Origin: Planctomycetota bacterium
GTDB lineage: Bacteria > Planctomycetota > Phycisphaerae > Phycisphaerales > Phycisphaeraceae
Assembly (NCBI GenBank): GCA_024276075.1
Contig: JAJRXX010000041.1
Span: 1-64,000, forward strand
Direction: 5' to 3'
Length of the DNA: 64,000 nucleotides
Both the position numbers and the translations under genes were made by a program. This document shows, in pieces, positions 1 to 64,000 of the stretch. Every line of letters begins with the position of its first letter. Within the stretch, counting starts at the first letter, position 1. The notes beneath the pieces are model-generated. The model ran no database searches. It was given only the letters and a program-made list of their open reading frames with translations, and had not been told where the DNA came from.

Positions 1-971
1 CCCCACGGGACGCGTCGCGCGGTGTCCCAGTCCATTAGGCGTTCGCCGGTGCCGTCGGGGATGGTGAATAGGACCGCCGCTGCCGCTAGCGCGACCGTGC
101 TGTCGCCGGCGCCCGGGATGCCTAACAGCCCGCTCCAACCGCCGAACGGCGCCGTTCGGGTGACCCAAGCCGTGGCTGTCAGGGCGAAGACAATAAGCGT
201 CCTGACTTCTGCCGCGCGCCACGGACCTGTCGGCGGTAGATCGATTGGCTTGGAGCTGCGGACCCGTCGCGTCAGGACCAGCCACACGATTGGTAGCAGC
301 ACCACCACAACCGGCAGACCCACTCCCATCCAGTCCAGAAAGGTCATCTCAATCCCTGTCACCTGCTGGTAGATACCCATGAAAATGACGTTCGGCGGTG
401 AGCCGATGGGTGTGCCCAGCCCGCCGATGTTCGCCGCGTACGCCACACCCAGCAGCAGCGCTACGGCGAGGTGCTCGTCGTCGATTTTTTCAAGCACGGC
501 GATTGTCATCGGCAGCAGCATGAGAACGGTAGCTGTGTTGGATATCCACATGCTCAGAGCAGCACTGGCCAACATGAACCCCAGCACGAGTCGCCGCCCG
601 CTGGGTGCGTTGTGGTCGTTGCCCCGGTTCGAGCCGCTGGCAAGCCTAATCATGGCGACGGCTAGACGCCGGTGTGTGCCGCTTTTCTCCATTGCACCCG
701 ACAGCAGAAATCCACCCAGGAATAGGAGGATCAGCGTGTGGCCGTAGGCGCCGGCGACCTGCTGATGGTCGAGCACACCCGTGAGAGGGAACGCGGCAAA
801 GGGAATCAGTGCGGTTGCGGGGATCGGTATCGGCTCGGATACCCACCACGCGGCGCACAGGACGGTGATAGCTGCGGTCCAGCAGGCGGGTACGGGCAGG
901 CCACAGGACCACGCTGCGAACCACGCCGCGGCACCCAGCACCGGTCCGGCTAGTAGTGCCCATGTCTTCAC
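1..971 (-). CDS. SLC13/DASS-type anion:sodium symporter, 3' end cut by window edge
   Basis: Inner-membrane carrier of the divalent anion:Na+ symporter family (dicarboxylates, sulfate or phosphate; substrate not readable here). The minus-strand frame is open from a GTG at 971 to the window edge, about 323 residues. It shows the two family signature motifs: WISNTAT near residues 142-148, and GTPIGSPPN at 186-194, the conserved S/N-T and G-T-P-N ion-binding loops. Hydrophobic segments alternate with short loops throughout, and a W..A..VPW motif that starts the second half of these proteins is the last thing seen. GTG is the first start after an in-frame TAA just upstream. It lies 8 bp downstream of the PEP-CTERM gene's stop, so it may be read through from it. 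The frame assignment is secure; substrate is unknown. Confidence 0.85.
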   Translation of the reverse strand, partial: MKTWALLAGPVLGAAAWFAAWSCGLPVPACWTAAITVLCAAWWVSEPIPIPATALIPFAAFPLTGVLDHQQVAGAYGHTLILLFLGGFLLSGAMEKSGTHRRLAVAMIRLASGSNRGNDHNAPSGRRLVLGFMLASAALSMWISNTATVLMLLPMTIAVLEKIDDEHLAVALLLGVAYAANIGGLGTPIGSPPNVIFMGIYQQVTGIEMTFLDWMGVGLPVVVVLLPIVWLVLTRRVRSSKPIDLPPTGPWRAAEVRTLIVFALTATAWVTRTAPFGGWSGLLGIPGAGDSTVALAAAAVLFTIPDGTGERLMDWDTARRVPW

Positions 972-978
972 GGGGCCA

Positions 979-3414
979 TCATATTAGAAACGGGGTGATT
1001 ACCCTCGGGCAGTTGCGTCGTCGTTTGTACAGCGTGGCAGCAGTGAGCAAGAGGAGCAATCCGGCGGTGCTGGGCTCGGGGACGACGGAGATCGTACCGG
1101 TGGTTAGTAGGGAAGACGTGTTAAAGAAGAACCCGTTGCCGAGCGTGGGCAGGTCGATCTGGTCGAAAGTGCCGGTGACTGAGGCGAAATCGAGCAGGTC
1201 GAACGTGTCGCCCATGCCCGGCGTGAAACCGTCGATCAGCAGCAACTCAAGCGTGCCGTCCACAGCTAGCTGGCCGGTGATGTCCAGGTGGTCGTAGTCC
1301 GAGCCCAAGGTCCGGCCACCCAATTCCATTTGAAGCACCGCCGAGTCGCCCAGGGTTACGTCGCCGGTGACTTCGATCTTGCCGGGGCTGTTGCCGGGGG
1401 CGAAGATGCTATTGATCATGATCGTGCCCGCGAACGAACCGATGCCGGTGAGAGTGCCATTGAATATGATCTCATCACTTGGGTCAGGGCCGATGGCTTC
1501 GACGAAGCCTTGGTTGATGAAGTCGCCGTTGACGGTGCCGTAGCCGACGAGGTTCTTGCCTTGTTCGAGCAGGAACCCGTTCGCGGCGGTGAGCGTGCCG
1601 GGGCTGGCGGGCGTGGCGGCGTCGCCGAGTTCGGTGAGCGTGCCCAGGACGGCTTCGTTGCGGTCGTTGATCGTGACGGTGTTGGCCCCGACGTATAGTT
1701 CGCCGTCACTGGCGAAGCCGACCAGGGAGTTCGCGTCGCCGAGGGTGAGGTTGCCCGTGGCGCGGATGGCGGAGCCGAACGCCGCCGCGATCTTGGCATT
1801 GACCGTGCTGCCTGCCACGAGGTTGTCGCCGGTGCCTAGCGCGATGCCGTTGGCGGCATTGAGTGTTCCGCCGTTGATCGTCGTGAGGGCGCCGAGGTTG
1901 GCGAACCCAGCCGAGTGGAGGGTAACGGTGGCCGCGCCAACGCCGAGAGTGCCCAGGAAATTGAAGCCGAGGAAGCTGTTCGGGTCACCCATATCGAGCG
2001 TTCCGGTGGTCTGGATCGTCGCCAGTGGCCCGCCGAAGACCGGCCCCTGGACAGTGCCGTTGCCGCTGAGGGAGATATTGGCAGCGGTGTCGTCATTGAG
2101 GATGAATCCATTGGGCACGATGAGCGTGCCTCCATCTAGGACAATATTGCCTAGGGTTGTACCTGGTACGTCGATTGTCACCGATGAGCCTGACTCGATT
2201 GTGAGTGTGCCGAAAATAGCTACAAATGAAAATTGATTGCCGGTGATGCTGACGGAAGTGGTATTGGAGGCGGTGAGGTCTTGAACGCTGATACCACCGA
2301 AGAAGGAGTTGGCCGTCCCCATAAGCATAATATTTGCATTGGCGTTATCGAAGGTCATTGAGGTGCCAAAGGCTTGTGCTTCGTTAATGGTCAGCGATGT
2401 ATTTGTACCGAATGTGGCGGTGTCGAAATCTAAAGATGAAAAAAAGCCGGAACCGGTGTTGTCGAGTGTAAGGGATGCTCCGTTTGACACGGCGATGTTA
2501 AGCCCCGTCCCTGTTCCGGGGCCAAAGAAATTATTACTTCTTATCGAGCTATTGGCGGCTGTGAATTGCGTGTTGGGGCCATCGAGTATCAGAGTGTCGG
2601 TTGTTAGGTCGCCGTTGCGGATTGTGAATGAAGCGCCAGACTCGATGGATACGGATTGAGAGTTGGTAAAGCCAAAAAATTGCTGGCCCGCGGCGCCGAA
2701 TTCCATGGCAGCGCCGTTGGACGCGGTGATGCTGGCCAGGCGTGTTTGAAATGTAACGGGGTCGGAGATGACGCCGTTTAGTGAGCCGTTGTTATTCAAT
2801 GTGAATTGCGTGTTCGTGCCGTCGGCTGCCAGTGTGTCGGTGGTTAGTGTTCCGGAGTCGATGGTCAGGGAGGCACCGGAATTCACGGTGGTGGCGTTGC
2901 TCACCCTCAGGTTGGGGGAGCTGAATATCGAGGAGTTGCCGATTTGCGTGGCTGCGCCATTGGAGACGGTGAGGTTGGCGAGACTGGAGAGGGCAAAAGT
3001 AGACGGGTTTTGTCCGTCGATAAAATTAAAGGACGAGCCCACACCATCTATCAGCAGGTCGTTTGCTGAGAGACTCCCGCCGTTGATAGTCAGCGTGCCG
3101 GGACCGTTGGCGGTGGTGCCCACGAAGACGTTGTTGAGGAAAGTGTCGCGACCGTTTAGCGAGATGGAGCCGTTGGCGTCTGTGGTCACGTCTGCGGCGG
3201 CGTTTATCTGAACGCCGGAGCCGCTGATCGTGAGGTCGTCGTTGGAGACAGGTGCGCCGTCGGGGTTCCAGTTCGCAGGGTCAAACCAGTCCTGACCTGT
3301 AAAAAATGATCCGCCATCCCAGTCGCGCGTGGCGGCGTGTGCCGTTCCGGTAAACACCAGCAGCGCCACCGCCACCAATCCTAACCCTGTGTAGCTAACG
3401 ATCCGCGTTCTCAT
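979..3414 (-). CDS. PEP-CTERM protein with autotransporter-like beta repeats
   Basis: Large exported surface protein, 811 residues from the ATG at 3414, which has AGGAGA five bases upstream. An ATG-type start 57 bp further up (3471) lacks such a site. The N-terminus is a Sec signal peptide ending near THAA. The body is made of degenerate Gly/Asn/Thr-rich beta-strand repeats of the passenger-associated/autotransporter type (GTLTINGGSL, GTLTIESGSS, GTLNAANG, GTLTAANG and similar), predicting a long beta-helix. The C-terminus has VPEPS, a short hydrophobic stretch (GLLLLLTAATLY) and KRRR, the classic PEP-CTERM sorting signal recognised by exosortase; an unusual 11-residue tail follows the basic cluster. 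Sorting presumably depends on an exosortase encoded elsewhere, while the XrtA-type EPS genes lie at 20.7-27.0 kb. Ligand or role on the cell surface cannot be inferred. Confidence 0.85.
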   Translation of the reverse strand: MRTRIVSYTGLGLVAVALLVFTGTAHAATRDWDGGSFFTGQDWFDPANWNPDGAPVSNDDLTISGSGVQINAAADVTTDANGSISLNGRDTFLNNVFVGTTANGPGTLTINGGSLSANDLLIDGVGSSFNFIDGQNPSTFALSSLANLTVSNGAATQIGNSSIFSSPNLRVSNATTVNSGASLTIDSGTLTTDTLAADGTNTQFTLNNNGSLNGVISDPVTFQTRLASITASNGAAMEFGAAGQQFFGFTNSQSVSIESGASFTIRNGDLTTDTLILDGPNTQFTAANSSIRSNNFFGPGTGTGLNIAVSNGASLTLDNTGSGFFSSLDFDTATFGTNTSLTINEAQAFGTSMTFDNANANIMLMGTANSFFGGISVQDLTASNTTSVSITGNQFSFVAIFGTLTIESGSSVTIDVPGTTLGNIVLDGGTLIVPNGFILNDDTAANISLSGNGTVQGPVFGGPLATIQTTGTLDMGDPNSFLGFNFLGTLGVGAATVTLHSAGFANLGALTTINGGTLNAANGIALGTGDNLVAGSTVNAKIAAAFGSAIRATGNLTLGDANSLVGFASDGELYVGANTVTINDRNEAVLGTLTELGDAATPASPGTLTAANGFLLEQGKNLVGYGTVNGDFINQGFVEAIGPDPSDEIIFNGTLTGIGSFAGTIMINSIFAPGNSPGKIEVTGDVTLGDSAVLQMELGGRTLGSDYDHLDITGQLAVDGTLELLLIDGFTPGMGDTFDLLDFASVTGTFDQIDLPTLGNGFFFNTSSLLTTGTISVVPEPSTAGLLLLLTAATLYKRRRNCPRVITPFLI

Positions 3415-3535
3415 GGTTGTCTCCTGTTTAGTTTTTGATTTGTCAATTGGGCCTATATTTGTGACAGACAAGAAACGGCGACTGCGCGCAGCTAGACGGT
3501 CAGCCGCAACGCTTACAGATTTTTTAGATCAGGAA

Positions 3536-3595
3536 CCTAACTCCCAGCCAGGGAATGAAATTCCAACCTAACAGGCCACCATACTACCAGTTAGG
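3536..3595. promoter_or_regulatory. Cluster of CCTAAC/GTTAGG boxes and a palindrome upstream of the PEP-CTERM gene
   Basis: Three copies of a 6-mer occur in 60 bp: CCTAAC at 3536-3541 and 3567-3572, and its complement GTTAGG at 3590-3595. Between them is the palindrome GGAAT-GAA-ATTCC at 3552-3564. The cluster lies about 120-180 bp upstream of the PEP-CTERM start and about 130 bp beyond the aminopeptidase stop. An operator or activator site for the surface protein gene is possible. I see no convincing -35/-10 pair. Confidence 0.25.
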
Positions 3596-3723
3596 GCTGT
3601 AGATCAAAGTGTTTTTTGAAGGTGTGAAAATAGGGAAGGCTGTCGGGCCATTCGTGGAAGTCAGAAAGGCACTTATAAACCTAGATGCCAGGATGAGATT
3701 GAACCGCGGTATGGTAGAAGTGC

Positions 3724-4872
3724 TTAGTCGTTTCCTGGCCAATCGGGGAAGACGAATTTGCCGTCGCGTGAGATGACTTCGCCGTCGACGGTGATGGTGC
3801 CACCGCCAGCGGGTGCGCGCAGGTCGCAGACCATGTCCCAGTGCAGGCCCGATTCGTTTGCGTTGCCGGTCTCGGGGTAGCCGGCGCCGACTGCTGCGTG
3901 GAACGTGCCGCCGATCTTCTCGTCGAACAGCGTGTTCTTGGTGTACTGCTGGACCTGGTAGTTGGTGCCGATAGCGATCTCGCCCAGCGAGCGTGCACCG
4001 TGGTCCTGATCGAGCATCTGTATGAGGAAGTCTTGGTTTTTCGATGCTTTGGCGTTGACGACGCGGCCCTTTTCAAAGGTCAACTCGATGTCGTGTACCT
4101 CTCGGCCGTGATGGACGGCTGGGAATGAGTAGCGAACGACGCCGTTGACCCCGCCGTCGGGCGCGTTGAGGTTGGGCCCTGTAAAGACCTCGCCGTCGGG
4201 GAAGTTGTGGTGCCCGCAACAATTGATCCAGGTCATGGCTTCGACGTTGACGGTCAGGTCGGTGCCTCGTGGTGTCTGGAAGTGGATGATCTTTTTGCCG
4301 TTGAGGTAATCGACGATTTTTTGCTGTTGCTGCTCTATTTGCTTCCACTGGGCGACGGGGTCGTCCATGTCGAGGTGGCCAGCTTCGAAAACGAACAATT
4401 CATAATCGCGCAGGCTCATCTCGGCGTCCTGTGCGCTGGCGGTGGTGGGGAAGAGTGTGCCACACCAGTTAAGTTCTTTTTTGGCGGAGCGGTCCATGAA
4501 GACCTTGAAGATGGGCTTGCGTGCTGCGGAGGCGGTGCCCTGACGCTTGGGATCGACGCGTGACAGGCTCTTGGTGTTTGTTTCTGCCCAGAGGCTGATG
4601 GAGACGTCGATGGTCTGGGTCTCGTGTTTGAGCAGCGGGCTGACGTATTTGAGTTGCTCGTCGTTGGCTAGCTCGTAGAACGCGGCTTGCAGAGATGCGG
4701 GCGCACAGCGCAGGTGGGGGTGTGCGCCGGCGCGGAGGACCTGTTCGTAGATCGCTTCGAGCAGCGGCAGTGCGACGGGGTCGCCGCTGATGCGGACGAT
4801 CTGTCCGGGCTGAACTTTTGTGGAGTACTTTACAAGGACCGCAGCGAGTTTATCCAAGCGTTGATCGTGCAC
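3724..4872 (-). CDS. M29 family metallo-aminopeptidase (PepS/AmpS-like)
   Basis: Cytosolic dinuclear-metal aminopeptidase, 382 residues, near the usual length of about 400 for family M29. The metal-ligand pattern of the family is visible: Glu228 in GEVFTGP, Glu298 in LGEIAIGTN, His325 in GGTFHAA, Tyr332, and His344/Asp346 in SGLHWDMV. The N-terminal half has the family's Rossmann-like domain. The start is GTG at 4872, with AGCAGGG about nine bases upstream. It stands alone between the PEP-CTERM gene and a divergent kinase gene, so no pathway context can be drawn; a general role in peptide turnover is likely. Confidence 0.9.
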   Translation of the reverse strand: MHDQRLDKLAAVLVKYSTKVQPGQIVRISGDPVALPLLEAIYEQVLRAGAHPHLRCAPASLQAAFYELANDEQLKYVSPLLKHETQTIDVSISLWAETNTKSLSRVDPKRQGTASAARKPIFKVFMDRSAKKELNWCGTLFPTTASAQDAEMSLRDYELFVFEAGHLDMDDPVAQWKQIEQQQQKIVDYLNGKKIIHFQTPRGTDLTVNVEAMTWINCCGHHNFPDGEVFTGPNLNAPDGGVNGVVRYSFPAVHHGREVHDIELTFEKGRVVNAKASKNQDFLIQMLDQDHGARSLGEIAIGTNYQVQQYTKNTLFDEKIGGTFHAAVGAGYPETGNANESGLHWDMVCDLRAPAGGGTITVDGEVISRDGKFVFPDWPGND

Positions 4873-5105
4873 CGAGTTTACCCTGCTTTCTCTTAGAGAT
4901 ATAAGATTTTCGTGGTGTTGATGATGACGGGCTATGGTATTCGCGGGTGGGGAAACTACAAGCTGACGGGTGAGCGTGGTTCGAAAAAGGGTCGTAAAAT
5001 AGTGTGATCTTGCCTTGAGTTCTTCGTCGTGGGCGGATAGGGTTTTAAGGGTGGGGGGCGTTCGGTTCGCAGTGTTTTTAAAGCATTATCTGAGAGGGAC
5101 CGGCA

Positions 5106-6137
5106 TTGCCTGACAAGCCCGCAGGCTTGGAATCCCCGGCAAGTCAGACGCATAGCGACACGGCTACCGGCCAGGGGTTATCCCCTGTTCGTGTGGCGGC
5201 TAGTGACACGTCGCAGCACGCGTTTGGTGCGAATCTCGAGCCGGTGCTTCGAGAAGCGTGTAACGGGCGTCTCTCGGGGGTGACGTGGTTCCGCGCGGAT
5301 TGGCAGCGAGGCGGTGCGTTGACGGGGTATGCAACGTACCGCGACGATGGTGGCCTAGACCAGCCGGTGGTGGTGAAACTGCCGATCGGTCCGGTCGAGC
5401 GTCAGTGGTTGAGGCGGCTGTCGTCGGCTGATGATGTGTCGCCTGGGGTGTATGCGGATGGTCAGACGCTGGGTGGGTACGACATGGCGTGGGTGGTCAT
5501 GGAGCGATTGCCTTACGGGCCGTTGGGGTCGGCGTGGGGAGCGGTGGCGTTTGATTTGTTGGTGGAAGCGGTGGGTCGTTTTTACGCAGCGGCGAATGAG
5601 TATCCAGTTAATCGTGCAGTAGCGACGACGGATTGGGAGCAGGTCTTACAGCGATCACGTGACAGCGTTAGGCGACACGGCTTGGCCAACGAGCAGCGGT
5701 GGGGGCGAGCACTCAAGAAGGCGAATCGGAAGCTCAATGATTGGTTGTCTGTGTGGGATGATCGGCCTGTCGATCAGTGGTGCCACGGTGATCTGCATCT
5801 AGCGAATGCGATGTCGCGGGTCGCGCCGCCGGGTGGGCCGGCGATACTGCTGGATTTTGCGTTGATACGTCCGGGTCACTGGGTAGAGGACGCGGTGTAT
5901 TTCGAGCATCTGTATTGGTCGCGTCGTGATCGGCTCGACGGTCGGAAGGTGTGCAAGCAGATCGCCAACCGACGAAAGGCATTGGGCCTACCTTTGGCTA
6001 AGGGTTGGCCGAATTTCGCCAAGGTTGCCAGGGCGCTGTATTCGATGGGTATACCAGCGTCGCTAAGCCGAGGCGGCGATCCGCAGCACGTGCAGGCAGC
6101 GCTGGAAGTGCTCGAAGCAGCGGTGGGCGGCAAGTAA
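5106..6137 (+). CDS. Aminoglycoside phosphotransferase (APH)-family kinase
   Basis: A 343-residue protein with the APH/choline-kinase fold. The catalytic loop reads WCHGDLHLANAM (Brenner motif HGDxxxxN) and is followed by the metal-binding Asp in LLDFALIRPG. The N-lobe and the Glu/Lys of the ATP site are less clear. The TTG at 5106 is preceded by GAGAGGGA with suitable spacing, so I keep it, although about 45 N-terminal residues look poorly conserved and a downstream GTG is possible. Family members phosphorylate small-molecule hydroxyls (aminoglycosides, choline, homoserine, sugars) and the substrate cannot be read here. It converges with alr; a palindromic repeat fills the gap. Resistance function is not supported. 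Confidence 0.75.
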   Translation: MPDKPAGLESPASQTHSDTATGQGLSPVRVAASDTSQHAFGANLEPVLREACNGRLSGVTWFRADWQRGGALTGYATYRDDGGLDQPVVVKLPIGPVERQWLRRLSSADDVSPGVYADGQTLGGYDMAWVVMERLPYGPLGSAWGAVAFDLLVEAVGRFYAAANEYPVNRAVATTDWEQVLQRSRDSVRRHGLANEQRWGRALKKANRKLNDWLSVWDDRPVDQWCHGDLHLANAMSRVAPPGGPAILLDFALIRPGHWVEDAVYFEHLYWSRRDRLDGRKVCKQIANRRKALGLPLAKGWPNFAKVARALYSMGIPASLSRGGDPQHVQAALEVLEAAVGGK

Positions 6138-6146
6138 CCAAGATGT

Positions 6147-6176
6147 CACGGGTGTCATCACCCGTGGCTAAGTGGG
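6147..6176 (-). repeat. Dispersed palindromic element ('CTTAGCC' family), copy 1
   Basis: Perfect 8-bp stem CACGGGTG/CACCCGTG (6147-6154 and 6159-6166) with loop TCAT, then GCTAAGTGGG. Read on the minus strand it matches 47569-47598 at nearly every position outside the loop, including the single-stranded tail CACTTAGC. It sits exactly between the convergent APH-kinase and alr stops, where it could fold in either transcript. There is no T-run, so a standard intrinsic terminator is not supported. Confidence 0.75.
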
Positions 6177-7490
6177 CTACGAATGCGTGTTGCCGGTTAA
6201 TGAGGGTTGCTTGCTGGCGGCGCGGGGTCCGGTGACGTGGACGTGGGGCTTGGCGGCGGACTCGGTGTACCGTCGTGGCAGGCGGGGTGAAATACGGCAG
6301 AGCAGTTCATAACAATTCGAGCCAACCAGTTGTGCGAGTTTGGGCAGGGCGCAGGGGGATTGGGGGTCGTCGCTGATCAACTCGACCACCGTGCCGACCG
6401 TCGGCGTGTCATGAGATATACGTAGGGGCTGTGGTGCGGGAGCGGGGGTATCAATTCCTATTGAATCAGGGCGATCCGCACTATCGGGTGTGAGGTCGAT
6501 CACGAGTTGGTCCATGCTCACCCGCCCGAGCACGGGTGCGATGAGCGTGGTGTGATTTTGAGAATCCAAGACACGCACGACGGATCGATTACCCAGGTCC
6601 TGGGGGTACCCGTCGGCATAACCCACGGGGACGACGCCCAGCAGGCTCTCGCGTGTGAGCCGGTGTGTGCATCCGTAGCCGATCGGTGTCCCTTTGGGGT
6701 ATCGTCGGATGTGATTGATTTTGCTTAGCCACCGGACGATCGGTTTGAGCGGGGGTGCGTCGGCGATTTGAGGTGGGGCTGACAGGAGGTTGTCGCCATA
6801 GCCCAGCAGCCCCAGACCGACGCGCGTCATGGAGCGGTGATAGGTGTGGTCACGGAGTGTGGCAAACGTATTTGCAGCATGAATCAAGATGTCGGGGGGT
6901 AGGTATTGGCGGTGTTGATCGAGGAATTGGTCGAGCAGTTGCATTTGTTGTTGTGCCAAGGCGGGGTCGCTGTCCGCGGTGGCTAGGTGCGTCCAGATGC
7001 CCGCGAGGCGCACGTGGCGGTAGTGGGTGATCCGTGTGAGCAGGGCCGACGCTTCGTCGGCGTCGAGCCCGGATCGGCTGATGCCGGTGTCCAGGTAGAG
7101 GTGTACGGGTATTCGGCAGCCACAGGTTAGGCCGATTTTGTCGACCTGTTCAAGGTGAGGGGTATCGTGGATCGTGAAATGTAAGCGATCCTTGGTGGTG
7201 GCACGATACAGGTGGCTACTGCGTGGCAGTTCACGAACGGGCATGAGCAGGAGTATGGGGGTATTGGCGCAGCTGGAGGTGAGTTGTTGGGCTTGGTCGG
7301 GGCTGTACACAGCGAGCATGTCGATGCCACGGTTAGCTAATCGCTGCGCGATGCGCGTGGCGCCGAGTCCGTAGGCGTCTGCTTTGACACATGCGCACAG
7401 GCGAACGGCGTTGCCGACCACGGTTCGGAAGGCTTCTAGGTTAGCTTCCAGGTGGGTTAGGTTGATTTCGATCCAGCTCGTCTGGGTCAC
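6177..7490 (-). CDS. alr: Alanine racemase
   Basis: PLP enzyme interconverting L- and D-alanine for peptidoglycan. 437 residues, longer than the usual 360-390. The PLP lysine is Lys36 in CVKADAYGLG, and the catalytic tyrosine of the second active site is Tyr291 in VGYADGYP. RVGLGLLGYG and a C-terminal RISPRLPRRY also match the family. The extra length is in the C-terminal beta domain: a Pro/Asp-rich insertion (around DSADRPDSIG) splits the part between DQLVIDLT and the VGTVVELI strand, and a tail of about 25 residues follows PRRY. The GTG start has only a weak AAGG upstream. The presence of Alr agrees with a peptidoglycan wall, now accepted for planctomycetes. Confidence 0.93.
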   Translation of the reverse strand: MTQTSWIEINLTHLEANLEAFRTVVGNAVRLCACVKADAYGLGATRIAQRLANRGIDMLAVYSPDQAQQLTSSCANTPILLLMPVRELPRSSHLYRATTKDRLHFTIHDTPHLEQVDKIGLTCGCRIPVHLYLDTGISRSGLDADEASALLTRITHYRHVRLAGIWTHLATADSDPALAQQQMQLLDQFLDQHRQYLPPDILIHAANTFATLRDHTYHRSMTRVGLGLLGYGDNLLSAPPQIADAPPLKPIVRWLSKINHIRRYPKGTPIGYGCTHRLTRESLLGVVPVGYADGYPQDLGNRSVVRVLDSQNHTTLIAPVLGRVSMDQLVIDLTPDSADRPDSIGIDTPAPAPQPLRISHDTPTVGTVVELISDDPQSPCALPKLAQLVGSNCYELLCRISPRLPRRYTESAAKPHVHVTGPRAASKQPSLTGNTHS

Positions 7491-7811
7491 GTGGTCACGC
7501 CTTGGTAGGGGGGTAGGTTGAGCTTCGTTTGAGGGAGGGATTCGTCTGACAGCGGCGGCTGATATAGAATAGCAATCTTCGGTCTTGCCGACGGGGCTTT
7601 AGGGGTGAGGGGGCAAGATTATTGGATAACCCCCTGTGGGGGCCGATAGTACGTTATTGGAAGTGAAAATCAGTTATGTATGAATAAGTGAGCGTGGAGG
7701 AACACCTATCCGGTTTTGGTTCATTCCCGCCTCGGAAGTGAATTGGACAATCATTTGTGTTAGTCGTTTAGGTCGATTTTTTTATTTTGTGATCAGGCTG
7801 CGAATTTTGAT
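7491..7811. other. Divergent intergenic region between alr and the DEAD-box gene
   Basis: 320 bp without a gene. It holds TCTTGCC/GGCAAGA (7583-7589 with 7612-7618) and a perfect CCCCC-TGT-GGGGG hairpin (7630-7642), then an AT-rich stretch with a run of T just before the helicase start. If transcribed rightward this would be a long structured leader, as is common for cold-inducible RNA helicases. No clear promoter hexamers and no recognised riboswitch were found. Confidence 0.35.
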
Positions 7812-9167
7812 ATGAGTGAGATATTTGACGAATCGGTAACGTTTGAAGGCCTTGGGCTAGACCCATCGGTATTGAAAGGCATCACGGAGGCTGGATTTAA
7901 GCATCCCACCGATATCCAGGCCAGGCTAATCCCCGCGGTTCTGTCGGGTAAAGACGTGATCGGGCAGGCCCGGACAGGCACGGGCAAGACCGCTGCGTTT
8001 GGGCTGCCGATCCTCCACTTCGCCGATCCGAAAGTGCCGATGCAGGCGCTGGTCCTGGCGCCGACGCGCGAGTTGGCGGTGCAGGTGGCGGCGGAGCTCG
8101 ACGAGCTGGGCAAGCACACGTCTATCCGGGCGGTGTGCATCATCGGTGGCGAGTCGATGCGTGATCAGTCGGGCTCGGTCAAGCGGGGCGCTCAGATCAT
8201 CGTCGGCACGCCGGGCCGGGTGATGGACATGCAGGGCCGGGGCGAGATCAATTTCAAGAACATCCGCTTCGTCGTGCTCGACGAGGTCGACCGGATGCTC
8301 GATATCGGCTTCCGCGACGATATCCGGAAGATCCTCAAGTCGATCAATCGCGATCACCAGACGGTGTTCGTCTCGGCGACGATGGACGTTGAAATCGAGC
8401 GGCTCGCACGCAGCTTTATGAAGCCCGACGCTCAGAAGATCATGACGGTGTCGGGCTCGCTGACGGTGTCGCTGGTCGATCAGAAGCATTTGCCTGTTGA
8501 GCCTTGGGACAAGCGTTCGCTGTTGTTGCACCTGCTGCGTCACGAAGACCCGGACACGACGCTGGTCTTTTGTCGCACCAAGGCCACGGTGCACAAGGTC
8601 ACGCAGTACCTCAGGGACAAAGGCATCAATGTCCGTGAGATCCACGGCGACCTGGCGCAGAGCAAACGCACACGCGTCATGGATTCGATGCGCAAGGGCA
8701 AGCTCGACGTGCTCATAGCGTCTGACCTGGCTGCGCGTGGCTTGGACGTCGAGCATATTTCGCACGTCATCAACTACGACCTGCCCGATGACCCCGAGGT
8801 GTACGTCCACCGGATTGGTCGCACAGCCCGCGCCGGTCGTCGCGGCATCGCTTGGGCGTTCGTCTGCCCCGATCAGGGCCAACTGCTCACCGAGATCGAG
8901 AAGCTCACCGGCACGCTGATCGAGAAGATGGAATACCCCGACTTTAAGCCCGGCCCGGTCCCCAAGGACGTGCGGGACGAGCGTCAGCGTGACGATAAGC
9001 GCCGAAGCAGTACCGGCAGCACCGTGGCTGAGCGTGCGAAACCGCAGACAGCACTCGATGGATTGAGTCCTGAAGAGATCGCTGCGAAGTTTCCGGGGGG
9101 TGTGATTCCGAAGGGGGCGCCATCGCGCACGCTCGGGACGAAGTTTCGCTCGCGTCGCGGCAGGTAA
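7812..9167 (+). CDS. DEAD-box ATP-dependent RNA helicase with DEVD motif
   Basis: 451-residue RNA helicase. All core motifs are in order: Q motif near residue 11-36, motif I ARTGTGKT (53-60), Ia PTRELA, Ib GTPGR, II VLDEVD (157-160 is DEVD instead of DEAD), III SAT (188-190), IV LVFCRTK, V ARGLD and VI HRIGRTARAGR. A 70-residue basic/polar C-terminal tail ends in RSRRGR, the kind that binds RNA in RhlE/CsdA-type proteins. It would unwind short RNA duplexes in ribosome assembly or mRNA decay. There is no evident Shine-Dalgarno site before the ATG; the AT-rich leader may substitute. The Ala-to-Val change in motif II keeps both acidic residues, so activity is expected. Confidence 0.95.
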   Translation: MSEIFDESVTFEGLGLDPSVLKGITEAGFKHPTDIQARLIPAVLSGKDVIGQARTGTGKTAAFGLPILHFADPKVPMQALVLAPTRELAVQVAAELDELGKHTSIRAVCIIGGESMRDQSGSVKRGAQIIVGTPGRVMDMQGRGEINFKNIRFVVLDEVDRMLDIGFRDDIRKILKSINRDHQTVFVSATMDVEIERLARSFMKPDAQKIMTVSGSLTVSLVDQKHLPVEPWDKRSLLLHLLRHEDPDTTLVFCRTKATVHKVTQYLRDKGINVREIHGDLAQSKRTRVMDSMRKGKLDVLIASDLAARGLDVEHISHVINYDLPDDPEVYVHRIGRTARAGRRGIAWAFVCPDQGQLLTEIEKLTGTLIEKMEYPDFKPGPVPKDVRDERQRDDKRRSSTGSTVAERAKPQTALDGLSPEEIAAKFPGGVIPKGAPSRTLGTKFRSRRGR

Positions 9168-9272
9168 GGCGGGTGTTGAGCGGAGTGGAATTGTGGTTTA
9201 CGGGTTAACCGTCCGCTCTCGCGTGCAAGGACTTAACGGCAATATTTACGATCATTGGTATGATACCTTCTT

Positions 9273-10184
9273 ATGCCTAATACACGTGAAATCAAGGGCC
9301 GGATCAAAGCGGTGGGCAATATCAAGCGCATCACCAAGACGATGCAGATGATCGCCACAGCCAAGTTCCAAGCCTCGCAGAAGCGAGCGACGGCAGCGCA
9401 GCCTTACACGCGGAAGATCGCGGAATTAGTCGGTGAGCTTGCGGGTGCGGGTGCAGCGGCGGACCACCCGTTGCTGCGGTCGCCGGGCCCGGCTGTGGGT
9501 CGGCGGTTGCTGCTGGTGCTCACGTCGAACCGGGGCTTGTGCGGGGGGTACAACGCGGGTGTGTTGCGTATGGCTACGGCGTTTATGCGTGACCAGGGCG
9601 ATCAGCGGGTCGATCTGGAAGTCGTGGGCAAAAAGGGGTTGGCTTACTTCCGGTTCGGGGGCGTCGAGGTTGGTCAGTTCCACAGCCAATTTACAGATAA
9701 GCCTGCTTACGATCAGGTCGAACATCTGGCGCAGCGGTATATGGACGCGTTTGTCGCTGGCGAGTACGACGCGGTACACGTGGTGTATATGGCGTTTCAC
9801 TCTGCTTCTCGGCAGAGTCCGATGATCTTGCCACTGCTGCCGCTACAGGGCTTGGCGGGTGGCAACGAGGGTTCAGATGTAAGCGAGGGTTCAGACACAG
9901 ATACATCGGGCGGAGTGACCGCAAGCGTCACGTATGACTTTTCGCCTGACCCCGAGGGGTTGCTGCGAGAGCTGCTGCCGATCACCGTCAAGAACCAGCT
10001 ATTTCAATGTTTCAACGAAGCGGCTGTGGGCGAGCACGTCGCGCGCATGATAGCGATGAAGTCGGCGACCGACAGTGCTGGCAAGATGGGTAAGGGACTA
10101 ACTCGGCAGTTCAACCGTGCCCGCCAAGCGGCGATCACCACCGAGCTATCGGAGATCATCGCGGGGTCGGCGGCACTGAAGTGA
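9273..10184 (+). CDS. atpG: F-type ATP synthase gamma subunit, isolated gene
   Basis: Central rotor stalk of F1. The N-terminal coiled-coil helix (REIKGRIKAVGNIKRITKTMQMIATAK) and the C-terminal one (RMIAMKSATDSAGKM) are both typical, and the Rossmann-like middle has LTSNRGLCGGYN. Length is 303 residues against the usual 285-295. The excess is an acidic Gly/Ser/Asp insertion (about residues 192-212, around EGSDVSEGSDTDTSGG) just before the conserved YDFSPDPE strand. No other atp gene is within reach: the left neighbour is an RNA helicase and the right one lipA. The rest of the complex must be encoded elsewhere, which is unusual because gamma normally lies between alpha and beta. Confidence 0.95.
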   Translation: MPNTREIKGRIKAVGNIKRITKTMQMIATAKFQASQKRATAAQPYTRKIAELVGELAGAGAAADHPLLRSPGPAVGRRLLLVLTSNRGLCGGYNAGVLRMATAFMRDQGDQRVDLEVVGKKGLAYFRFGGVEVGQFHSQFTDKPAYDQVEHLAQRYMDAFVAGEYDAVHVVYMAFHSASRQSPMILPLLPLQGLAGGNEGSDVSEGSDTDTSGGVTASVTYDFSPDPEGLLRELLPITVKNQLFQCFNEAAVGEHVARMIAMKSATDSAGKMGKGLTRQFNRARQAAITTELSEIIAGSAALK

Positions 10185-10240
10185 TCGTCGGTTTTTTTGC
10201 CTGTTGATCCGTTTTTCCCTGTCTCTACACATCATTGAGA

Positions 10241-11164
10241 ATGAGCAACATGATCTCATTGAGCGATCGCATCCTCGATAATCAGGGCCGCGACTACGTG
10301 AAGCGTCGCAAACCCGATTGGCTGCGTGCCAAGCTCCCGGGTGGGCCGGGGTACCAGCGGCTGCGTGCGATTATCGACGAGCACAGCTTGCACACCGTGT
10401 GTGAGTCGGCGAGGTGTCCGAACATGGGCGAGTGTTGGAGCCGGGGCACCGCGACGATCATGATCCTCGGCGACGTGTGTACGCGGTCGTGCGGATTTTG
10501 CCATATCCAAACGGGTAGACCCGAGACGCTGGATGTGGATGAGCCTCGGCGTGTGGGTGAAGCTGTCGCGCTGATGAGGCTGGGGCACATCGTGGTGACG
10601 AGTGTCAACCGTGACGAGCTGCCCGACGGTGGTGCGGATATTTGGGCGCAGACGGTTCGTGCCATTCGCCAAGCCTCGCCGCAGACTTCGGTCGAGGTAT
10701 TGATCCCCGATTTTTGCGGAGACTGGGACGCGCTGGGGGCGGTCGTTGATACTGAGCCTGACATTTTGAATCACAACATGGAGACCGTTCGTCGGCTCTA
10801 TTCGGTGGTGCGTCCGCAGGCTAAATACGAGCGGTCGATTGAACTGCTACGCCGAGCCAAGGGGCAGGGGCTGACGACCAAGACCGGGATCATGGTCGGC
10901 ATCGGCGAGACCGACGACGAGGTGGTGCAATTGATGCACGACGTGCAAGACGGCTCGGGCTGCGACGTCCTGACGGTCGGGCAGTACCTCCAGCCGACGC
11001 GGGACCACCTGCCTATCTCACGGTGGGTGACGCCGCAGCAGTTTGCACGGTTTAAGGCGTTGGGTGAGTCGATCGGCTTCGGGCACGTGGAGTCGGGCCC
11101 GCTGGTGCGGTCGAGCTATCATGCGGAGGAACAGGTTGTAAGTTTGGATAAGCGAGGCTGTTAG
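10241..11164 (+). CDS. lipA: Lipoyl synthase (radical SAM)
   Basis: Inserts two sulfur atoms into octanoyl groups on lipoyl-domain proteins. Both iron-sulfur motifs are visible: the auxiliary cluster CESARCPNMGECW (CX4CX5C) and the radical-SAM CTRSCGFC (CX3CX2C). The C-terminal RSSYHAE, whose serine ligates the auxiliary cluster, is also present. I place the start at ATG 10241; a TTG six bases upstream and an ATG at 10250 are alternatives, and none has a clear ribosome-binding site. It may be co-transcribed with atpG (gap of 56 bp). No lipB is in the window. Confidence 0.95.
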   Translation: MSNMISLSDRILDNQGRDYVKRRKPDWLRAKLPGGPGYQRLRAIIDEHSLHTVCESARCPNMGECWSRGTATIMILGDVCTRSCGFCHIQTGRPETLDVDEPRRVGEAVALMRLGHIVVTSVNRDELPDGGADIWAQTVRAIRQASPQTSVEVLIPDFCGDWDALGAVVDTEPDILNHNMETVRRLYSVVRPQAKYERSIELLRRAKGQGLTTKTGIMVGIGETDDEVVQLMHDVQDGSGCDVLTVGQYLQPTRDHLPISRWVTPQQFARFKALGESIGFGHVESGPLVRSSYHAEEQVVSLDKRGC

Positions 11165-11194
11165 GAAAATTTCAAAAACAGGAAGGCCCACTCC

Positions 11195-11214
11195 CTGACA
11201 GTCGCGGCTCGTTA
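11195..11214 (+). repeat. Partial copy of the CGCGGCTCGTTA repeat
   Basis: Twenty bases matching 29622-29641 at 17 of 20 positions (both begin CTGAC and end CGCGGCTCGTTA). It lies between lipA and the rpsF promoter region. At 29571-29639 the same sequence is one arm of a larger inverted repeat; here the other arm is missing. Confidence 0.5.
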
Positions 11215-11250
11215 CGGTGACGCTCGGTTACTCTGATCCGCTATCAGGTT

Positions 11251-11309
11251 TTGCCTCCGGGCGTAAACCGGTTAAAATGAAGTGTTGTGCGTTAATTAGC
11301 GGTTTACGC
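11251..11309 (+). promoter_or_regulatory. Likely rpsF promoter with an overlapping 10-bp inverted repeat
   Basis: TTGCCT (11251-11256) and TAAAAT (11273-11278) are spaced by 16 bp, a fair sigma-70-type promoter about 125 bp before rpsF. A perfect inverted repeat, GCGTAAACCG (11261-11270) and CGGTTTACGC (11300-11309), flanks the -10 element. One arm is inside the promoter and the other just after the expected start of transcription, so it looks more like a two-half operator than a leader hairpin. No regulator is suggested by the neighbours. Confidence 0.4.
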
Positions 11310-11403
11310 TCGACGCATTGGACAGGTTGGCAGCCCCATCCACCGGTCGTCTGTGGCTATACGACGCCGTAATCGAACAACTGCCCGCGAAGGAGTCGCC
11401 TCA

Positions 11404-11850
11404 ATGGCACAGTCGGCAATTAGTCTTTACGAGGGCCTGTTCCTGCTCAATCAGCAGGCGGCGGGTGCGGATTTTAGTGCATGTATCGAAGACCTGCGGC
11501 AGATACTCGAGCGTGCCAAGGCCGAGGTCATCGTGATGAAGAAGTGGAGTGAGCGTAAGCTGGCTTACGAGGTCAAAGGCCAGAAGCGCGGTTCGTTTGT
11601 CCTGGTGTATTTCCGGGCTGGGCACGACCAGATCGCCCAGATCGATCGCGACTGCAACCTGTCTGACTTGGTGCTGCGTAATCTTATTCTCAAAGCCGAT
11701 CACATCGGTGAGATTGAGTTGGAGGTGATTAACAAGGACGCCGACAACCTCGGTGTGGAAGCGAACCTTCGCAGCAGTCTATCTAGTCGTGTCCCTGCCG
11801 CAGAGGTGGGTGCCACCGGCGAAACGGCGACAGCAACAGCGGAAGCGTGA
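11404..11850 (+). CDS. rpsF: 30S ribosomal protein S6
   Basis: 148-residue S6 protein. It starts MAQSAISLYEGLFLL, matching the first beta strand of S6, and carries KKWSERKLAYEVKGQKRGSFVLVYF, the conserved RNA-binding beta strand and turn. An Ala/Thr/Glu-rich tail follows, as in many S6 proteins. The ATG at 11404 has AAGGAG nine bases upstream; a longer reading from 11353 adds only a basic, non-homologous extension. First gene of an rpsF-ssb-rplI cluster; rpsR, which normally sits between ssb and rplI, is not there. Confidence 0.95.
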   Translation: MAQSAISLYEGLFLLNQQAAGADFSACIEDLRQILERAKAEVIVMKKWSERKLAYEVKGQKRGSFVLVYFRAGHDQIAQIDRDCNLSDLVLRNLILKADHIGEIELEVINKDADNLGVEANLRSSLSSRVPAAEVGATGETATATAEA

Positions 11851-11991
11851 AAACCTATTTGGGCCGCAGCCCAGGACGGGTGTAGCGGTCGTGTTGTGTG
11901 TATCCGGTTGGGCGTTGGACGGCCTTGAGCGGAAAAGACTTTACCCTTTTGAGCGCAGCTCCCCGGTGCGCCTAGTCGGAGGCGAACGACC

Positions 11992-12471
11992 ATGCCAAAC
12001 CTCAACCGCGTCTTGCTCATGGGGAACCTGACCCGCGACCCGGAACTGCGATACCTGCCCAGCAACACGCCGGTGGTGAACCTCGGGATCGCGGTCAACC
12101 GCCGGTGGCGCAACCAGCAGGGCGAGCAGCAGGACGAAACAACGTTTGTAGACTGCGAGGCATTCGGCCGCAGTGCCGAGGTGATCAATCAGTACCTCCG
12201 CAAGGGCCGGCCCGTATTTATTGAGGGTCGCTTGCGGCTCGATCAATGGCAGGATCGTGAAGGGGGGAACCGATCGAAACTCAAAGTCATCGTCGAGAAT
12301 TTTCAGTTTGTGGATTCTCGGCAAGGTGATGGGGGCGGCAGCGGTGGTGGCGATCAGCAGCGTGGGCCCGCGGTGCACACGTCACCACCTCGTGAGGCGC
12401 CTCCCACCGCCAGTGCCGGTGTCAATGCCAATGCACACCAGCCGATGCAAGAGGACGACATCCCCTTTTAA
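11992..12471 (+). CDS. ssb: Single-stranded DNA-binding protein
   Basis: 159 residues. The N-terminal OB fold (LNRVLLMGNLTRDPELR, FVDCEAFGRSAEVINQYLRKG, FIEGRLRLDQW) is followed by a Gly/Ser-rich linker and ends in the acidic tip EDDIPF that recruits replication and repair partners. Forms tetramers on ssDNA. It is placed between rpsF and rplI as in many bacteria. Confidence 0.96.
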   Translation: MPNLNRVLLMGNLTRDPELRYLPSNTPVVNLGIAVNRRWRNQQGEQQDETTFVDCEAFGRSAEVINQYLRKGRPVFIEGRLRLDQWQDREGGNRSKLKVIVENFQFVDSRQGDGGGSGGGDQQRGPAVHTSPPREAPPTASAGVNANAHQPMQEDDIPF

Positions 12472-12491
12472 ATTAGTAAGATGAGAGCATT

Positions 12492-13028
12492 ATGAAAACG
12501 ATTCGGCTGTTATTAACTGAGAACATCGACAACTTGGGCATCGTCGGCGACGTGGTGTCGGTGAAGAGCGGCTACGCTCGCAATTATTTGGTTCCCCGCG
12601 GTTTGGCGACGCAGCCGACGGATGGCAACGTGAAACGCCTCGCCGAACGCCGGGCCCAAGTCGAGCAAGAGCTACGCGAACACCGGTCTGCACAGGAAGC
12701 GATCTTTGCGAAGTTCGAGGGCTATGAGGTCACGATCCAGCGCAGCGCCAATGAGCAGGGTGTTTTGTTCGGGGGTGTTTCGCAACACGACATCGCCGAG
12801 ACGCTGCGGGCTGAGGGGTTTGGCGTCGATGACCGAGTTGTGCGCATCGGCGAGCAGATCAAGCGACTCGATTCGTATGAAATCCCGATCGTGCTGGCTG
12901 CTGACCTGAAGACGCAGATCAAGCTATGGGTCGTTTCGGACAAGCCTGCTGAGGAACTGGGTGCCTCGGATGACACAGAAGAAGCGGTTGCTTCGTCCGC
13001 AGCGGGTACCGATACAAAAGAAGAGTAA
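12492..13028 (+). CDS. rplI: 50S ribosomal protein L9
   Basis: 178 residues (typical 148-150 plus a C-terminal extension). The N-terminal rRNA-binding domain has VKSGYARNYLVPRGLA, the L9 signature. The connecting helix (KRLAERRAQVEQELREH) and the C-terminal domain (GVLFGGVSQHDIAETLRAEG) are intact. An acidic, Ala/Thr-rich tail of about 25 residues is extra. It starts 20 bp after ssb, consistent with one operon, and converges with pgpH 20 bp further on. Confidence 0.96.
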   Translation: MKTIRLLLTENIDNLGIVGDVVSVKSGYARNYLVPRGLATQPTDGNVKRLAERRAQVEQELREHRSAQEAIFAKFEGYEVTIQRSANEQGVLFGGVSQHDIAETLRAEGFGVDDRVVRIGEQIKRLDSYEIPIVLAADLKTQIKLWVVSDKPAEELGASDDTEEAVASSAAGTDTKEE

Positions 13029-13048
13029 GGGTGTAGCCCAAGAGGCGT

Positions 13049-15358
13049 TTAAGACGCGGCTGAGGTGGTTTTGGAGTCGGTAGCCGTGCTGGGCGTCGAG
13101 GCGTTGCCATCCTGTTTATCGCTGGGGTATTTAATCCGGCTGTGGTAGGTCGCGCACAGGGTCTTTACGAGTGACGTTTCGATTTTGTGCAGGTCCTGAA
13201 GGGTGATGCTGCACTCGTCGAATTGACCGTCCATTAGTCGTTTGTTGGCGATGGTGTGTACAAGCTGCTCAATGCGTGTAGAGGTCGGTTCGTCGAGCGT
13301 GCGTGTGGCGCTCTCGGTGCCGTCGCAGAGCATGAGGATGGCGGCTTCTTTTGTCTGCGGCTTGGGCCCGGGGTAGCGGAACTCGAACTCGGTCGGCGCG
13401 GGTTTGTCTTGGGCTTCACGGCGTTGCTTGGCGGCGTGATAAAAATACTCAACGAGCGTGGTGCCGTGGTGCGACTCGACAAAGTGTCGCAGCGGCCGGG
13501 GCAGGTTGTATTCCCGTGCCATCTCCATGCCGTCTTTGACGTGCCCGACAATGATCAGCAAGCTCATCGCGGGCGATAGCTTGGTATGGCGGTTGGGGCC
13601 TTCGCCCTTATTTTCGACGAAATACAAAGGTTTGTTGATCTTCCCGATGTCGTGGTACATCGCCCCGACCTTGCACAACAGGCCGTTGGCGCTGATCGCG
13701 TCGGCGGCGGTTTCGGCCATGTCGGCGAGTCTCAGGCTGTGCTGGTAGGTGCCCGGCGCGTCTTGTGCCAAGCGGCGTAGCAACGGGTGTGACGCGTCGT
13801 TAAGTTCTCGCAGTGTCATGGACGTGGTGACGTTGAAGAGCTTTTCGATGCTCGGGAGCACCCCTTGGACGACCAACCCTGTTGCCGAACCCGTCACCAC
13901 CGCTAGAAACGCGTCGAAGCCGATCCGGGATATCACCCCCTCGAGGTGTAGGGATTGCCCGTCGAATCCCACGAGCAGGGTTGTTAGCCCCATGGCCAAC
14001 CCGCTCCACAGGCCCACCCTTACCAGCGTCGACCGGTGTCGCACATCTCGCAGCAAGGCGACCGCCACCGCTAGGCCCGTGAGCATGACCAAGCCGAACC
14101 CGATCGGCAAGCGCAGACTCACCAGCACCAACAGTGTGTGTATCACACCGATCGCCAATGCGAATCGTTGATCGTAGGCGATGGTCAGAATGATGACCGC
14201 CAACAGCGTCGGAAAAGTGACGGTAGCGTAGGTAAATGCCGGTGAGATGCCTGTCGCCACGACCGCCAACGCCTGCGCCAATATGAGTAGTGCGGTCATC
14301 GCCAGGCCACGCATCGCGTTGCTGACGATCCGCGGGTTGTACGCAGCGGTATAGATCCACAGCGCAAGCCCAATGAGGGTGATCATCCCGATCAAGCTCG
14401 TGGTCGATAGCCACCGTCTGACAGGGCCGGCGTGTGCTAGGTAGGCGGCTTGCTCGTGCCCAATGACCAGGATATCCAGTGGCTCGATGATTTTGCCTGC
14501 GGGGACGATCATATCGCCGGGCTGATAGGTCATCTCCACGGGTTTTTCGTTGTCGTACTGCAACTGGCGGATGCGGCGGGTCTGCTCTTCATCGAGTAGG
14601 TAGATCGGTTGAAGGTTTTGCATGACGACCGCGATGACGGTCCGACGCAGTTCTTTGGGGAAGTTATTTGCCAGTGCGGTAACGCTTACTTTGAGCGCCT
14701 TCTGATCTGTCTGCACGTTGATCAGTACATTGTCGTATCGGTCTAGCCTACCGAGCGTGGGGTGGAGCACAATGATTTTGGAAGGGCGTTGGCGTGGGTC
14801 ACGCTCCATATTTGCGCGTTCATTTTTCAACGCTGCGATACCTGTAAACCCGTCCATGAACTGCTCGGTAAGCTGCTCCCAGGTCGGCATCGGACCGGGG
14901 TCGGTCAGGAAGCGTCCCAACTCCGCTAGGCTGTTGGGAGACAGCAACAGAGCTTCGCGTTCTTCCTGTGGGATCTGATTGATATTCTTTTTGGCGCCCA
15001 ACTCGACCAGCCCCGCTAGCCGCTCGCGTAGTTTTCCGAGGTAGCCCTGATTCGGGACGTAAATCGCTGGTTCGCGGTCGCGTGCGTCGGCTTTTTTCTC
15101 AAGCGTCTTTTCCTGATCGATCGCGCGGAACTCGACGCGGGCGACGACGACTTGAGGGTTTACCTGTCCGACCTGGAACCGGTGCCAGCGGTTGGCGGTC
15201 AACGCGATGAGGCTACCCACGCCTACAAATACGAGCAGGTACACAATGGTCCACGTCACCTGTTGGCCGGTGAGATTCTGAAGCCACGGCCTGGCGGGGC
15301 GCGTGACGTGGCGGCGCACTTCTCGTCGCCTGGCGGTATTGGTCTTGGATGTCGCCAT
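13049..15358 (-). CDS. pgpH: PgpH-type 7TM-HD phosphohydrolase, probable c-di-AMP phosphodiesterase
   Basis: 769 residues. One TM helix (about 35-54) is followed by a large extracytoplasmic 7TMR-HDED domain (60-310), about seven TM helices (320-495), and a cytoplasmic HD domain (505-700). The HD motif is His569-Asp570 in MYHDIGK, with His540 in TYQHS and a downstream VESHHGTT. Family members with this layout, such as Listeria PgpH, hydrolyse cyclic di-AMP to pApA. No diadenylate cyclase is in the window. phoH lies upstream with a 210-bp gap; phoH, pgpH and ybeY are often adjacent, but ybeY is missing here. The C-terminal 35 residues are low-complexity. Confidence 0.9.
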   Translation of the reverse strand: MATSKTNTARRREVRRHVTRPARPWLQNLTGQQVTWTIVYLLVFVGVGSLIALTANRWHRFQVGQVNPQVVVARVEFRAIDQEKTLEKKADARDREPAIYVPNQGYLGKLRERLAGLVELGAKKNINQIPQEEREALLLSPNSLAELGRFLTDPGPMPTWEQLTEQFMDGFTGIAALKNERANMERDPRQRPSKIIVLHPTLGRLDRYDNVLINVQTDQKALKVSVTALANNFPKELRRTVIAVVMQNLQPIYLLDEEQTRRIRQLQYDNEKPVEMTYQPGDMIVPAGKIIEPLDILVIGHEQAAYLAHAGPVRRWLSTTSLIGMITLIGLALWIYTAAYNPRIVSNAMRGLAMTALLILAQALAVVATGISPAFTYATVTFPTLLAVIILTIAYDQRFALAIGVIHTLLVLVSLRLPIGFGLVMLTGLAVAVALLRDVRHRSTLVRVGLWSGLAMGLTTLLVGFDGQSLHLEGVISRIGFDAFLAVVTGSATGLVVQGVLPSIEKLFNVTTSMTLRELNDASHPLLRRLAQDAPGTYQHSLRLADMAETAADAISANGLLCKVGAMYHDIGKINKPLYFVENKGEGPNRHTKLSPAMSLLIIVGHVKDGMEMAREYNLPRPLRHFVESHHGTTLVEYFYHAAKQRREAQDKPAPTEFEFRYPGPKPQTKEAAILMLCDGTESATRTLDEPTSTRIEQLVHTIANKRLMDGQFDECSITLQDLHKIETSLVKTLCATYHSRIKYPSDKQDGNASTPSTATDSKTTSAAS

Positions 15359-15568
15359 TACTCTGGATTCAGTCTTGGGTTATCAAGCTCTTTGGCCGTG
15401 GGGCCGTATGGGGCATTTATCGGTCTTTTTGGGATGCAGCTATTGTATATCAGAGCGTCTTTGTACGGCTTGGGCAGGAGGGGCGGGGGCTGGCTGCCGA
15501 ACTCTAAATCTATTTATGCTGCTCATATATCAAATGTCTAGTCGACCAAGCGTCGTGCGGGAAAATTT

Positions 15569-16561
15569 CTAAGCATCGTTTTCGTCGGGCGGGGGTTCCT
15601 GGCCGTAAACCTCAACGACTCGTTGCACCAAGCTGTGGCGGACGATGTCACTGCGGTGGAGCGTCACCGTGGCGACGCCTTTGACACGACGCAGCCGCCT
15701 CAATGCATCGATCAGCCCCGATTGTGTGGCGTCTTCCAGGTCCGTCTGCGACGGATCGCCGGTGACGATCATTTTGCTGGAGTGGCCCAGGCGCGTCAAG
15801 AACATGAGCATTTGGCTGCGTGTGGTATTCTGCGCCTCGTCGAGGATGATCAGCGCGTCGTTTAGGGTTCGCCCGCGCATGAATGCCAGGGGCACGACCT
15901 CGATCACGTCCGTCGTCATCAGTTGCTGTATCTGGTCAAATTCAATCATATCGTGCAGCGCGTCCAGCAGCGGGCGGAGGTAAGGGTTGACCTTTTCCTG
16001 CATGCTGCCGGGCAAAAATCCCAATTTTTCACCCGCCTCCACCGCCGGCCGGACCAGGATCAGGCGACGGACCAAGCTGCGTTTTAGCATGTTCACACCC
16101 GTTGCTACGGCGAGATAGGTTTTGCCCGTTCCCGCTGGGCCGGTGCAGATGGTCAAATCGTGATCGTGGATCGCACGGAGATACATTTGTTGGCGATCGC
16201 TGCGGGGCTGGATCGTTCTCCCGCCCAAATAGACGTCCAATCCGTCTTCGTAAGGGGACGTCGCGTCGTCGGGGCTATTGACAGGGAAGGGCCCGTTGTT
16301 CGCGGATCGATTCGCTGATGCGATGATATCGAGCAGTTCTTGCCGGCTGACGGTTCTGTCTTGGTCGGCGGCGTGACCCAGCCGCTCGACGACGTAGCGT
16401 GCTGTCGTGACGTCTTGGTCGGGCCCGCTGATCCGGAGCGTGCCGTTACGCGCCCATATCTTGACGCCGAGGCACTCTCGTATGATCTTCAGGTTCTGCT
16501 CGGCGACGCCGGCCATCGTTAAACGCTTGTCGTCCTGGGGCAGGCTGATCGTCAGTTCCAA
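15569..16561 (-). CDS. PhoH-like ATPase
   Basis: 330-residue PhoH family protein: an N-terminal KH-like segment, then a superfamily 1 helicase-like ATPase. The Walker A is GPAGTGKT (141-148) and Walker B is IILDEAQN (238-245). The family block RPAVEAGEKLGFLPG is intact. It starts at TTG 16561, supported by AAGGAG ten bases upstream. Relatives are linked to RNA metabolism and stress. Probably co-transcribed with pgpH. Confidence 0.92.
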   Translation of the reverse strand: MELTISLPQDDKRLTMAGVAEQNLKIIRECLGVKIWARNGTLRISGPDQDVTTARYVVERLGHAADQDRTVSRQELLDIIASANRSANNGPFPVNSPDDATSPYEDGLDVYLGGRTIQPRSDRQQMYLRAIHDHDLTICTGPAGTGKTYLAVATGVNMLKRSLVRRLILVRPAVEAGEKLGFLPGSMQEKVNPYLRPLLDALHDMIEFDQIQQLMTTDVIEVVPLAFMRGRTLNDALIILDEAQNTTRSQMLMFLTRLGHSSKMIVTGDPSQTDLEDATQSGLIDALRRLRRVKGVATVTLHRSDIVRHSLVQRVVEVYGQEPPPDENDA

Positions 16562-16656
16562 TTGCGTTACACTCCTTAGAGACCGATCTGCTTAGTTTAA
16601 AGTCAAGACCATGCAACACGGCAATTCATCATTTTACTCCTGTTGGGCCACGCGGG

Positions 16657-16761
16657 TAATACCCATTCAAATTAATACTTGCGCAGTGTCTATAGACGCG
16701 GGGATAAGGCAGGCAATAACGTACATCTACGACGCGCTAAAAATATACGCAATGCGTATAA
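16657..16761 (+). repeat. About 100-bp dispersed repeat, copy A
   Basis: It matches the reverse complement of 29457-29555. The strongest blocks are ATTAATACTTGCGC.GTGTCTA and GACGCGCTA.AAATATACGC, ending in the shared palindrome TATACGCA-A-TGCGTATA. Copies differ by about 6 bp in length. The end of this copy contains the ATG (16752) proposed for the lipoprotein gene, so an apparently longer reading frame from 16611 is translation of repeat DNA. The two copies read in frame give similar peptides, but nucleotide identity alone explains that. Confidence 0.8.
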
Positions 16762-17291
16762 GCCTAATCTTTCGTGTCATCGACCAGGTCGGCGGTGCGG
16801 GGCGTGGCACGATCAGGGGGCCAGGCGCGACGAAGGTGGGTTGGTGGCTGGGGGTGATCCTGTGTGCTGGGTTGGTTGGGTGCGATTCGCTGACGATTGT
16901 TTCCGTCGATCGTCTGACGGCACCAGGCCTCGACGAGCTGTTTCCCCACGCGAGCATGGCTAATATCACCGGCGACTATCAACGCCTTAATTACGATATC
17001 CCACGTGCGATGAAGGCGAGTCATTGGGGCATGCTGAGTCTGACCCACGAACCGGCGGGGTCGGCTAGAGCGAGGCACTCGGTTTTGCGGGCCGCGGCGT
17101 TGCTACCCGACGGACGCACCGCCACGATCGTCGCATGGTCAAAAAATGAGCGGGTTGTATCCGTAGCTGTGCGTGTGGGGAACTTGGGCGATGGGGAACG
17201 GGAAAAGGATTTTTTGGCACAACTGGGATCGGTTTTGCGTGGCAAGCCCAGCCGAACACACCGGTTTGATCAGACCCTGCCGAAGCTATAG
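16752..17291 (+). CDS. Putative lipoprotein of unknown function
   Basis: About 179 residues with a hydrophobic stretch WWLGVILCAGLVGC ending in a lipobox (LVGC), so probably a lipid-anchored exported protein. The mature part has no domain I recognise; a soluble alpha/beta fold of about 130 residues seems likely. The start is uncertain: ATG 16752 gives a long N-region before the hydrophobic core, while a GTG at 16836 would give a short one without basic residues. The upstream 100 bp is a dispersed repeat that may have replaced the original leader. It converges with the next gene with a gap of 1 bp. Confidence 0.55.
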   Translation: MRISLIFRVIDQVGGAGRGTIRGPGATKVGWWLGVILCAGLVGCDSLTIVSVDRLTAPGLDELFPHASMANITGDYQRLNYDIPRAMKASHWGMLSLTHEPAGSARARHSVLRAAALLPDGRTATIVAWSKNERVVSVAVRVGNLGDGEREKDFLAQLGSVLRGKPSRTHRFDQTLPKL

Positions 17292-17292
17292 A

Positions 17293-18612
17293 TCATCGGA
17301 AGTTCCACTTGATCGCCAACTGCTGCCGGGTGGTCGGCACGATGAGACGCCCCCCTGGCAGCGTTTGTTTGATGAGCTTGCCGTCTGTGCCGTAGTGTGA
17401 TGTGTGGCCGTCGTGTTCGGGGCTAGGGCGTGTATGGATCGTAAATGAGCCGTCTTGAACTGATTCCAGGCGTGTGGTGCGGTAGACGATTTTCTGAGCG
17501 GTGGGGTAGTACGCGTAAAATCCCATCGTCTGTGATTCTTCATGGCCCATCAGTTGTTCGAGCATATGCACCTCGACCTGCGAGAGGTAGCCTTCGGGAG
17601 GTTTTTGCCATTGATGTTTTTCAATGCCGCTGGGTCGTTCGATGCTCACGGTAATTTTGTCGTTGTTTCGCACGCCGGTCTCTGACCAGGATTGAGTTTG
17701 ATTCCGGTCCACGTCTGATTTTCGGTTGGCGGCACGCGGGCGAACGGTGGTGCGGATCGACCATATCTCGTGAGCGACGTCGTCGGCAAGGAAAAAATTA
17801 CTGATCGAGTCGTAGACGTTTTGGTCGAGATAAATCCTTGATCGGATATCGACACGGATACCGGGCTGACCGATTGCCGCAGCCTTTTTCTGCTTGATAT
17901 GGATGTAGCCGATGTCCTGATCGTTGCTGACGATGCGCATCCACCGCTGCGGCTCGATCGCCTTTCGTAGTTGCTCGGTACTGATAGCTTGGCGCCACGA
18001 TTGGCCACGAGCGATCTGCTGGGCGCGTAGCTGGTCGAGTTCCTTGGGGTTCTGTGCTTCGAGGCTCTGTATCACCGCGTCGTAGACTGGGCGGACCGTT
18101 GTGAATTTGTCTTCGTCTACCTGTAGTTGCAGCATCACAAACGTCTGAGGGTCGATTTGCATAAAGGCCTGGCTCATCACCCACGGGCCACGTTTGGTAT
18201 CAGGGATTCTGAAGTAGATCACCGCACCGGGCCGACCCGATGGCTCGATCCAACGCTGTTCGAGGATGGCCGCGGACGGGTATGCTCCGCCGAGCTGATG
18301 GATCGCTTTAGGGATCAGGTCCCGCACGGCCAGGCTTTGAGCGCTCTTCTTGATATAGAGCTGGATCGTATACCCCCCCGTGCCGTAGACCCGCACTGCT
18401 GCTTCATCGCCGGTGCGTGAGATCAGCCTTGCGCCCAGGGGTGGCCGAAACGATACGCCGTACGATTGTTCTCGCCAGCGTTCCGTGCCCAGCAGGACTT
18501 CGTCATCGCCTTGGGCGTTTGTGGCGATTACCACGATCACCACGGCGACGAACATGGGCCACGCGGTTTGGCGGTGTCGTCGTCCTAGTCGTTGTAGAAA
18601 GGATGTTCTCAT
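17293..18612 (-). CDS. Exported protein of unknown function
   Basis: 439 residues. A basic N-terminus and a hydrophobic segment (about 19-33, MFVAVVIVVIATNAQG) form a signal peptide or anchor; the rest is soluble. The first part (YGVSFRPPLGARLISR..., YTIQLYIKK) resembles small stress-type beta domains, but I recognise no family. The C-terminal part ends with a repeated pattern of GKLIKQ..PGGRLIV, similar in layout to the end of the next gene's product (GRVIEYRSKRLTN). It overlaps the preceding gene's stop by 4 bp (ATGA), so the two are translated together and probably act together in the periplasm. Confidence 0.6.
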   Translation of the reverse strand: MRTSFLQRLGRRHRQTAWPMFVAVVIVVIATNAQGDDEVLLGTERWREQSYGVSFRPPLGARLISRTGDEAAVRVYGTGGYTIQLYIKKSAQSLAVRDLIPKAIHQLGGAYPSAAILEQRWIEPSGRPGAVIYFRIPDTKRGPWVMSQAFMQIDPQTFVMLQLQVDEDKFTTVRPVYDAVIQSLEAQNPKELDQLRAQQIARGQSWRQAISTEQLRKAIEPQRWMRIVSNDQDIGYIHIKQKKAAAIGQPGIRVDIRSRIYLDQNVYDSISNFFLADDVAHEIWSIRTTVRPRAANRKSDVDRNQTQSWSETGVRNNDKITVSIERPSGIEKHQWQKPPEGYLSQVEVHMLEQLMGHEESQTMGFYAYYPTAQKIVYRTTRLESVQDGSFTIHTRPSPEHDGHTSHYGTDGKLIKQTLPGGRLIVPTTRQQLAIKWNFR

Positions 18613-20564
18613 GGCGAAGCTCCATCTTGCTCCCAGCGTGTGAGTGTCGTCTCAATGCGAGGGAACACGTCGATCAGTTTTTGTCGGTCTGTTTTGATAA
18701 CTACAAAAGAATCACCGCTGCGCGAGTTCGTTAGCCGCTTTGATCGGTATTCGATGACCCTGCCTTGCTCGTCGATCGTGAGTTGGTCGGCATCAAGGTT
18801 CATCAGCGGTCGCAGCAGTAACAGGTTCTGTGGTTGACTCATTGGGTCAGCGGTGCGGGTGGATTCGTCTTGAACCCATTTTATCCAATAGGGTTGAGGC
18901 GGTTTTGTGCCTTGGCTGATCCAGACCAACGCGTCGTCTTTTTGCCAGGCAGTTTGGTCGTTGATCGGCCAAATCTCCTCAGCCATCGGTAGGATAAATG
19001 GGTCAGGCACGGGCTGGGACCATTGCTGAGCCTCTGGCTTGGGCAATCGACGTGTCTGGATAAGCCGTCCATTTTTCAGGCGCGCCTGCTCAACGCGCTT
19101 TGTATTGCGCATGTTTATCGGGTTTTGCAACGACCAGGAGGTGTCGATCACGTACCGCGAACCGTTGACGCCCAGCTTCCAGTTTTGATTGAACAGGAGG
19201 TCCTGCTGGTGTAGCTGCATGGCCGCTAGGGTACGACCCTGTAAGCCTGACGGGTCTTCTTTGGTCCAAGGCATGGCTTGGCTTATTTGCCACCCGATCA
19301 CTTGTTTGGATTCTTCTATGAGTTGGTAGTTCAATTCAGTTTCAGTTAATTCAGCTAGACGTGTGCGTTGCCATTGAGTGATAAGCCTGCCCCGATTGAT
19401 CGCCGATTTGACCGATTGGCTATCTATAGGGGAGGGCTGGTCAATTGTGTTTGGTTGCAGCGCGGCGATTAGAGGGTGGACTAGTTTGGCGGTCCGTGCC
19501 AGGGCGTGTGGCTCACACAAAAGCTCGATCAACACACTGCGAGTTGGGCTTAGCCTGGCGTACCACACCTGTCGTGTGATGCCCGCGACAGGGTCGGGGT
19601 AGTCGCACCGCCAAGCCTCGGCGCCGTTTACGCTGCCGGACCATAGCTCGTTCTTCGTCGGAGGTCTGCCTTGAGTGGATTTGAATATGGCTGACAGGAG
19701 CGACGCTGGCGATAGTGGTTGTGAGGGGTCCGATTGCCCCGTATCGACCTCGCCTCGCAGTCGCAGCAGCTTTACACGCGCCTGCGGGTCGTCCGGGACG
19801 AGCAGGATGGGCTCTAGGCCCGGTGTCGAGTTCATTTCGATACGTGTTTGTAGGCCGAGTTCTCGGATGGCGTCATGATCGGCAACGCTCAGCCCCAGTG
19901 TGGAGAAGTCGGTCGGTTGCGCGTCGCGCAGATATTGCCCGTCGGCGCTTTGGAAGACCGAGCCGATCAGACGGCGATTAGCCTCTAGCGCATCCAGGGC
20001 CAACGCCCGTTGTTGAACCAGATGGCTCAGGTGGATCACCCAATAGCGCCGCCCGTCTTCGGTCAGCACGCCGATCATGTGAATCTGATCACCGTTAGGA
20101 CCCGTTGCCAGGCCGGCGTACAAAGCACCCGTCGTGTTGTTTACACGAAAGTTCAGTACCGGTTGCCATGGCTGTAGACTTTTACGGACACTTTCCGCAA
20201 CGAGCGAGTTCAGCATTTGATTGAGCGCTACCAGCGGCGCCCGGGGCACAGATCGCGCGATCCCGCCGACAAGCAGCTTCCGGTTGGATGTCGATGGGTC
20301 TATGAAAACCGCTTGAGAATCGAGTTCGTGATATAAGTCGGTGTGGGTGTCTAGGGTAAACGACTCTGGTACAGCGATTTCAACATCGTCTACGCTGACA
20401 CGTTTCACCGGGCCGTTTGCTTCGCCGCCCAAGGCCCAGGGTTCTTGACGCACAGTCGTCAGTGCATACGCTAGCGTTAGCGATCCGATCAATACCCCCA
20501 CCATCACGGACCCGACAGCGACAGACCGGGCCGCATCTGTTTTTATCTGAAACGAATTGAGCAT
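18609..20564 (-). CDS. Membrane-anchored protein of unknown function
   Basis: 651 residues with one TM helix near the N-terminus (about 15-37, VAVGSVMVGVLIGSLTLAYAL) and a large exported part. No known domain is recognised. Stretches such as VEIAVPESFTLDT and AVFIDPSTSNRKLLVGG, and the C-terminal GRVIEYRSKRL, resemble the partner encoded by the overlapping downstream gene, suggesting distant paralogues. It is translationally coupled to that gene (4-bp overlap). It lies just beyond the EPS locus and on the same strand, so a cell-envelope role is possible but only by position. Confidence 0.6.
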   Translation of the reverse strand: MLNSFQIKTDAARSVAVGSVMVGVLIGSLTLAYALTTVRQEPWALGGEANGPVKRVSVDDVEIAVPESFTLDTHTDLYHELDSQAVFIDPSTSNRKLLVGGIARSVPRAPLVALNQMLNSLVAESVRKSLQPWQPVLNFRVNNTTGALYAGLATGPNGDQIHMIGVLTEDGRRYWVIHLSHLVQQRALALDALEANRRLIGSVFQSADGQYLRDAQPTDFSTLGLSVADHDAIRELGLQTRIEMNSTPGLEPILLVPDDPQARVKLLRLRGEVDTGQSDPSQPLSPASLLSAIFKSTQGRPPTKNELWSGSVNGAEAWRCDYPDPVAGITRQVWYARLSPTRSVLIELLCEPHALARTAKLVHPLIAALQPNTIDQPSPIDSQSVKSAINRGRLITQWQRTRLAELTETELNYQLIEESKQVIGWQISQAMPWTKEDPSGLQGRTLAAMQLHQQDLLFNQNWKLGVNGSRYVIDTSWSLQNPINMRNTKRVEQARLKNGRLIQTRRLPKPEAQQWSQPVPDPFILPMAEEIWPINDQTAWQKDDALVWISQGTKPPQPYWIKWVQDESTRTADPMSQPQNLLLLRPLMNLDADQLTIDEQGRVIEYRSKRLTNSRSGDSFVVIKTDRQKLIDVFPRIETTLTRWEQDGASP

Positions 20565-20668
20565 GGATGAATGGTAGAGCGTTACACGACGGGGTCAAAG
20601 CAGGGCGATAGAACGCCGAGGGAGAATCGTTTTGTCGGCTTTGGATAGGGTTTTGTGCCCGAGCAACT

Positions 20669-21847
20669 TTACGCCGCACGACGGACAGGCTGGCGGGTCA
20701 AAGCGGGATCGAGCAGCGCTTGGATCAGAGGCTGCCCGGACTGTTCGAGCCTGCTGTAGTTATCGATAAAATCGCTGGCGTTGTGTGTCAGACGCAGCCG
20801 TTCACTGGCTGATCGTAGCAAGACAATACACCGGGCGGCCCAGTCACGTTCGTTGCGGCACAGGACGAGTTCTTCACCGTTGCGCGGTAGGCCTGCTTCT
20901 GGCGTGGGGCCGGTGTATGTCCCTATGACCGGACGACGCATCGCGATTGCTTGTAGCACCGGCAATGAGGCTCGTGTAGACGAGGCGACCGGTACGACGA
21001 TGATCGAAGCATTCGATAACGTTGTGGATGGATCGGCCGACCCCGGTCGTGTGTTTTGGAGTTTTGCCTCGGGCACCGCCTGCTTTATGGATGGCCAGAC
21101 CCGACGCTCAAACCATGACGCCGATTGGGAAGACAGGCGATAGCTCCAGTCGCAGTGCACGACCACTCTCAACTCGTTTGGGGTGTAGCGTTTCAATAGC
21201 GGGCTGGCGCAATTTTGTGCGAAGTAGTCGGGATCGATCGTGTTTTTAAGTTCGATGAGGTCGTATGGTTTTCCGTCGCACAGGTGTCGGCATTCATCGT
21301 CTACGATCACTAGGTTGCTTTCAGGAGAGATCGAGCGTTCATTGGTGAGCCGTCGCAGCGGTTGTGGAAGTCGCCACTTTTGCTCGGCGTCAGATCGTCG
21401 TCGTCGTCGACGTGCTCGGGTGCGCAGATCGCAGATACGAACCCTCGATTCGACGGTGCTTGCATCAGGCCATAGCGATGCGTGTGTGCAAATCATCGCG
21501 TCAAAGCGCAGAGTATTTGACCATTGTTTAATCGGATCGACTAGGGCTGTGCTCGCCACAGCGGGATCAATTGCGGTGCTATTAAAAAAGGACAACAGCC
21601 GCCGAATCATCGCCCCGCCGGTGGGCTTGGATTCTATGGCGATCAGTTGGGTCTGATCGTTGACCGTGCGCCACTGAGCCAGATTGACGGGCCCGTCGAG
21701 CACACACGCCAGGAAGACGCGGTGAGTTTGGCCCGCCAGCCTCAGTAGTTGCCATGCCCGCGTCCGGTCTTCGCCACCCAGCGCATCGGGTACGCAGTGA
21801 CTGACCATCAATAATGGGGGTTTTGCTGTTGTAAACCCACGATCCAT
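20669..21847 (-). CDS. Glycosyltransferase of the PEP-CTERM/XrtA-associated type (GT4-like)
   Basis: 392 residues. The N-terminus (LLMVSHCVPDALGGEDRTRA, then HRVFLACVLD) resembles the sugar transferases of PEP-CTERM/EpsH systems (TIGR03087-like), and the C-terminal half has a GT-B donor-site region (SIIVVPVASSTRASLPVLQAIAMRRPVIGT). ATG 21847 is chosen because AGGAGG lies eight bases upstream; an earlier GTG overlaps that site. An Arg-rich run (RTRARRRRRRSD) in mid-protein is odd. Expected role: adding a sugar during synthesis of the exopolysaccharide made by the five genes upstream. The typical EX7E-type motif is weak, so activity is not certain. Confidence 0.65.
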   Translation of the reverse strand: MDRGFTTAKPPLLMVSHCVPDALGGEDRTRAWQLLRLAGQTHRVFLACVLDGPVNLAQWRTVNDQTQLIAIESKPTGGAMIRRLLSFFNSTAIDPAVASTALVDPIKQWSNTLRFDAMICTHASLWPDASTVESRVRICDLRTRARRRRRRSDAEQKWRLPQPLRRLTNERSISPESNLVIVDDECRHLCDGKPYDLIELKNTIDPDYFAQNCASPLLKRYTPNELRVVVHCDWSYRLSSQSASWFERRVWPSIKQAVPEAKLQNTRPGSADPSTTLSNASIIVVPVASSTRASLPVLQAIAMRRPVIGTYTGPTPEAGLPRNGEELVLCRNERDWAARCIVLLRSASERLRLTHNASDFIDNYSRLEQSGQPLIQALLDPALTRQPVRRAA

Positions 21848-21992
21848 CGAGCTCACCTCCTGGTCCGAGTCACGGGCCTGCGGGTGTTTCTCCTTACCGC
21901 CCCGTTGTCCTCAGCCACGGCTTCTGTACTGCTGCAAGCGTGATCTGATAGACGTTCATTCATTGATTCCTTATTAGGCCTGAGTGATTGTC

Positions 21993-22946
21993 TCAGGCGG
22001 CTTTTTTGGAATTACGACCTTGATAACTGCGGTACCCGTTGCCGTATTGGTACCCATATTTGTAGTAGTAGTAATAACGACGCTTCGCTCGCTGCTGATC
22101 TGTTGCGATCAGGCCGCCAACCGTTGCGTTGTAGTTCGCTAGGGTCCTGATAGCCTGTTCGATCAATTGTCGCGGCGTACGGTTCATGCGTGCGATGAAT
22201 AGAACCTCATCGCTGATAGCCCCGATGATGCCTGCGTCAGCTAGTTCGATGACAGGTGGCGTGTCGATGATCACGTGGTCGTAGCTATTGCGTAGCTGCT
22301 GGACCAGTGAAGTCATCGCGGGACTCGACAGCAATTGGACCGCGTGTTTGTTGTCGACCCTGCGGCCGGCGGGTATCACGTGGAGTCTGTCGTCTGACAA
22401 TCGATGAATGGTCGCGGGGAGTTCAGCCCGCCCCTCGAGTAAGCCGACCAAGCCCGGAGAGCTGGGAAGCGACAGCATTTTGTCGAATACCGGGAGCCTT
22501 AAGTCAGCTTCTACAACCGCGATACGACGGTTCCGCAATTCAGCGAAGCTGGTGCCCAAGTTGAGGGTGGTAATCGTTTTGCCTTCTTGGGGCGTGGCGC
22601 TGGTGACCGTATGCACAAGGTGTCGTTTCTGCTGCCACCGCGCGAGCAACCCTGTGCGTATCGAGCGGTATTCTTCCGCCATGAGGCTCGCTGATTCGGT
22701 CATCGCCACCACGCGCTCGTCGACTCTGCTCGTATCGAGATCAAGCGTTGCGCTGCGATTGTCAAACTGTAGCGGTCCCGAGTCGGACAGCAATTGGTTA
22801 GCAGCGCCCGTCGAGTTACCCACGACGGGTGTTGTGGGGCCCGAGTCAGGCGCGGGTGTTTCCGGATTCGCGTGTTGACGATCGTTTTGGTCACGCGGAT
22901 CGTCGTCATTAGGCGACCGATTCATAGCATCAAATATGTAACCCAT
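21993..22946 (-). CDS. BY-kinase (CpsD/Wzc-type tyrosine autokinase)
   Basis: 317-residue cytoplasmic tyrosine kinase controlling polysaccharide polymerisation. Walker A is TPQEGKT, Walker A' is VVEADLRLPVFD and Walker B is VIIDTPP. The C-terminus is a tyrosine cluster (RRYYYYYKYGYQYGNGYRSY), the usual autophosphorylation tail. An acidic, Asn/Pro-rich N-terminal 60 residues precede the kinase. The chain-length partner is encoded two genes upstream (23832-25505) as a separate protein, as in XrtA-type loci. Start and the preceding stop share one base. Confidence 0.9.
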   Translation of the reverse strand: MGYIFDAMNRSPNDDDPRDQNDRQHANPETPAPDSGPTTPVVGNSTGAANQLLSDSGPLQFDNRSATLDLDTSRVDERVVAMTESASLMAEEYRSIRTGLLARWQQKRHLVHTVTSATPQEGKTITTLNLGTSFAELRNRRIAVVEADLRLPVFDKMLSLPSSPGLVGLLEGRAELPATIHRLSDDRLHVIPAGRRVDNKHAVQLLSSPAMTSLVQQLRNSYDHVIIDTPPVIELADAGIIGAISDEVLFIARMNRTPRQLIEQAIRTLANYNATVGGLIATDQQRAKRRYYYYYKYGYQYGNGYRSYQGRNSKKAA

Positions 22947-23827
22947 TAGAAACTCCCTGCTAGTTTGAACGCCTCTTCTTCGGCGCCGACCCCATCGGGT
23001 GCATCATCAAACCTGGGCACCATGTCCTCAACGACGTGGTGGACGATTTCAGGAGTGATCTGATTGGTCTTACGCACAAACCCCAGTAATAGGCAGTTGT
23101 CGCACGCCACGTTGATCAAACGGGGGATGCCGCCTGATACCAGATGAATTTCGCTTAACGCCGCGGGGGTGAATTGCACTTTGACGTTTTTGGCGTCGAT
23201 GCTCGCGGCTCGTATACGGTGTGCGACGTACCGAGCTGTCTCTTGCGCTTCGAGGGGGCGAAGCCGTTTAGCCATTACGATTCGCTGGCGCAGCGCGTCG
23301 TACTTGGATTGGCGGATCCGATCACGCAACTCTGGCTGACCGACCAATACGATTTGGATCAGCTTCTGTTTTGCGGTATCGAGATTGCTTAGCAGCCGTA
23401 GCTCTTCGAGAGCGTCGTCGCATAGGTTTTGTGCTTCATCGACGAACAATACCACTGGTCGCCGCCGCTGGAATTGATCGGTGAGGTATGCCTGAAGCCG
23501 CTTGAGTAGTACAGCGTAATCGTCGCTCGCTTCGGTCGGTACCTCTGCGTACCGCAAGACCTGCCGCAGCAATTCGATGCCGTTGTTGTGTCGGGGGATA
23601 ATCTCAATGATCGAGGCGTGGTCGCCGCAGTTTCGGCACATGACACGTCCGACGGTGGTTTTTCCCGATCCAATGTCGCCGGTGACCAGAACGACACCCT
23701 TCCTCATGCGGATGGTGTATTCGATCGCCGCTAGAGCCTCTCGGTGCTGTTCACTGGCGAAGAAGAACCGAGTGTCCGACGTATTTTCGAACGGTAGTGT
23801 ATGTAGATGGTAGTACCTGTGGTACAT
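22946..23827 (-). CDS. XrtA/PEP-CTERM-associated AAA ATPase (ExeA/GspA-like)
   Basis: 293-residue AAA ATPase. It starts MYHRYYHLHTLPFENT, typical of ExeA-type proteins (Y..F.L...PF), with Walker A GDIGSGKTT near residue 50, Walker B VVLFVDEAQ and a sensor region ending VSGGIPRLIN. It resembles the ATPase that always accompanies XrtA-type EPS genes (TIGR03015-like). The exact role is not known; it probably drives or regulates assembly of the export machinery. It is 4 bp downstream of the chain-length gene. Confidence 0.88.
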   Translation of the reverse strand: MYHRYYHLHTLPFENTSDTRFFFASEQHREALAAIEYTIRMRKGVVLVTGDIGSGKTTVGRVMCRNCGDHASIIEIIPRHNNGIELLRQVLRYAEVPTEASDDYAVLLKRLQAYLTDQFQRRRPVVLFVDEAQNLCDDALEELRLLSNLDTAKQKLIQIVLVGQPELRDRIRQSKYDALRQRIVMAKRLRPLEAQETARYVAHRIRAASIDAKNVKVQFTPAALSEIHLVSGGIPRLINVACDNCLLLGFVRKTNQITPEIVHHVVEDMVPRFDDAPDGVGAEEEAFKLAGSF

Positions 23828-23831
23828 GGGT

Positions 23832-25505
23832 CTACTCCTGGGGGATCACCACGGCGGCGTCGATCCGACTGTTGTTAAGTTGCTGACGGATAAATGACGT
23901 GGGGTTGTCTTTGAGCTGCTTGAACAAGTGCGGCTTCTCAAGGTTGAGGTAGAGCAGCCCAAGCACCAAGATCAGCACAGCCGCCATGGCTGAGGCGTTG
24001 ATCGGGTACAGGATCGTATTCCTGAGCCGACGCTCCGCCCGCTGCTTATTCGAGATGATTTCGCTCACCGTGCCCGCCAGGGTGACGTTTAGCGTCTCGG
24101 CGAGTTGTTCGCCTGTACGGAAAGTATCGTCTGTACGGTAGGCGAAGAAGACATTTATACCACCGGCTGCCAAACCCAATGAGATGGTCAGCATCAGCAC
24201 CTGAACCAGGTTGGGCGACACGGGCTTGTAAATCACTGGGCAAGGTTTGACAAAATCTAACCGGATCCCGCGATTGCCCGATTCCGCTGTTACTGCCATC
24301 TGTACACGGCGGAGGTTTTCTTCCCAGAAGGTCAATTGGCGCTGTGTTTGATCGATTTTCCGGCTGAGCTTGCGGTAGTCGGCTCGGACGGGGAATAGCT
24401 GCGACGAGTTTACGTTAAAACGTGAGATCACATCCTTGAGCGTGTCGATTTGTTTGTCGGTTGTTTGCAGCAAGGTAGTCGCCTGTGACAGTTCCAATTC
24501 GAGACTGTCGCGCTTCAGGTTGGCGCTCATGCGTTTTTCCGTCACGATTTCGGTTGGTGTATCGGCTATTTCCTGTTGGGTCGAAGCGATCTGTTCTTTG
24601 ATGACGACCAGGTCCGGGTGCTTGTCTGTCATCTTGTACACGTCGATGTAGCTTTCCTTTTTCTGATTCAGGTCTTGCAGTTTCGACGTGAGGATATCGA
24701 GATGAGGATTACGAGATGTGACGATCTGAGGCAACACTTCGGGCGTTGACGTAATCAACTCTCGAAGCGCACTAATACGCATCGCTGTGGCGTCCCGCTT
24801 CTGGATTTGCTCCGCTAAATCGGCCTGGGCTTGATTCAGCCTGATTTGAATGCCGCCGGGGTAATCCGGCAGCAACTCGGCGTGATCTATTTCAAAGGTC
24901 AGTTTTTTGTTTTCCAGTTCCTCAATCAGACGCCGGCTGCGTTCAACCTCGGATTGAAAGAAACTTGCGGTTTGCTCCAACCGCCCGTTGATCAAGCGGC
25001 GTGTGCGGTCGAGGTAATTTTCGACCAACACATTAACGACGGCTCGAGCCATTTTGGGGTTGGCGTGTAAGAACTCGACACGGATCCGGTCAAATTCCCG
25101 CGTCCCGATGTCAAACTTGACAGTCACTCGGCGTGACAGATCGGACCGCAGGTTATCCAGATCGAACGAGTTTTCACCTTGCAGGATTTGGGCGGACTCC
25201 CTGGACGACTTGAGTGTCTGAATCATCTCATCGATGGCTATCTGGCCGGCGATCTCCTCGACCAATGACTGCCGTTGAGAGTCCAAAAATGACTTCGATC
25301 CACCCTGGTCGATCATTTGATTCATAACCATGTCGGTGTGGCGTTCGAAGATGGCCGTTGCTTTGTATTTGCGGGGTAGGAGAAAGCTGCCGATCATTAG
25401 TCCTGCGGTTACACCAAATGACGCGAGGATGAATCGCCATCGGTATCGCACCACAGCTTCCCATGCTTCGATCAGCGTCTTGGTTTGGTCGTTGTATTGG
25501 TTCAT
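23832..25505 (-). CDS. Polysaccharide chain-length determinant (Wzz/GumC-like)
   Basis: 557 residues with the PCP layout: TM1 (about 24-45), a long periplasmic region rich in coiled coil (residues 150-420), and TM2 near 500. The Wzz domain begins YRWRFILASFGV and the pre-TM2 proline region is VKPCPVIYKPVSPN. It lacks a fused kinase domain, which is encoded separately at 21993. It should set polymer length and open the export channel together with the lipoprotein encoded immediately upstream. Confidence 0.88.
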   Translation of the reverse strand: MNQYNDQTKTLIEAWEAVVRYRWRFILASFGVTAGLMIGSFLLPRKYKATAIFERHTDMVMNQMIDQGGSKSFLDSQRQSLVEEIAGQIAIDEMIQTLKSSRESAQILQGENSFDLDNLRSDLSRRVTVKFDIGTREFDRIRVEFLHANPKMARAVVNVLVENYLDRTRRLINGRLEQTASFFQSEVERSRRLIEELENKKLTFEIDHAELLPDYPGGIQIRLNQAQADLAEQIQKRDATAMRISALRELITSTPEVLPQIVTSRNPHLDILTSKLQDLNQKKESYIDVYKMTDKHPDLVVIKEQIASTQQEIADTPTEIVTEKRMSANLKRDSLELELSQATTLLQTTDKQIDTLKDVISRFNVNSSQLFPVRADYRKLSRKIDQTQRQLTFWEENLRRVQMAVTAESGNRGIRLDFVKPCPVIYKPVSPNLVQVLMLTISLGLAAGGINVFFAYRTDDTFRTGEQLAETLNVTLAGTVSEIISNKQRAERRLRNTILYPINASAMAAVLILVLGLLYLNLEKPHLFKQLKDNPTSFIRQQLNNSRIDAAVVIPQE

Positions 25506-25555
25506 GTTAAACCTGCCTTAGTTTGCCCCACAGTGGGCAATCATTTCCGCTGGGG

Positions 25556-26323
25556 TTATTGCACCTCGTTGCCGCCATAGGTCCGGGTTCTGGCTGAATC
25601 GTCAATCTCAGTCGGTCTTTGGATCGTCATTGCCATCGGCTGCAAGGGCAGCAGCAACTGCTGCAGCGCCAAGCCTACCGCCGCCAAGCCGTTGGCGGGC
25701 ACGTAAACGATGTCGCCTTCTTCGAGCACAGCGTCCAGCGCGGTATCACCTTCCTTGATCATTTTGTCGAGATTGATCGTCATCCTGCGGATTAATTCAC
25801 CATCTTTGTTCGGCCGTAGCACGTGTATTCGGCTCGGGTCTGCCAGGCGGGTTGGCTGAGCGGTGGCGAGCGTTTCGAGGACGGTATTGGCGCCGTCGTA
25901 TGAATACGGGCCCGGTGCGCCCACCTCTCCGAACACGTAAATCTTCTTGCTACGGAACGACGTGACGCGCATGGTTACGTCTGCGTCTTCATAGAAGTCT
26001 CTTGCCTTGGCCTCCAGTTCCGCAGCGACATCTGCACAAGTTCGTCCAGCGACAAACACACTGCCAAGCAGCGGCACGGTGATTCGGCCGTCGGGGGCGA
26101 TCTGTTCACGGTGCCGATCGATCTCGCGTACCCGTTTGGAGGTGATCTGTACTTCATCCGGGGGAGCCATGTGGTATTCGGTTAGCGTGACCAACGGCCG
26201 AGGCTCCGAGATGAACGAACTGTAATCGGTGTAATACGTGCAGCCGCCCATGACCGCTAAACCAGTCAAGAGGGGCATAAACACGGTTGAGTACCTGTTG
26301 AATTTTTGTTTCATTAAGCTCAT
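25556..26323 (-). CDS. Outer-membrane polysaccharide export lipoprotein (Wza-like)
   Basis: 255 residues starting at ATG 26323, which has GAGGAG six bases upstream; a reading extended to 26422 adds unlikely Cys-rich residues. The signal peptide ends in the lipobox VMGGC. The poly-export domain (DEVQITSKRVREIDRHREQIAPDGRITVPLLG) and an SLBB-like segment (KKIYVFGEVGAPGPYSYDG) follow. It forms the secretin-like export pore for the polysaccharide of this locus. Confidence 0.9.
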   Translation of the reverse strand: MSLMKQKFNRYSTVFMPLLTGLAVMGGCTYYTDYSSFISEPRPLVTLTEYHMAPPDEVQITSKRVREIDRHREQIAPDGRITVPLLGSVFVAGRTCADVAAELEAKARDFYEDADVTMRVTSFRSKKIYVFGEVGAPGPYSYDGANTVLETLATAQPTRLADPSRIHVLRPNKDGELIRRMTINLDKMIKEGDTALDAVLEEGDIVYVPANGLAAVGLALQQLLLPLQPMAMTIQRPTEIDDSARTRTYGGNEVQ

Positions 26324-26354
26324 GACAAGCTCCTCGCCGACAAGCGGCTGGCTC

Positions 26355-27017
26355 TCACATTGCGCCGTGGTCCCACACCTTGGGGACCGTTCCCAACAGG
26401 AGCAAAAACTCCTGCCTAACATTTCGGCGACGCAGGTATCGCAGGTCGTATGCGAGTTTTTTCCTGGCGCCTGTTGTGTTCGATGTATAGCCGTTGCGGA
26501 TCTGTGCCAGCCCAGTTAGCCCGGGCTTGGCCACCAGACGTCGCTCAATTTTCGGCATCGATTGCCGTAGCTTTTCAATAATCTCGGGTCGTTCAGGTCG
26601 GGGACCCACCAGGCTCATTTGTCCCTTTAAAATATTCCACAACTGAGGCAACTCGTCGACGTGGCTCTTACGCATCCACGCGCAGCCTGATAGGACCCGC
26701 GGGTCTCCGCTGCGTGCAAACTGTGCTTCGCCGTCTCGTTCCGCATCCATAGTCATGGTTCGCAGCTTGTAAAGCCGAAACAGCCACCCATCTCGGCCCA
26801 CGCGCCACTGATGGTAAAGCACCGGTCCCCCGTCGATGAGCTTGATCCATACAGCAGACAGCACCAAAAGAGGTGCCGCCATCACCAGGCAGATCAGTGA
26901 TACGACAATGTCTATCGAACGCTTAAAGCATTCGAAGCCTGCCCTGCGCACCGCCCAACTAGATTGAGGTGCCGCCACGACCAAGTGCGTAATACCGTTG
27001 TGAGCCGCTTGATTCAT
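26355..27017 (-). CDS. Priming sugar transferase (undecaprenyl-phosphate hexose-1-P transferase)
   Basis: 220-residue bacterial sugar transferase. A single N-terminal membrane helix (SIDIVVSLICLVMAAPLLVL) precedes the catalytic domain with KLRTM, the D-E-L-P-Q-L-W-N block, LVGPRPERPE and KPGLTGLAQI, all diagnostic. It transfers a sugar-1-phosphate to undecaprenyl phosphate to start each repeat unit. First gene of the minus-strand EPS operon, whose promoter must lie in 27018-27481. Confidence 0.93.
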   Translation of the reverse strand: MNQAAHNGITHLVVAAPQSSWAVRRAGFECFKRSIDIVVSLICLVMAAPLLVLSAVWIKLIDGGPVLYHQWRVGRDGWLFRLYKLRTMTMDAERDGEAQFARSGDPRVLSGCAWMRKSHVDELPQLWNILKGQMSLVGPRPERPEIIEKLRQSMPKIERRLVAKPGLTGLAQIRNGYTSNTTGARKKLAYDLRYLRRRNVRQEFLLLLGTVPKVWDHGAM

Positions 27018-27481
27018 GATCCGATCGATCCTGCAATACCGACATCGCTATGCCGGATTATTCAGGCTATCGTCGTGATGGCTGTACCACTTAAGCGGTC
27101 TGTACGTTTTGGGTAGAGTGTATGGTTTGGGTAATTTGATATGGATCACGCTACAGGGGTGGCTGGTGGGTCATATCGAACCAAGGCTCTTCGTTAGCAT
27201 GCGGTGCCGATAACAGTTTCTTTGTTCGGCACAAAAATCCTTGTTAATCGGATTGTTGTCGTTACTTGTGGCATGGTCGATTGGTGTGATGCCTCCGTCG
27301 CAGCGAAGCGAGGTGGTAGGAGAATAGTCGATTACCACTGTTATAAGACGTTTCCCGTGCGGTGGGCCACGACATCAAAGGATTGGTAAACAGGGCAGGC
27401 GCGTTGGCTGGATTCCTATAAAATAGGAATCCGTATCAGAGCTTTCGTTCGTGGGTACGTGTGATTTTATCTGAATGAGCT
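27018..27481. other. Divergent intergenic region between the EPS operon and the MscS gene
   Basis: 464 bp with no supported gene; a 61-residue reading frame on the plus strand (27204-27389) lacks coding character. It must contain the promoters for both directions. I looked for a sigma-54 type GG-N10-GC element, as found before PEP-CTERM genes in Proteobacteria, and found none. A pair of similar TTTGGGTA sequences occurs near 27108 and 27127. Confidence 0.3.
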
Positions 27482-28306
27482 ATGGATTACGGTCAGTTCT
27501 TTGAGAACCATACAATCGCGCGCAACGTTTTAGCCAGTGTGGCGGTGATCGCGGGGGTTTTGTTTCTTCGTTGGTTGCTCAACCGGGTCTTGAGGGTGGC
27601 GTACATTAAATCACCCGATCTGCGTCGCAGGTGGATGGTGCAGATTCGTTATGTCTGCTTTGTGCTGCTGGCCCTGGCGATGTGGGGTATCTGGGCAGAG
27701 GAGCTGCGCGCACTGGCGATATCGGTTATCGCGTTCGTTGTGGCGTTTGTGCTGGCTACGAAGGAACTGATCATTTGTTTGACCGGGAGCTTCTATAAGG
27801 TCAGTTCTAGGTCGTTCTCAATAGGAGACAGGATCACGGTGAGCGGTGTTCGTGGCGAGGTGATCGACCAGACACTGTTATCAACAACGATCTTGGAAAT
27901 TGGACCCGGCTTAAACATCCATCAAGCCACGGGTCGCTCCATCACATTGCCTAATAGCATGTTTCTAAGCGCATTTGTCGTGAATGAAAGTTTTACTGAA
28001 GACTTTACATTTCATGTATTTACAGTTCCGATTGCTGCTGGTGAGGATTGGCAGCAAGCAGAGAAAAATCTGTTAAACGCTGCCTATGAGATTTGTCAGC
28101 CGTTTGTTGAGCAGGCTCGCAAGCACATTAGTAATCTCACCGTAAAAGAAGGTTTGGGAACGCCTTCCGTTGATCCGCGTGTGACGATATCGTTGCCCGA
28201 TCCTGGGCGGATTGACTTGATCGTTCGGGTTCCTGTCCCTGCACAGCAAAGGGGTGCCGTTGAGCAAGCCATTATCCGGGCTTATCTGACTCGTCAGCAG
28301 AGTTGA
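27482..28306 (+). CDS. MscS-family mechanosensitive channel
   Basis: 274 residues. About three TM helices in the first 110 residues lead into the MscS beta domain (FSIGDRITVSGVRGEVID, then ITLPNSMFLSAFVVNES). The pore helix is not the textbook Gly/Ala-rich one; it reads FVVAFVLATKELIICLTGSFY. The C-terminal alpha/beta domain (FTVPIAAGEDWQQAEKNLLNAA) is present. It would release solutes under hypo-osmotic stress, or conduct ions. Gene is alone on its strand with the epimerase 104 bp downstream. Confidence 0.85.
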   Translation: MDYGQFFENHTIARNVLASVAVIAGVLFLRWLLNRVLRVAYIKSPDLRRRWMVQIRYVCFVLLALAMWGIWAEELRALAISVIAFVVAFVLATKELIICLTGSFYKVSSRSFSIGDRITVSGVRGEVIDQTLLSTTILEIGPGLNIHQATGRSITLPNSMFLSAFVVNESFTEDFTFHVFTVPIAAGEDWQQAEKNLLNAAYEICQPFVEQARKHISNLTVKEGLGTPSVDPRVTISLPDPGRIDLIVRVPVPAQQRGAVEQAIIRAYLTRQQS

Positions 28307-28410
28307 TTGATAAAACTCGCACCAGGATGAACGTCGATCACTCCTTGGCTTGATTGGTCTATTTTTGATCAATTGGCCGATAGCCATGTGTAAGACCCTG
28401 GAGTAGACAC

Positions 28411-29445
28411 ATGCAAACCCGAGTTCTGGTTACAGGTGCGGGCGGGTTCATCGGGCACCACTTGGTGAATTTTCTAAAGCGCCAGGGCTGTTGGGTCCGT
28501 GGCGTGGATGTGAAATGGCCCGAGTTCATGCTTACTCAGGCGGACGATTTTCGTATCGCCGACCTGCGCGATTCGGCGGCATGTGATGAAGCGGTCAGGG
28601 GCATAGACCATATATATGCGCTGGCGGCGGACATGGGGGGCATGGGCTTTATCAGTGCCAACCATGCCCAGATTTTGCACAACAACGCTCTGATAAATCT
28701 TCACACGATCGAGGCGGCCCGTCGCCACGGCATTAAGCGATACTTTTACGCCTCATCTGCGTGTGTGTATCCCGAATACCGTCAGGTCGAAGCCGACGTT
28801 ACTGCGTTGAAAGAGGAGCACGCGTACCCTGCCCAGCCGCAAGATGGGTATGGCTGGGAGAAGCTGATCTCGGAGCGGTTGTGCGAGTACTACATGGGTG
28901 ATTACGAGATTCAGACCCGTGTGGCACGATTCCATAACGTTTTCGGACCCTTGGGCACCTGGGACGGCGGGCGCGAAAAGGTCCCCGCAGCCCTGTGTCG
29001 CAAGATCGCCTACGCCAAGATCATCGGGAACCGTGAAATTGAGATATGGGGGGACGGCCAGCAGACGCGGTCTTTTTGTTACATCGATGATTGTGTCGAG
29101 GGGATATACCGACTGATGCAGTCGGATCACGGTGAGCCTTTGAATCTGGGTTCGGACCGATTGGTGACCATTAACCAGTTGGCTGACATGATCGCGGGGA
29201 TCGCGAATGTTGACATTACCAAAAAACACATCCCCGGTCCGCAAGGCGTGCGTGGCCGAAACTCAGACAACAGCCGTCTGAGAGAGGCGCTGGGCTGGGA
29301 GCCTTGTGTATCACTTGAACAGGGCTTGGCGCAGACCTACGCGTGGATCGAGAAGCAGGTGCAGCAGCAATTGTCAGGGCGAGTTAATCCGGTGATTAAA
29401 ACATTCCAGCCCAGCAATCCGGTCAGGCTGCGTCCCGCAATCTGA
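28411..29445 (+). CDS. GDP-mannose 3,5-epimerase-like NAD-dependent sugar epimerase
   Basis: 344-residue extended short-chain dehydrogenase. NAD site GAGGFIG at 9-15. LAADMGGMGFI (71-81) is almost identical to plant GDP-mannose 3,5-epimerase, as are SSACVYPE (Cys118, a catalytic residue in plant GME), Tyr147 and Lys151 in YGWEKL, RFHNVFGPLGTWDGGREK, WGDGQQTRSF and GPQGVRGRNSDN. The product would be GDP-L-galactose or GDP-gulose for glycan synthesis. ATG has GGAG about nine bases upstream. It is on the opposite strand from the glycan operon but probably feeds it. Confidence 0.85.
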   Translation: MQTRVLVTGAGGFIGHHLVNFLKRQGCWVRGVDVKWPEFMLTQADDFRIADLRDSAACDEAVRGIDHIYALAADMGGMGFISANHAQILHNNALINLHTIEAARRHGIKRYFYASSACVYPEYRQVEADVTALKEEHAYPAQPQDGYGWEKLISERLCEYYMGDYEIQTRVARFHNVFGPLGTWDGGREKVPAALCRKIAYAKIIGNREIEIWGDGQQTRSFCYIDDCVEGIYRLMQSDHGEPLNLGSDRLVTINQLADMIAGIANVDITKKHIPGPQGVRGRNSDNSRLREALGWEPCVSLEQGLAQTYAWIEKQVQQQLSGRVNPVIKTFQPSNPVRLRPAI

Positions 29446-29456
29446 TATGCATTCAG

Positions 29457-29555
29457 TTATACGCATTGCGTATATTTCTAGCGCGTCGTAAGTTATTATC
29501 TGTTTTGCCTTCGCGTTCGTAGACACCGCGCAAGTATTAATCTTGATTGGTATTA
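29457..29555 (-). repeat. About 100-bp dispersed repeat, copy B
   Basis: Inverted copy of 16657-16761, starting 11 bp after the epimerase stop. The end nearest that gene carries the palindrome TATACGCA-T-TGCGTATA. It opens a 350-bp gene-free stretch (29446-29795) made almost entirely of repeats. Confidence 0.8.
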
Positions 29556-29570
29556 ATCCTGTGTGTACGC

Positions 29571-29639
29571 ACGAGCCGCGACTGTGAAGGAGCGGTCCCA
29601 TTGGAGCCAAAGTCCCGCTTGCTGACGCGCGCGGCTCGT
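29571..29639. repeat. Inverted repeat ACGAGCCGCG...CGCGGCTCGT
   Basis: Perfect 10-bp arms at 29571-29580 and 29630-29639 with a 49-bp interior that also has partial symmetry (GGAGCGG.CCC against TCCCGCTT). The right arm with its flank recurs at 11195-11214 (17 of 20 bases). Possibly a REP-like or small non-autonomous element. Confidence 0.65.
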
Positions 29640-29675
29640 TAAGACCCTGTACGAATTAACCAGGATGCGTATAAA

Positions 29676-29800
29676 AGCATTTGGCGTAATTAATCTTCAT
29701 TGACCGGGTGGCACGGCTTGCTTGCAAGCCGTGAAATACAGATGTCTGTTACAGCTGCGATCAAATCAAGATGGAGAATATTCACGCCAGTTGCTCTAAC
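29676..29800. repeat. 125-bp element with imperfect terminal inverted repeats and a central palindrome
   Basis: The left end (AGCATTTGGCGTAATTAATC) and the reverse complement of the right end (GTTAGAGCAACTGGCGTGAAT) are alike. Inside is a perfect 9-bp hairpin CACGGCTTG-CTTG-CAAGCCGTG (29712-29733). The left end to 29709 matches 45599-45625 at 26 of 27 bases, and the right end matches 45587-45603 over 17 bases. The right end supplies the TAG stop of the cytidylyltransferase gene, so this element abuts the phosphoramidate operon exactly. Confidence 0.7.
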
Positions 29801-30611
29801 CGCGCTCTCGCAGCGATTGCTTCCGGTTTGCGTGGGTGGAGACGGCATCGGGCCAGCGAAACATTTCGGATGATCCTTCACCGATTAGCCGCTCGTAAAT
29901 CGCCAGGTCGTTTGGATTATCAACCTCAAACCAGCGGTCGTTGATCGGGGTGGTTTGGATGTGTACGTTTTGAGCAAGTAACTGACCCAGCAAACCTGTC
30001 ATATCCAGGCGGTCTTGTTGCGATTGCGGTAGGGCATCGAGAAATCGCTCGACCCGACGCCAGCCTTCAGGCGTGAACTTCAAAAGACCCATGAATTGCC
30101 CCTGGACCTCGTCCAAGGAATCCGCTTGGCCACCAATTTCCAGCAGCCGACCGTCGTTGTCGATCTTGAACGTTTCCGCGTCGCTCAGGGGATCTTCAAA
30201 TCGCAATGACCACAGCTTCGACCAATCAGGATCGTAGGTAAGCACAATGTCCCCCGGAGCGGACATGAGCCGTCTCACCGCGTCGGCTGAATAGACGATG
30301 TCCGCGTAGCTCACGAGGCAGACGTGCTGGTGTAGCCAACGGCTCGCGGTCATCAGCGACACAACCATATTCGTTTCCGACCATCGTGGGTTGTTAAACC
30401 GGGTCAACCCAGGTCTCTCGAGCATCTCGGCGAGGTAGCCGGTGACGATCCCAATCGATTCGGCACCCGCGCCTTGTAACGCTTCGAGCTGCCAATCGAG
30501 CAGTGATTGACCCCCGAGCCGGGTGAGGCATTTCGGGTGGTCTTGTGTGATCGTCCCGAGCCTGCTGCCCCTGCCCGCAGCGAGGATAATCGCGTGGCTT
30601 TGCGTTTTCAT
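29796..30611 (-). CDS. Nucleotidyltransferase, predicted CTP:phosphoglutamine cytidylyltransferase (Cj1416-like)
   Basis: 271 residues with the sugar-nucleotidyltransferase fold: AIILAAGRGSRLG, DHPKCL, SYADIVY (metal-binding Asp) and a distinctive WSKLWSLRFEDPLSDAETF segment. It is of the LicC/phosphocholine-cytidylyltransferase kind. In C. jejuni the homologous Cj1416 condenses CTP with L-glutamine phosphate to CDP-L-glutamine. I choose that call over phosphocholine activation because the neighbours are the other three enzymes of that pathway. ATG 30611 overlaps the previous stop as ATGA; the frame extended to 30692 is not credible. Last gene of the operon; its stop codon lies in a repeat. 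Confidence 0.75.
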   Translation of the reverse strand: MKTQSHAIILAAGRGSRLGTITQDHPKCLTRLGGQSLLDWQLEALQGAGAESIGIVTGYLAEMLERPGLTRFNNPRWSETNMVVSLMTASRWLHQHVCLVSYADIVYSADAVRRLMSAPGDIVLTYDPDWSKLWSLRFEDPLSDAETFKIDNDGRLLEIGGQADSLDEVQGQFMGLLKFTPEGWRRVERFLDALPQSQQDRLDMTGLLGQLLAQNVHIQTTPINDRWFEVDNPNDLAIYERLIGEGSSEMFRWPDAVSTHANRKQSLRERG

Positions 30612-31216
30612 ATCGGGGCTTTCACGTGGTACGTCGACCGGAATAGTTCCGCGTCCGCCGTGTCGAATGGTTCGTTCCGCTCCGGGTGCCACATGATGCC
30701 TGTGACGTCGAGCTTGCGGTGCCTGACAGCCTCGATCATGCCGTCGCGTGTTCGCGCGATCGCTTCGAGATCATCGGACAACTCGGATACAGCGTAATCG
30801 TGGTAGCTATTCACGGACCTTTCACCAGCGGAAAAAACAACAGCATGTCGGGTATTCACATGCCCCTCGACTTTAGTTAGCGTCCCGCCGAATCGGTGCG
30901 CGATCATCTGCATACCCCGGCAGATGCCCATCAGGGGCGCATTCCGATCGATGGCGTAGTCGATTAAAACGTTTTCGATTGCATCGCGTTCTGGTGCGTC
31001 GCCGCCGTACGCAGCCAGATCGTTGCCGCCCGTGAGCAAGACGCCGTGGGGGACATGGTTTTCCAGCAACGCCCGAGCGGTCGGCGTATGGTTTGGAATA
31101 ATCAACGCTGTTAAACCCAGGCTGTGCAGAAACACCGACCACTGCTGGTCGAGACAGTCTTGCCGCTCGCCGTGCGTCGTCTTTGCTACTCGTTGGCTTA
31201 CCGCGATCAGCGTCAC
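30608..31216 (-). CDS. Class I glutamine amidotransferase-like hydrolase, predicted gamma-glutamyl-CDP-amidate hydrolase (Cj1417-like)
   Basis: 202 residues of the C26/class I amidotransferase fold. Triad: Cys99 in MGICRGMQ, His177 and Glu179 in MWHPERNEPF; the oxyanion strand is LTGGNDL. There is no synthetase partner of the usual kind. In C. jejuni Cj1417 cleaves CDP-L-glutamine to cytidine diphosphoramidate and glutamate. The GTG at 31216 overlaps the kinase stop as GTGA, matching the tight coupling in this operon; upstream starts would intrude 60 bp into that gene. A generic gamma-glutamyl hydrolase (PuuD-like) would be the call without the context. Confidence 0.75.
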   Translation of the reverse strand: MTLIAVSQRVAKTTHGERQDCLDQQWSVFLHSLGLTALIIPNHTPTARALLENHVPHGVLLTGGNDLAAYGGDAPERDAIENVLIDYAIDRNAPLMGICRGMQMIAHRFGGTLTKVEGHVNTRHAVVFSAGERSVNSYHDYAVSELSDDLEAIARTRDGMIEAVRHRKLDVTGIMWHPERNEPFDTADAELFRSTYHVKAPI

Positions 31217-33588
31217 CGCAGCACCTTCACCTGACGGTTCATGCAGTCTATATTGATTAACTCGCCCGCCGCCCATTGATTGTAGAGCACCTCGCCAGCT
31301 CCGATGACCGCGGGGATACCGATCTCACCAGCCCGGATCGCCATATGCGAATTCGCACCGCCGTACATCGTGACCAGGCCCGCGATGCCGTGCGAGAAGA
31401 CCCAGTCGTAGCCCGGATCGGCGCTGGGGATAAACAAAATATGACCATGCAACCGATCACGCCCGTCGGTGCAGCTTACCCCGTGTGCGGTAGCGCTTTT
31501 CTGGGTGATAAAGTTAGGCGACATCGGCGGCAGGTGAAAAGCCCAGACGTCTTCGGGTTTATCAATCAGCGGGGGCAGCACCAGTTGCTTGGTTACCCTA
31601 TAAGATCGCTTGCCATTTTCGATGCTGCTGCGAAGCGTCTGCCCTGCTTCTTGCCCCGACGAATAAAGATTGTAGATCGTGTGGATGTCCAGGTAGGACA
31701 CATCCTTGCGCGACAGGTTATGTTCGCGTCCGAGGTCTTCGAGCAGTGTCAACACAGCACTGACGCTCCGGGTGAATACAAATTTCCCGTGCTCTCGGCT
31801 CTCGATCGCGGTTTTGATGAAGTCAAACAGGCCCAGCGCATCGTGCTCGAACCCGTGTTCTTGCAGCAGTGATTCGGTTTGCTTGAGCTGATCGATTGAC
31901 AAACGGAAAGGCTGCTTTGAGCGGTGCCCCATGGGGTTGGAGTATTTGGCGGCGGCGTGTGTCGCGTCGTGGCCGTCGGATGGAGAGTCCCAGCAGAAAT
32001 ACGCGTCGGGCGTCTCGTCGTACCGCGGCGAAAGAATGTCGTACGTTCCGGGCCGCAGGTGCCCGTACTTTTCAAGGAACGCGCTTTTCTTTAGCCGTGC
32101 GAAGTCCCCAGCCATGCGCGAGCTGACCGTTTCGAGCGAACCCATAAAGCTGTCGTACTCCTCTTGGCTGAGGATGCCCACGCCCACCAGCGACCGGAGC
32201 ACCTGTACCGCGATGAAGCCCGCCCTGGCCAGACCGGCGAAGGGCAGCGTGCCGTACCGTTTGCAATCCTCCAACAGCCAATAGATTTTGGACACGTGAT
32301 CGAGCTCGCTCTGGAGGATCAGGTCCTGGCGTTCTTCGAGCAGATCGATCTTCGCCGCGTCGGTGCGCCACAGACCGTTTTCGTTGTGGATGATGCGGTT
32401 TGTGAGAGTTTGCAAGCTCAATTCGAGTTGTATGCATTCGGCTTTGCTAAAGCCATGACGCTGCAGCTCGGCGAGCCGATCGGGTAGATCAAACGTGTAA
32501 CAAGTATGAAGGATCTCAAACTCGACTTTGTCGTGCTTGCTGGGGGTTTCGATGAGCCGATCGATGTAATAATTTACCAGCTTGTCAGCCAGCTCTTGCT
32601 CAAGGTCTTTTGGGATAAAGGAATTAAAATCGACGCGCACGTCGATGAACGGCTGCCCCCCCAGACTCACCAGCAGCGGGCAGCTACGCATGTTGCGGTA
32701 GCCGTAGTTGTCGCGCTGGTACGCCCAGATGCTGTCGGTGATGAGTTCTTTATATAAGGATAGCGTCAGTGGCCGCGGGCGCACCCCAATCATCTCAGCG
32801 GGGTTCCAGTCGGGCATGACGCCGAAGGCCGACTTGCTCCCGTGCAGGTAGGGGTGGGACACGCTCAGTTGGCGTATTTTTTGCTCGGCGTGGGTCAGAG
32901 CGTCGCAGAGTTGCTTCGGGTCGCATGCCACATCGGTAGCCACGGGTAGCGGGCGCACCTGCAACAAATACAGCGTGCCGTCAGCCGTCAGGGCAAACTC
33001 GATGTCCAGACGATCCGTCGCAAAAATCGTTTCCAATTCATCCACCAGCGCCAACACCCGGTCCAAAGGCTCGGGGGCTGTCGATACGGGCCCGTGCTTA
33101 AAAGCGTAAAACGTCTTCAAGCGATTCGTCTTGCCGGACGTAACCGATCGGGTGGACCCCGATTCGCCGTCGTAATTAATCACCACATACGCGCTACCCG
33201 TGGACGGGTCGATGCTAAACGCCACGCCGCTCACCACCACGCTGCGGAGCATCGACTGCACGAAGAGCTGTTCCCCAGACGTGGACTTGCCGTAGGACTC
33301 GATGACCTTGGCCACCGCGCCTTTGAACTTTCGTTTGTCCCGGACGTCGAGCACGGACGTGAAGTGTCCCGCCAGCGATTGGTGGGCGTCGTCCTCGGCC
33401 TGGGCGCTGCTGCGAACGATCACGCCGTTGCGCAGCGGGCCGACCTGGTCCACTTGGCTCATCACGCGGTCGGGTTCCTTTTGCCATTGGTTGACCGTAA
33501 ATCGCACCTGCGGCAGGACCCTGGCTGTCGTCAGCAAAGGCGCTAGACGCTCAAGTGTTTCCGCTTTGGTGCCGAATGCGATAGCCAA
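31213..33588 (-). CDS. PEP-synthase-like enzyme, predicted L-glutamine kinase (Cj1418-like)
   Basis: 791 residues in three parts. An N-terminal ATP-grasp domain of the PEP synthase/PPDK type (about 1-215: IVRSSAQAEDDAHQSLAGHF, SGVAFSIDP, DIEFALTADGTLYLLQVRPL) is followed by a long central linker domain, and then a C-terminal phosphohistidine domain (715-791) with His748 in GGANSHMAI. The PEP/pyruvate barrel of true PEP synthases is missing. C. jejuni Cj1418 has this layout and length and phosphorylates the amide of L-glutamine, giving AMP and phosphate via a phosphohistidine. The start is TTG 33588 with a poor ribosome site; the frame is open further up without a usable start. It overlaps the next gene by 4 bp. 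Confidence 0.8.
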   Translation of the reverse strand: MAIAFGTKAETLERLAPLLTTARVLPQVRFTVNQWQKEPDRVMSQVDQVGPLRNGVIVRSSAQAEDDAHQSLAGHFTSVLDVRDKRKFKGAVAKVIESYGKSTSGEQLFVQSMLRSVVVSGVAFSIDPSTGSAYVVINYDGESGSTRSVTSGKTNRLKTFYAFKHGPVSTAPEPLDRVLALVDELETIFATDRLDIEFALTADGTLYLLQVRPLPVATDVACDPKQLCDALTHAEQKIRQLSVSHPYLHGSKSAFGVMPDWNPAEMIGVRPRPLTLSLYKELITDSIWAYQRDNYGYRNMRSCPLLVSLGGQPFIDVRVDFNSFIPKDLEQELADKLVNYYIDRLIETPSKHDKVEFEILHTCYTFDLPDRLAELQRHGFSKAECIQLELSLQTLTNRIIHNENGLWRTDAAKIDLLEERQDLILQSELDHVSKIYWLLEDCKRYGTLPFAGLARAGFIAVQVLRSLVGVGILSQEEYDSFMGSLETVSSRMAGDFARLKKSAFLEKYGHLRPGTYDILSPRYDETPDAYFCWDSPSDGHDATHAAAKYSNPMGHRSKQPFRLSIDQLKQTESLLQEHGFEHDALGLFDFIKTAIESREHGKFVFTRSVSAVLTLLEDLGREHNLSRKDVSYLDIHTIYNLYSSGQEAGQTLRSSIENGKRSYRVTKQLVLPPLIDKPEDVWAFHLPPMSPNFITQKSATAHGVSCTDGRDRLHGHILFIPSADPGYDWVFSHGIAGLVTMYGGANSHMAIRAGEIGIPAVIGAGEVLYNQWAAGELINIDCMNRQVKVLR

Positions 33589-33667
33589 ATTTGATTCGCC
33601 GGTGTTTGATGGTTCCGTAGAGCGTTTACAGACATTCGTTTTTAAGGGGGTTGTGATTCGTCTGGGG

Positions 33668-34429
33668 CTATTGGGAGCCGTGTTTGAGTTGTGCCATCCA
33701 GACCCGTGTGGTGTAGGGGATCGCGAGGCTGTCAGCGGTTTCGCTCCGTAGCATCTGTTCTATCCGGTCCACGATTTGATGGAACTTGTCGCCAGCCTGT
33801 CGGTGTAGCGTGCCGTGAGACCGCCACGCCTCGATCACATCATCTACGTTTTGGTAGTGAATCACAGACCGCTCGATCCGGTGGACCGGTCCGAACAAGC
33901 CGCTTGCGGAAATGACCTCGCTCTGATCCTGTCGACGGGTCCCGTATGTGTAGCCGGGGATGTTGGCTTGAATAATCTGCTCGATCTTAGCCTGTACGGG
34001 ATCAGCCAAGTCGCGGTGATTCCACATCATCGCGCACCACGCGTTTGGCTTTAATATCCGTGACGTTTCTTTTAATGAGCGGGTATGGTTGGTGACGTTA
34101 AACGACGAGCCAAACGTGACCAAGTCAAACACATGCTCGGGTTGGCCGGTATCTTCGCCGACGCCCTCAAACCAGTGGATATTCTTGCGGTCGGCGGTCC
34201 GTTCCTTGCCCAAGCTTCGCATCGCGTCGTTGGGCTCGATTGCGGTGACGTCCAGGCCACGATCGGCGAGCATCAGCGTCAGGTGGCCCACGCCTGCACC
34301 GACGTCACAGGCGCGCGCGCCGAAGCCAACGCCTGCTTTAGAAATAATTTCATCGATCGCTTGGTCGGCGTAGTTGGGCCGTTTCAGGTAGCCCTTGGCT
34401 AGTTCGGTGTAGTCCCATTCGGTTTTCAT
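33668..34429 (-). CDS. Class I SAM-dependent methyltransferase, predicted phosphoramidate O-methylation (Cj1419/Cj1420-like)
   Basis: 253 residues, starting MKTEWDYTELAKGYLKRPNY from ATG 34429, which overlaps the preceding stop as ATGA. The SAM motif I is ACDVGAGVGHLT; motif II/III positions are VTAIEPN and LVTFGSSFN. Two methyltransferases, Cj1419 and Cj1420, accompany the C. jejuni MeOPN genes and are thought to put the O-methyl group on. I see one here; the MT domains at 38.4 and 40.1 kb could be others. Which atom it methylates cannot be read. The gap to the glutamine kinase gene is 79 bp, the widest in the core cluster. Confidence 0.75.
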   Translation of the reverse strand: MKTEWDYTELAKGYLKRPNYADQAIDEIISKAGVGFGARACDVGAGVGHLTLMLADRGLDVTAIEPNDAMRSLGKERTADRKNIHWFEGVGEDTGQPEHVFDLVTFGSSFNVTNHTRSLKETSRILKPNAWCAMMWNHRDLADPVQAKIEQIIQANIPGYTYGTRRQDQSEVISASGLFGPVHRIERSVIHYQNVDDVIEAWRSHGTLHRQAGDKFHQIVDRIEQMLRSETADSLAIPYTTRVWMAQLKHGSQ

Positions 34430-34965
34430 CGGGTGGGTTCTCCAAGGGGCGCGGGTCTTAGCCGTTCCCACAGTATATGGGCGATATCATCGGGGGCTTG
34501 CGAGCCGTCGTTGTCGATCACAAGGTCGGGTTCACGGGGCTCCTCAAACGGGAGGTCGATCCCGTACACGTTTTTGGTATTGCCCGCCGCCGCTTCCTTG
34601 TAAATCCCTTTGGCATCGCGTGACCGCAGTATGTCAATCGGGACGCGGATGTATATTTCGTGATAGCGGTCGATATTCGCTCGGTTCCAGCGGTGCACCT
34701 CGTGGAGCATCGAGATGGTGGCGATGACGACGCCGGTACCCTGGTCGGCCAGGAGCTTGCACAGCCTCGCGTAGCGCATCGCACACAGCAAGCGATCATT
34801 TTGGTCATACCCCAGCCCGTCGCCGATGGCTTGCCGCAGCGCGTCGCCATCGAGGAACACCGTGGCCTGGGACGTGTCCCTGAACAACTCGTAAAAAGCC
34901 CGGCCGATCGTGGTCTTCCCCGCGCCCGACAAGCCTGTAAACCAGTAGATATCACCCGTTTTCAC
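34426..34965 (-). CDS. APS-kinase-like P-loop kinase, predicted cytidine-diphosphoramidate kinase (Cj1415-like)
   Basis: 179 residues with Walker A GLSGAGKTT and the APS-kinase fold (FLDGDALRQAIGDGLGY, DAKGIYKEAAAG, GIDLPFEEP). It differs from CysC in the substrate region: RYARLCKLLADQG followed by ATISMLHEVHRWNRANIDRYHEIYI, where CysC has FISPYRADR. That variant is the type found in capsule clusters. Cj1415 in C. jejuni phosphorylates the 3'-OH of cytidine diphosphoramidate. GTG 34965 overlaps the sulfotransferase stop as GTGA and removes a 14-residue extension that would overlap more. The alternative is a true APS kinase serving the sulfotransferase, but no ATP sulfurylase is in the window. 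Confidence 0.75.
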   Translation of the reverse strand: MKTGDIYWFTGLSGAGKTTIGRAFYELFRDTSQATVFLDGDALRQAIGDGLGYDQNDRLLCAMRYARLCKLLADQGTGVVIATISMLHEVHRWNRANIDRYHEIYIRVPIDILRSRDAKGIYKEAAAGNTKNVYGIDLPFEEPREPDLVIDNDGSQAPDDIAHILWERLRPAPLGEPTR

Positions 34966-36047
34966 GCCGGTACCCATTCTGATAATTTCGTCAATAACAC
35001 GTCGCAACCTTCTGTTTTCGCCTCCGGTCGGCTCAGCAGATTACGCAGAAAATAACCGTATGTCTCAAACATCGTCGGCACCTGGTGGATGGGCATCCTT
35101 GATCGGATCAGCCAGCCCAGGTCGAGCTCATTTAAGAAACGGATCGCGTTTAAAACAAATTCATTCTCAAACGGGTTGGCCGTCTGATCGCGGTGCACAG
35201 CCGGGCACAACCGGGTGTGTTTAATAAATTTTGGAATCAATCCCAGGTGAGGCCACAAGTCGGGTGGCGGGCTGTCGGCATCGCCGTGTCGCGTGTTGTA
35301 GCCGAGTTGTCGCATCAAGCCCGCGTTGCGCCGTTCGATGCGGCGGACGACGTCGTCATCGTCGGGTCGCTGAGTCCACTCGCCCGCTTTGCTCGCGCGC
35401 ATCACAGGTTGGTCTGGCGTCTGAGCGGATTGGCAGAATCTCGCTTCCGCGTCCGCGGCTTTTGAATAATCCGATCCGGCCACCGCGCGGGCGATCGCAT
35501 CGGAATCAGCGGGTAGGTTGTTTTCATCCAGGATACGCCGAAGCAGTGTAATTGCGTCCTGTTTGTAGTCTTCGAAGCGATAGGTTTTTATGCCGGGGTG
35601 GTCCATCCAGAGCAGATGAAACAGGTACCAGTTATCTATTTTGTTTATCAGCGAATCGCAGTCGAGGTGATCGACGAAATCTCCGTAATCGATCCAGCCG
35701 GATTGGCGTTTGTAGCTTGAGTAAATCGCGTCACGCGGATCGCGTGTAATGTAGATCACCCTGGCACCCTCATGCTTCGCACGCAACGGCCAATCGTGCG
35801 TCCACTCCACTTCGATATCGTCACGGAATGTGAAACGCGATTGCTGCGACAAGATCGGTAGGTAGCGGTATAGCTGAGATTCTTCGGGCCGCAGCCGCCA
35901 GTGGCTTCCGTCTTTGACCCATGAGTCACCGCCGCCGTACACACCCCGGTACGTCTTGATGCCCAATTCGAGCAGGCAATTCGCCAGCCAGGTCATCCCC
36001 GAAGGCTCTTTGGGTGATACCAGGTAATACTTAATTGGTTGGGGCAT
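34962..36047 (-). CDS. Sulfotransferase-fold protein; candidate transferase for the phosphoramidate group
   Basis: 361 residues with both nucleotide motifs of PAPS-dependent sulfotransferases: a 5'-phosphosulfate loop SGMTWLANCLLELG near residue 16, and a 3'-phosphate-binding ITRDPRDAIYSSYK near residue 100 (Arg and Ser). The C-terminal 100 residues are extra. The textbook call is glycan sulfation. The position gives a second option: it is translationally coupled to a kinase expected to make a 3'-phospho-CDP-amidate, a close structural analogue of PAPS, so this fold could transfer phosphoramidate instead of sulfate. Both are inference. Confidence 0.75.
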   Translation of the reverse strand: MPQPIKYYLVSPKEPSGMTWLANCLLELGIKTYRGVYGGGDSWVKDGSHWRLRPEESQLYRYLPILSQQSRFTFRDDIEVEWTHDWPLRAKHEGARVIYITRDPRDAIYSSYKRQSGWIDYGDFVDHLDCDSLINKIDNWYLFHLLWMDHPGIKTYRFEDYKQDAITLLRRILDENNLPADSDAIARAVAGSDYSKAADAEARFCQSAQTPDQPVMRASKAGEWTQRPDDDDVVRRIERRNAGLMRQLGYNTRHGDADSPPPDLWPHLGLIPKFIKHTRLCPAVHRDQTANPFENEFVLNAIRFLNELDLGWLIRSRMPIHQVPTMFETYGYFLRNLLSRPEAKTEGCDVLLTKLSEWVPA

Positions 36048-36059
36048 GTTTGGAAGGCG

Positions 36060-37466
36060 TCACTTATTGGTAGGTGTTGTGATCTTTCGTTCATTACAAC
36101 AAACGGTGGCTGTCAGGCGTTGGCGATCATCAATGGGCCCGACGCCGCCGGCGACGTAGCGTACTCGATCGCTTAACTGTTTAGCGTCCAGGGCTCGCCA
36201 GGGGTCGATCACCACGCGCAGCCGACCCGATCCGCAAAATTCTGTACCCGTCAGCCGCGTGAATTCGGGCCAAGGAGTCATCACCACCGCCGCGTCTGCC
36301 GTGTCGATACAAGCCCGCAAGCTGTCGGCAAACCGCACGCCGTTTTGTGACACCCGCTGTGCGTTTTGCATCGCAGCGGGGTCGTATGCGATTAGATCGA
36401 TCCCGTTGCTTGCCAGCGATTCAGCGAGTTGCAAACCTTGAGACTGTTCCACAACGTCACTATGTGGCTTGTACGCCAATCCCAGGACCGCCACGGTGTC
36501 GTTTGGCTCGGTGTTCTGTTTGACGAGATTTGCGAGCCGATCGACTTGTCGGCGATTGACGTGATCTACGGATTCCGCCAGTTCCGCCGAGGCGCCGACG
36601 GACCGCGCCACACTAGCCAGCGCCCGGTTGTCACGCGGAAAACAAGGCCCGCCGTACCCGACACCGCCGGTGAGGTACTTTCGGCCGATTCGGCTGTCGA
36701 GCCCCAGCGCGCCGGTGACCCGGTCCACGTCCGCTCCGGGAAGGTGCTGGCAGATACCCGCGAGTGTGTTGGCGAACGTAATCTTGGTCGTGACGTATGA
36801 GTTCACCGCGATCTTTGCCAGTTCGGCGTTTGCGAAGTTCATCCGCGAGTTTGGCGGATTGGTCTGGCAAACCCGGTCGTAGATCGACGCTAGCAACTCA
36901 CCGCTGTGGGGGTCGGACTCCCCGATGAGGATGAAGTCGGGGTTTAGATAATCGTGGATCACGCTGCCAAGCGCGACGAACTCCGGGCTATAGCACAGGC
37001 CGAAGTCTTCGCCGCAGATTCGGCCGCTGGTTTTTTCGAGCGTGTCTCGTACCGGCCCACCCGTAGCGCCGGGCATCACGGTGCTCACCAGGACGATCAA
37101 GTGATACGCCTGTTTATTTGCTAACGCTTCGCCGATCTCTTTGCACGCGGACAGGACGTATTGCAGCGTAAAGCCGCCGTCCGATTCGCTGGGTGTGGGT
37201 ACGAGGACAAATGTAATGTCCGTGTCCCGTACCGCTGCGAGGGTGTCGGTGGTTGCGTTGAGTCGGCCATTTGTCTGCGCGATCATCTCGTCCAGGCCCG
37301 TCTCGTAAACAGGGGGGCGGCCATCATTCAGCGCCGCGACGCGATCCGCGTCTCGATCGACGCCGGTGACGCGGAACCCCTTTGCCGCCAAGCACGCCGC
37401 GATCGGAGCGCCTAGTCGCCCCAGCCCGATCATCGAAATCTTTTCATTAAATGGATTCATCTGCAT
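36060..37466 (-). CDS. UDP-glucose/GDP-mannose dehydrogenase family protein
   Basis: 468-residue NAD-dependent nucleotide-sugar 6-dehydrogenase making a uronic acid. NAD site GLGRLGAP near the start; the catalytic cysteine is in GGPCFPRDN (around residue 270), followed by the central dimerisation helix and a C-terminal UDP-binding domain (GLAYKPHSDVVEQSQG). Substrate (UDP-glucose, UDP-GlcNAc or UDP-ManNAc type) cannot be told apart with confidence. A second ATG at 37460 is an equally good start. It supplies a building block for the glycan made by this operon. Confidence 0.9.
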   Translation of the reverse strand: MQMNPFNEKISMIGLGRLGAPIAACLAAKGFRVTGVDRDADRVAALNDGRPPVYETGLDEMIAQTNGRLNATTDTLAAVRDTDITFVLVPTPSESDGGFTLQYVLSACKEIGEALANKQAYHLIVLVSTVMPGATGGPVRDTLEKTSGRICGEDFGLCYSPEFVALGSVIHDYLNPDFILIGESDPHSGELLASIYDRVCQTNPPNSRMNFANAELAKIAVNSYVTTKITFANTLAGICQHLPGADVDRVTGALGLDSRIGRKYLTGGVGYGGPCFPRDNRALASVARSVGASAELAESVDHVNRRQVDRLANLVKQNTEPNDTVAVLGLAYKPHSDVVEQSQGLQLAESLASNGIDLIAYDPAAMQNAQRVSQNGVRFADSLRACIDTADAAVVMTPWPEFTRLTGTEFCGSGRLRVVIDPWRALDAKQLSDRVRYVAGGVGPIDDRQRLTATVCCNERKITTPTNK

Positions 37467-37511
37467 CTTGTTCCGTATTCAGATAATCGAGTCGTGGCGT
37501 GTTAAACGAAG

Positions 37512-38342
37512 TTAGGCACCAAGACGGACCGAGCGTCGGTAGCTCCAGATACCCCCGCCAAGTTCGGTTTGGCTTCGGTGTTCGAGACCATCTTTTGTCA
37601 GTACATGCGTGCTGTCCCAGATGGTGAACGACTTTGACAAACCGCCCGCCAGCGCGAGGTTTTGCTTTGCTTCCGGGCCGTGGCGAGCGCCTTTGTACCC
37701 GCCCACCGCGTGCTGGTAGTTGTGGTTTTGATGGATCACGGTTACGACACCGCTAGCATCAATCGCCGGGACTTTGAGCATCCGTGCACGCCAGATCAGC
37801 CAGTTGTCCCACGCGAACCGTCCCACAGCAAACGGCGGAATACGACCCCACATGCCACGCGAGAAAACAAAATAATCAATGTGCGTTGGTCCCTGGAGGT
37901 GGCCTGTGTCGGCGATACGACGGCCCAGCCGGTCTTGCCAGCCGGGTGAAAAGTCCAGTAATTCTTCGTGTTGCAGGTCCAGGTCGGTCCTTCGGCCCAC
38001 CATGAGAAACTTTCGCTTGCGCCTCATCACACGCTGTACCGCATCAAGAAATTCGTTGGTCAGGATGATGTCCGCGTTGACGTAGCACAGCAGCCGATGT
38101 GAGCTGGCCGATTCGCCGCACCGGAACACGTCATTTAGCAGGGGTGTGCCGTATTTGTTGCGCTCTATTTTGTTAACGTGTGCCGCGCCGATGTCGTTGG
38201 CGGCTTGGGCGGTGCCCGGCTCGTCGCCGATTAGCAGGATATCGCACCGCGGATCGAGCAGACGCCAACTCTGCAGCGCGTTTCGCTGGATCGCGCCAAA
38301 GTGACCTACAAACGGCTTTGGGATCGAAAAGAGGGTAATCAT
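37512..38342 (-). CDS. Glycosyltransferase-like protein (GT-A type)
   Basis: 276 residues. It begins MITLFSIPKPFVGHFG and has NADIILTNEF with a DXD-like centre (YVNAD near residue 90) and, later, DYFVFSRGMWG and FAWDNWLIWRA, features of small GT-A transferases. The exact family is not recognised. It is sandwiched between other glycosyltransferases and the dehydrogenase in the same operon, so it probably adds one sugar of the repeat unit. Confidence 0.6.
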   Translation of the reverse strand: MITLFSIPKPFVGHFGAIQRNALQSWRLLDPRCDILLIGDEPGTAQAANDIGAAHVNKIERNKYGTPLLNDVFRCGESASSHRLLCYVNADIILTNEFLDAVQRVMRRKRKFLMVGRRTDLDLQHEELLDFSPGWQDRLGRRIADTGHLQGPTHIDYFVFSRGMWGRIPPFAVGRFAWDNWLIWRARMLKVPAIDASGVVTVIHQNHNYQHAVGGYKGARHGPEAKQNLALAGGLSKSFTIWDSTHVLTKDGLEHRSQTELGGGIWSYRRSVRLGA

Positions 38343-38435
38343 ATTCGCCAGCCCTGTGTGGCCAATCGCCGTTCATGCTTTCGTGAGTGTGCCGTGACCA
38401 CACATGTAATCCAAATATAAGCACAAATGCTTTTG

Positions 38436-40058
38436 CTACGCGGCCTTTTCTGAGATTGCACTTTGCCGAAGCACATAACAACCAATCGCCGGGGCACCCG
38501 GCCGATGCTGCTTCGGGATGGTTAATGTATGGTCTTGCAATGGATTGCCGTTGATCCAGCGGTTGTTTTTATCCATGGTCCATTGTGTTCTTTCGATTAA
38601 TTGGACGCCTCGTAGTTGTTCATACGTCGGCTCTGCGCGGACGGGCATGGCTAAGAGCAGGTGTCCGCCGGGTTTTAGAGCGCTACATAGTTGTTGCATA
38701 TGGCGCAGCGTGCTGTCGATGTAGGCGTTCGTAACGCTGCGGATCACGATCAGGTCGTACCGCTGGCGCGGATTGGTCAATTGCGCGACGCGGTCTTTTG
38801 TAAACCGCAGTCTTGGGTGGGCGTATGGCCATCTTGTGTGTGTCGGCGCGGTGGCGAGTACCTCGTGGCCGGACATGGCCGCGACCAACGGCAGGTTGCT
38901 TTCGTCGTCTTCAAAAATCAACGCACGCCCCGTGGCTTTAGGCAGGTGCGAAATAATCCAGCTCTGTGTGATGGCGTGTATAGGCATAGAGTCGTCGATC
39001 GGGCTTTCTCGCCAAAGCGTAACCAGTTCCTCAGTAGCACGGGAGGCTAATTTGAACGGCAGGCAGGCTACGATCCGCAACGATTCGAGTGCTTTTACGA
39101 CCCACCCGGATCGGGTCCCGCTCTGTAGATAAGTCGTACACCGCTTGATGATCTGAGGCAGGTTTGTCGGGTCCCAGGCTGCTGCGCATAGGGTGTATTG
39201 GGTGATGATGCTCCATAGCGGGCCGGCGTTCAAGGCGTAATCAGCGCCGCGCAGGTAGGCGTTGCTCATTGCCCTGCGTTTTTTCTTTTTGAGGTCGATC
39301 GGCACATCGGGCAAATGGTAGAACCGCTTCATGACCTCGATGCACGCTGGTGCGGCACGCCGTCCGTCGTGGCAGTGTCCCTTGATATTCCGTTCGCAGC
39401 CCAATGGTTCGGGGAGGTAGGCGATTTCGCCTTGTAGAGCGACCCGTAGCCACAATTCACGGTCTTTAAACAGGTGGCTCGGTTGGCCGGTGGTATCGGG
39501 TGTGAGGTACTCGATTCGGTCCAGGGCTGACCGGCGGATGAACGCTGCGGGTTGTGGGATGCAATGGTCGCTGTATTCGACTGCATAATTCAGGTCCCAT
39601 TGGCGCAGGTACGTCCAGCCGACGCGCCGACCCGCTTTGTCGATCTCGTAACAGTCGCCGTATACGACGTCGGTGCCCGGTTGTGATTGCAGATACCGCA
39701 CCGCGCGTCGTACAGCGTTCGGCCCGGCCCAAAGATCGTCTGCGTTCAGCCAGGCCAAAACCTCGCCTTGACTTATGCGCCAGCCCTTGTCGATCGCGTC
39801 CGAATGGCCATTGTCAGCTTCGCTGATCCAGCGGATACGGTCGCCATAGCTTTCGAGGATTTCAATCGTGTGATCGGTTGATCCGCCGTCGACCACGATG
39901 CACTCGACGTGTGGGTAGTCTTGTTGGAGCACACTCTCGATCGTGTCGCGTAGGTATGCTGCGCGGTTCAGGGTCGGGATGACCACGGAGACCGTGAGCG
40001 GTTTTGACGCCGACACGGATTGGCTGCCGCTGGTTGTCGTGTCCGTTGTGTGGCTCAT
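38436..40058 (-). CDS. GT2 glycosyltransferase fused to a SAM-methyltransferase-like domain
   Basis: 540 residues. N-terminal GT2 domain: VSVVIPTLNRAAYL, IVVDGGSTDHT, WLNADDLW (DXD-type) and FKDRELWLRVALQG. The C-terminal 160 residues (ALIFEDDESNLPL, RYDLIVIRSVTNAYI, LKPGGHLLLAMPV) look like a class I methyltransferase core, but the motif I glycines are replaced by DDES, so SAM binding is doubtful. ATG 40058 overlaps the previous stop as ATGA with GGGAG upstream. It probably transfers a sugar and may act as a bifunctional or scaffolded enzyme. Confidence 0.75.
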   Translation of the reverse strand: MSHTTDTTTSGSQSVSASKPLTVSVVIPTLNRAAYLRDTIESVLQQDYPHVECIVVDGGSTDHTIEILESYGDRIRWISEADNGHSDAIDKGWRISQGEVLAWLNADDLWAGPNAVRRAVRYLQSQPGTDVVYGDCYEIDKAGRRVGWTYLRQWDLNYAVEYSDHCIPQPAAFIRRSALDRIEYLTPDTTGQPSHLFKDRELWLRVALQGEIAYLPEPLGCERNIKGHCHDGRRAAPACIEVMKRFYHLPDVPIDLKKKKRRAMSNAYLRGADYALNAGPLWSIITQYTLCAAAWDPTNLPQIIKRCTTYLQSGTRSGWVVKALESLRIVACLPFKLASRATEELVTLWRESPIDDSMPIHAITQSWIISHLPKATGRALIFEDDESNLPLVAAMSGHEVLATAPTHTRWPYAHPRLRFTKDRVAQLTNPRQRYDLIVIRSVTNAYIDSTLRHMQQLCSALKPGGHLLLAMPVRAEPTYEQLRGVQLIERTQWTMDKNNRWINGNPLQDHTLTIPKQHRPGAPAIGCYVLRQSAISEKAA

Positions 40059-40864
40059 GCCTTGACTCCCGCCAGCAGCCAGCTTGGTTTGATCCAAAAC
40101 AGGTCGGTTAGTTCCTGCTCGAGCCAATTCAAATTGTTTTTGATCGCCGTGACCACGCCTATCGTGGATGAGCAGGTTTCAATAATTTTTGGTTCCAGGC
40201 AGAAGTCGTGCCACAGGACGATCCCGCCGGGCCGCAATAGGGGCAACGCTTTGCGCGTGTCGCTAGCAACGATGTCTTCGGTATGACCGCCGTCGATCAG
40301 CACGCTGTCGAAAAAACCGGGCGGATACTGCCGTGTGTCCCACTCTCGGCTATCGCAGTAAATTTGGCAGACGCGCTTGCCGTAGCCCGCGTCAAGGTAG
40401 TGCAGCCCGACCAACCCGACAGCGTCGGATGGGAATCGGCTAGGCCGACCGTCGCCGATGATTTCTTGGAGCCACGCGGGCCGTTGGTCTTTTTTGAGCA
40501 CACTCGCCGGGTACGCCCACGTCCCGCCCGGGTGTTTCTCACCTTCGGGCAGGTTGAGGGTCCAGACGGTCGCGTCGCATTCGGTCAGGCAGCACAGGGC
40601 GCCGGTGCCCAGCCACGTGCCGAATTCCAGATGCCGCTTCGGCGATAGGTGGCGAAATATATAACACAGGATCGCCGTGTCGTCGCCGTCCATGGCACGG
40701 TCAAGCATCGACGTGTCGCCTGTACCCGTTGGACACAGTGGCTGGTCGAACCCTAACCGTTCATGCAATCGATCCAGTGTGACTGCGGGTATCGGTGGCA
40801 GTTGAGATACCAGGTTTTCACAACCGTGTTGTGTAGCGGAATCAGTGGGCATGCTTGTGTTCAC
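40055..40864 (-). CDS. SAM-dependent methyltransferase (Methyltransf_24/cephalosporin-hydroxylase-like)
   Basis: About 269 residues. Motif I is HLEFGTWLGTGAL, with FFDSVLIDGGHTED and GGIVLWHDFC as the acidic and post-strand motifs of this type. It likely methylates a sugar hydroxyl. The start is uncertain: GTG 40864 or ATG 40852, neither with a clear ribosome site; starts further up run into the preceding gene. Confidence 0.7.
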   Translation of the reverse strand: MNTSMPTDSATQHGCENLVSQLPPIPAVTLDRLHERLGFDQPLCPTGTGDTSMLDRAMDGDDTAILCYIFRHLSPKRHLEFGTWLGTGALCCLTECDATVWTLNLPEGEKHPGGTWAYPASVLKKDQRPAWLQEIIGDGRPSRFPSDAVGLVGLHYLDAGYGKRVCQIYCDSREWDTRQYPPGFFDSVLIDGGHTEDIVASDTRKALPLLRPGGIVLWHDFCLEPKIIETCSSTIGVVTAIKNNLNWLEQELTDLFWIKPSWLLAGVKA

Positions 40865-40889
40865 AGATGATTGTTGGCGTTCCCTTATT

Positions 40890-42149
40890 TCATAATTCAA
40901 CGACAGCCGGCGCGATCGGCATATGCTTGTGCTGCTCCGCGATCGGTGTCGTCTCATGGTGGCGGGGTTCGTCCAGGTCAGCTAAACGTTGTGGTTGCCA
41001 CAGGCGCAGGATCGGTCCGTCAAACCGTGCTCTGAGTTGATCCATGCGTGCGTCGATTTGTGCGGGGTTGACGTTTGATAGCACCACGCCGTCAGAGGAG
41101 GTGCCGAAGGCACACGGGTCGTCTTTAATCCACGTGCCCCGGTATCGCATCCCGGAAAACGCGGTGTTATTATCTGCTACCGCTTCGATATTCAGATTCG
41201 CGTTCTTGCAAGCGCGGTAGGTCGCGTAGAGGTTTTTACTAAAATCAGCGATCACCACACGTCGGATACGGTGTTGAGTGGCCCAATTGGCTACGAGTTG
41301 TGCCTGCTGATCTAAAGCGAAAACAGCTTCAATGGTTTTCTCGCCAGCGGGTTTACGGTGGCGAAGCGATTCCCACGCCGACCATATCCGTGCTTCCCAC
41401 AAGCCGCGCTTGGCCGCCTTGGCAAAGCCTTTGTGCTTGGCAATAGCGCCGTACCGCATCGTCCAGTCACGCTGATACGCCCGCCGCAGCTTCGTTGGTA
41501 GGTAGCGGTCAGCGATGACAAGGTTGTTACGCATGTCCAGGCGGTGAACCTGTGCACTGGGTCGCGCGCCCGCAACGGATTTTTTGTGGCAATAGACGAG
41601 GTCTTCAAATCGGTGCAGGTGGTAGCCCGCATCGATCAAGCGGATCGCTAGTTCATATTCCTCCGCCTGCCTCTGGAATGACTTGCAGAACCGGAACCCG
41701 CCAATTTCGAGCAACGCCGATCGGCGGATACACACTGCCCCGTTTGCGGGGATCATCGGTAGTGCCGACGCTTCTTGTGACCCGTCGGGCAGCACGAGGC
41801 TCCCCGTGACGCTCGCAGACTCCGGACGCGCATCAAGGAACCGGACCGACCGCGCGGTCGCGTCTTCCAGCGGGTAGCTATCATCGTCGAGCAGACAAAT
41901 GTATTTGCCCGTAGCCTGCTCGATCGCGTAGTGACGCGCCCAGACGCCTTCGTTTTTTGGGCGACAGATCAGCTTGACCTGTGGAAAGGCTTGTGCAATC
42001 GCTTCGCGTGTACCGTCCGTTGAGCCGTTATCCACGACCCAGGTTTCCCACTGGCCGTCGGTAGCCGGGGGGCGGCTGTGGACCTGCTCGAGTGTGTGAA
42101 GCACCGCCGCACAGCGGTTGTGGGTGAGGATGATATAGCTGATCTTCAT
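40890..42149 (-). CDS. GT2 family glycosyltransferase
   Basis: 419 residues. The N-terminal GT2 domain has KISYIILTHNR, WVVDNGSTDGT, LLDDDSYP (DXD) and RQAEEYELAIRLIDAG. The C-terminal 130 residues (HRIRRVVIADFSKNLYATYRACKNANLNIEAVADNN) form a separate small domain with a Rossmann-like strand that I do not recognise. It overlaps the stop of the first operon gene by 4 bp. Confidence 0.85.
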   Translation of the reverse strand: MKISYIILTHNRCAAVLHTLEQVHSRPPATDGQWETWVVDNGSTDGTREAIAQAFPQVKLICRPKNEGVWARHYAIEQATGKYICLLDDDSYPLEDATARSVRFLDARPESASVTGSLVLPDGSQEASALPMIPANGAVCIRRSALLEIGGFRFCKSFQRQAEEYELAIRLIDAGYHLHRFEDLVYCHKKSVAGARPSAQVHRLDMRNNLVIADRYLPTKLRRAYQRDWTMRYGAIAKHKGFAKAAKRGLWEARIWSAWESLRHRKPAGEKTIEAVFALDQQAQLVANWATQHRIRRVVIADFSKNLYATYRACKNANLNIEAVADNNTAFSGMRYRGTWIKDDPCAFGTSSDGVVLSNVNPAQIDARMDQLRARFDGPILRLWQPQRLADLDEPRHHETTPIAEQHKHMPIAPAVVEL

Positions 42150-44488
42150 GCGGTTTTTTTCAATGTCTCCGTTGATACAGATGTTGCGGATGTCTCGGTG
42201 GCGATCAGTTCTCTGATTTGCTCGATCATCCGACGCATACCCGTCGGGTACGTCATCCGCTGCTCGACGTGTTGGCGCTGTGCCTGCGCGATGTCCACTC
42301 GTTGTTGTGGTTTATTGATAAACCGCTCGATGCATGCTTGGAGTGTCGCCTCGTCTTGGAATGAAATTTCGTCGAGTCTCGGTAGCACCCGGCCGTGCGG
42401 TGCGAGCATGCCGATCCGTTGGCACAGCCGCGTGCCCATTATCGGGTCGTGGATCGTATCAATGGTCTGAGCGGTGCGCGTAACGAGCTCACTTAGTTCT
42501 TTGTGGTATTTAGTCGGCACCGCTTCCATTGCCTGTTCGACGGTTTCTACGGATTCGTCCGCGTGTTCGTGCAGGAAATTCGCCAGTGCCTGCGCACGGT
42601 CCTCCGCGATGCTCCTTCGGCTAAGGAAGAACCCGCCCGAGATCAGCCCATCGGTCATGCGCTGGTGTGCCAACGTTGGCAGCGGCTCGAGGCGAAGATT
42701 GATCTTCGATCGGCGCGTCAGGTCTTCGAGGTCGCTGCCGTATGAGACGTACCCTCGCGCGTAGTTTGCCAAGTCAGGGTGCTGGTCCCACCCCTTGCCG
42801 TAGATTGATAGGGTCAGCCCAAGCCGCTCGGCAATGCGCGCTGCCCATATCAGTCCCTGTTGGCGATACAGCGCGTCGTTGAGCGGGTGGACCAATCTTG
42901 TCACCAAGCTGCCACGATTTTGATCATTTCTTATCGTTACATTTAGTTCTTCCTCTACCTCTCGAACGATGGTGAGAATTTGATAACTCGTCTCCACGCT
43001 CTGGCCGTCTCGGTAGATTTGCATTAATCGTTTGCAGCAAGCCCGGACAATCCGTTTTCCTGTCTCGCCCCCGGCGGTCTCATTGAGCAGTTGGTCGCTT
43101 AGGTCTTCGCCGCGTTGAGACGCGTTCGACACGTATACCAGGTCGTCTCCGTCGCTGTCCCACTTGGCTGGGCGCTTTGGCACGCGGCTTAGCTTGCCCA
43201 TGTCGATCCACTGTCGCTGCGGGTAGCCGTGCTCTTGTACATACGTTGGCCGATTCGGGCCTAGCACAAAATCTCGCGTTGAGATTGATTTGCCAGCCGC
43301 CGGATGGATTAGATTGGGCAATTTGTCCTGTATCCAGCACACAATGGGAAGATTTGGGTGGTAAAGCTGCGAGGACTCGTACCGCAGGTGGTCGATCTGA
43401 AAGAATATATCTGGCTTAAAGTCGACCAATATCTGCCGTAAACCAATGTGAGTGATGCGGTGGTACGGCTTAGGCTCGATGACCAATCGAGTTTCCCAGC
43501 CAAGTTCTTTAAACGCATCAATCACATCGCGGGCTGAATACTGAAGGACTGTCGTGAATTGGCTAGTCAGGACCAACAAACGCGGTGGCCGGGGTGGGTG
43601 CGGGCTCAGAAGGTTCACCAACGTCTCACGATCGAGTGTTTCGTAATAATCGTTTAGCTCTTTGATAAATGCTGTGTTGGGTGCACTGCGCTCTTTCACT
43701 ATTTTGTTAATCGGGTCCAGTACCTCGGCGCCACGCAGCGATTGACGGAACACAGTCGACGGATCAGGCAGCAGCAGATCGTTTACCATCGCGTGGCGGA
43801 ACTGCTCTTCCCACGAGACGCCTACGAACCATAGATAACTTTCGCATTCGATCGGCCCGTCTTTTTGGGTGTAGTCGTGGATCATCAAGACGTGTAGCAA
43901 GACCTCGGGGTCCGGCTCCACAATGTAGATCGTGGGTCTAAGGCCCTCGATGGCTTCGGTGATTTGGCTAGGCAATGCGTCGAGCGCGTAACCATCGCCT
44001 ATACCTGCTAGCAGGATCGCTTCGTTTTTATTGATTACCTTGGACACAGAGTCGAGCAGCTGATTAGCATCGTCGCGTGGATCATGACTGTGACTTGGGG
44101 ATTTCGACCGTTGACCCGGGAGGGTTTGGACAATCGTGAATTGGCCTGTGCTCAGTCTCTGGATATCACACTCTGATCGCGGGTTGTTTCCTACCACAGT
44201 TTCGTAAACATCCGGTCGCTTTTCTTGTAACAGTAATAGATTACGAGCCAATCGAAGTTTTAATTGACTGCCCAGATCGGGGTCTTCGAGGCGTTGAAGT
44301 ATGGCGATTGTTTCACGCCACTGGTGTTTGTTGATGCATACGCCCGCTACCGCTTTGAGGATTCGAGGGTCTGCTGCGTCTCCGATTTGTTCCAACAACT
44401 GTTTCGCACGGGCTAGGTTCCCAGCTTGCACAGCGTCGGCAACTTGTTGAGACAGCTCAATTTGAGACGTCGATGGCGATTGGCTCAT
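42146..44488 (-). CDS. Large glycosyltransferase: TPR-like, DUF115-like and CgeB-like domains
   Basis: 780 residues. An N-terminal helical repeat (ADAVQAGNLARAKQLLEQIG) is followed by a domain with GDGYALDAL and YIVEPDPEVLLHVLM (about 165-230) like the DUF115/MptE domain of flagellin-modifying Maf proteins. The C-terminal 480 residues are a GT-B transferase of the CgeB type (LLVLTSQFTTVLQYSARDVIDAF, IYGKGWDQHPDLANYARGYV, RMTDGLISGGFFLSRRS). First gene of the 12-gene operon; its promoter must lie in the 200 bp before the tRNA gene, but no clear hexamers were found. Confidence 0.75.
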   Translation of the reverse strand: MSQSPSTSQIELSQQVADAVQAGNLARAKQLLEQIGDAADPRILKAVAGVCINKHQWRETIAILQRLEDPDLGSQLKLRLARNLLLLQEKRPDVYETVVGNNPRSECDIQRLSTGQFTIVQTLPGQRSKSPSHSHDPRDDANQLLDSVSKVINKNEAILLAGIGDGYALDALPSQITEAIEGLRPTIYIVEPDPEVLLHVLMIHDYTQKDGPIECESYLWFVGVSWEEQFRHAMVNDLLLPDPSTVFRQSLRGAEVLDPINKIVKERSAPNTAFIKELNDYYETLDRETLVNLLSPHPPRPPRLLVLTSQFTTVLQYSARDVIDAFKELGWETRLVIEPKPYHRITHIGLRQILVDFKPDIFFQIDHLRYESSQLYHPNLPIVCWIQDKLPNLIHPAAGKSISTRDFVLGPNRPTYVQEHGYPQRQWIDMGKLSRVPKRPAKWDSDGDDLVYVSNASQRGEDLSDQLLNETAGGETGKRIVRACCKRLMQIYRDGQSVETSYQILTIVREVEEELNVTIRNDQNRGSLVTRLVHPLNDALYRQQGLIWAARIAERLGLTLSIYGKGWDQHPDLANYARGYVSYGSDLEDLTRRSKINLRLEPLPTLAHQRMTDGLISGGFFLSRRSIAEDRAQALANFLHEHADESVETVEQAMEAVPTKYHKELSELVTRTAQTIDTIHDPIMGTRLCQRIGMLAPHGRVLPRLDEISFQDEATLQACIERFINKPQQRVDIAQAQRQHVEQRMTYPTGMRRMIEQIRELIATETSATSVSTETLKKTA

Positions 44489-44694
44489 GCCTTGGCTTCC
44501 TCAGCTACGGGTATATCAAGTAGTTATCGGTACAAGCCGAGGCGCCAGATGAATTTACAATCCGAAATGAACTACGATCACTTTGGGTCTTAGGTGTCCT
44601 TAGAGTGGTGCTGTGTTCGGGTGTGGTAATAGGTGTAGTAGCGTGTTTTAGGGCATTTTACAGGGGCGTGTTAGTCATTAAGATGCAAAGCGTT

Positions 44695-44768
<74 letters not shown>

Positions 44769-44802
44769 CTTCAATTCAGCGTATGACAAGGCTCACCCGA
44801 CC

Positions 44803-45000
44803 ATGGCCGACGAAGAAACCCGACCCTACCATGTCGACCAGCAAGCCAGCTCGTATCGTGTCCTGGATGCCAAAGACGACGTGGTCTGCGCCTGCTCGGA
44901 CCAGCACAGTGCCGAGCACTACGCGGTGCTGTTTAACCAGGCCCACGAGCGTGGCTACAAATCAGGGTATCGAGCGGGCAAGCTCGCCGGTAGTCGATAG
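44803..45000 (+). CDS. Small hypothetical protein
   Basis: 65 residues, MADEETRPYHVDQQASS..., ending GYRAGKLAGSR. The composition is hydrophilic, with a conserved-looking HAERGY-like stretch (AHERGYKSGYRAG). It starts 34 bp after the tRNA and ends 16 bp before a PIN-like gene. A reading frame extended upstream runs across the tRNA and is not real. Function unknown; it is not an UPF0175-type antitoxin. Confidence 0.5.
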   Translation: MADEETRPYHVDQQASSYRVLDAKDDVVCACSDQHSAEHYAVLFNQAHERGYKSGYRAGKLAGSR

Positions 45001-45016
45001 GGCGGCTGTGTAGCGA

Positions 45017-45580
45017 ATGATAAGAAAGCGTGGCATGACAGATCGCCAGCCGCTCACAACGCCCACGGGACCGGTCGTGATTAGCAGGAAGTCGCTCGAC
45101 GCGCTCGTGGCGATCCGGCGCGAGGGGTTGTTGCCAAAGCGGTTTGGCCACGTGGCAATCTCACGGGTGAATTTCGAGGCTCCCGCAGCCCTTGCTAATA
45201 CCGCGCCAGGCTCTGACGCCGACCAACTGCCGATCCAGGCGTGGCCTTGGCTGGACGTCTTAGACGATTACCCCGACCAACATTTGCCGTCGCGCGTGGC
45301 GGGGGCGAACGACCTGGACGCCGCAACCCTTCGGCTGGCGCTGGCACACGGCGCGTCACTGGTCCTGATCGATGGGCCGATCAAGGAGAAGGCCAAACTT
45401 AGCTTTATCAAATCGGAAGGCGTCGTGTCGATCCTGGTCAGCGCGTACCGTGCGGGTCACCTCTCAGCTGTTCCGCCGATGGTCAAAGCGTTGGCAAAGC
45501 TGGGGCACGCCGACGTGCTGCCGGGGCCGGAGATGCTCGACGCGCTATGGACAGCGCTCGACGCGCTCGAAGAAGGGTGA
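45017..45580 (+). CDS. PIN-like protein related to DUF3368
   Basis: 187 residues. The order of elements fits DUF3368 proteins, which have a PIN-like fold: VVISRKSLDALVAIRREGLLPKRFGHVAIS, then TLRLALAHGASLVLIDG, SEGVVSILVSAYRAGHLSAV and a C-terminal helix. The first catalytic acidic residue (DTSPL in the family) is replaced by SRKSL, so nuclease activity is doubtful. It may be a degraded toxin. A second ATG (45035) is possible. Confidence 0.5.
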   Translation: MIRKRGMTDRQPLTTPTGPVVISRKSLDALVAIRREGLLPKRFGHVAISRVNFEAPAALANTAPGSDADQLPIQAWPWLDVLDDYPDQHLPSRVAGANDLDAATLRLALAHGASLVLIDGPIKEKAKLSFIKSEGVVSILVSAYRAGHLSAVPPMVKALAKLGHADVLPGPEMLDALWTALDALEEG

Positions 45581-45586
45581 GTAGGT

Positions 45587-45625
45587 GTTAGAGCAACTGG
45601 CGTCATTAATCTTCATTGACCGGGT
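45587..45625 (+). repeat. Repeat shared with the 29.7-kb element
   Basis: 39 bp that combine both ends of the 29676-29800 element: GTTAGAGCAACTGGCGT matches the reverse complement of its right end and GGCGTCATTAATCTTCATTG plus the next seven bases its left end (one mismatch in 27). It begins 6 bp after the PIN-like gene's stop and contains the premature stop of an FkbM-like fragment. Confidence 0.75.
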
Positions 45626-45908
45626 TCCCTTCGATCATCACAGCCGAAAAACCTTTGTTTACGACAAGATTGTTGACATTGCTAAGGTATGTGCCATCCC
45701 ACGCCCCGAATTCGACACACCAACCTGAATCAATGTTGAGCACTTCCAGAATCTTTTCAATGATGCCGTCTTCGCCGCCCTGTGACGTTACGTTCTTGGC
45801 ACATTGATTAAGCCAGTTGTTGGGTCTTTGGACAGCGATGGTTTTTATTATGGGACACTTTCGATTTGACCGGTTGGGCCGGCCAGCGTGTGATTTTTCA
45901 TCGGTTTG
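45606..45908 (-). pseudogene. N-terminal remnant of an FkbM-family methyltransferase
   Basis: A minus-strand frame without a start codon encodes about 65 residues recognisable as the start of FkbM-type methyltransferases: NQCAKNVTSQGGEDGIIEKI, WCVEFGAWDGTYLSN and NKGFSAVMIEG. It then stops inside the repeat after GNPVNED. The SAM-binding glycine loop is present but the rest of the domain, about 150 residues, is gone. No gene was seen in the remainder of 45581-46020. The glycan operon probably once had this extra methyltransferase next to it. Confidence 0.65.
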
Positions 45909-46020
45909 CTAGTACGAGGCTCTGGAAATTTGAATCCGACAACACAAATGTGTGGTTATTGCACCGTGCGAAGTGGAATTTAGTGGGCCCAGGGGGGGGC
46001 AAGCCGGGTCTCGATGCGGG

Positions 46021-47508
46021 TTACCGGTCGTCCGTCGTGATAGCGATACGATGGCCCGATTCGCTGTTTTCGATCTCATGACGCTGCCCTAGCACCGCCA
46101 TCAGGGGCGCCGCTTTGTCGAGCGTTTCTTGGAATTCGTCTTTTGGCTGCGAGTCCGCCACGATCCCGGCACCTACGCAGAAGTCAACGCGTCGCGATGC
46201 CAGGTCGATCAGCATGGTGCGTATCGCCACGCTCAGGCAGGCGCTGTTTCGTGAGATGTAACCGATGCACCCGCAGTACGGCCCACGGCTCGCGGGCTCT
46301 AGCTCGGAGATGATCTGCATCGCGCGTACTTTGGGCGTACCCGTCACCGAGCCGCTCGGCAGCGTCGCACGCAGCAGGTCAACGATATCCTTGGATTCGT
46401 GTAGTTTGCCCTCGATCGTCGCCACGCCGTGGTGCACTGTCGGGTGTGACTCGATCACGCGCGGGTTGGTCACCCGGATCGATCCGTAGCCGCACACCCT
46501 GCCAAGATCGTTGCGCATCAGGTCTACGATCATGTTCAGCTCAGCGAGGTCCTTTTCACTGTCGCGCAGATGTATTGGGTCGACGCTGCTGGGGCGAGTG
46601 CCCTTAATCGGGCGGGTAACGACGTGCCGCCCATCCACACGCAGAAATAGCTCCGGTGACGTGGACGCGATGGCCTTGTCGGGCCGTTGCAACGGGGGTA
46701 AGGACACAGTTGTATCGGCAAACGATGAATGTGGCCGGGGGGTTGGGGCAAGTTCCAGATAGGCGCCGTACCACGCCGGCGACACACGCGCTAATTGATC
46801 GAATAATCCCCGAGCGCTGTGGGGCGTATCGCCGCTGATGTCCGCGGTAAACCGCTGAGCGATGTTGGCCTGGAACACGTCGCCTGCAGCGATGTAGTCC
46901 TTTGCCTTCGTCACCGCGGCTTCGTAGCCGGCTTGTGACATGGTGTTGTGGGGCGTATCAGTTGTGAAGCCGTGAGGCGTGCGCTGATCAGTGTGGGATA
47001 GGTCGGGATACAGCGACGAGTGCTCGCTGGATGGTGTGGCGTCTGACCAAGTCCCGCACGCCGACCACGATTGTGTGAGCCCATCGTATACGAGATACCC
47101 AGGGCAATACCCCAGCTCGATGATCGGCCAGCCGCCGTCGCCACAGCCGTGCGGCAGGCGTTCGATCCAGTGTGCCAAGTCGTAGCTGAGGTATCCGATC
47201 CACAACCCATCGGTGGCGTGGATAATCTTGCGGAGGTCCGAAAAGGGTTTGTGGGTGAACGACGATGCGGGGCAGGCTTCGGGTGGCCCCAGCCATTGGC
47301 TTTGACCTTGCGCTGGTTGCGTCGTTTTGTGGTTGGAATGGGTTACGAACCGGTACGTACCCACCGGCTGTGCCAGCACGGACCACCGCGCCCAACGCGC
47401 GTCGAACCGTCCCGAGTGCAACACGCACAGCCGCCGATCGCTTGGCCAACGGCGAACCGCTTCAAGCGCGTCAAACGTCCAGGGCAATTTATGGCCAGTG
47501 AAGTTCAT
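46021..47508 (-). CDS. pabB: Aminodeoxychorismate synthase component I
   Basis: 495 residues of the chorismate-utilising fold: AKDYIAAGDVFQANIAQRF, a catalytic PIKGT (Lys302) typical of PabB where TrpE has PIAGT, NMIVDLMRNDLGRV and TLPSGSVTGTPKVRAMQ. It makes 4-amino-4-deoxychorismate for folate together with an amidotransferase subunit, which is not in the window. The N-terminal domain is divergent (SDRRLCVLHSGRFDARW). ATG 47508 is taken as given. Confidence 0.9.
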   Translation of the reverse strand: MNFTGHKLPWTFDALEAVRRWPSDRRLCVLHSGRFDARWARWSVLAQPVGTYRFVTHSNHKTTQPAQGQSQWLGPPEACPASSFTHKPFSDLRKIIHATDGLWIGYLSYDLAHWIERLPHGCGDGGWPIIELGYCPGYLVYDGLTQSWSACGTWSDATPSSEHSSLYPDLSHTDQRTPHGFTTDTPHNTMSQAGYEAAVTKAKDYIAAGDVFQANIAQRFTADISGDTPHSARGLFDQLARVSPAWYGAYLELAPTPRPHSSFADTTVSLPPLQRPDKAIASTSPELFLRVDGRHVVTRPIKGTRPSSVDPIHLRDSEKDLAELNMIVDLMRNDLGRVCGYGSIRVTNPRVIESHPTVHHGVATIEGKLHESKDIVDLLRATLPSGSVTGTPKVRAMQIISELEPASRGPYCGCIGYISRNSACLSVAIRTMLIDLASRRVDFCVGAGIVADSQPKDEFQETLDKAAPLMAVLGQRHEIENSESGHRIAITTDDR

Positions 47509-47570
47509 CTCTCTAGCGGATCATATCCATCTTCGAGAGGGCCTGTCTTCAACCGAAGCGCGTGGGCCCT

Positions 47571-47599
47571 CACTTAGCCACGGGTGGTTACACCCGTGG
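47571..47599 (+). repeat. Dispersed palindromic element ('CTTAGCC' family), copy 2
   Basis: CACTTAG followed by a perfect 9-bp stem, CCACGGGTG/CACCCGTGG with loop GTTA (47578-47599). It matches the reverse complement of 6147-6176 except in the loop. It lies in the 406-bp gene-free region (47509-47914) between the divergent pabB and cheB-like genes, the rest of which holds the two palindromes at 47705-47752 and no gene. Confidence 0.8.
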
Positions 47600-47704
47600 C
47601 ATTCGACTATGCGTCGCCGCGACGAGCTGCGACCGTCGGGACATTATGCACGCGAGCAAAAGTGTAGGGTCTGCTGTGGTCGCTCATCCAACGACAGCGC
47701 GTAG

Positions 47705-47752
47705 GCCCGGCACCATGCCGGGCACAGTCTGTAGGTCCGGGCCTGCCCGGAC
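47705..47752. repeat. Two tandem perfect palindromes
   Basis: GCCCGGCA-CCA-TGCCGGGC (47705-47723) and GTCCGGGC-CT-GCCCGGAC (47735-47752), each preceded by GTAGG. The two have similar but different stems (8 bp each) and are 11 bp apart. Neither has a following T-run, so these are not standard terminators; they look like REP-type sequences. Confidence 0.75.
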
Positions 47753-47914
47753 ACATCCGCTATCGGCCCTCAATTTGCGGGTCCAGATCGGTCCGAAACT
47801 AGCCGATAATTACAAATACTGTATGCAGTTAGATCAGTAACAGAAGCAACAGCCAGAAGATAGGCTTAGAGGTTTAGGCTTGCAACATCTATTTGGGACC
47901 AGGGTTTTGACGCG

Positions 47915-48541
47915 ATGAGCCCCATACCGGAGTTTAATTTGGGTCGGTTCAAAGCCGTGGCCATCGGTTCGAGCACCGGTGGCCCGGGGTTGGTCGAGGA
48001 GATTATCAATAATTTACCGCCCGATCTGCCCATGCCCATTTTCGTCGCTCAGCATATGCCCCCCACGTTTACCGAGACATTTGCCGCCAGGCTCGAACTC
48101 AACAGCCCGCTCACCGTCGTGCATGCACAGGACACCATGCCCGTATTCGACGGCACGGTTTACATTGGTCGTGGTCATCATCACCTGCGTGTGCGTAAGA
48201 TCGGGCGGACAAGCACGCAGATCGAGGTCAACGACCTTCCGACGAAATTAGTCTATAAGCCTTCTGCCGACGAATTGTTTCGGTCGTGTGCCGAAGTCTA
48301 CGGCGAAAAAACGCTGGCGATCGTATTGACGGGGATCGGTGCGGATGGGACCCAGGGCGCCCGTGCTGTGCACGACGCGGGTGGTGTCGTGTTAACTCAA
48401 ACAGCCAAGTCGTGTGTGGTTTACGGCATGCCGAAAAGCTGTGTCGACGCCGGGCTTTCAGATGCGCAATTAACCCCCGCCGACATCCGCAACGTGATCA
48501 TGCGGCTAGCGCCTAGCCATCACAAAGAGACTGCCGGGTGA
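47915..48541 (+). CDS. Stand-alone CheB-type methylesterase domain
   Basis: 208 residues corresponding to the catalytic half of CheB. Triad: Ser20 in GSSTGGP, His47 in QHMPPTF, Asp144 in GIGADG. The response-regulator receiver domain of CheB is absent. CheB removes methyl groups or deamidates glutamines on chemoreceptors; stand-alone versions also occur in other signalling arrays. No chemotaxis gene is nearby, so the target is unknown. Confidence 0.85.
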   Translation: MSPIPEFNLGRFKAVAIGSSTGGPGLVEEIINNLPPDLPMPIFVAQHMPPTFTETFAARLELNSPLTVVHAQDTMPVFDGTVYIGRGHHHLRVRKIGRTSTQIEVNDLPTKLVYKPSADELFRSCAEVYGEKTLAIVLTGIGADGTQGARAVHDAGGVVLTQTAKSCVVYGMPKSCVDAGLSDAQLTPADIRNVIMRLAPSHHKETAG

Positions 48542-48589
48542 TTCGGGTAGTGGCTGTGATCGATACCCGTTGGTGATCCCCGGTCGTGC

Positions 48590-49672
48590 CTATTTCCTAA
48601 GCGTCTGACCGGTGAGGTGCAGGAACACATCTTCAAGTGTGGGGTGTCCGACTGTGATGCTGCGGGTCGAGTCCGGGAATGCCCCCGCGAGCGTTGCGAC
48701 AAAGCCAGGTCCGTCCGATTTTTCCAGGTGGATGACCCCGTCGATCAGCACGGGTTTTGTCGTGTTGTCCCACGGACCGAACCGATCGGTGATCTGCTCT
48801 AGTAGCCCCTGTGCCTGACCCTGGGTCGGCTCGATGGTGACGACCTCGCCTCCGATCTTTGCTTTGAGCTGGGCGGGCGTGTCGAGTGCCACGAGTTTTC
48901 CTTCGTGCAGCACAGCCAACCGATCGCACCGGTCAGCTTCATCCATCAGGTGTGTCGTCAGAGCAATCGTCACGCCTTGCTTGTGACGCAGCGTCTCAAG
49001 CTGCTCCCACAGGTCTCGCCTCGCACCCACGTCCAGACCGGTCGAGGGCTCGTCGAGCAGCAGCAGTGGGGGGGCGTGGAGCATCGCCTTCGCCAACTCG
49101 ACCCGACGACGCATGCCTCCGCTAAGTATCTCCACGTGACGGTCAGCAGCATCGGGAAGGCCTACCTGTTCGAGCACCTTATCGATCCGGGAGTTCAGGT
49201 CGCTGCCCCGCAGTCCGTACATGTGGCCCTGGCATCGCAGGTTTTCTTTGGCTGTGAGCTTCACGTCGAGGCTCGGCGACTGGAACACGACGCCCAATTG
49301 TTTGCGTACCTCCCACGGTTGTGCGCACACGTCGTAGCCGAACACCGCCACGTTTCCGGACGTCGGACGCAGCAGCGTCGACAGAATCCGAAACAGCGTC
49401 GTCTTCCCGCCGCCGTTTGGGCCGAGGATGCCGAAAATTTCACCGGGCGAGATGCGTAGATTGACCCCGTCCAGTGCGGGTCGGTGGGGTACTTCACTCG
49501 CGTTTTGAGATTTGGCTGACTGACGCCGAGTGCGTCGCTTGGACCCGCTGGTGGCGGGGTATGTGTGGTTGAGATCGGCTATCTGGATAGCTGACGGATT
49601 CGTACTCTCCGCTGCGGGTGAGGAATAGTTCGTCGGATTGTTTTCGATGACGGCTTGACCAGCGGTGTTCAT
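48590..49672 (-). CDS. ABC transporter ATP-binding protein (ABC-2/DrrA type)
   Basis: 360 residues. Walker A GPNGGGKTT, Q-loop VFQSPS, signature LSGGMRRR, Walker B LLLLDEPS and H-loop TTHLMDEA. The N-terminal 50 residues are Ser/Arg-rich and the C-terminal 90 residues form the small DrrA-like extension. The permease partner is not encoded here; the next gene on this strand is cytochrome oxidase subunit IV, 78 bp upstream, and the downstream neighbour converges. ATG 49672 is preferred to a 10-residue longer start with poor context. Confidence 0.85.
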   Translation of the reverse strand: MNTAGQAVIENNPTNYSSPAAESTNPSAIQIADLNHTYPATSGSKRRTRRQSAKSQNASEVPHRPALDGVNLRISPGEIFGILGPNGGGKTTLFRILSTLLRPTSGNVAVFGYDVCAQPWEVRKQLGVVFQSPSLDVKLTAKENLRCQGHMYGLRGSDLNSRIDKVLEQVGLPDAADRHVEILSGGMRRRVELAKAMLHAPPLLLLDEPSTGLDVGARRDLWEQLETLRHKQGVTIALTTHLMDEADRCDRLAVLHEGKLVALDTPAQLKAKIGGEVVTIEPTQGQAQGLLEQITDRFGPWDNTTKPVLIDGVIHLEKSDGPGFVATLAGAFPDSTRSITVGHPTLEDVFLHLTGQTLRK

Positions 49673-49750
49673 AGTGAAAAGTATACCGTGCGGACAGGTC
49701 AAACTGCCCTGGCAATCAAACAGGCCGATTGAATCACTTAATTGATTGTA

Positions 49751-50167
49751 TCAATGATACGGTTCGTCGTCGGAAGGGTCCTGGGACAGCGAATCCTCGT
49801 GCCCATCTCCTTGGCTGTGTTCAGTCGACGGCACAAATTCTCGTAGCCCGGGCACTTGGTTATATGACTGGTCCTTGAGCGTTACGATATCGGTCAGGAT
49901 CGGCAGCACCGCGACGAATACCATCACAAACGGCGCCATCGCCAGAAAGACGATCAACTGTCTTTCGAACTTCAGGTGCATGAAATAGGTCAGTACGATC
50001 ACCGCTTTGGGCAGTGTGAACAGCAGCAGCAGCAGCACCATGGCGTACTTGGGCATCAGCCACTGGTTACGGGACCACACTTCGAACAGCACGACTTCTG
50101 CTGTTGTCAGTACCAGCAACGCCAGGAACAGTCCCCACAACGGTATGTGATGGTCTTTTTGAGACAT
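49751..50167 (-). CDS. Cytochrome c oxidase subunit IV (prokaryotic type)
   Basis: 138 residues from ATG 50167 (GAGGAA eight bases upstream) with three TM helices: LWGLFLALLVLTTAEVVLF, KYAMVLLLLLFTLPKAVIVL and FLAMAPFVMVFVAVLPIL. The YFMHLKFER turn between helices 2 and 3 is diagnostic of small oxidase subunit IV/CtaF proteins. An acidic C-terminal tail of about 40 residues is extra. Confidence 0.85.
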   Translation of the reverse strand: MSQKDHHIPLWGLFLALLVLTTAEVVLFEVWSRNQWLMPKYAMVLLLLLFTLPKAVIVLTYFMHLKFERQLIVFLAMAPFVMVFVAVLPILTDIVTLKDQSYNQVPGLREFVPSTEHSQGDGHEDSLSQDPSDDEPYH

Positions 50168-50227
50168 AGATATTTTCCTCAACAAAAAAAATGCCGTCGA
50201 TCCGTGTGGCCCGCATGCCGATGGGCG

Positions 50228-50878
50228 TCACATCAGGTAAACGATCGCGAACAGGATAATCCACACCAAGTCGACAAAGTGCCAGTACAACCCCGTTAGT
50301 TCAACGGCTGCGTAGTGTTTGGTATCGAATTTTCCAGCCAGTCCCATTAATGTGACCACTGCCATCGCGATCACGCCCAGGAAGACGTGTAGGCCGTGGA
50401 ACCCCGTCATCGCGTAGAAACAACTGCCGAAGATGTTCGTCGACGCGGTTAGACCCCGGTGGATCCATAGTTCGTAGTACTCATAGGCCTGTACACCGAC
50501 AAAGACCGCGCCCAGCAGCGTGGTCAGGAACAGCCCCCAGTTTCCTTTGGCGCGTTGGCCGGCCTGGATCGATTGCAGGCCCCACACCAGCGTGACGCTT
50601 GAGCAGATCAGCAGGAAGGTATTCACCGCAGTGAGCGGTACGTTGAGCGTCAGGTGCGGTTGGGGCCAATTGCCAGCCGGCTGGCCGAACCGGAGCACGA
50701 TGTACGCGCCGATCAGACCCGTAAAAAACATGACCTCGGAGCCCAGAAACAGCCAGATGGCGATCTTCCCATTGGGGATGCCCAGTTGCAGCACCGAGCC
50801 GTGTGCCATCAGCGGGGGTTCGCTGTCGGTGTGCGAGGATGAAGCGTGGAGTTCGTTCGTTGTGGCGGCGTGTGACAT
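50228..50878 (-). CDS. ctaE: Cytochrome c oxidase subunit III
   Basis: 216 residues from ATG 50878 (AAGGA six bases upstream). About five TM helices, shorter than the seven of the mitochondrial type and typical of bacterial operons. Conserved motifs: IWLFLGSEVMFFTGLIGAYI, AYEYYELW, MTGFHGLHVFLG, and GLYWHFVDLVWIILF at the C-terminus. It supports the stability of subunit I. Confidence 0.92.
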   Translation of the reverse strand: MSHAATTNELHASSSHTDSEPPLMAHGSVLQLGIPNGKIAIWLFLGSEVMFFTGLIGAYIVLRFGQPAGNWPQPHLTLNVPLTAVNTFLLICSSVTLVWGLQSIQAGQRAKGNWGLFLTTLLGAVFVGVQAYEYYELWIHRGLTASTNIFGSCFYAMTGFHGLHVFLGVIAMAVVTLMGLAGKFDTKHYAAVELTGLYWHFVDLVWIILFAIVYLM

Positions 50879-50931
50879 GGTCAATCCTTGTGTGGTCTTG
50901 AGCGGGTACGAATTTGCCCGCTAGCAATTGT

Positions 50932-51876
50932 TCAGCCTATGCCCTTGTAATCCAGAACCATCAAGCCATATACCAACGGCAGGTACAGCAGCGACGCCCA
51001 GAATAGCGCACGCGCGTGACGCCGTGTGCGCCCAGCGACTAGTGCTACCCCGAACCCTAAAAAGACAATACCCACCGCCAGCGATCCGAAAAAGTAAACG
51101 ACACCGCTCATGCCAAACATTGTGGGTACCAGTCCCAGCGGGACAAGCGCTAGACACCCAAGCAAAATTTGGCGGAACGTGCTGCCCCCAGCGGGATCGA
51201 TCACCGGTAAAAATGCCATGCCCGCTTTCGCGTATTCGTCGCGGTACAGCCACGCGATCGCCAGGAAGTGCGGCAATTGCCACAGGAAAAGGATCGCAAA
51301 CAGTACCCACGCCTCCACAGTGACTCGGCCCGTCACTGCGGTGTACCCCATCACCGGGGGCAGCGCGCCGGGCACCGCGCCGATGATGGTCGATACGCTG
51401 CTGATCCGTTTCATGGGTGTGTAGACCAGTGCATAGCTGAAGATCGTGAACGCGCTGAGTCCCGCTGTCAGGGCGTTTGTCGTCACGGCCAGGAGGCCGA
51501 CTCCAGCGGTGCACAGGCCGACGCCGATCAGCATTGCCACCCCCGTGCTCATGCGGCCGGCGGATACCGGGCGGTTTTGCGTGCGCCGCATCAGCGCATC
51601 GGTATCCTGTTCGTACACTTGGTTAAATGCACTGGCACCCATGCACGACAGAGCGACGCCGATCAGTGTGCTTGTGAGTGTGAGCCACGAGGTTTCACCG
51701 GCCCACGGGCTTTTGCTAGCCAGTAAAAATCCGATATACGTCGTCAAGACCACCATCATCGTCAGGCGAGGTTTAGTTAGCAGGTTCAGGTCGGACAGGA
51801 GTGATTGGGCTGATGCGTTTGCATGGCTTTGCCCGGCGACCAGGACCCTGGCTCTGGGATTAGTGAGTTGTGTCAT
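50932..51876 (-). CDS. ctaB: Protohaem IX farnesyltransferase (haem O synthase)
   Basis: 314-residue membrane prenyltransferase with nine predicted TM helices. The active-site motifs are ASAFNQVYEQDTDALMRRT (metal-binding Asp pair) and LAIAWLYRDEYAKAGM. It adds a farnesyl group to haem B, the step before haem A. The start overlaps the ctaA stop by 4 bp, and they form the haem A module of the oxidase operon. Confidence 0.95.
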   Translation of the reverse strand: MTQLTNPRARVLVAGQSHANASAQSLLSDLNLLTKPRLTMMVVLTTYIGFLLASKSPWAGETSWLTLTSTLIGVALSCMGASAFNQVYEQDTDALMRRTQNRPVSAGRMSTGVAMLIGVGLCTAGVGLLAVTTNALTAGLSAFTIFSYALVYTPMKRISSVSTIIGAVPGALPPVMGYTAVTGRVTVEAWVLFAILFLWQLPHFLAIAWLYRDEYAKAGMAFLPVIDPAGGSTFRQILLGCLALVPLGLVPTMFGMSGVVYFFGSLAVGIVFLGFGVALVAGRTRRHARALFWASLLYLPLVYGLMVLDYKGIG

Positions 51877-53045
51877 GCCGGCGCCCCTTTCAGGCTTGCG
51901 GTGGCGGCGGGTGTATCGGTCGAGGTGTGGCGTATGGGTGGCGGCGGTAGGACGTGCACACGGATGGCCAGCACCGTCGCCGTCGCAAGCAGAGCTGCGC
52001 CTGTGCCCTGGTGAGCCGTGGCGAATTCATTATTCCAATCCGATTGGCCGGTCCAGATCACCAACGCCCCAAGCGCTATCTGGGCGATTAACAGACACGC
52101 CAGTGTGAGCATCGGTGTTGTTAGACGCTGGTCTTTGTTCATCTCAGCGCCCAAGCCTTTAGCGAATACCGCAAACATCGCGAACACCGCCACCGCCCAT
52201 ACCCGGTGCGAAAAGTGCACGCCCACCTGCCCGACTCCGTAGTACCGGTCGAACTGCTCGTAGGGAGCCTTGTTGATGGCTGCGCGGATTGTACTGTCGG
52301 TCATCGGGGGCCAGAGTTGTCCGTACGCACTTGGGAAGTCGGGGATTGCAAGCCGCGAGCCGGTGTGCCGCATCGTCGCGCCCAGGACGAGCTGAATCAC
52401 CATTACCGCCAGCAAGCCCAGCGATAGTCGTCGCAGCTTGTGGCTGTAACGGTTGGGGGCACATTCGGGTGTGTTTTCCTGAGTCGCATTGAGCCAAAGC
52501 CTGCTCGTTGCCGATGCGATCAATACGGTTACACACAGAAATAATTGTGCCGTCACGCCGTGCAGCACCGCCAGCGTGACCGACATCTCCGTCACCCGCA
52601 GCCCACCCATCACGCCCTGGATAATGACCAACGCCAGCGCCCCGACCGCCAGCCACCTTAACCACGGACGATCGTTCGATAGTGAGAGGTTAGCGTTTGA
52701 TCGGCATAAGAAGGGCCAACCGGCAGCTAGTCGGTAGGGCAGTTTGGTATTTAAGTATGGCAGCCAGATGAGCTGCGCCACAATGATTGTGATCACGCCC
52801 ACCGCGCTGCCCGCCAGCCGATGCAGGTGTTCCCAGAACACGCCGCCCCGACCGATCCATGTCGCCAAGGGTACACCGAACATGTTGTATCCGAACGTGG
52901 TGGGCCAGTCCGGCACTGCCAGTCCCACGCCTTTGCTCGTCACCGTGCCGCCCAGGACGATCAACCCGAACGTCGCCGCCACAAGCACCACCGCAATCCG
53001 GTACGTCCAGGGGCGATACGTAGAGAGTGGGGGTGTTGTCGTCAT
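51873..53045 (-). CDS. ctaA: Haem A synthase
   Basis: 390-residue COX15/CtaA protein with eight TM helices. Haem-binding histidines appear in FWEHLHRLAGSAVG (first half) and VGVHFSHRVWAVA (second half), with LGATMRHTGSRLAIPDFPSAYG between. It oxidises the haem O methyl to formyl. An inserted stretch of about 30 residues (around SNANLSLSNDRPW) precedes the second module. Gap to subunit I is 112 bp with no gene. Confidence 0.95.
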   Translation of the reverse strand: MTTTPPLSTYRPWTYRIAVVLVAATFGLIVLGGTVTSKGVGLAVPDWPTTFGYNMFGVPLATWIGRGGVFWEHLHRLAGSAVGVITIIVAQLIWLPYLNTKLPYRLAAGWPFLCRSNANLSLSNDRPWLRWLAVGALALVIIQGVMGGLRVTEMSVTLAVLHGVTAQLFLCVTVLIASATSRLWLNATQENTPECAPNRYSHKLRRLSLGLLAVMVIQLVLGATMRHTGSRLAIPDFPSAYGQLWPPMTDSTIRAAINKAPYEQFDRYYGVGQVGVHFSHRVWAVAVFAMFAVFAKGLGAEMNKDQRLTTPMLTLACLLIAQIALGALVIWTGQSDWNNEFATAHQGTGAALLATATVLAIRVHVLPPPPIRHTSTDTPAATASLKGAPA

Positions 53046-53157
53046 GAGACGCGAGCGATCAGGGTTTCGTTTGCGAATGGTCTAAGTACTTAAAAGCGAT
53101 GTCTGTCTAGCTAGGTTCGCACCATTTTCAAGCCATGTTCAATCATGCCGGCTGATT

Positions 53158-55785
53158 TCAGTGTCCCGTAGGCTCGACGACACCGGCTGGCAGTACGAGC
53201 ACCTGTGGCAGATAGTCTTGCTCGACCGCCGGTGAGCTGTATTCGTACGGCCCGCGGTGGACAGTCGGAATCTCGTCGAAGTTTAGGTGCGGCGGGGGCG
53301 AAGTCGTGGTCCATTCGAGAGAGTTGGCGTTCCACGGGTTTGTCCCCGGATCGAATCCAAACTCGTCCTTCGACCGTGACAAGATCAGGCACGCCAACCC
53401 AGGCAGTCCCACCAGCGCCAAAATCAGCCAGCGATGCGCGAATAGGCCCGGAACACCCAGCCAGAGGTACGCATCGTGTTTAAGTATCAGTGGTGCCAGG
53501 AACGCCGGCAGCCACACCAGGTGCAGCACCCGATTGAGCCACAGGGGCATGCGTAGCAGACCGCCTACCGTCCAGATGATGAACACCGCGATGGTCACCA
53601 CGACGCTGTAGATCACGCCGTTTATCAACGCGCCGCCCAGTGTTGGGTAGAAATTAAGTGCTTCCGCATCGTACCCACTCCAGAAGCTCACGCCGATTAC
53701 CATCGGCAGTCCGAGCATCACGATGAATATCGCTGTCAGCGCTCGGCCTAGCTTTCGCGGCAGGCTTGTAAATACGTTGAAGAAGAACGGGATTTGTGCC
53801 ATCCCCATCATCATGGCGAAGATCGTCATGAACACGTTCATCGGTTGGAGGTGCATGAGCGTGGGGTATTCCATGATCGACGCGTACCGTCGGGGGTGTC
53901 CCCCGATGCCCAGGATGTGCATCAGGAAGAACGTTCCGTTAAACGCAATGACCGTCATCCAGAAGTGGATCACCCCCCAGCGTTGATTGAGTTGTCTGCC
54001 GAACATTTTCGGGAACCACTGGTATATCCCCGCGAAGATGGCAAACAGTGACCCGCCGAATAGTACGTAGTGGATGTGTGCGACGATGAAATAGGTGTCG
54101 TGTATCGGGATATCGACCGGCGCGCTGGCCATGAATATCCCGCTTAGGCCGCCGATCACGAACATGCTCACAAACGCTAAAGCGTTGAGCATCGGGGGCG
54201 TGAAGCGGATGTCGCCGCCCCAGAGCGTGCCGAGCCAATTAAACGTCTTGATCGCCGAAGGTACCGAGATCATGATTGTCGACGCCATAAACGTCATGCC
54301 CAGCGTCGGGTTCATACCTGACTGGAACATGTGGTGTCCCCACACGATGAACCCCAGCCCCGTGATCGTGGCCATCGAGTAGACCATTGGCTTGTACCCG
54401 AAGATCGGCTTGCGTGTGTGGCACGACAGCACATCACTGACCACACCCATCCCCGGCAGGATCATGATGTACACCGCTGGGTGCGAGTAGAACCAGAACA
54501 GGTGCTGGAACAGCAGCGGTTGGCCGCCCGCAGCGGGCAGGAAGAAATGCGTTCCTATCGTCCGGTCCAGCAGCAGCAGCACCATCGCGGCTGTCAGTAC
54601 GGGTGTGGCAAAGCACGCCAGGATTGACGTGATAAACATCGCCCATACTGTCAGCGGCATGCGGAACATGGTCATGCCCGGTGCGCGCATGTTCATGATT
54701 GTCGTCAGGTAATTTATGGCGCCCACCACCGAGCTGAAACCTATCAGCCCCACCGCTACGATCCAGAGTGTCGTACCAATTTGCGAGGAATAAGCTGTCT
54801 CTGAGAAGGGCGGGTACATTGTCCAGCCCCCACCCGCAGCGCCGCCTGGCGTCCAGAAGCTGATCAGCATGATCACGCCCGCCGGCACCGCTAGCCAGAA
54901 TGCCAGCATGTTCAGTTTCGGGAACGCCATATCGCGAGCACCGATCATCAGCGGGATCAGGAAGTTGCCGAACCCGCCCACCAACATCGGGATGATCACC
55001 AAGAAGATCATGATTGACGCGTGCATCGTAAATAATTGCAGGTACGCGTCCGTCGTCAAAGTCTCTTTGTAAAAGGTCACTTTGTCGGCTGTGGTTTCGA
55101 GCGTTTTGCCATTGGCTTTGATTGAGACGGGTGTTTGGCCCGCACGGATGGGCAGGAGGATCGGTCCACTAACGGTTTTTGCACGCGGCGCGTTCGAGCC
55201 GTCGGTGATCATTTTTTCAACGCCGACCAGAGTCAACTGTTGCGGTGAGTCGTCTCTCGCGGTTGTCACGGTCACGCCCGCAACCGTACGGGCCTCTTGT
55301 TTGGCGTAGTTGTAGTCGGCCATCACCATTACCGGATCGACCCATGCGGGTATTGCGTTGTCGAGTACCCGTGTTTGGCCGGTGTCGCCACGCACCATTG
55401 TTCCCGCGGGCAGTGTGACCGCCAACCCCTTTGGGAAGCCGGTAAGCGTTGCTATGTCTTGGCCGCTTAGTTTCTGCCCATTCACGTCAAGGTCGGATTT
55501 CACCTCGACCTCACAGCCCATTTTCCACAGCGCCAAGTTCGCCTCTGGAGCCTTACTTGTCATCTTGCCCGGAAGGATTTTTGCGTACGGAACGTTTTGG
55601 TTTGGCCAGGCGATCTGGTAGCGCACGCCCAGCGCCAGCAAGCCACCCATAATCACGAATAGCAACGCAGCGAACGTGAATTGGATACCGATGACCTTGT
55701 GATCGGTGGAGAAGATGTATTTGGTGATGAAGTTGGAGGGCCCGTGGTGCTGGTCGTCATGTCCGCTGCCATGGTTCGTGCTCAT
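53158..55785 (-). CDS. ctaD: Cytochrome c oxidase subunit I, A2 type, with a large periplasmic insertion
   Basis: 875 residues, against about 550-620 for typical enzymes. Haem and copper ligands are all present: His255 (FTMHASIM), His435 and Tyr439 (YSHPAVYI), His484/485 (GHHMFQSG), His570 and His572 (IVAHIHYV). YSHPAVY instead of GHPEVY marks the A2 subfamily. Between TM1 (about 33-55) and TM2 (from 250) there is an extra soluble region of about 185 residues (61-245, with KVGP-free, Gly/Thr-rich beta-type sequence), facing the periplasm where CuA sits. Additional TM helices follow helix XII before the standard end NANSLEWTTTSPPPHLNF. It pumps protons and reduces O2. Confidence 0.93.
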   Translation of the reverse strand: MSTNHGSGHDDQHHGPSNFITKYIFSTDHKVIGIQFTFAALLFVIMGGLLALGVRYQIAWPNQNVPYAKILPGKMTSKAPEANLALWKMGCEVEVKSDLDVNGQKLSGQDIATLTGFPKGLAVTLPAGTMVRGDTGQTRVLDNAIPAWVDPVMVMADYNYAKQEARTVAGVTVTTARDDSPQQLTLVGVEKMITDGSNAPRAKTVSGPILLPIRAGQTPVSIKANGKTLETTADKVTFYKETLTTDAYLQLFTMHASIMIFLVIIPMLVGGFGNFLIPLMIGARDMAFPKLNMLAFWLAVPAGVIMLISFWTPGGAAGGGWTMYPPFSETAYSSQIGTTLWIVAVGLIGFSSVVGAINYLTTIMNMRAPGMTMFRMPLTVWAMFITSILACFATPVLTAAMVLLLLDRTIGTHFFLPAAGGQPLLFQHLFWFYSHPAVYIMILPGMGVVSDVLSCHTRKPIFGYKPMVYSMATITGLGFIVWGHHMFQSGMNPTLGMTFMASTIMISVPSAIKTFNWLGTLWGGDIRFTPPMLNALAFVSMFVIGGLSGIFMASAPVDIPIHDTYFIVAHIHYVLFGGSLFAIFAGIYQWFPKMFGRQLNQRWGVIHFWMTVIAFNGTFFLMHILGIGGHPRRYASIMEYPTLMHLQPMNVFMTIFAMMMGMAQIPFFFNVFTSLPRKLGRALTAIFIVMLGLPMVIGVSFWSGYDAEALNFYPTLGGALINGVIYSVVVTIAVFIIWTVGGLLRMPLWLNRVLHLVWLPAFLAPLILKHDAYLWLGVPGLFAHRWLILALVGLPGLACLILSRSKDEFGFDPGTNPWNANSLEWTTTSPPPHLNFDEIPTVHRGPYEYSSPAVEQDYLPQVLVLPAGVVEPTGH

Positions 55786-55876
55786 GTCTGATTATTCCTA
55801 TCCGCGTTCGTAGTTATTGCACGCTACGCGACGATGAATCGTCTAAAAGTAGTTCTTTTTTGACGCACCGCCCGTC

Positions 55877-56815
55877 TTAATACCCCTCGTCCTCGTCGCC
55901 CAGGTCGAGGTACGAGGCTTCTTCTTCGAGGAACGCTTCGTATTGATCGTGGGTCACCACGTACAGTTTTCCGCGCATCTTGAAGTGGCCCTGACCACAA
56001 AGCTCGGCACAGACGATGTCAAATGGTTTTGCATAGTCGAACATATCCATCTCATCGGGGCTGGTCCCGATGACCTGTGCGCTGGTTCGGTCCGCCTCGA
56101 TCCAGACCCTCGCGTTTAGGCCTGGCATCGCGTCTTGTTTAATCCGAAAATTAGGCAGGAAAAAGCTGTGTATTACATCCACGCTGCTGAGCTTGATCAG
56201 CACCTTGGTGTTTACGGGGACCGCCATGATCGGCGATACGATGTCGTCTATTCCATCCGGGTGCGACCGGTCGAGCCCGATGAGTTTCTCCGGGTCGGCG
56301 CTCTGTGTGTCGATCAGGCTGGTCTGGCGTGGTCCGAGCTGGCCGTCGCTGCCGGGGTAGTGGAAGTACCAGGCAAATTGCCTGCCGATCACCTCCATCT
56401 CCACGGTGTCGTCGCTTTTCGTGATAACGGGTTGCTGTTTGATGTTCGACCAAGTTGCTTGGCTGAATGCCGCGATTAACGCCAGGATTACCGTCGGGAT
56501 CAGCGTCCACACCAGTTCCAGCTTGCTGTTGCCGCGAATAAACACCCCGTGTCGACCCGGTCGGTGTCGGTACTTGAACAAGAATATCGCCATCGTTATG
56601 AACACCGTGATGCAGATCGCCACGGTCAGGTACAAGATAAAGTTGAAAAGCAGATCGATCTGCTGGGCTGCGGGGAAGACGTTTTCGGGTAGCCACCAGC
56701 CCCGAGGCCCCGTGGTCTCTTGAGGCTGTGCCTGCGCCGTGGCGGCGCCCATAGAGGTCGCGAGCGTGAACGCCAGGGCCGGGATTGGTATCAGTAATTT
56801 CTTGACGGTTGACAA
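55877..56815 (-). CDS. ctaC: Cytochrome c oxidase subunit II with CuA site
   Basis: 312 residues: signal peptide, two TM helices (54-80 and 98-118), then the cupredoxin domain. CuA ligands are His216, Cys269, Glu271, Cys273, His277 and Met280 (IHSFFLP and CAELCGQGHFKM). The electron-entry aromatic cluster is QFAWYFHYPG. There is no fused cytochrome c domain, so electrons arrive from a separate donor, possibly the cupredoxin or octahaem proteins encoded just upstream. Confidence 0.95.
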   Translation of the reverse strand: MSTVKKLLIPIPALAFTLATSMGAATAQAQPQETTGPRGWWLPENVFPAAQQIDLLFNFILYLTVAICITVFITMAIFLFKYRHRPGRHGVFIRGNSKLELVWTLIPTVILALIAAFSQATWSNIKQQPVITKSDDTVEMEVIGRQFAWYFHYPGSDGQLGPRQTSLIDTQSADPEKLIGLDRSHPDGIDDIVSPIMAVPVNTKVLIKLSSVDVIHSFFLPNFRIKQDAMPGLNARVWIEADRTSAQVIGTSPDEMDMFDYAKPFDIVCAELCGQGHFKMRGKLYVVTHDQYEAFLEEEASYLDLGDEDEGY

Positions 56816-56961
56816 GAGTTACTCCTTACAAGGCAACGCAGACAGGTTAGCAGAGAGCGTAGACACGGCGTGACGATCAATTCATTTCATTGCCATGTCT
56901 GTAAACCCCTTGGTGTTTAGGACTCGCAGTGAAATCACAGATCACGCCGTATAAGATAAGA

Positions 56962-57756
56962 CTATTTTTTCTTTTTTGGGCCGTAGGTTACGGTGACTTG
57001 CTTGGTTTCCCCGTCGCCGACGGACACGCTGATTGTCTTGTGGTCTGGGGCAAATTTCTTGAATTCATGCCACACGCTCAATTCGTAATCACCCGCAGGT
57101 AGGCCCCGGATCTCGAACGTGCCGTCCTGCTGCGTGACCGCGAAGAATGGGTGCTCCACCACGTGCAGGTACGCTCCCATCCACGGGTGTACGTCGCACC
57201 GGATCGGGATCGCCGACTCGGGCTTGGAGAACTTCTTCGTGATGACCATGCCCTTGACCGGCATGCCCTCGTTGAATGAGCCGTTGTTGGAGCTGTTCAT
57301 CTTGACATTGTGCAGCGTGCTGTCGCTATTGAGGATGTCGAGGTCCTGATTGACCATCACGCCGCTGACGTGCGGCACGTACATGCAACCGGTCTGGTCC
57401 AAGGCTGCGTTGCCTGTGGCAGAAAAACTCTTGCCCGCCAAGCCCTTGCTCACCCACACGAACACGTTTTGGAGTGTTTTGTTATCGCCGAAGACGTACC
57501 GCTCATTTTTCGCTTTTTTTCCAGGGTGTGCCTTGTCGCAGTATGCGTCGGCGTTCATGCGGATCGGTTTGCGTTTGGCCTTCTTGCCGTCAAACTTCAC
57601 CACGCCCTTGATCGTGCCGCCCGCCTGGTCGATTCCGCCGACGTTGATCGACGGGGCATTGGCCCACGTGTTACCACCACCGAGCACAAAGCTTAATACC
57701 GCCGCCACGGCGACAGTGGTAGCGGTTCTGTATCGATCAAATAAGTCAGTGTTCAT
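56962..57756 (-). CDS. Exported cupredoxin-like protein, paralogue of the end of the octahaem protein
   Basis: 264 residues with a signal peptide (about 1-33). Type-1 copper ligands are readable: His149 (TLHNVKM), Cys187, His190 and Met193 (IRCDVHPWMGAY). A small beta-sandwich domain of the carboxypeptidase-regulatory type (GTFEIRGLPAGDYELSVWHE) and a Lys-rich tail (YGPKKKK) follow. Residues 49-235 match residues 1573-1755 of the neighbouring giant protein closely. It is likely a periplasmic electron carrier between that protein and CuA of the oxidase. Confidence 0.8.
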   Translation of the reverse strand: MNTDLFDRYRTATTVAVAAVLSFVLGGGNTWANAPSINVGGIDQAGGTIKGVVKFDGKKAKRKPIRMNADAYCDKAHPGKKAKNERYVFGDNKTLQNVFVWVSKGLAGKSFSATGNAALDQTGCMYVPHVSGVMVNQDLDILNSDSTLHNVKMNSSNNGSFNEGMPVKGMVITKKFSKPESAIPIRCDVHPWMGAYLHVVEHPFFAVTQQDGTFEIRGLPAGDYELSVWHEFKKFAPDHKTISVSVGDGETKQVTVTYGPKKKK

Positions 57757-57959
57757 ATACGAGTCCTTTCAATGGTGGCCCGCCCCGGGTGCGTTTTCTA
57801 TTAGGTCAATCTACGCTGTCTTAGTTGTTATGCGAAAAACCTTTGCAGCATGCAATGATTTCGCAAAGACGAATCGGTCAACACAAAGCGTCGAAAGCTA
57901 TTTTTAGATATTCGCCTATCACACACAGGTCGCGTGGCGACCATTAATTAACATACAAA

Positions 57960-60900
57960 CTAATCTTTTTTCAAGGTTACGTCCACGCGGTGCGAAGTGT
58001 CGGCAGCGACGGTTACTTCAAACTCCATCGACGCGACCTTTTTTTGCTCGTGAATTGCTTCGAGTGTGTATGTCCCAGGCGGTAGGCCCGTGATCTCGAA
58101 CCGACCCTCTACGTCGCTCACAGCGAAGAACGGGTGTTCGACAACGTATAGATATGCTCCCATCCATGGGTGCACGTCGCACCTGAGGTTGATACCCAGT
58201 TCAGGTTTCGACAACACCTTGTCGAGCCGCATGCCTTGAACCGGCATGCCCTCGTTAAACGCCCCGTTTTTGGAACTGTTCATTTTAACGTTGTGTAGGG
58301 TGTTATCACTGTTGAGGATCACCAGGGGCTGGCCCGCTGTGACGCCCATCACGTGGGGGTGGTACATACAGCCGTTCTGATTGATCACCGCAGGCTCTTG
58401 TGGTACTGCGGTGTTACCCGATAGCCCCGATTTTACGTAGATGAAAACGTTACGCATCGTCGAGTCTTTGTTTACGACCATGCTCGGGTCGAATACCTTT
58501 TTCTTGTGTGCTTTTTTGCAGAAAGCGTCGGCACCCATGCGGAGGGGTTTGCGGCGGGCGGGCTTGCCCTCGAACTTGACCACGCCAACGACTCGGCCGT
58601 TTCCACCGCCGTCGTGTGATGCGGTTGCCCCGTCGTGCAAATCAATCGTTGATTTTGTGGCGTCCTCTTGCGGTTTCGGGGGCGCGACGACGGACGCGGG
58701 GGTTGAGGCTTGGCTCTGAGCCTGATCGTCACCCGCTGTATCAGCCGTGCCACTTTGCTCACCGCTGTCTTTGGGTTGTTTTTCAACGATCTTCGGCTTC
58801 GGTAGTGGCGTTAATTCAATCTTTTTCGGCTGTTCGCCTTGGAGCCGTTCTTCGCCCGGGGTGTAGCCCGTCCTGCCCGCTTCGTAGATGAAGTCCATCA
58901 GGACTCGGCGCTGGTCCGCGCCGAGGTAGCCGTACTGAGCGTGCATCTGTTCCTTGACCTGACCGGGGTAGTTAGAGAACGCCGATTGGCCGTCGGGGAA
59001 CCACTGAGGCATTTTTGTGCCCGGCTGGATCGTCGCGGGCTCTTGGAGCCAACGATCGACCCAGTCCCATCGTAAACGGTCGCCGGTGTAAGACAGGTTC
59101 GGTGCGGTGTATACAGGTCCGGTGGGGGCGGCCTCTTGCTCGTCTTCGTCGCCGTAACCGTAATCCTCTTCTTCCTCATCGTCGTAGCCGTAGTCTTCCT
59201 CATCCTCTTCCGGCTCGTCGTCGCTGCTCTGAACTTCGTCCGCAGGGACGTCGGGGTTATCGAGTTTCCAGAGTGCTAGCAGCTTTTCTTCATCACCCAA
59301 TGCGTGGCACTGGTAGCAGCGCAGCTCGTTAAAGAGCGCTTCGCCGCGGTCAAACCATTGCTCGTCGTCTGTTCCCGGCTGCGGCGTCTGTGTGAAGGGA
59401 TACGTCACGTCGTTCATCGATTGCAAGAATTTAGCTTCTTTGTGAAGCTTCGCCCACTTCTGAGCTAGCTCAGGCAGCGTGGCTTCGAAAGGATCGAGTT
59501 CCTTGGACTTCGCTAGCTCGGTTTCCAACGCAAAGCCATGTAGCCGATTTGTCGCCTTCTTGATGTTCGACCGAGTAAACCAGTTGCTGTCGTCGGGATG
59601 GGATGCCCGGTACGGATCGATCGAATCGAGGTCCTTGGCCAAGTGCTCGGACATCTTCTGGCTTTGGGCGGCGAAGTACGCCACCAGCGACGTCGCGTCT
59701 TCACTGGACATGGGGAAGCTGGGCATGCGGACCTTCAGCCAAGGTCGAAGTTCATGTACGTTTTGCAGGAAGTCGTGCAGCCATTGCGGCTGGGTTTTGG
59801 CACCTTGTCCGATTAGCCGGGGTGGAGCGTTGTTCAGGTGATCATAATTAAACGAGCCGTCTGGGTTAAACACGTCAAAGTACGCCCATATCTGTGGTGT
59901 GTTGCTATCGATGTTGTGGCAGCCGTAGCAGTTGTACCGCGTCGCGAGTTGTTTGCCCCGTGCCACCTGTAGGGCCGTCTCGTTTACAGCTAACTGCTGC
60001 ATCGACGGCGTTACCAGCGGTTTGCGGATACTCGTCACGAACGTGACCAACGCTTCGACCTGCGTATCGGTCAGGAAGAACTTGGGCATCTTCATCTTGT
60101 CGTATGGCTTGCCCACGTTCGAGCTTTGCGCGTCGAATCCACCGTCTTCGTTTAGATGTCCGTCAAACGCGGTTCGGCCCCGGTCGTAGACACGCGGGTT
60201 GTGCAGCTTGTGGTACAGCCACTCGCGACGCCCCAACGCGCCCAGTGTTTCCCAATTGAGCGTGACTTGATTGATCTTATCGTCGTGGTGTGAGACCTGC
60301 GGAGCGTCAGCGGCTACGCCTTCGTGATCGACTTTCCAAACAGTGATGGGCTTTTCTCGCTGTTTGTCGAAAGCGTGGTCGAAATAACCGAAATCCAATT
60401 TGTGCGGGTCCTTCACCCCCCAGTCGTCTAGATTCGCGCACGTCGATGCGGCTGTCTCAAAGCCGTTGATCTGGTGGCAGTTGTTGCACCCGTAGTTACC
60501 GATCATCTTCTTGCCCAGGAACGTCAACTGCTCGTCGGTCGTCATACCCGGCTCGTCGGGTGTGCCGTTGACTTCCTCTCTGGCATTTGCGAGCGTGGTG
60601 CCAGCAGATTTGAGCTGTGCGGTCAACTCGGCGAGCATCTTCTTCCCGTCGTCGTCCAATGCCTGGAAATCAGTTGGCTTGTAACCCGGACGCTCCAGCG
60701 ACAGCAAATACGTCGTGAGGTCCGCCGCTTCTTGTTCCGAGAGCCGGAAGCTGGGCATGATGGTGTAACTCGAGTAATGGCGCGGGTTACGCAGCCAGTC
60801 GTACAGCCACGCCGCGGCCTGCTGGTGCGCCGAGGCGGCGTCCCGGCCCGCTTTGAGCTTGGTGCCCACACCCGACAGTTCGGGCCCCGTGCGTTCGAGC

Positions 60901-63308
60901 TTGTCGGGCAGGTGCTCCATGGCGTACCAGTGCTGTTGGTTGTACGTCATGTGCTCGTACTGCTGCTGGGCCTGGTCCTCGTCCGCACCGGTACGGTTGA
61001 CCAAGTCTTCGACGATCCAGTCTTCCCCGTATTCATCCAGGTTGCTGTGGCACGCCAAGCAGCCCACGCTGTTAAACAGCTTCCGTCCAGCGGCGGTATC
61101 GCCCTGGAGGTCCTCAGGCATCGGTTCGGGCTCGTAGGGAGAGGTGGCTCCTTGTGTCGGCTCCGCTTTCAGGAGGTAGTGCGTGATCGCCGCCACTTCG
61201 GTGCGGGTACGCAGGATGTCCACCGGGGAGGAGTTGTTCTCGAGCATGAAGTAGTGGGGCATCTTCGTCGTTGGCCGGAATGCTTTGGGCGACCATATCC
61301 ACGACGCGATCATCGGGGCGGTTAGCTTTTGCCGGACATGTGCCAGGTTCGGGCCGACCTTCTTGATATCCAGATCGTCTTCGAGCGACTCGACCGCGTG
61401 ACAGTTTACGCAGCCCATTTGTGAAAACAGCAAACGCCCCTCGTGCAGCTTCGGCGCAGCCTCGGCAATGTCGAATACCTCGGTGTGGCACTTGTTGCAG
61501 CTTGACTCGATAAACCGCATCTCGTGCATCGGTTTTTCCCACTCCATGTAGTGCACCGCGTGCCACCCGTGCGCGTGTCCCCAATACTCCGCTTGCTTCA
61601 CAGCTAGGGCGTCCCGGTCGGGCTCGCTGATCGAACGGTAGCTCAGCGAGCCGGCGTGTGAGCCTTGCTGGGGCGCAAAGGGTGCCGGGTCGTTCGGGTC
61701 GGTTAGCTTGATGTCGTCATGGGTAGACCGTGCTTCGCTCGTCTGTTTGCTGTGTTCACCGCTCGTGCTCGATGCCATCACGGTCTGGGCGCCGTCGATC
61801 GACCACCCTGTTGCCCATGCCGAGCCTGGGGTGGCTACGCCGCCTGCGTGGTGCGTCCCGGAAGCGTGCTCAAGCAGGAACTCTGGCACCGGGGCGCCTG
61901 TCTCGGCGTCGACCCAGATATCCTGTGGTATATGCGCTGCGTGTACAAAGTCCGTCTCCTGCCCCGAACCCTCGTGGCAGGATGTGCAGCCCATCGTCTT
62001 CATCGGGTGCGGTGACTCCACGTCTACGTATAGGTCCAGACGCGGGTGGCCCAGCAGCACGGGGTTGGCACTGAGCGACGGCAATCCGTTTTCACCGCGG
62101 TGTTCGTTGTACCGCTCGATGAGCACTTGTCGGTACATCCCGCGTAGGTGTTTAAATTGCTTATCCTCCAGGGACTCCAGGAGCAACCGTTTTACGTCGG
62201 ATAGATACCGCTCGATCGGCCTGTACCACTGCGCCCTTGTCTGTTCGACGCTACCTTGTTCGTGCAAAGCGATGCGTTCAAATTCATCTGCTAAAGCGTC
62301 ATCCGATTCCAATGGGTCTAGGCCCGCGTCGCTTCGCAACCCGTTGATCGTTTCCACCGCGTGTTCTTTGAGGGTGCCTAGTTCCAGCCCCGCTAGCGTG
62401 GCGGCACGCTCCCAAAAACTCAGCATCACCACGGGGCTCGAGATCGAATTCACGTCCTGGCCCTCATGCGATGCCACCTGACGCTCGGCGAACAGCAATA
62501 AGTGGTGTTCCTCAAAGGCGGGGTTGTCGATGTTCACGTGGCAGGTGCTGCACCGGTCAATCGTCTCGACGGTCAGGTAGTTTAGGTCTGTGCGGATGTC
62601 GGGTACGACGACCTGCTGGACTTTTTCAGAAGGGTTAAACCAGTCCAGCAGCGGCGCGTTTCTGATGGTATCGCTGAGCTTTGCCAGCCCCTGTGGATCG
62701 AGCTTTTTTAGTTTGTCCGCCAGAGAGTTGCGTGTGCGCGTCAAGTCGTTGATCTGTTTTTGTACTGTCGTTTCTGCCGCCAGCAGTTTGTTTAGCTGAT
62801 CTGATAGGGTCTCGATCGTTTCTTCCTGCTTAGCAATTTCCGATGCCTTCCGGCGGTAATCTTTTTTCAGCTTCGCCAGTTCCTCTTCGAGTTGAGCGAT
62901 ATTTTCAGAGCCGGCGAGTCGGGCACGCTCGAGCTGCTGGGTCTTGGGGCCGATCTCGCCCTTGACCGCGGCGGCGGGGAGGGTCAGGCGGTCTCTCTTA
63001 CGCGTGGTCGCTTCGAGTTGAGCGGTGGCCTCGGCGATTTGATCTCGCGGGAGCGTCGCCCCCAGCGATTGGATACGTTCCTCCAGGTCTCTCAATTCAC
63101 GTTGTTGCTGAGCGTCGAGCGCGTGTGTCTGGGCGTCGATGGTCATCGCCGCTTCCCACGCGCGTCCCTGACGCTGGTAGTCGCGCCATTGACGGGTATA
63201 GTCAGCCATTACCAGCCACCCCATCGATGCGAGTAGGGCGATCGCCGATACGGCAAATACCAAGTGCAGTTTGTTTTGGTCACGCAGGGTGTCGGTTGAT
63301 ACGGGCAT
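57960..63308 (-). CDS. 1782-residue membrane-anchored octahaem cytochrome c with C-terminal cupredoxin domain
   Basis: Layout: one TM helix (15-36) with the rest in the periplasm; coiled coil (60-205); eight CXXCH haem sites starting at residues 253, 441, 604, 633, 750, 941, 1127 and 1331; an acidic Tyr/Glu/Asp linker (1362-1391); a Pro/Lys region (1495-1550); and a cupredoxin domain with His1672, Cys1710, His1713 and Met1716. Methionine motifs in KMPHYF, IMPSF, KMPKF, RMPSF and KMPQW suggest Met-ligated haems in at least five units. Several units (about 620-870 and 1110-1215) look like tandem mono-haem domains. It sits directly upstream of the caa3-like oxidase genes. Expected role: conducting electrons from the quinol-oxidising side to CuA. 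Confidence 0.88.
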   Translation of the reverse strand: MPVSTDTLRDQNKLHLVFAVSAIALLASMGWLVMADYTRQWRDYQRQGRAWEAAMTIDAQTHALDAQQQRELRDLEERIQSLGATLPRDQIAEATAQLEATTRKRDRLTLPAAAVKGEIGPKTQQLERARLAGSENIAQLEEELAKLKKDYRRKASEIAKQEETIETLSDQLNKLLAAETTVQKQINDLTRTRNSLADKLKKLDPQGLAKLSDTIRNAPLLDWFNPSEKVQQVVVPDIRTDLNYLTVETIDRCSTCHVNIDNPAFEEHHLLLFAERQVASHEGQDVNSISSPVVMLSFWERAATLAGLELGTLKEHAVETINGLRSDAGLDPLESDDALADEFERIALHEQGSVEQTRAQWYRPIERYLSDVKRLLLESLEDKQFKHLRGMYRQVLIERYNEHRGENGLPSLSANPVLLGHPRLDLYVDVESPHPMKTMGCTSCHEGSGQETDFVHAAHIPQDIWVDAETGAPVPEFLLEHASGTHHAGGVATPGSAWATGWSIDGAQTVMASSTSGEHSKQTSEARSTHDDIKLTDPNDPAPFAPQQGSHAGSLSYRSISEPDRDALAVKQAEYWGHAHGWHAVHYMEWEKPMHEMRFIESSCNKCHTEVFDIAEAAPKLHEGRLLFSQMGCVNCHAVESLEDDLDIKKVGPNLAHVRQKLTAPMIASWIWSPKAFRPTTKMPHYFMLENNSSPVDILRTRTEVAAITHYLLKAEPTQGATSPYEPEPMPEDLQGDTAAGRKLFNSVGCLACHSNLDEYGEDWIVEDLVNRTGADEDQAQQQYEHMTYNQQHWYAMEHLPDKLERTGPELSGVGTKLKAGRDAASAHQQAAAWLYDWLRNPRHYSSYTIMPSFRLSEQEAADLTTYLLSLERPGYKPTDFQALDDDGKKMLAELTAQLKSAGTTLANAREEVNGTPDEPGMTTDEQLTFLGKKMIGNYGCNNCHQINGFETAASTCANLDDWGVKDPHKLDFGYFDHAFDKQREKPITVWKVDHEGVAADAPQVSHHDDKINQVTLNWETLGALGRREWLYHKLHNPRVYDRGRTAFDGHLNEDGGFDAQSSNVGKPYDKMKMPKFFLTDTQVEALVTFVTSIRKPLVTPSMQQLAVNETALQVARGKQLATRYNCYGCHNIDSNTPQIWAYFDVFNPDGSFNYDHLNNAPPRLIGQGAKTQPQWLHDFLQNVHELRPWLKVRMPSFPMSSEDATSLVAYFAAQSQKMSEHLAKDLDSIDPYRASHPDDSNWFTRSNIKKATNRLHGFALETELAKSKELDPFEATLPELAQKWAKLHKEAKFLQSMNDVTYPFTQTPQPGTDDEQWFDRGEALFNELRCYQCHALGDEEKLLALWKLDNPDVPADEVQSSDDEPEEDEEDYGYDDEEEEDYGYGDEDEQEAAPTGPVYTAPNLSYTGDRLRWDWVDRWLQEPATIQPGTKMPQWFPDGQSAFSNYPGQVKEQMHAQYGYLGADQRRVLMDFIYEAGRTGYTPGEERLQGEQPKKIELTPLPKPKIVEKQPKDSGEQSGTADTAGDDQAQSQASTPASVVAPPKPQEDATKSTIDLHDGATASHDGGGNGRVVGVVKFEGKPARRKPLRMGADAFCKKAHKKKVFDPSMVVNKDSTMRNVFIYVKSGLSGNTAVPQEPAVINQNGCMYHPHVMGVTAGQPLVILNSDNTLHNVKMNSSKNGAFNEGMPVQGMRLDKVLSKPELGINLRCDVHPWMGAYLYVVEHPFFAVSDVEGRFEITGLPPGTYTLEAIHEQKKVASMEFEVTVAADTSHRVDVTLKKD

Positions 63309-63593
63309 CAGATGCTCGCTCTAAGCAATAGCTATAAAAGTTGATTCCGAAAGAAAAGAAGGGACAACCCCCGGGCAAGTCATCGGCCAAGTCACCATAC
63401 GCCCCGGTTCCCGCCACGCGCTCGCCCGCTTCACGGGCCAAACTATGTCCGGTGTGTTGTCGTGTCTCATGGAGTCGCGATCCGTGCTATCCATACTTGG
63501 CGTTTTAACGATCGTCACAGTCAGATACCAAACCAAGCTTCTGTTTTGTACGATTTTTTTGTTCAAGCTGCAACGTCAAGCCCGTGCCAGCGC

Positions 63594-63672
63594 TATAATG
63601 ACCACCATGAAACACCTGCTCAACGACGACAGACGTATGCCGGTAGGCAGGAGTGATTGTGGCGGCGTCTAA
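63594..63672 (+). promoter_or_regulatory. TATAAT box and a 21-codon reading frame upstream of cimA
   Basis: A perfect TATAAT (63594-63599) has no good -35 partner. A short frame starting at ATG 63607 (MKHLLNDDRRMPVGRSD) ends at 63672, and a start of transcription seven bases after the TATAAT would fall on its ATG. It contains no run of branched-chain amino-acid codons, so a classical attenuator peptide is not supported. The remaining parts of 63309-63790 hold no other gene; the octahaem gene starts in the other direction. Confidence 0.3.
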
Positions 63673-63790
63673 TAAAAAAATAGTCGACGATACTCGATAC
63701 CTCATCGTCCTAGTGATCCGGTAACGTTTTGTTTTTTTAATATTTCAGGTCAATATGCCATCATCCGCAAGACCATAAGGCCATCAGATC

Positions 63791-64000
63791 ATGACCACCA
63801 GACAGCGTATCGAGGTCTACGATACCACCCTCCGCGACGGGACTCAGGGGCAAGGGGTGGCGTTTAGCTTGGTCGACAAGCTCAAGATCGCCAAACATCT
63901 CGATTCGCTGGGAGTGGACTACATCGAGGGCGGCTACCCCCTGGCAAACCCCAAGGACCAGGCATTTTTCACCGAAGCCGCCAAGCTCGATCTGCGTCAC
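63791..64000 (+). CDS. cimA: (R)-citramalate synthase, 5' part only
   Basis: Seventy residues of the N-terminus of an alpha-isopropylmalate-synthase-type TIM barrel; the window ends inside it. IEVYDTTLRDGTQGQG has the metal-binding Asp and catalytic Arg, and YIEGGYPLANPKD is the form typical of citramalate synthase (TIGR00977) and not LeuA. The enzyme makes citramalate from pyruvate and acetyl-CoA for isoleucine. ATG 63791 has a weak AAGG ten bases upstream. Confidence 0.85.
   Translation, partial: MTTRQRIEVYDTTLRDGTQGQGVAFSLVDKLKIAKHLDSLGVDYIEGGYPLANPKDQAFFTEAAKLDLRH

Follow-up and report, generated by a model that had tools for sequence, protein, structure and literature searches.

What does a cassette resembling the O-methyl phosphoramidate (MeOPN) genes of Campylobacter jejuni make in an exopolysaccharide locus of a planctomycete, and which protein attaches the product? 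The locus lies in a stretch of 64,000 nucleotides of a Planctomycetota bacterium contig, JAJRXX010000041.1 (the window). An initial annotation, made from sequence alone, had described five adjacent genes by their motifs, sizes and 4-bp overlaps, and had read them as a complete MeOPN-like pathway. The five open reading frames (ORFs) were found again at the same place, all on the minus strand, and sizes and overlaps matched that description. Taken with their coupled starts, they encode a MobA-like nucleotidyltransferase (CT, 271 aa; 29796–30611; PF12804, E 3e-19), an amidohydrolase with a GTG start (AmH, 202 aa; 30608–31216; best NCBIfam model NF045546), a glutamine kinase homologue (GlnK, 791 aa; 31213–33588; NF004508/PRK05849), an S-adenosylmethionine (SAM)-dependent methyltransferase (MT, 253 aa; 33668–34429; PF08241, E 5e-14) and an APS-kinase-like kinase with a GTG start (179 aa; 34426–34965; PF01583, E 1e-34). 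The 4-bp overlaps join GlnK to AmH, AmH to CT and the kinase to MT, and a gap of 79 bp separates MT from GlnK, giving two translationally coupled blocks. The annotated pathway was complete only in part, as the likely transferase had been missed. This is the next gene upstream, encoding a sulfotransferase-fold protein (ST, 361 aa; 34962–36047, minus strand; PF00685, E 1.7e-5), which shares 4 bp (GTGA) with the start of the kinase gene and is part of the same unit.

The surroundings are those of an exopolysaccharide locus. A UDP-glucose/GDP-mannose dehydrogenase gene (36060–37466, minus strand; PF03721/PF00984/PF03720) is separated from ST by 12 bp on its upstream side and forms part of the same gene run, which continues on that strand with glycosyltransferase and methyltransferase genes (37512–44488; PF00535, PF13578 and PF13524). 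On the other side of the cassette, export and initiation genes on the minus strand (21993–27017; PF02563, PF02397 and PF13614) encode AAA ATPases, a chain-length-like protein, a Poly_export/SLBB protein and a Bac_transf sugar transferase. Chance and mis-binning were considered; GC content is fairly even along the window (0.53–0.64), and the same gene set occurs in relatives from unrelated genomes.

The donor-pathway enzymes were compared with profile models of the proposed families and of their better known relatives. GlnK passed the threshold of its own family, scoring 937 bits against NF004508/PRK05849 (cut-off 501; E 7e-282), and has the expected layout of an ATP-grasp domain, a family-specific middle domain and a phosphohistidine domain, in which His748, within GGANSHMAIRAGE, is invariant in 13 aligned sequences. 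For AmH, the top NCBIfam model was NF045546, the gamma-glutamyl-CDP-amidate hydrolase (136 bits, E 1.8e-39), ahead of a next best model at 61 bits and PuuD-type models at 45 bits. Its score does not meet the curated equivalog cut-off of 250. All 15 cassette AmH homologues tested matched the same model (best E-value 7e-50), and Cys99, His177 and Glu179 are invariant in 15 sequences. AmH is accordingly described here as a homologue of the hydrolase, not as an NF045546 equivalog, and its Cj1417 role is proposed by inference from sequence alone. CT matched only generic nucleotidyltransferase and LicC-like families, with the CTP:phosphocholine cytidylyltransferase LicC as its best Protein Data Bank (PDB) match; a role as CTP:phosphoglutamine cytidylyltransferase (Cj1416) is inferred and rests on context and cassette conservation.

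The kinase could be distinguished from APS kinase proper. It scored 179 bits against PRK05541 (E 7e-53) and 132 bits against TIGR00455, the APS kinase CysC model, short of the cut-off of 138.7, while the CysC of the same genome scored 269. In a phylogenetic tree it groups with 75 other cassette kinases, split from 31 CysC sequences by branches with 100% SH-aLRT support. The genome also carries its canonical CysC on another contig. On these tests taken together, assignment of the cassette kinase as CysC was rejected. Its proposed role as CDP-amidate 3′-kinase (Cj1415) is inferred from homology, without biochemistry. Comparison with the true CysC, LicC and PuuD families thus separated the kinase from CysC and AmH from PuuD, and left CT with its generic and LicC-like matches. 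The MeOPN-like donor reading of the initial annotation is supported by these family matches, in the absence of biochemistry and of a direct comparison with Cj1415–Cj1418.

The ST protein was modeled with AlphaFold2 (AF2) from 15 sequences (pLDDT 71.9), superseding a model from four sequences (pLDDT 48.7). Over residues 3–252 the model matches PAP-bound sulfotransferases with Z about 16–18. The 3′-phosphate motif RDPRDAxYSxY and the terminal GEW/SEW are both kept and conserved, and the 3′-phosphate-binding residues Arg102 and Ser110 are invariant in 15 sequences. In the 5′ P-loop, proline replaces the basic residue (Lys/Arg) that is present in 45 of 45 background sulfotransferases and that 31 of 45 cassette STs lack. 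Two cassette-linked STs retain the P-loop lysine, one of which adjoins a true CysC. On these tests, the window ST was not classed as an ordinary sulfotransferase. We propose, without biochemical evidence, that ST is the probable phosphoramidate transferase; it would then supply a step that the known pathway lacks.

The distribution of the cassette was surveyed across bacteria. At least 564 glutamine-kinase relatives were found in bacterial genomes, and 94 loci were examined (76 kinase-bearing and 18 kinase-less; some counts are on 93). Among 93 glutamine-kinase loci, AmH is present in 88, CT in 89, the kinase in 75 and MT in 68. The cassette is widespread in many phyla and on plasmids, and is not peculiar to one phylum. 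Other cassettes are located in polysaccharide or flagellar regions. Some relatives lie away from glycan genes, for example one in Agrobacterium vitis, together with LysE and a CDP-alcohol phosphotransferase, and an orphan GlnK near nif genes in Cupriavidus. Glyphos_transf genes had been expected to mark kinase-less cassettes, which the counts did not support (Fisher p 0.59).

The kinase and methyltransferase were gained or lost together across the 94 loci, with MT present in 67 of 76 kinase-bearing versus 2 of 18 kinase-less cassettes. The link is coupled on the GlnK tree (independent pairs, median p 0.016), and the four best plasmid matches to MT are all on glutamine-kinase-bearing records. 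This coupling supports MT as a proposed phosphoramidate O-methyltransferase; its equation with Cj1419/Cj1420, which have no assigned function (PMC11800397), remains inference only. ST-like genes were detected in 38 of 76 kinase-bearing versus 2 of 18 kinase-less cassettes (Fisher p 0.003; 93 loci). In independent pairs the kinase–ST association never ran in the wrong direction and was not significant (median p 0.25); the sample behind it comprised 80 loci of the 564 or more relatives, with no Campylobacter among them. In about half of the kinase-bearing cassettes no ST-like gene was detected nearby, and some carry Glyphos_transf genes instead. On plasmids as well as within the phylum sampled, ST relatives occur almost only with glutamine-kinase cassettes: the single ST match among 72,556 plasmids is inside the Azospirillum lipoferum cassette. 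One genome has a gene of the ST0 family at the end of a contig, with no detectable cassette; an ST0 protein used as query against the plasmids gave no matches.

From these data, the cassette likely makes a phosphoramidate and attaches it to an exported polysaccharide with ST as the transferase, although no step has been shown biochemically. If the proteins act as their C. jejuni MeOPN homologues do, GlnK would phosphorylate the amide nitrogen of glutamine, CT would convert the product to CDP-gamma-glutamyl-amidate, AmH would yield CDP-amidate by cleaving off glutamate, and the 3′-phosphate would be added by the kinase. The resulting 3′-phospho-CDP-amidate would be an analogue of PAPS, a 3′-phosphonucleotide with an activated group on its 5′-phosphate. 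ST would bind it via the 3′-phosphate motif and move the phosphoramidate to a sugar hydroxyl, and MT would O-methylate the phosphoramidate before or after transfer. That the glycan carries a P–N modification remains an inference from homology and locus context. A bolder reading, which we favor by a narrow margin, is that enzymes with the sulfotransferase fold have been co-opted for phosphoramidate transfer, with 3′-phospho-CDP-amidate as a PAPS mimic. If true, this would explain the APS-kinase-like 3′-phosphorylation step, and would represent new transfer chemistry for the sulfotransferase superfamily in a cassette spread over many phyla.

Three alternatives were weighed. The one that survives best, while still unlikely, keeps the C. 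jejuni-like donor pathway and makes ST an ordinary PAPS sulfotransferase of the same polysaccharide, with another, glycosyltransferase-like neighbour as the phosphoramidate transferase. In its favor, the genome has a canonical CysC and several other sulfotransferases, so PAPS is probably available, and several kinase-bearing cassettes lack an ST-like gene. Against it stand the 4-bp coupling of ST to the cassette kinase, the absence of the basic P-loop residue and the near-exclusivity of ST to glutamine-kinase cassettes. A second alternative, which we consider very unlikely, makes the kinase a second APS kinase in a sulfation module with ST, while GlnK, AmH and CT form another product such as a CDP-linked amide donor. 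Membership of the kinase in Pfam APS_kinase and the sulfotransferase-fold gene preceding it speak for this option; the fully supported branches between cassette kinases and CysC and the score below the TIGR00455 cut-off speak against it, as does the lack of any CysN/CysD homologue near kinase-bearing cassettes (single-chain Sat was outside the scope of this check). The third, also very unlikely, is that the cassette yields a small phosphoramidate metabolite and does not decorate a glycan. The Agrobacterium vitis and Cupriavidus relatives away from glycan genes suggest this. It is opposed by the position of the window cassette, which closes a run of genes for glycosyltransferases and a sugar-nucleotide dehydrogenase on the same strand, with export genes nearby, and by the polysaccharide or flagellar setting of other cassettes.

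The preferred reading, with ST as transferase, bears on a known gap: the MeOPN donor pathway is established, while the papers found contain no in vitro reconstitution of attachment and methylation (PMC11800397, PMC12409886). An ST transferase would give a reason for the odd 3′-phosphorylation step and a testable enzyme family. With at least 564 relatives, in many phyla and on plasmids, the cassette hints that this kind of surface decoration is far commoner than the cases in Campylobacter and, as already known outside that genus, in Xanthomonas and Shewanella LPS (PMC3907429). In C. jejuni, phages use MeOPN as a receptor (PMC9561416), so the cassette may also matter for phage recognition.

Compared by enzyme class rather than with the Cj sequences directly, the window cassette shares with the C. 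jejuni MeOPN pathway (Cj1415–Cj1418; transferases Cj1421/Cj1422) the donor-enzyme classes (glutamine kinase, APS-kinase-like kinase, amidohydrolase and, as proposed for CT, cytidylyltransferase), nearby methyltransferases and a surface polysaccharide locus; it differs in its adjacent, kinase-coupled ST and its single methyltransferase. The window kinase has the fold family and P-loop of APS kinase, but a different clade and cassette context. Similarly, ST shares its fold (residues 3–252) and 3′-phosphate-binding motif with PAPS-dependent sulfotransferases such as Teg12, StaL and the SULT family, from which it is set apart by proline in place of the P-loop lysine/arginine, about 110 extra C-terminal residues and its proposed donor, 3′-phospho-CDP-amidate. 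On Azospirillum lipoferum 4B plasmid AZO_p6, a cassette for which no published function was found holds, in 10 kb, the kinase, MT, GlnK (53% identical to that of the window), AmH and CT together with an ST homologous to that of the window; unlike in the window, ST is downstream of CT and the kinase is inside a larger ORF. Finally, Borgs, which are archaeal extrachromosomal elements, carry an O-methyl phosphoramidate-like cluster (PMC12660748) with genes predicted to encode phosphoglutamine cytidylyltransferases, likewise within a glycoconjugate region.

The initial annotation had proposed five adjacent phosphoramidate-pathway genes at 29796-34965, and all five proved real and placed as claimed. 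All on the minus strand, they encode a MobA-like nucleotidyltransferase (CT, 29796-30611), an amidohydrolase (AmH, 30608-31216), a glutamine kinase homologue (GlnK, 31213-33588), a SAM-dependent methyltransferase (MT, 33668-34429) and an APS-kinase-like protein (kinase, 34426-34965). These coordinates use the coupled starts, with 4-bp overlaps at GlnK/AmH, AmH/CT and kinase/MT, and 79 bp separate MT from GlnK. We judge the more interesting part to be a coupled sixth gene missing from that proposal, which encodes a sulfotransferase-fold protein (ST, 361 aa, 34962-36047, minus strand) and shares 4 bp with the start of the kinase gene. This gene order and coupling are shown. A UDP-glucose/GDP-mannose dehydrogenase gene precedes ST by 12 bp, the run continues upstream through glycosyltransferase genes to 44488, and the segment 21993-27017 holds genes for export, chain length and sugar transfer. 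The genome comprises 2.88 Mb in 77 contigs; elsewhere in the window, the 1,782-aa product of 57960-63308 combines several cytochrome c domains with one that is carboxypeptidase-regulatory-like.

The claim that these genes encode a donor pathway held at the level of homology and gene order, with the reactions themselves inferred. GlnK matched NF004508 (PRK05849) over its full length (937 bits; cut-off 501), and His748 with its flanking motif was invariant in 13 sequences. The top curated model for AmH was gamma-glutamyl-CDP-amidate hydrolase (136 bits, below the strict cut-off of 250), ahead of GMP synthase (61) and the PuuD type (45); all 15 cassette AmH homologues tested matched this model, the best at only E = 7e-50. 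The closest PDB entry to CT is LicC, and its predicted specificity for phosphoglutamine is supported by gene context alone. The cassette kinase scored 132 bits against TIGR00455, under the cut-off of 138.7, compared to 269 for the genome's own CysC on another contig. A 107-sequence tree separated 75 cassette kinases, including that of the window, from 31 CysC proteins by branches with SH-aLRT support of 100%; the sole "cassette" sequence grouping with CysC was the second, CysC-type gene of locus L108. In C. jejuni the established route runs from Gln through Gln-P, CDP-Gln and CDP-amidate, in that order, to 3'-P-CDP-amidate (PMC11800397, PMC6429109); it is carried over to the window enzymes by analogy.

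MT was present in 67 of 76 kinase-bearing versus 2 of 18 kinase-less cassettes, most of the latter lacking both genes, and the link persisted in independent pairs on the GlnK tree (median p = 0.016). This co-occurrence is the strongest support for the inference that MT acts on the phosphoramidate; the point of methylation is likewise inferred. The C. jejuni neighbours Cj1419/Cj1420 are still unassigned in function (PMC11800397). Some kinase-less cassettes contain CDP-glycerol glycerophosphotransferase-like genes, an association with kinase absence that fell short of significance. One kinase-less cassette, on an Agrobacterium vitis plasmid, carries a LysE-type transporter and a CDP-alcohol phosphatidyltransferase and might make a different phosphoramidate product.

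ST matched Sulfotransfer_1 only weakly (E = 1.7e-5), and its fold was shown by structure prediction. AF2 modelling with 15 sequences (mean pLDDT 71.9, pTM 0.71; low confidence over the final 110 residues) gave a structure that aligned to PAP-bound sulfotransferases with Z of 16-18 across residues 3-252, and sulfotransferases made up all 50 entries listed. ST retains the 3'-phosphate-binding segment RDPRDAIYSSY, in which Arg102 and Ser110 did not vary among 15 sequences; it also keeps a GEW/SEW motif close to the domain end. PAPS sulfotransferases have a 5' P-loop (PKSGTTW or PRSGTT) whose Lys or Arg contacts the transferred sulfuryl group. This residue was basic in 45 of 45 background sulfotransferases of the phylum (11 P-loops were read by eye where the scripted pattern failed), versus proline in the window ST (KEPSGMTW) and Ala, Ser, Pro or Gly in its closest relatives. 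A non-basic residue was found in 31 of 45 cassette STs, namely 17 of 29 in a second sulfotransferase-like group (ST0) and 14 of 16 others (Fisher p = 2.6e-13 against background, which overstates independence because the sequences are related). Arginine was retained in 12 ST0 proteins and lysine in two cassette-linked STs, one of which adjoins the true CysC of L108.

ST-like genes also co-occur with the kinase. ST0, which scores above the Pfam Sulfotransfer_3 cut-off, was the commonest neighbour family in clustering around cassettes (28 loci, median distance 17 bp). Counting the ST group, ST0 and close variants, an ST-like gene lay within 3 kb in 38 of 76 kinase-bearing versus 2 of 18 kinase-less cassettes (Fisher p = 0.003, 93 loci); independent pairs always gave the same direction without reaching significance (median p = 0.25). 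Two other loci of the phylum (L040, L045) have an ST-like gene adjacent to the kinase, like the window. With ST alone as tblastn query, one of 72,556 plasmids matched, from Azospirillum lipoferum, and the match adjoins a glutamine-kinase cassette. Among 294 genomes of the phylum, strong ST matches occurred only in the window's genome and one other (G259), both with GlnK; as both proteins were in the query alignment, this shows only a lack of strong matches elsewhere. Genome G005 encodes an ST0-family protein (L245:9074-10291) at the end of a contig on which no cassette was detected, and has no GlnK above cut-off; this protein is a possible counterexample to the ST0-cassette link.

The window's cassette is of a widely distributed type and not a novelty of its phylum. 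GlnK exceeded the cut-off in 8 of 392 sampled genomes of the phylum, and its relatives occupy at least 564 stretches among 84,980 species genomes, the best 80 spanning Pseudomonadota, Bacillota, Acidobacteriota, Verrucomicrobiota, Planctomycetota, Chlamydiota and others; 14 plasmid records hold a near-full-length relative. Across 93 loci, AmH was present in 88, CT in 89, kinase in 75 and MT in 68. Variants include GlnK fused to an extra N-terminal nucleotidyltransferase-like domain beside a separate CT gene (L035, L036, L042, L045), kinase and GlnK as a single ORF, mainly in Acidobacteriota (L061, L066, L067, L069, L070, L074, L077, L082), and GlnK with none of AmH, CT, kinase or MT detected in its vicinity (L038, L078), which in Cupriavidus taiwanensis is plasmid-borne and close to nif genes. 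GlnK relatives (33% identity) in a 9.5-kb unverified "phage" record (L244; MT837632.1, 676-3006) and an IMG/VR contig (L241) could be bacterial fragments. GlnK cassettes adjoin flagellar genes, mostly in Pseudomonas and for hook-associated-type proteins (L062, L063, L065, L071, L075, L121), and flagellin-like ORFs in five further loci (L098, L099, L109, L131, L136), suggesting phosphoramidate on flagellar glycans.

We propose that the kinase would convert CDP-amidate to a 3'-phosphonucleotide, parallel to the CysC conversion of APS to PAPS, and that ST would transfer phosphoramidate in place of sulfate to an acceptor that is itself inferred. Such transfer fits the shown residue pattern because the 3'-phosphate site is kept and the sulfuryl-binding residue is lost. 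No proposal of sulfotransferase-fold phosphoramidate transferases was found in the literature searched, which is weak evidence with subscription papers mostly outside coverage. The C. jejuni O-methyl phosphoramidate (MeOPN) transferases Cj1421/Cj1422 are known genetically (PMC9561416, PMC11800397). Phosphoramidate without the methyl group occurs in Xanthomonas and Shewanella LPS (PMC3907429), and a MeOPN-like cluster has been predicted in Borgs (PMC12660748).

Follow-up and report, generated by a model that had tools for sequence, protein, structure and literature searches.

The described complexes closest to the locus analysed here come from anammox bacteria and from Actinobacteria. For the former, the part of the report accessible to us (PMC12954380) identifies entry 9rk3 as crystalline Kustd1480 of Kuenenia stuttgartiensis and describes Kustd1485 as anchored in the membrane, with long helices near its N-terminus wrapped around the complex. 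It states that why so many haems are required is not fully clear, and it makes no mention of a cupredoxin as a partner. The actinobacterial III–IV supercomplex contains QcrC, a dihaem, membrane-bound complex III cytochrome, which is thought to reduce CuA directly, with no soluble cytochrome c in between (PMC5040959, PMC8361435). For the class in question, a genome survey of the Phycisphaerae reported alternative complex III as the sole kind in Phycisphaerales and did not find a cytochrome bc1 complex there (PMC11266412).

The window (the whole stretch of DNA analysed, 64,000 nucleotides from a member of the Phycisphaeraceae) encodes an octahaem cytochrome c joined to a cupredoxin. We think that the octahaem protein works like QcrC; it differs in having eight haems instead of two and in the copper domain, which QcrC lacks, and the sequence matches between them are of the generic cytochrome c kind only. 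More similar are the octahaem proteins (937–948 residues) of three anammox-type loci (L144–L146), where they are encoded together with a Rieske protein, cytochrome b, an NAD(P)-oxidoreductase-like protein and subunit IV. L144 was identified as belonging to the Kustd1480–1485 type by its Rieske protein, which matches 9rk3 over all 117 residues (E = 7e-81), and it is through this assignment, and not through the Kustd1485 sequence itself, that the two types were compared. Profiles of the window type and the anammox type align with a probability of 100 (E = 1e-111, 604 columns), and both have the same eight haem motifs, Met and His residues. In contrast, the anammox-type cluster includes the NAD(P)-oxidoreductase-like gene and has neither an adjoining oxidase nor a copper domain. 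The octahaem subunit itself is therefore a known kind of protein and its fusion to a cupredoxin appears to be new; a literature search, with most subscription journals outside its reach, found no description of a cupredoxin–multihaem fusion.

The fusion protein and its origin

The fusion gene starts with ATG and runs through 1782 uninterrupted codons to one stop. Its parts are as follows:

57960..63308, minus strand: octahaem cytochrome c–cupredoxin fusion, 1782 residues (open reading frame and motifs; full-length collinear homologues in L004, L035 and L036)
63198..63269, minus strand: the sole N-terminal membrane anchor, residues ~14–37 (only hydropathy maximum above 1.6)
62664..63176, minus strand: putative coiled coil, residues ~45–215 (matches of residues ~50–220 to SMC, golgin and laminin coiled-coil models)
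59007..62552, minus strand: octahaem region, residues 253–1434 (motifs and ligands without exception in the 41 homologues from Phycisphaerae and the 20 from other planctomycetes)
58617..58871, minus strand: low-complexity linker rich in P, E, K, Q and S, residues ~1480–1564 (sequence reading)
57963..58616, minus strand: C-terminal copper domain, residues 1565–1782 (model pLDDT 94.9; four copper ligands)

An earlier note on this DNA had placed haem and copper parts in a single frame of 1782 residues with a membrane anchor and a coiled coil. The open reading frame and the motif count bear out the single frame, and the one strongly hydrophobic stretch, at residues ~14–36, bears out the anchor. 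The coiled coil stays putative, indicated by its matches to coiled-coil models; the long helices described for Kustd1485 (PMC12954380) would fit it. The haem part and the copper domain are separated by the linker of about 85 residues, which is flexible.

The domain order was looked for in other genomes, as the earlier note had proposed, and was found in families f1 and f5 and in genomes G127 and G738. Four separately assembled Phycisphaeraceae genomes carry the fusion. In one of them, an independently deposited metagenome-assembled genome (L004), the homologue reaches 62% identity in its best segment, and the match spans residues 1–1780; two others of the same family code, f1 (G300 and G053), have a collinear fusion, and three f5 genomes are likewise fused. 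Across most of the class the two parts are normally encoded separately, and the loss of a single stop codon could mimic a fusion, so two genes joined by an error of assembly or sequencing have to be weighed as an explanation. The earlier note had named such an assembly join, between residues 1490 and 1570, as what would overturn its reading; this is excluded by the collinear fused frames of L004, G300 and G053, which are 49–62% identical to the window protein. With f5 also fused, and with the fused domain forming a clade of its own distinct from the separate copies, we consider the chance of any such artefact negligible.

The fusion arose more than once. In the octahaem tree, two changes have to be assumed for the fused rows, and the starred branches make at least two unavoidable. 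The cupredoxin tree places the fused domain of G127 together with unfused cupredoxins of f10, the family to which that genome belongs, and apart from the fused domains of f1 and f5. G738, from family f56 elsewhere in the phylum, has a third fusion (1560 residues, eight CXXCH motifs, copper ligands present), encoded in one cluster together with Rieske, cytochrome b and subunit IV. Judged from these comparisons, the cupredoxin was fused at least three times: in f1 plus f5, in G127 and in G738. An unfused cupredoxin is retained in each of the three lineages. The separate operon cupredoxins of planctomycetes have the same domain and ligands as the fused copy, but are free-standing and have a signal-like N-terminus. 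In f1, fused and separate cupredoxins form two distinct clades, with the deeper fork drawn open; the likely course is a tandem duplication before the family split, after which one copy was fused, with the separate operon cupredoxin as the source.

Haem ligands and the copper domain

The eight CXXCH motifs described in the earlier note lie at residues 253, 441, 604, 633, 750, 941, 1127 and 1331, far above chance (shuffled versions of the first 1560 residues contain 0.007 motifs on average and never more than 1). Its five Met-Pro motifs are right in substance: six occur within the haem region (683, 730, 851, 1074, 1195 and 1433), and the Met of all except 730 is invariant across 61 homologues. 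In the 41 Phycisphaerae sequences, the eight CXXCH motifs, M683, M851, M1074, M1195 and M1433, and the three non-motif histidines H421, H434 and H459 are invariant, and the same set is invariant in 20 sequences from other planctomycete families (61/61 in total). M594 and H685 are well-conserved ligand candidates, yet they are not invariant in the 20 additional sequences.

The layout is thus one of three N-terminal haems with H421, H434 and H459, followed by five haems with invariant Met. Since eight proximal His, five Met and three further His provide exactly one distal ligand per haem, the predicted ligand set is complete, with five His/Met and three bis-His haems. We assign the five Met to the C-terminal haems because class-I cytochromes are usually laid out in this way, and the three extra His would then each serve one of the N-terminal haems. 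An AlphaFold model of the octahaem core, calculated without haems, is of middling quality (pLDDT 74.5, pTM 0.73). Searching the PDB with this model gave no match at E < 0.001, and a PDB sequence search with the haem part returned class-I cytochrome c pieces only.

The copper domain is modelled confidently. The cupredoxin fold occupies residues ~1637–1723 (model residues ~73–159), and the flanking segments form a transthyretin/carboxypeptidase-regulatory-like beta-sandwich. Among the best matches in structure comparison by Foldseek and VIA-align are plastocyanin (84 residues superposed with an rmsd of 1.6, Z = 11.0) and amicyanin (Z = 10.4), along with transthyretin-like domains (Z = 11–12). 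The complete type-1 copper ligand set claimed by the earlier note, H1672, C1710, H1713 and M1716, is present in the sequence as a predicted copper site. All four ligands are kept in 39 of 40 aligned domains, the exception being a paralogue in L043; they are present in 8/8 aligned fused proteins and also in G738. The C-x2-H-x2-M loop is of the amicyanin type. The domain therefore shares its fold with plastocyanin and amicyanin and the loop type with amicyanin; unlike them, it sits inside a transthyretin-like domain and is linked to an octahaem cytochrome. A Pfam scan of the window proteins did not call a cupredoxin domain, and the unfused relative in L047 gives a weak PF00127 match. By ligand set and modelled fold, the fused domain would be a type-1 copper protein, presumably loaded with copper.

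Gene neighbourhood and the Rieske/cytochrome b link

Next to the fusion gene, the window holds these genes:

56962..57756, minus strand: separate cupredoxin of the same family, 264 residues, with a hydrophobic, signal-peptide-like N-terminus (55% identical to the fused domain; same four ligands)
55877..56815, minus strand: CoxB, subunit II, with a CuA motif and without a haem c domain (PF02790, PF00116; motif)
53158..55785, minus strand: CoxA, subunit I, 875 residues (PF00115; loop lengths)
51873..53045, minus strand: haem A synthase, which we take to be CtaA-like (sequence features and operon place; order conserved in 30-plus loci)
50932..51876, minus strand: haem O synthase, presumably CtaB-like (sequence features and operon place; conserved order)
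50228..50884, minus strand: CoxC, subunit III (NCBIfam; conserved order)
49751..50185, minus strand: CoxD, small caa3-type subunit IV (TIGR02229, under its cut-off; conserved order)
48590..49702, minus strand: ABC transporter ATPase, conserved at the operon end (NCBIfam; conserved order)

The separate cupredoxin gene adjoins the fusion gene directly downstream and lies between it and the oxidase genes. CoxB has COX2_TM and COX2 domains and the CuA motif CAELCGQGHFKM. Its sequence contains no CXXCH, confirming the view of the earlier note that subunit II lacks a haem c domain, which a caa3 oxidase would have.

Searched with a profile of the octahaem core (E up to 1e-30), 66 of 397 Phycisphaerae genomes have relatives, five of these being partial, weaker matches, all in genus g89; so do 143 of 392 genomes drawn from the phylum. 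The octahaem family is Planctomycetota-wide. Gene order was counted in loci read with enough flank, both in Phycisphaerae and in a sample of 20 loci belonging to other planctomycete families. Typically, the genes run in the order Rieske, cytochrome b, subunit IV, octahaem and cupredoxin, often followed by cox2-cox1-cox3 and haem A genes: in both sets, the octahaem gene directly follows the Rieske/cytochrome b/subunit IV genes in most such loci, a cupredoxin gene comes after it in most and cox2-cox1-cox3 in many. In f16 and some other families, the octahaem gene has no Rieske/cytochrome b neighbours in the stretch examined, so that the order is common, not universal. Pfam assigns the genes upstream of octahaem to PF13370 plus PF00355 (4Fe-4S plus Rieske), PF00033 (short cytochrome b) and PF00032; the cytochrome b of these loci is split and b6-like. 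The Phycisphaerae Rieske protein has an N-terminal 4Fe-4S ferredoxin-like domain (L093:7901-8968; L047:1152-2252, Pfam-confirmed in L047), and the Rieske proteins of anammox-like loci are far shorter (168–188 residues). A HEAT-repeat-like protein is kept just upstream of the Rieske gene in many loci (e.g., L093:6752-7819).

Octahaem and cytochrome b also occur together across genomes. Among the 397 Phycisphaerae, PF00033 is present in 65 of the 66 genomes with octahaem and in 42 of the 331 without it (Fisher p ~1e-44, a guide only, as kinship is left out of account; PF00033 covers other types of cytochrome b as well). In the window's family, nine genomes without octahaem were checked; they lack PF00033 too and carry NrfD.

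The genome from which the window comes has a Rieske-type protein (best match 9rk3, 5.9e-35), cytochrome b and subunit IV, but on contigs other than that of the octahaem gene. The end of contig C17 (L093) carries the HEAT-like protein, the ferredoxin-Rieske protein and cytochrome b, and contig C53 (L092) carries cytochrome b and subunit IV. The two cytochrome b copies, both at contig ends, are 94.6% identical over 833 bases; at the end of C53, the last 53 bases of the Rieske region are followed by ~1.7 kb that includes a DNA methyltransferase-like reading frame. The copies are probably strain variants of one locus in a metagenome-assembled genome, with two true gene copies as the other option. 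Among the reading frames read beside these cytochrome b genes, we found no CXXCH protein and hence no single-haem cytochrome c1; in relatives, it is the octahaem gene that takes the place of cytochrome c1 beside cytochrome b. PF03916 (NrfD, ActC-like) has no match in this genome (95.8% complete), with matches in 19 of the 22 genomes searched, and the genome thus lacks the mark of alternative complex III. A b6-like complex without c1, as in the genomes studied here, could be missed by annotation based on bc1. The genome and its family relatives with b6-like cytochrome b, subunit IV and Rieske therefore qualify the survey of Phycisphaerales (PMC11266412); they do not correct it, since the placing of the window's genome in that order is drawn from the relative L004 and from group codes.

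The best NCBIfam scores of cytochrome b and subunit IV in this genome are to ExtP and ExtQ, both under the curated cut-offs (L092:8317-10313); these belong to the Geobacter ext operon, annotated for selenite/tellurite reduction. The octahaem protein in turn has weak profile matches to MtrC/OmcA-type domains, and multihaem cytochromes of comparable haem number perform extracellular electron transfer in other organisms. The protein might thus be a conduit to the cell exterior or to another periplasmic acceptor, placed beside an oxidase incidentally. We regard this as improbable: many families keep the order Rieske-cytochrome b-subunit IV-octahaem-cupredoxin-oxidase, the octahaem protein has one N-terminal anchor and an unsystematic look through the loci read noticed no porin-like partner.

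The same genome encodes one CuA subunit II. Its other c-type cytochromes include dihaem proteins on C14 and C45 and a monohaem protein (C34:82 kb), and a cbb3-type CcoN-like oxidase gene adjoins a dihaem cytochrome c in L106 (G000:C45). A third cupredoxin of the family (258 residues) lies directly beside a copper nitrite reductase (L003:107-2223; G000:C3, minus strand), the latter scoring 324.6 bits against TIGR02376 (cut-off 296.3). The free copy by cox2 and this third copy together suggest that the copper-protein family supplies several periplasmic copper enzymes.

A proposed path from quinol to CuA

The Rieske/cytochrome b link is, in our view, the key to octahaem function, and the fusion is a lineage-specific form of a phylum-wide subunit. 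We propose, with a probability of about 0.78, that a Rieske/cytochrome b complex has the octahaem protein as its cytochrome c subunit and that, with the copper tail fused to it, this protein passes electrons from quinol towards a CuA oxidase. The protein would stand where cytochrome c1 or f stands in other complexes. Electrons from quinol would reach the membrane-anchored octahaem protein through the Rieske cluster and travel along the haem chain to the type-1 copper on its flexible linker. From there, CuA of the neighbouring aa3-type oxidase would be reduced by the tethered domain itself, by the separate cupredoxin or by the two together. Taken together, gene order, co-occurrence and repeated fusion make this the most economical reading, and it is from them that we infer complex membership, the course and direction of electron flow, copper loading and the transfer to CuA. 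When neighbouring genes fuse repeatedly, this speaks strongly for a joint function of their products. Here it points to the cupredoxin as the electron acceptor of the octahaem protein and suggests that two steps of oxygen respiration are linked within the protein itself. If the proposal is true, the system would be the planctomycete counterpart of the actinobacterial III–IV supercomplex, and a quinol-to-oxygen route would become testable in one protein.

Several observations pull the other way. The Rieske/cytochrome b genes of the window's own family are not beside the octahaem gene, nor is the oxidase in f5; the other c-type cytochromes and the cbb3-type oxidase could use other routes; the cupredoxin beside the copper nitrite reductase means that these domains need not serve only the oxidase; and octahaem also occurs where no CuA oxidase was found (genome G009) or without an adjoining oxidase (anammox-type clusters).

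Some of these observations bear on the copper domain in particular. The octahaem protein could belong to the Rieske/cytochrome b complex with its fused copper lying off the main aa3 path: the separate cupredoxin would then carry the electrons, and the fused copper would serve another acceptor, such as the copper nitrite reductase, or act as a structural docking site. The separate cupredoxin sits between the fusion gene and cox2 in 4/4 f1 genomes and next to cox2 in f5, the third copy lies beside nirK, and most of the class manages without a fusion, all of which this alternative accommodates. The retention of the four ligands in the fused proteins, together with at least three occurrences of fusion, is more easily explained by selection for electron transfer than by a passive role, and we therefore consider an off-path copper unlikely, although a serious contender.

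The built-in electron wire ending in copper that the earlier note had put forward thus holds in part. The fusion is real, the haem-ligand set is full, the copper fold is modelled and the linkage to a CuA oxidase is conserved. However, the earlier reading missed the Rieske/cytochrome b input end, revealed here by the linkage in the family, and likewise the separate cupredoxin; with this unfused protein encoded between fusion and oxidase, a further relay may follow the tethered copper.

The path from quinol to CuA might further be housed in a standing III–IV assembly, in which octahaem replaces cytochrome c1 and, in some lineages, the tethered cupredoxin replaces a diffusing carrier, all cofactors from Rieske to CuA being tethered. 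We offer this tentatively and at somewhat less than even odds.

CoxA shows a peculiarity of its own. About 225 residues separate the landmarks of TM I and TM II in 4/4 f1 genomes; the spacing is 56–73 in the other oxidases in which both landmarks were found. A tie between the long loop and the fusion was rejected, since the f5 genomes, which are also fused, have 66 residues at this position.
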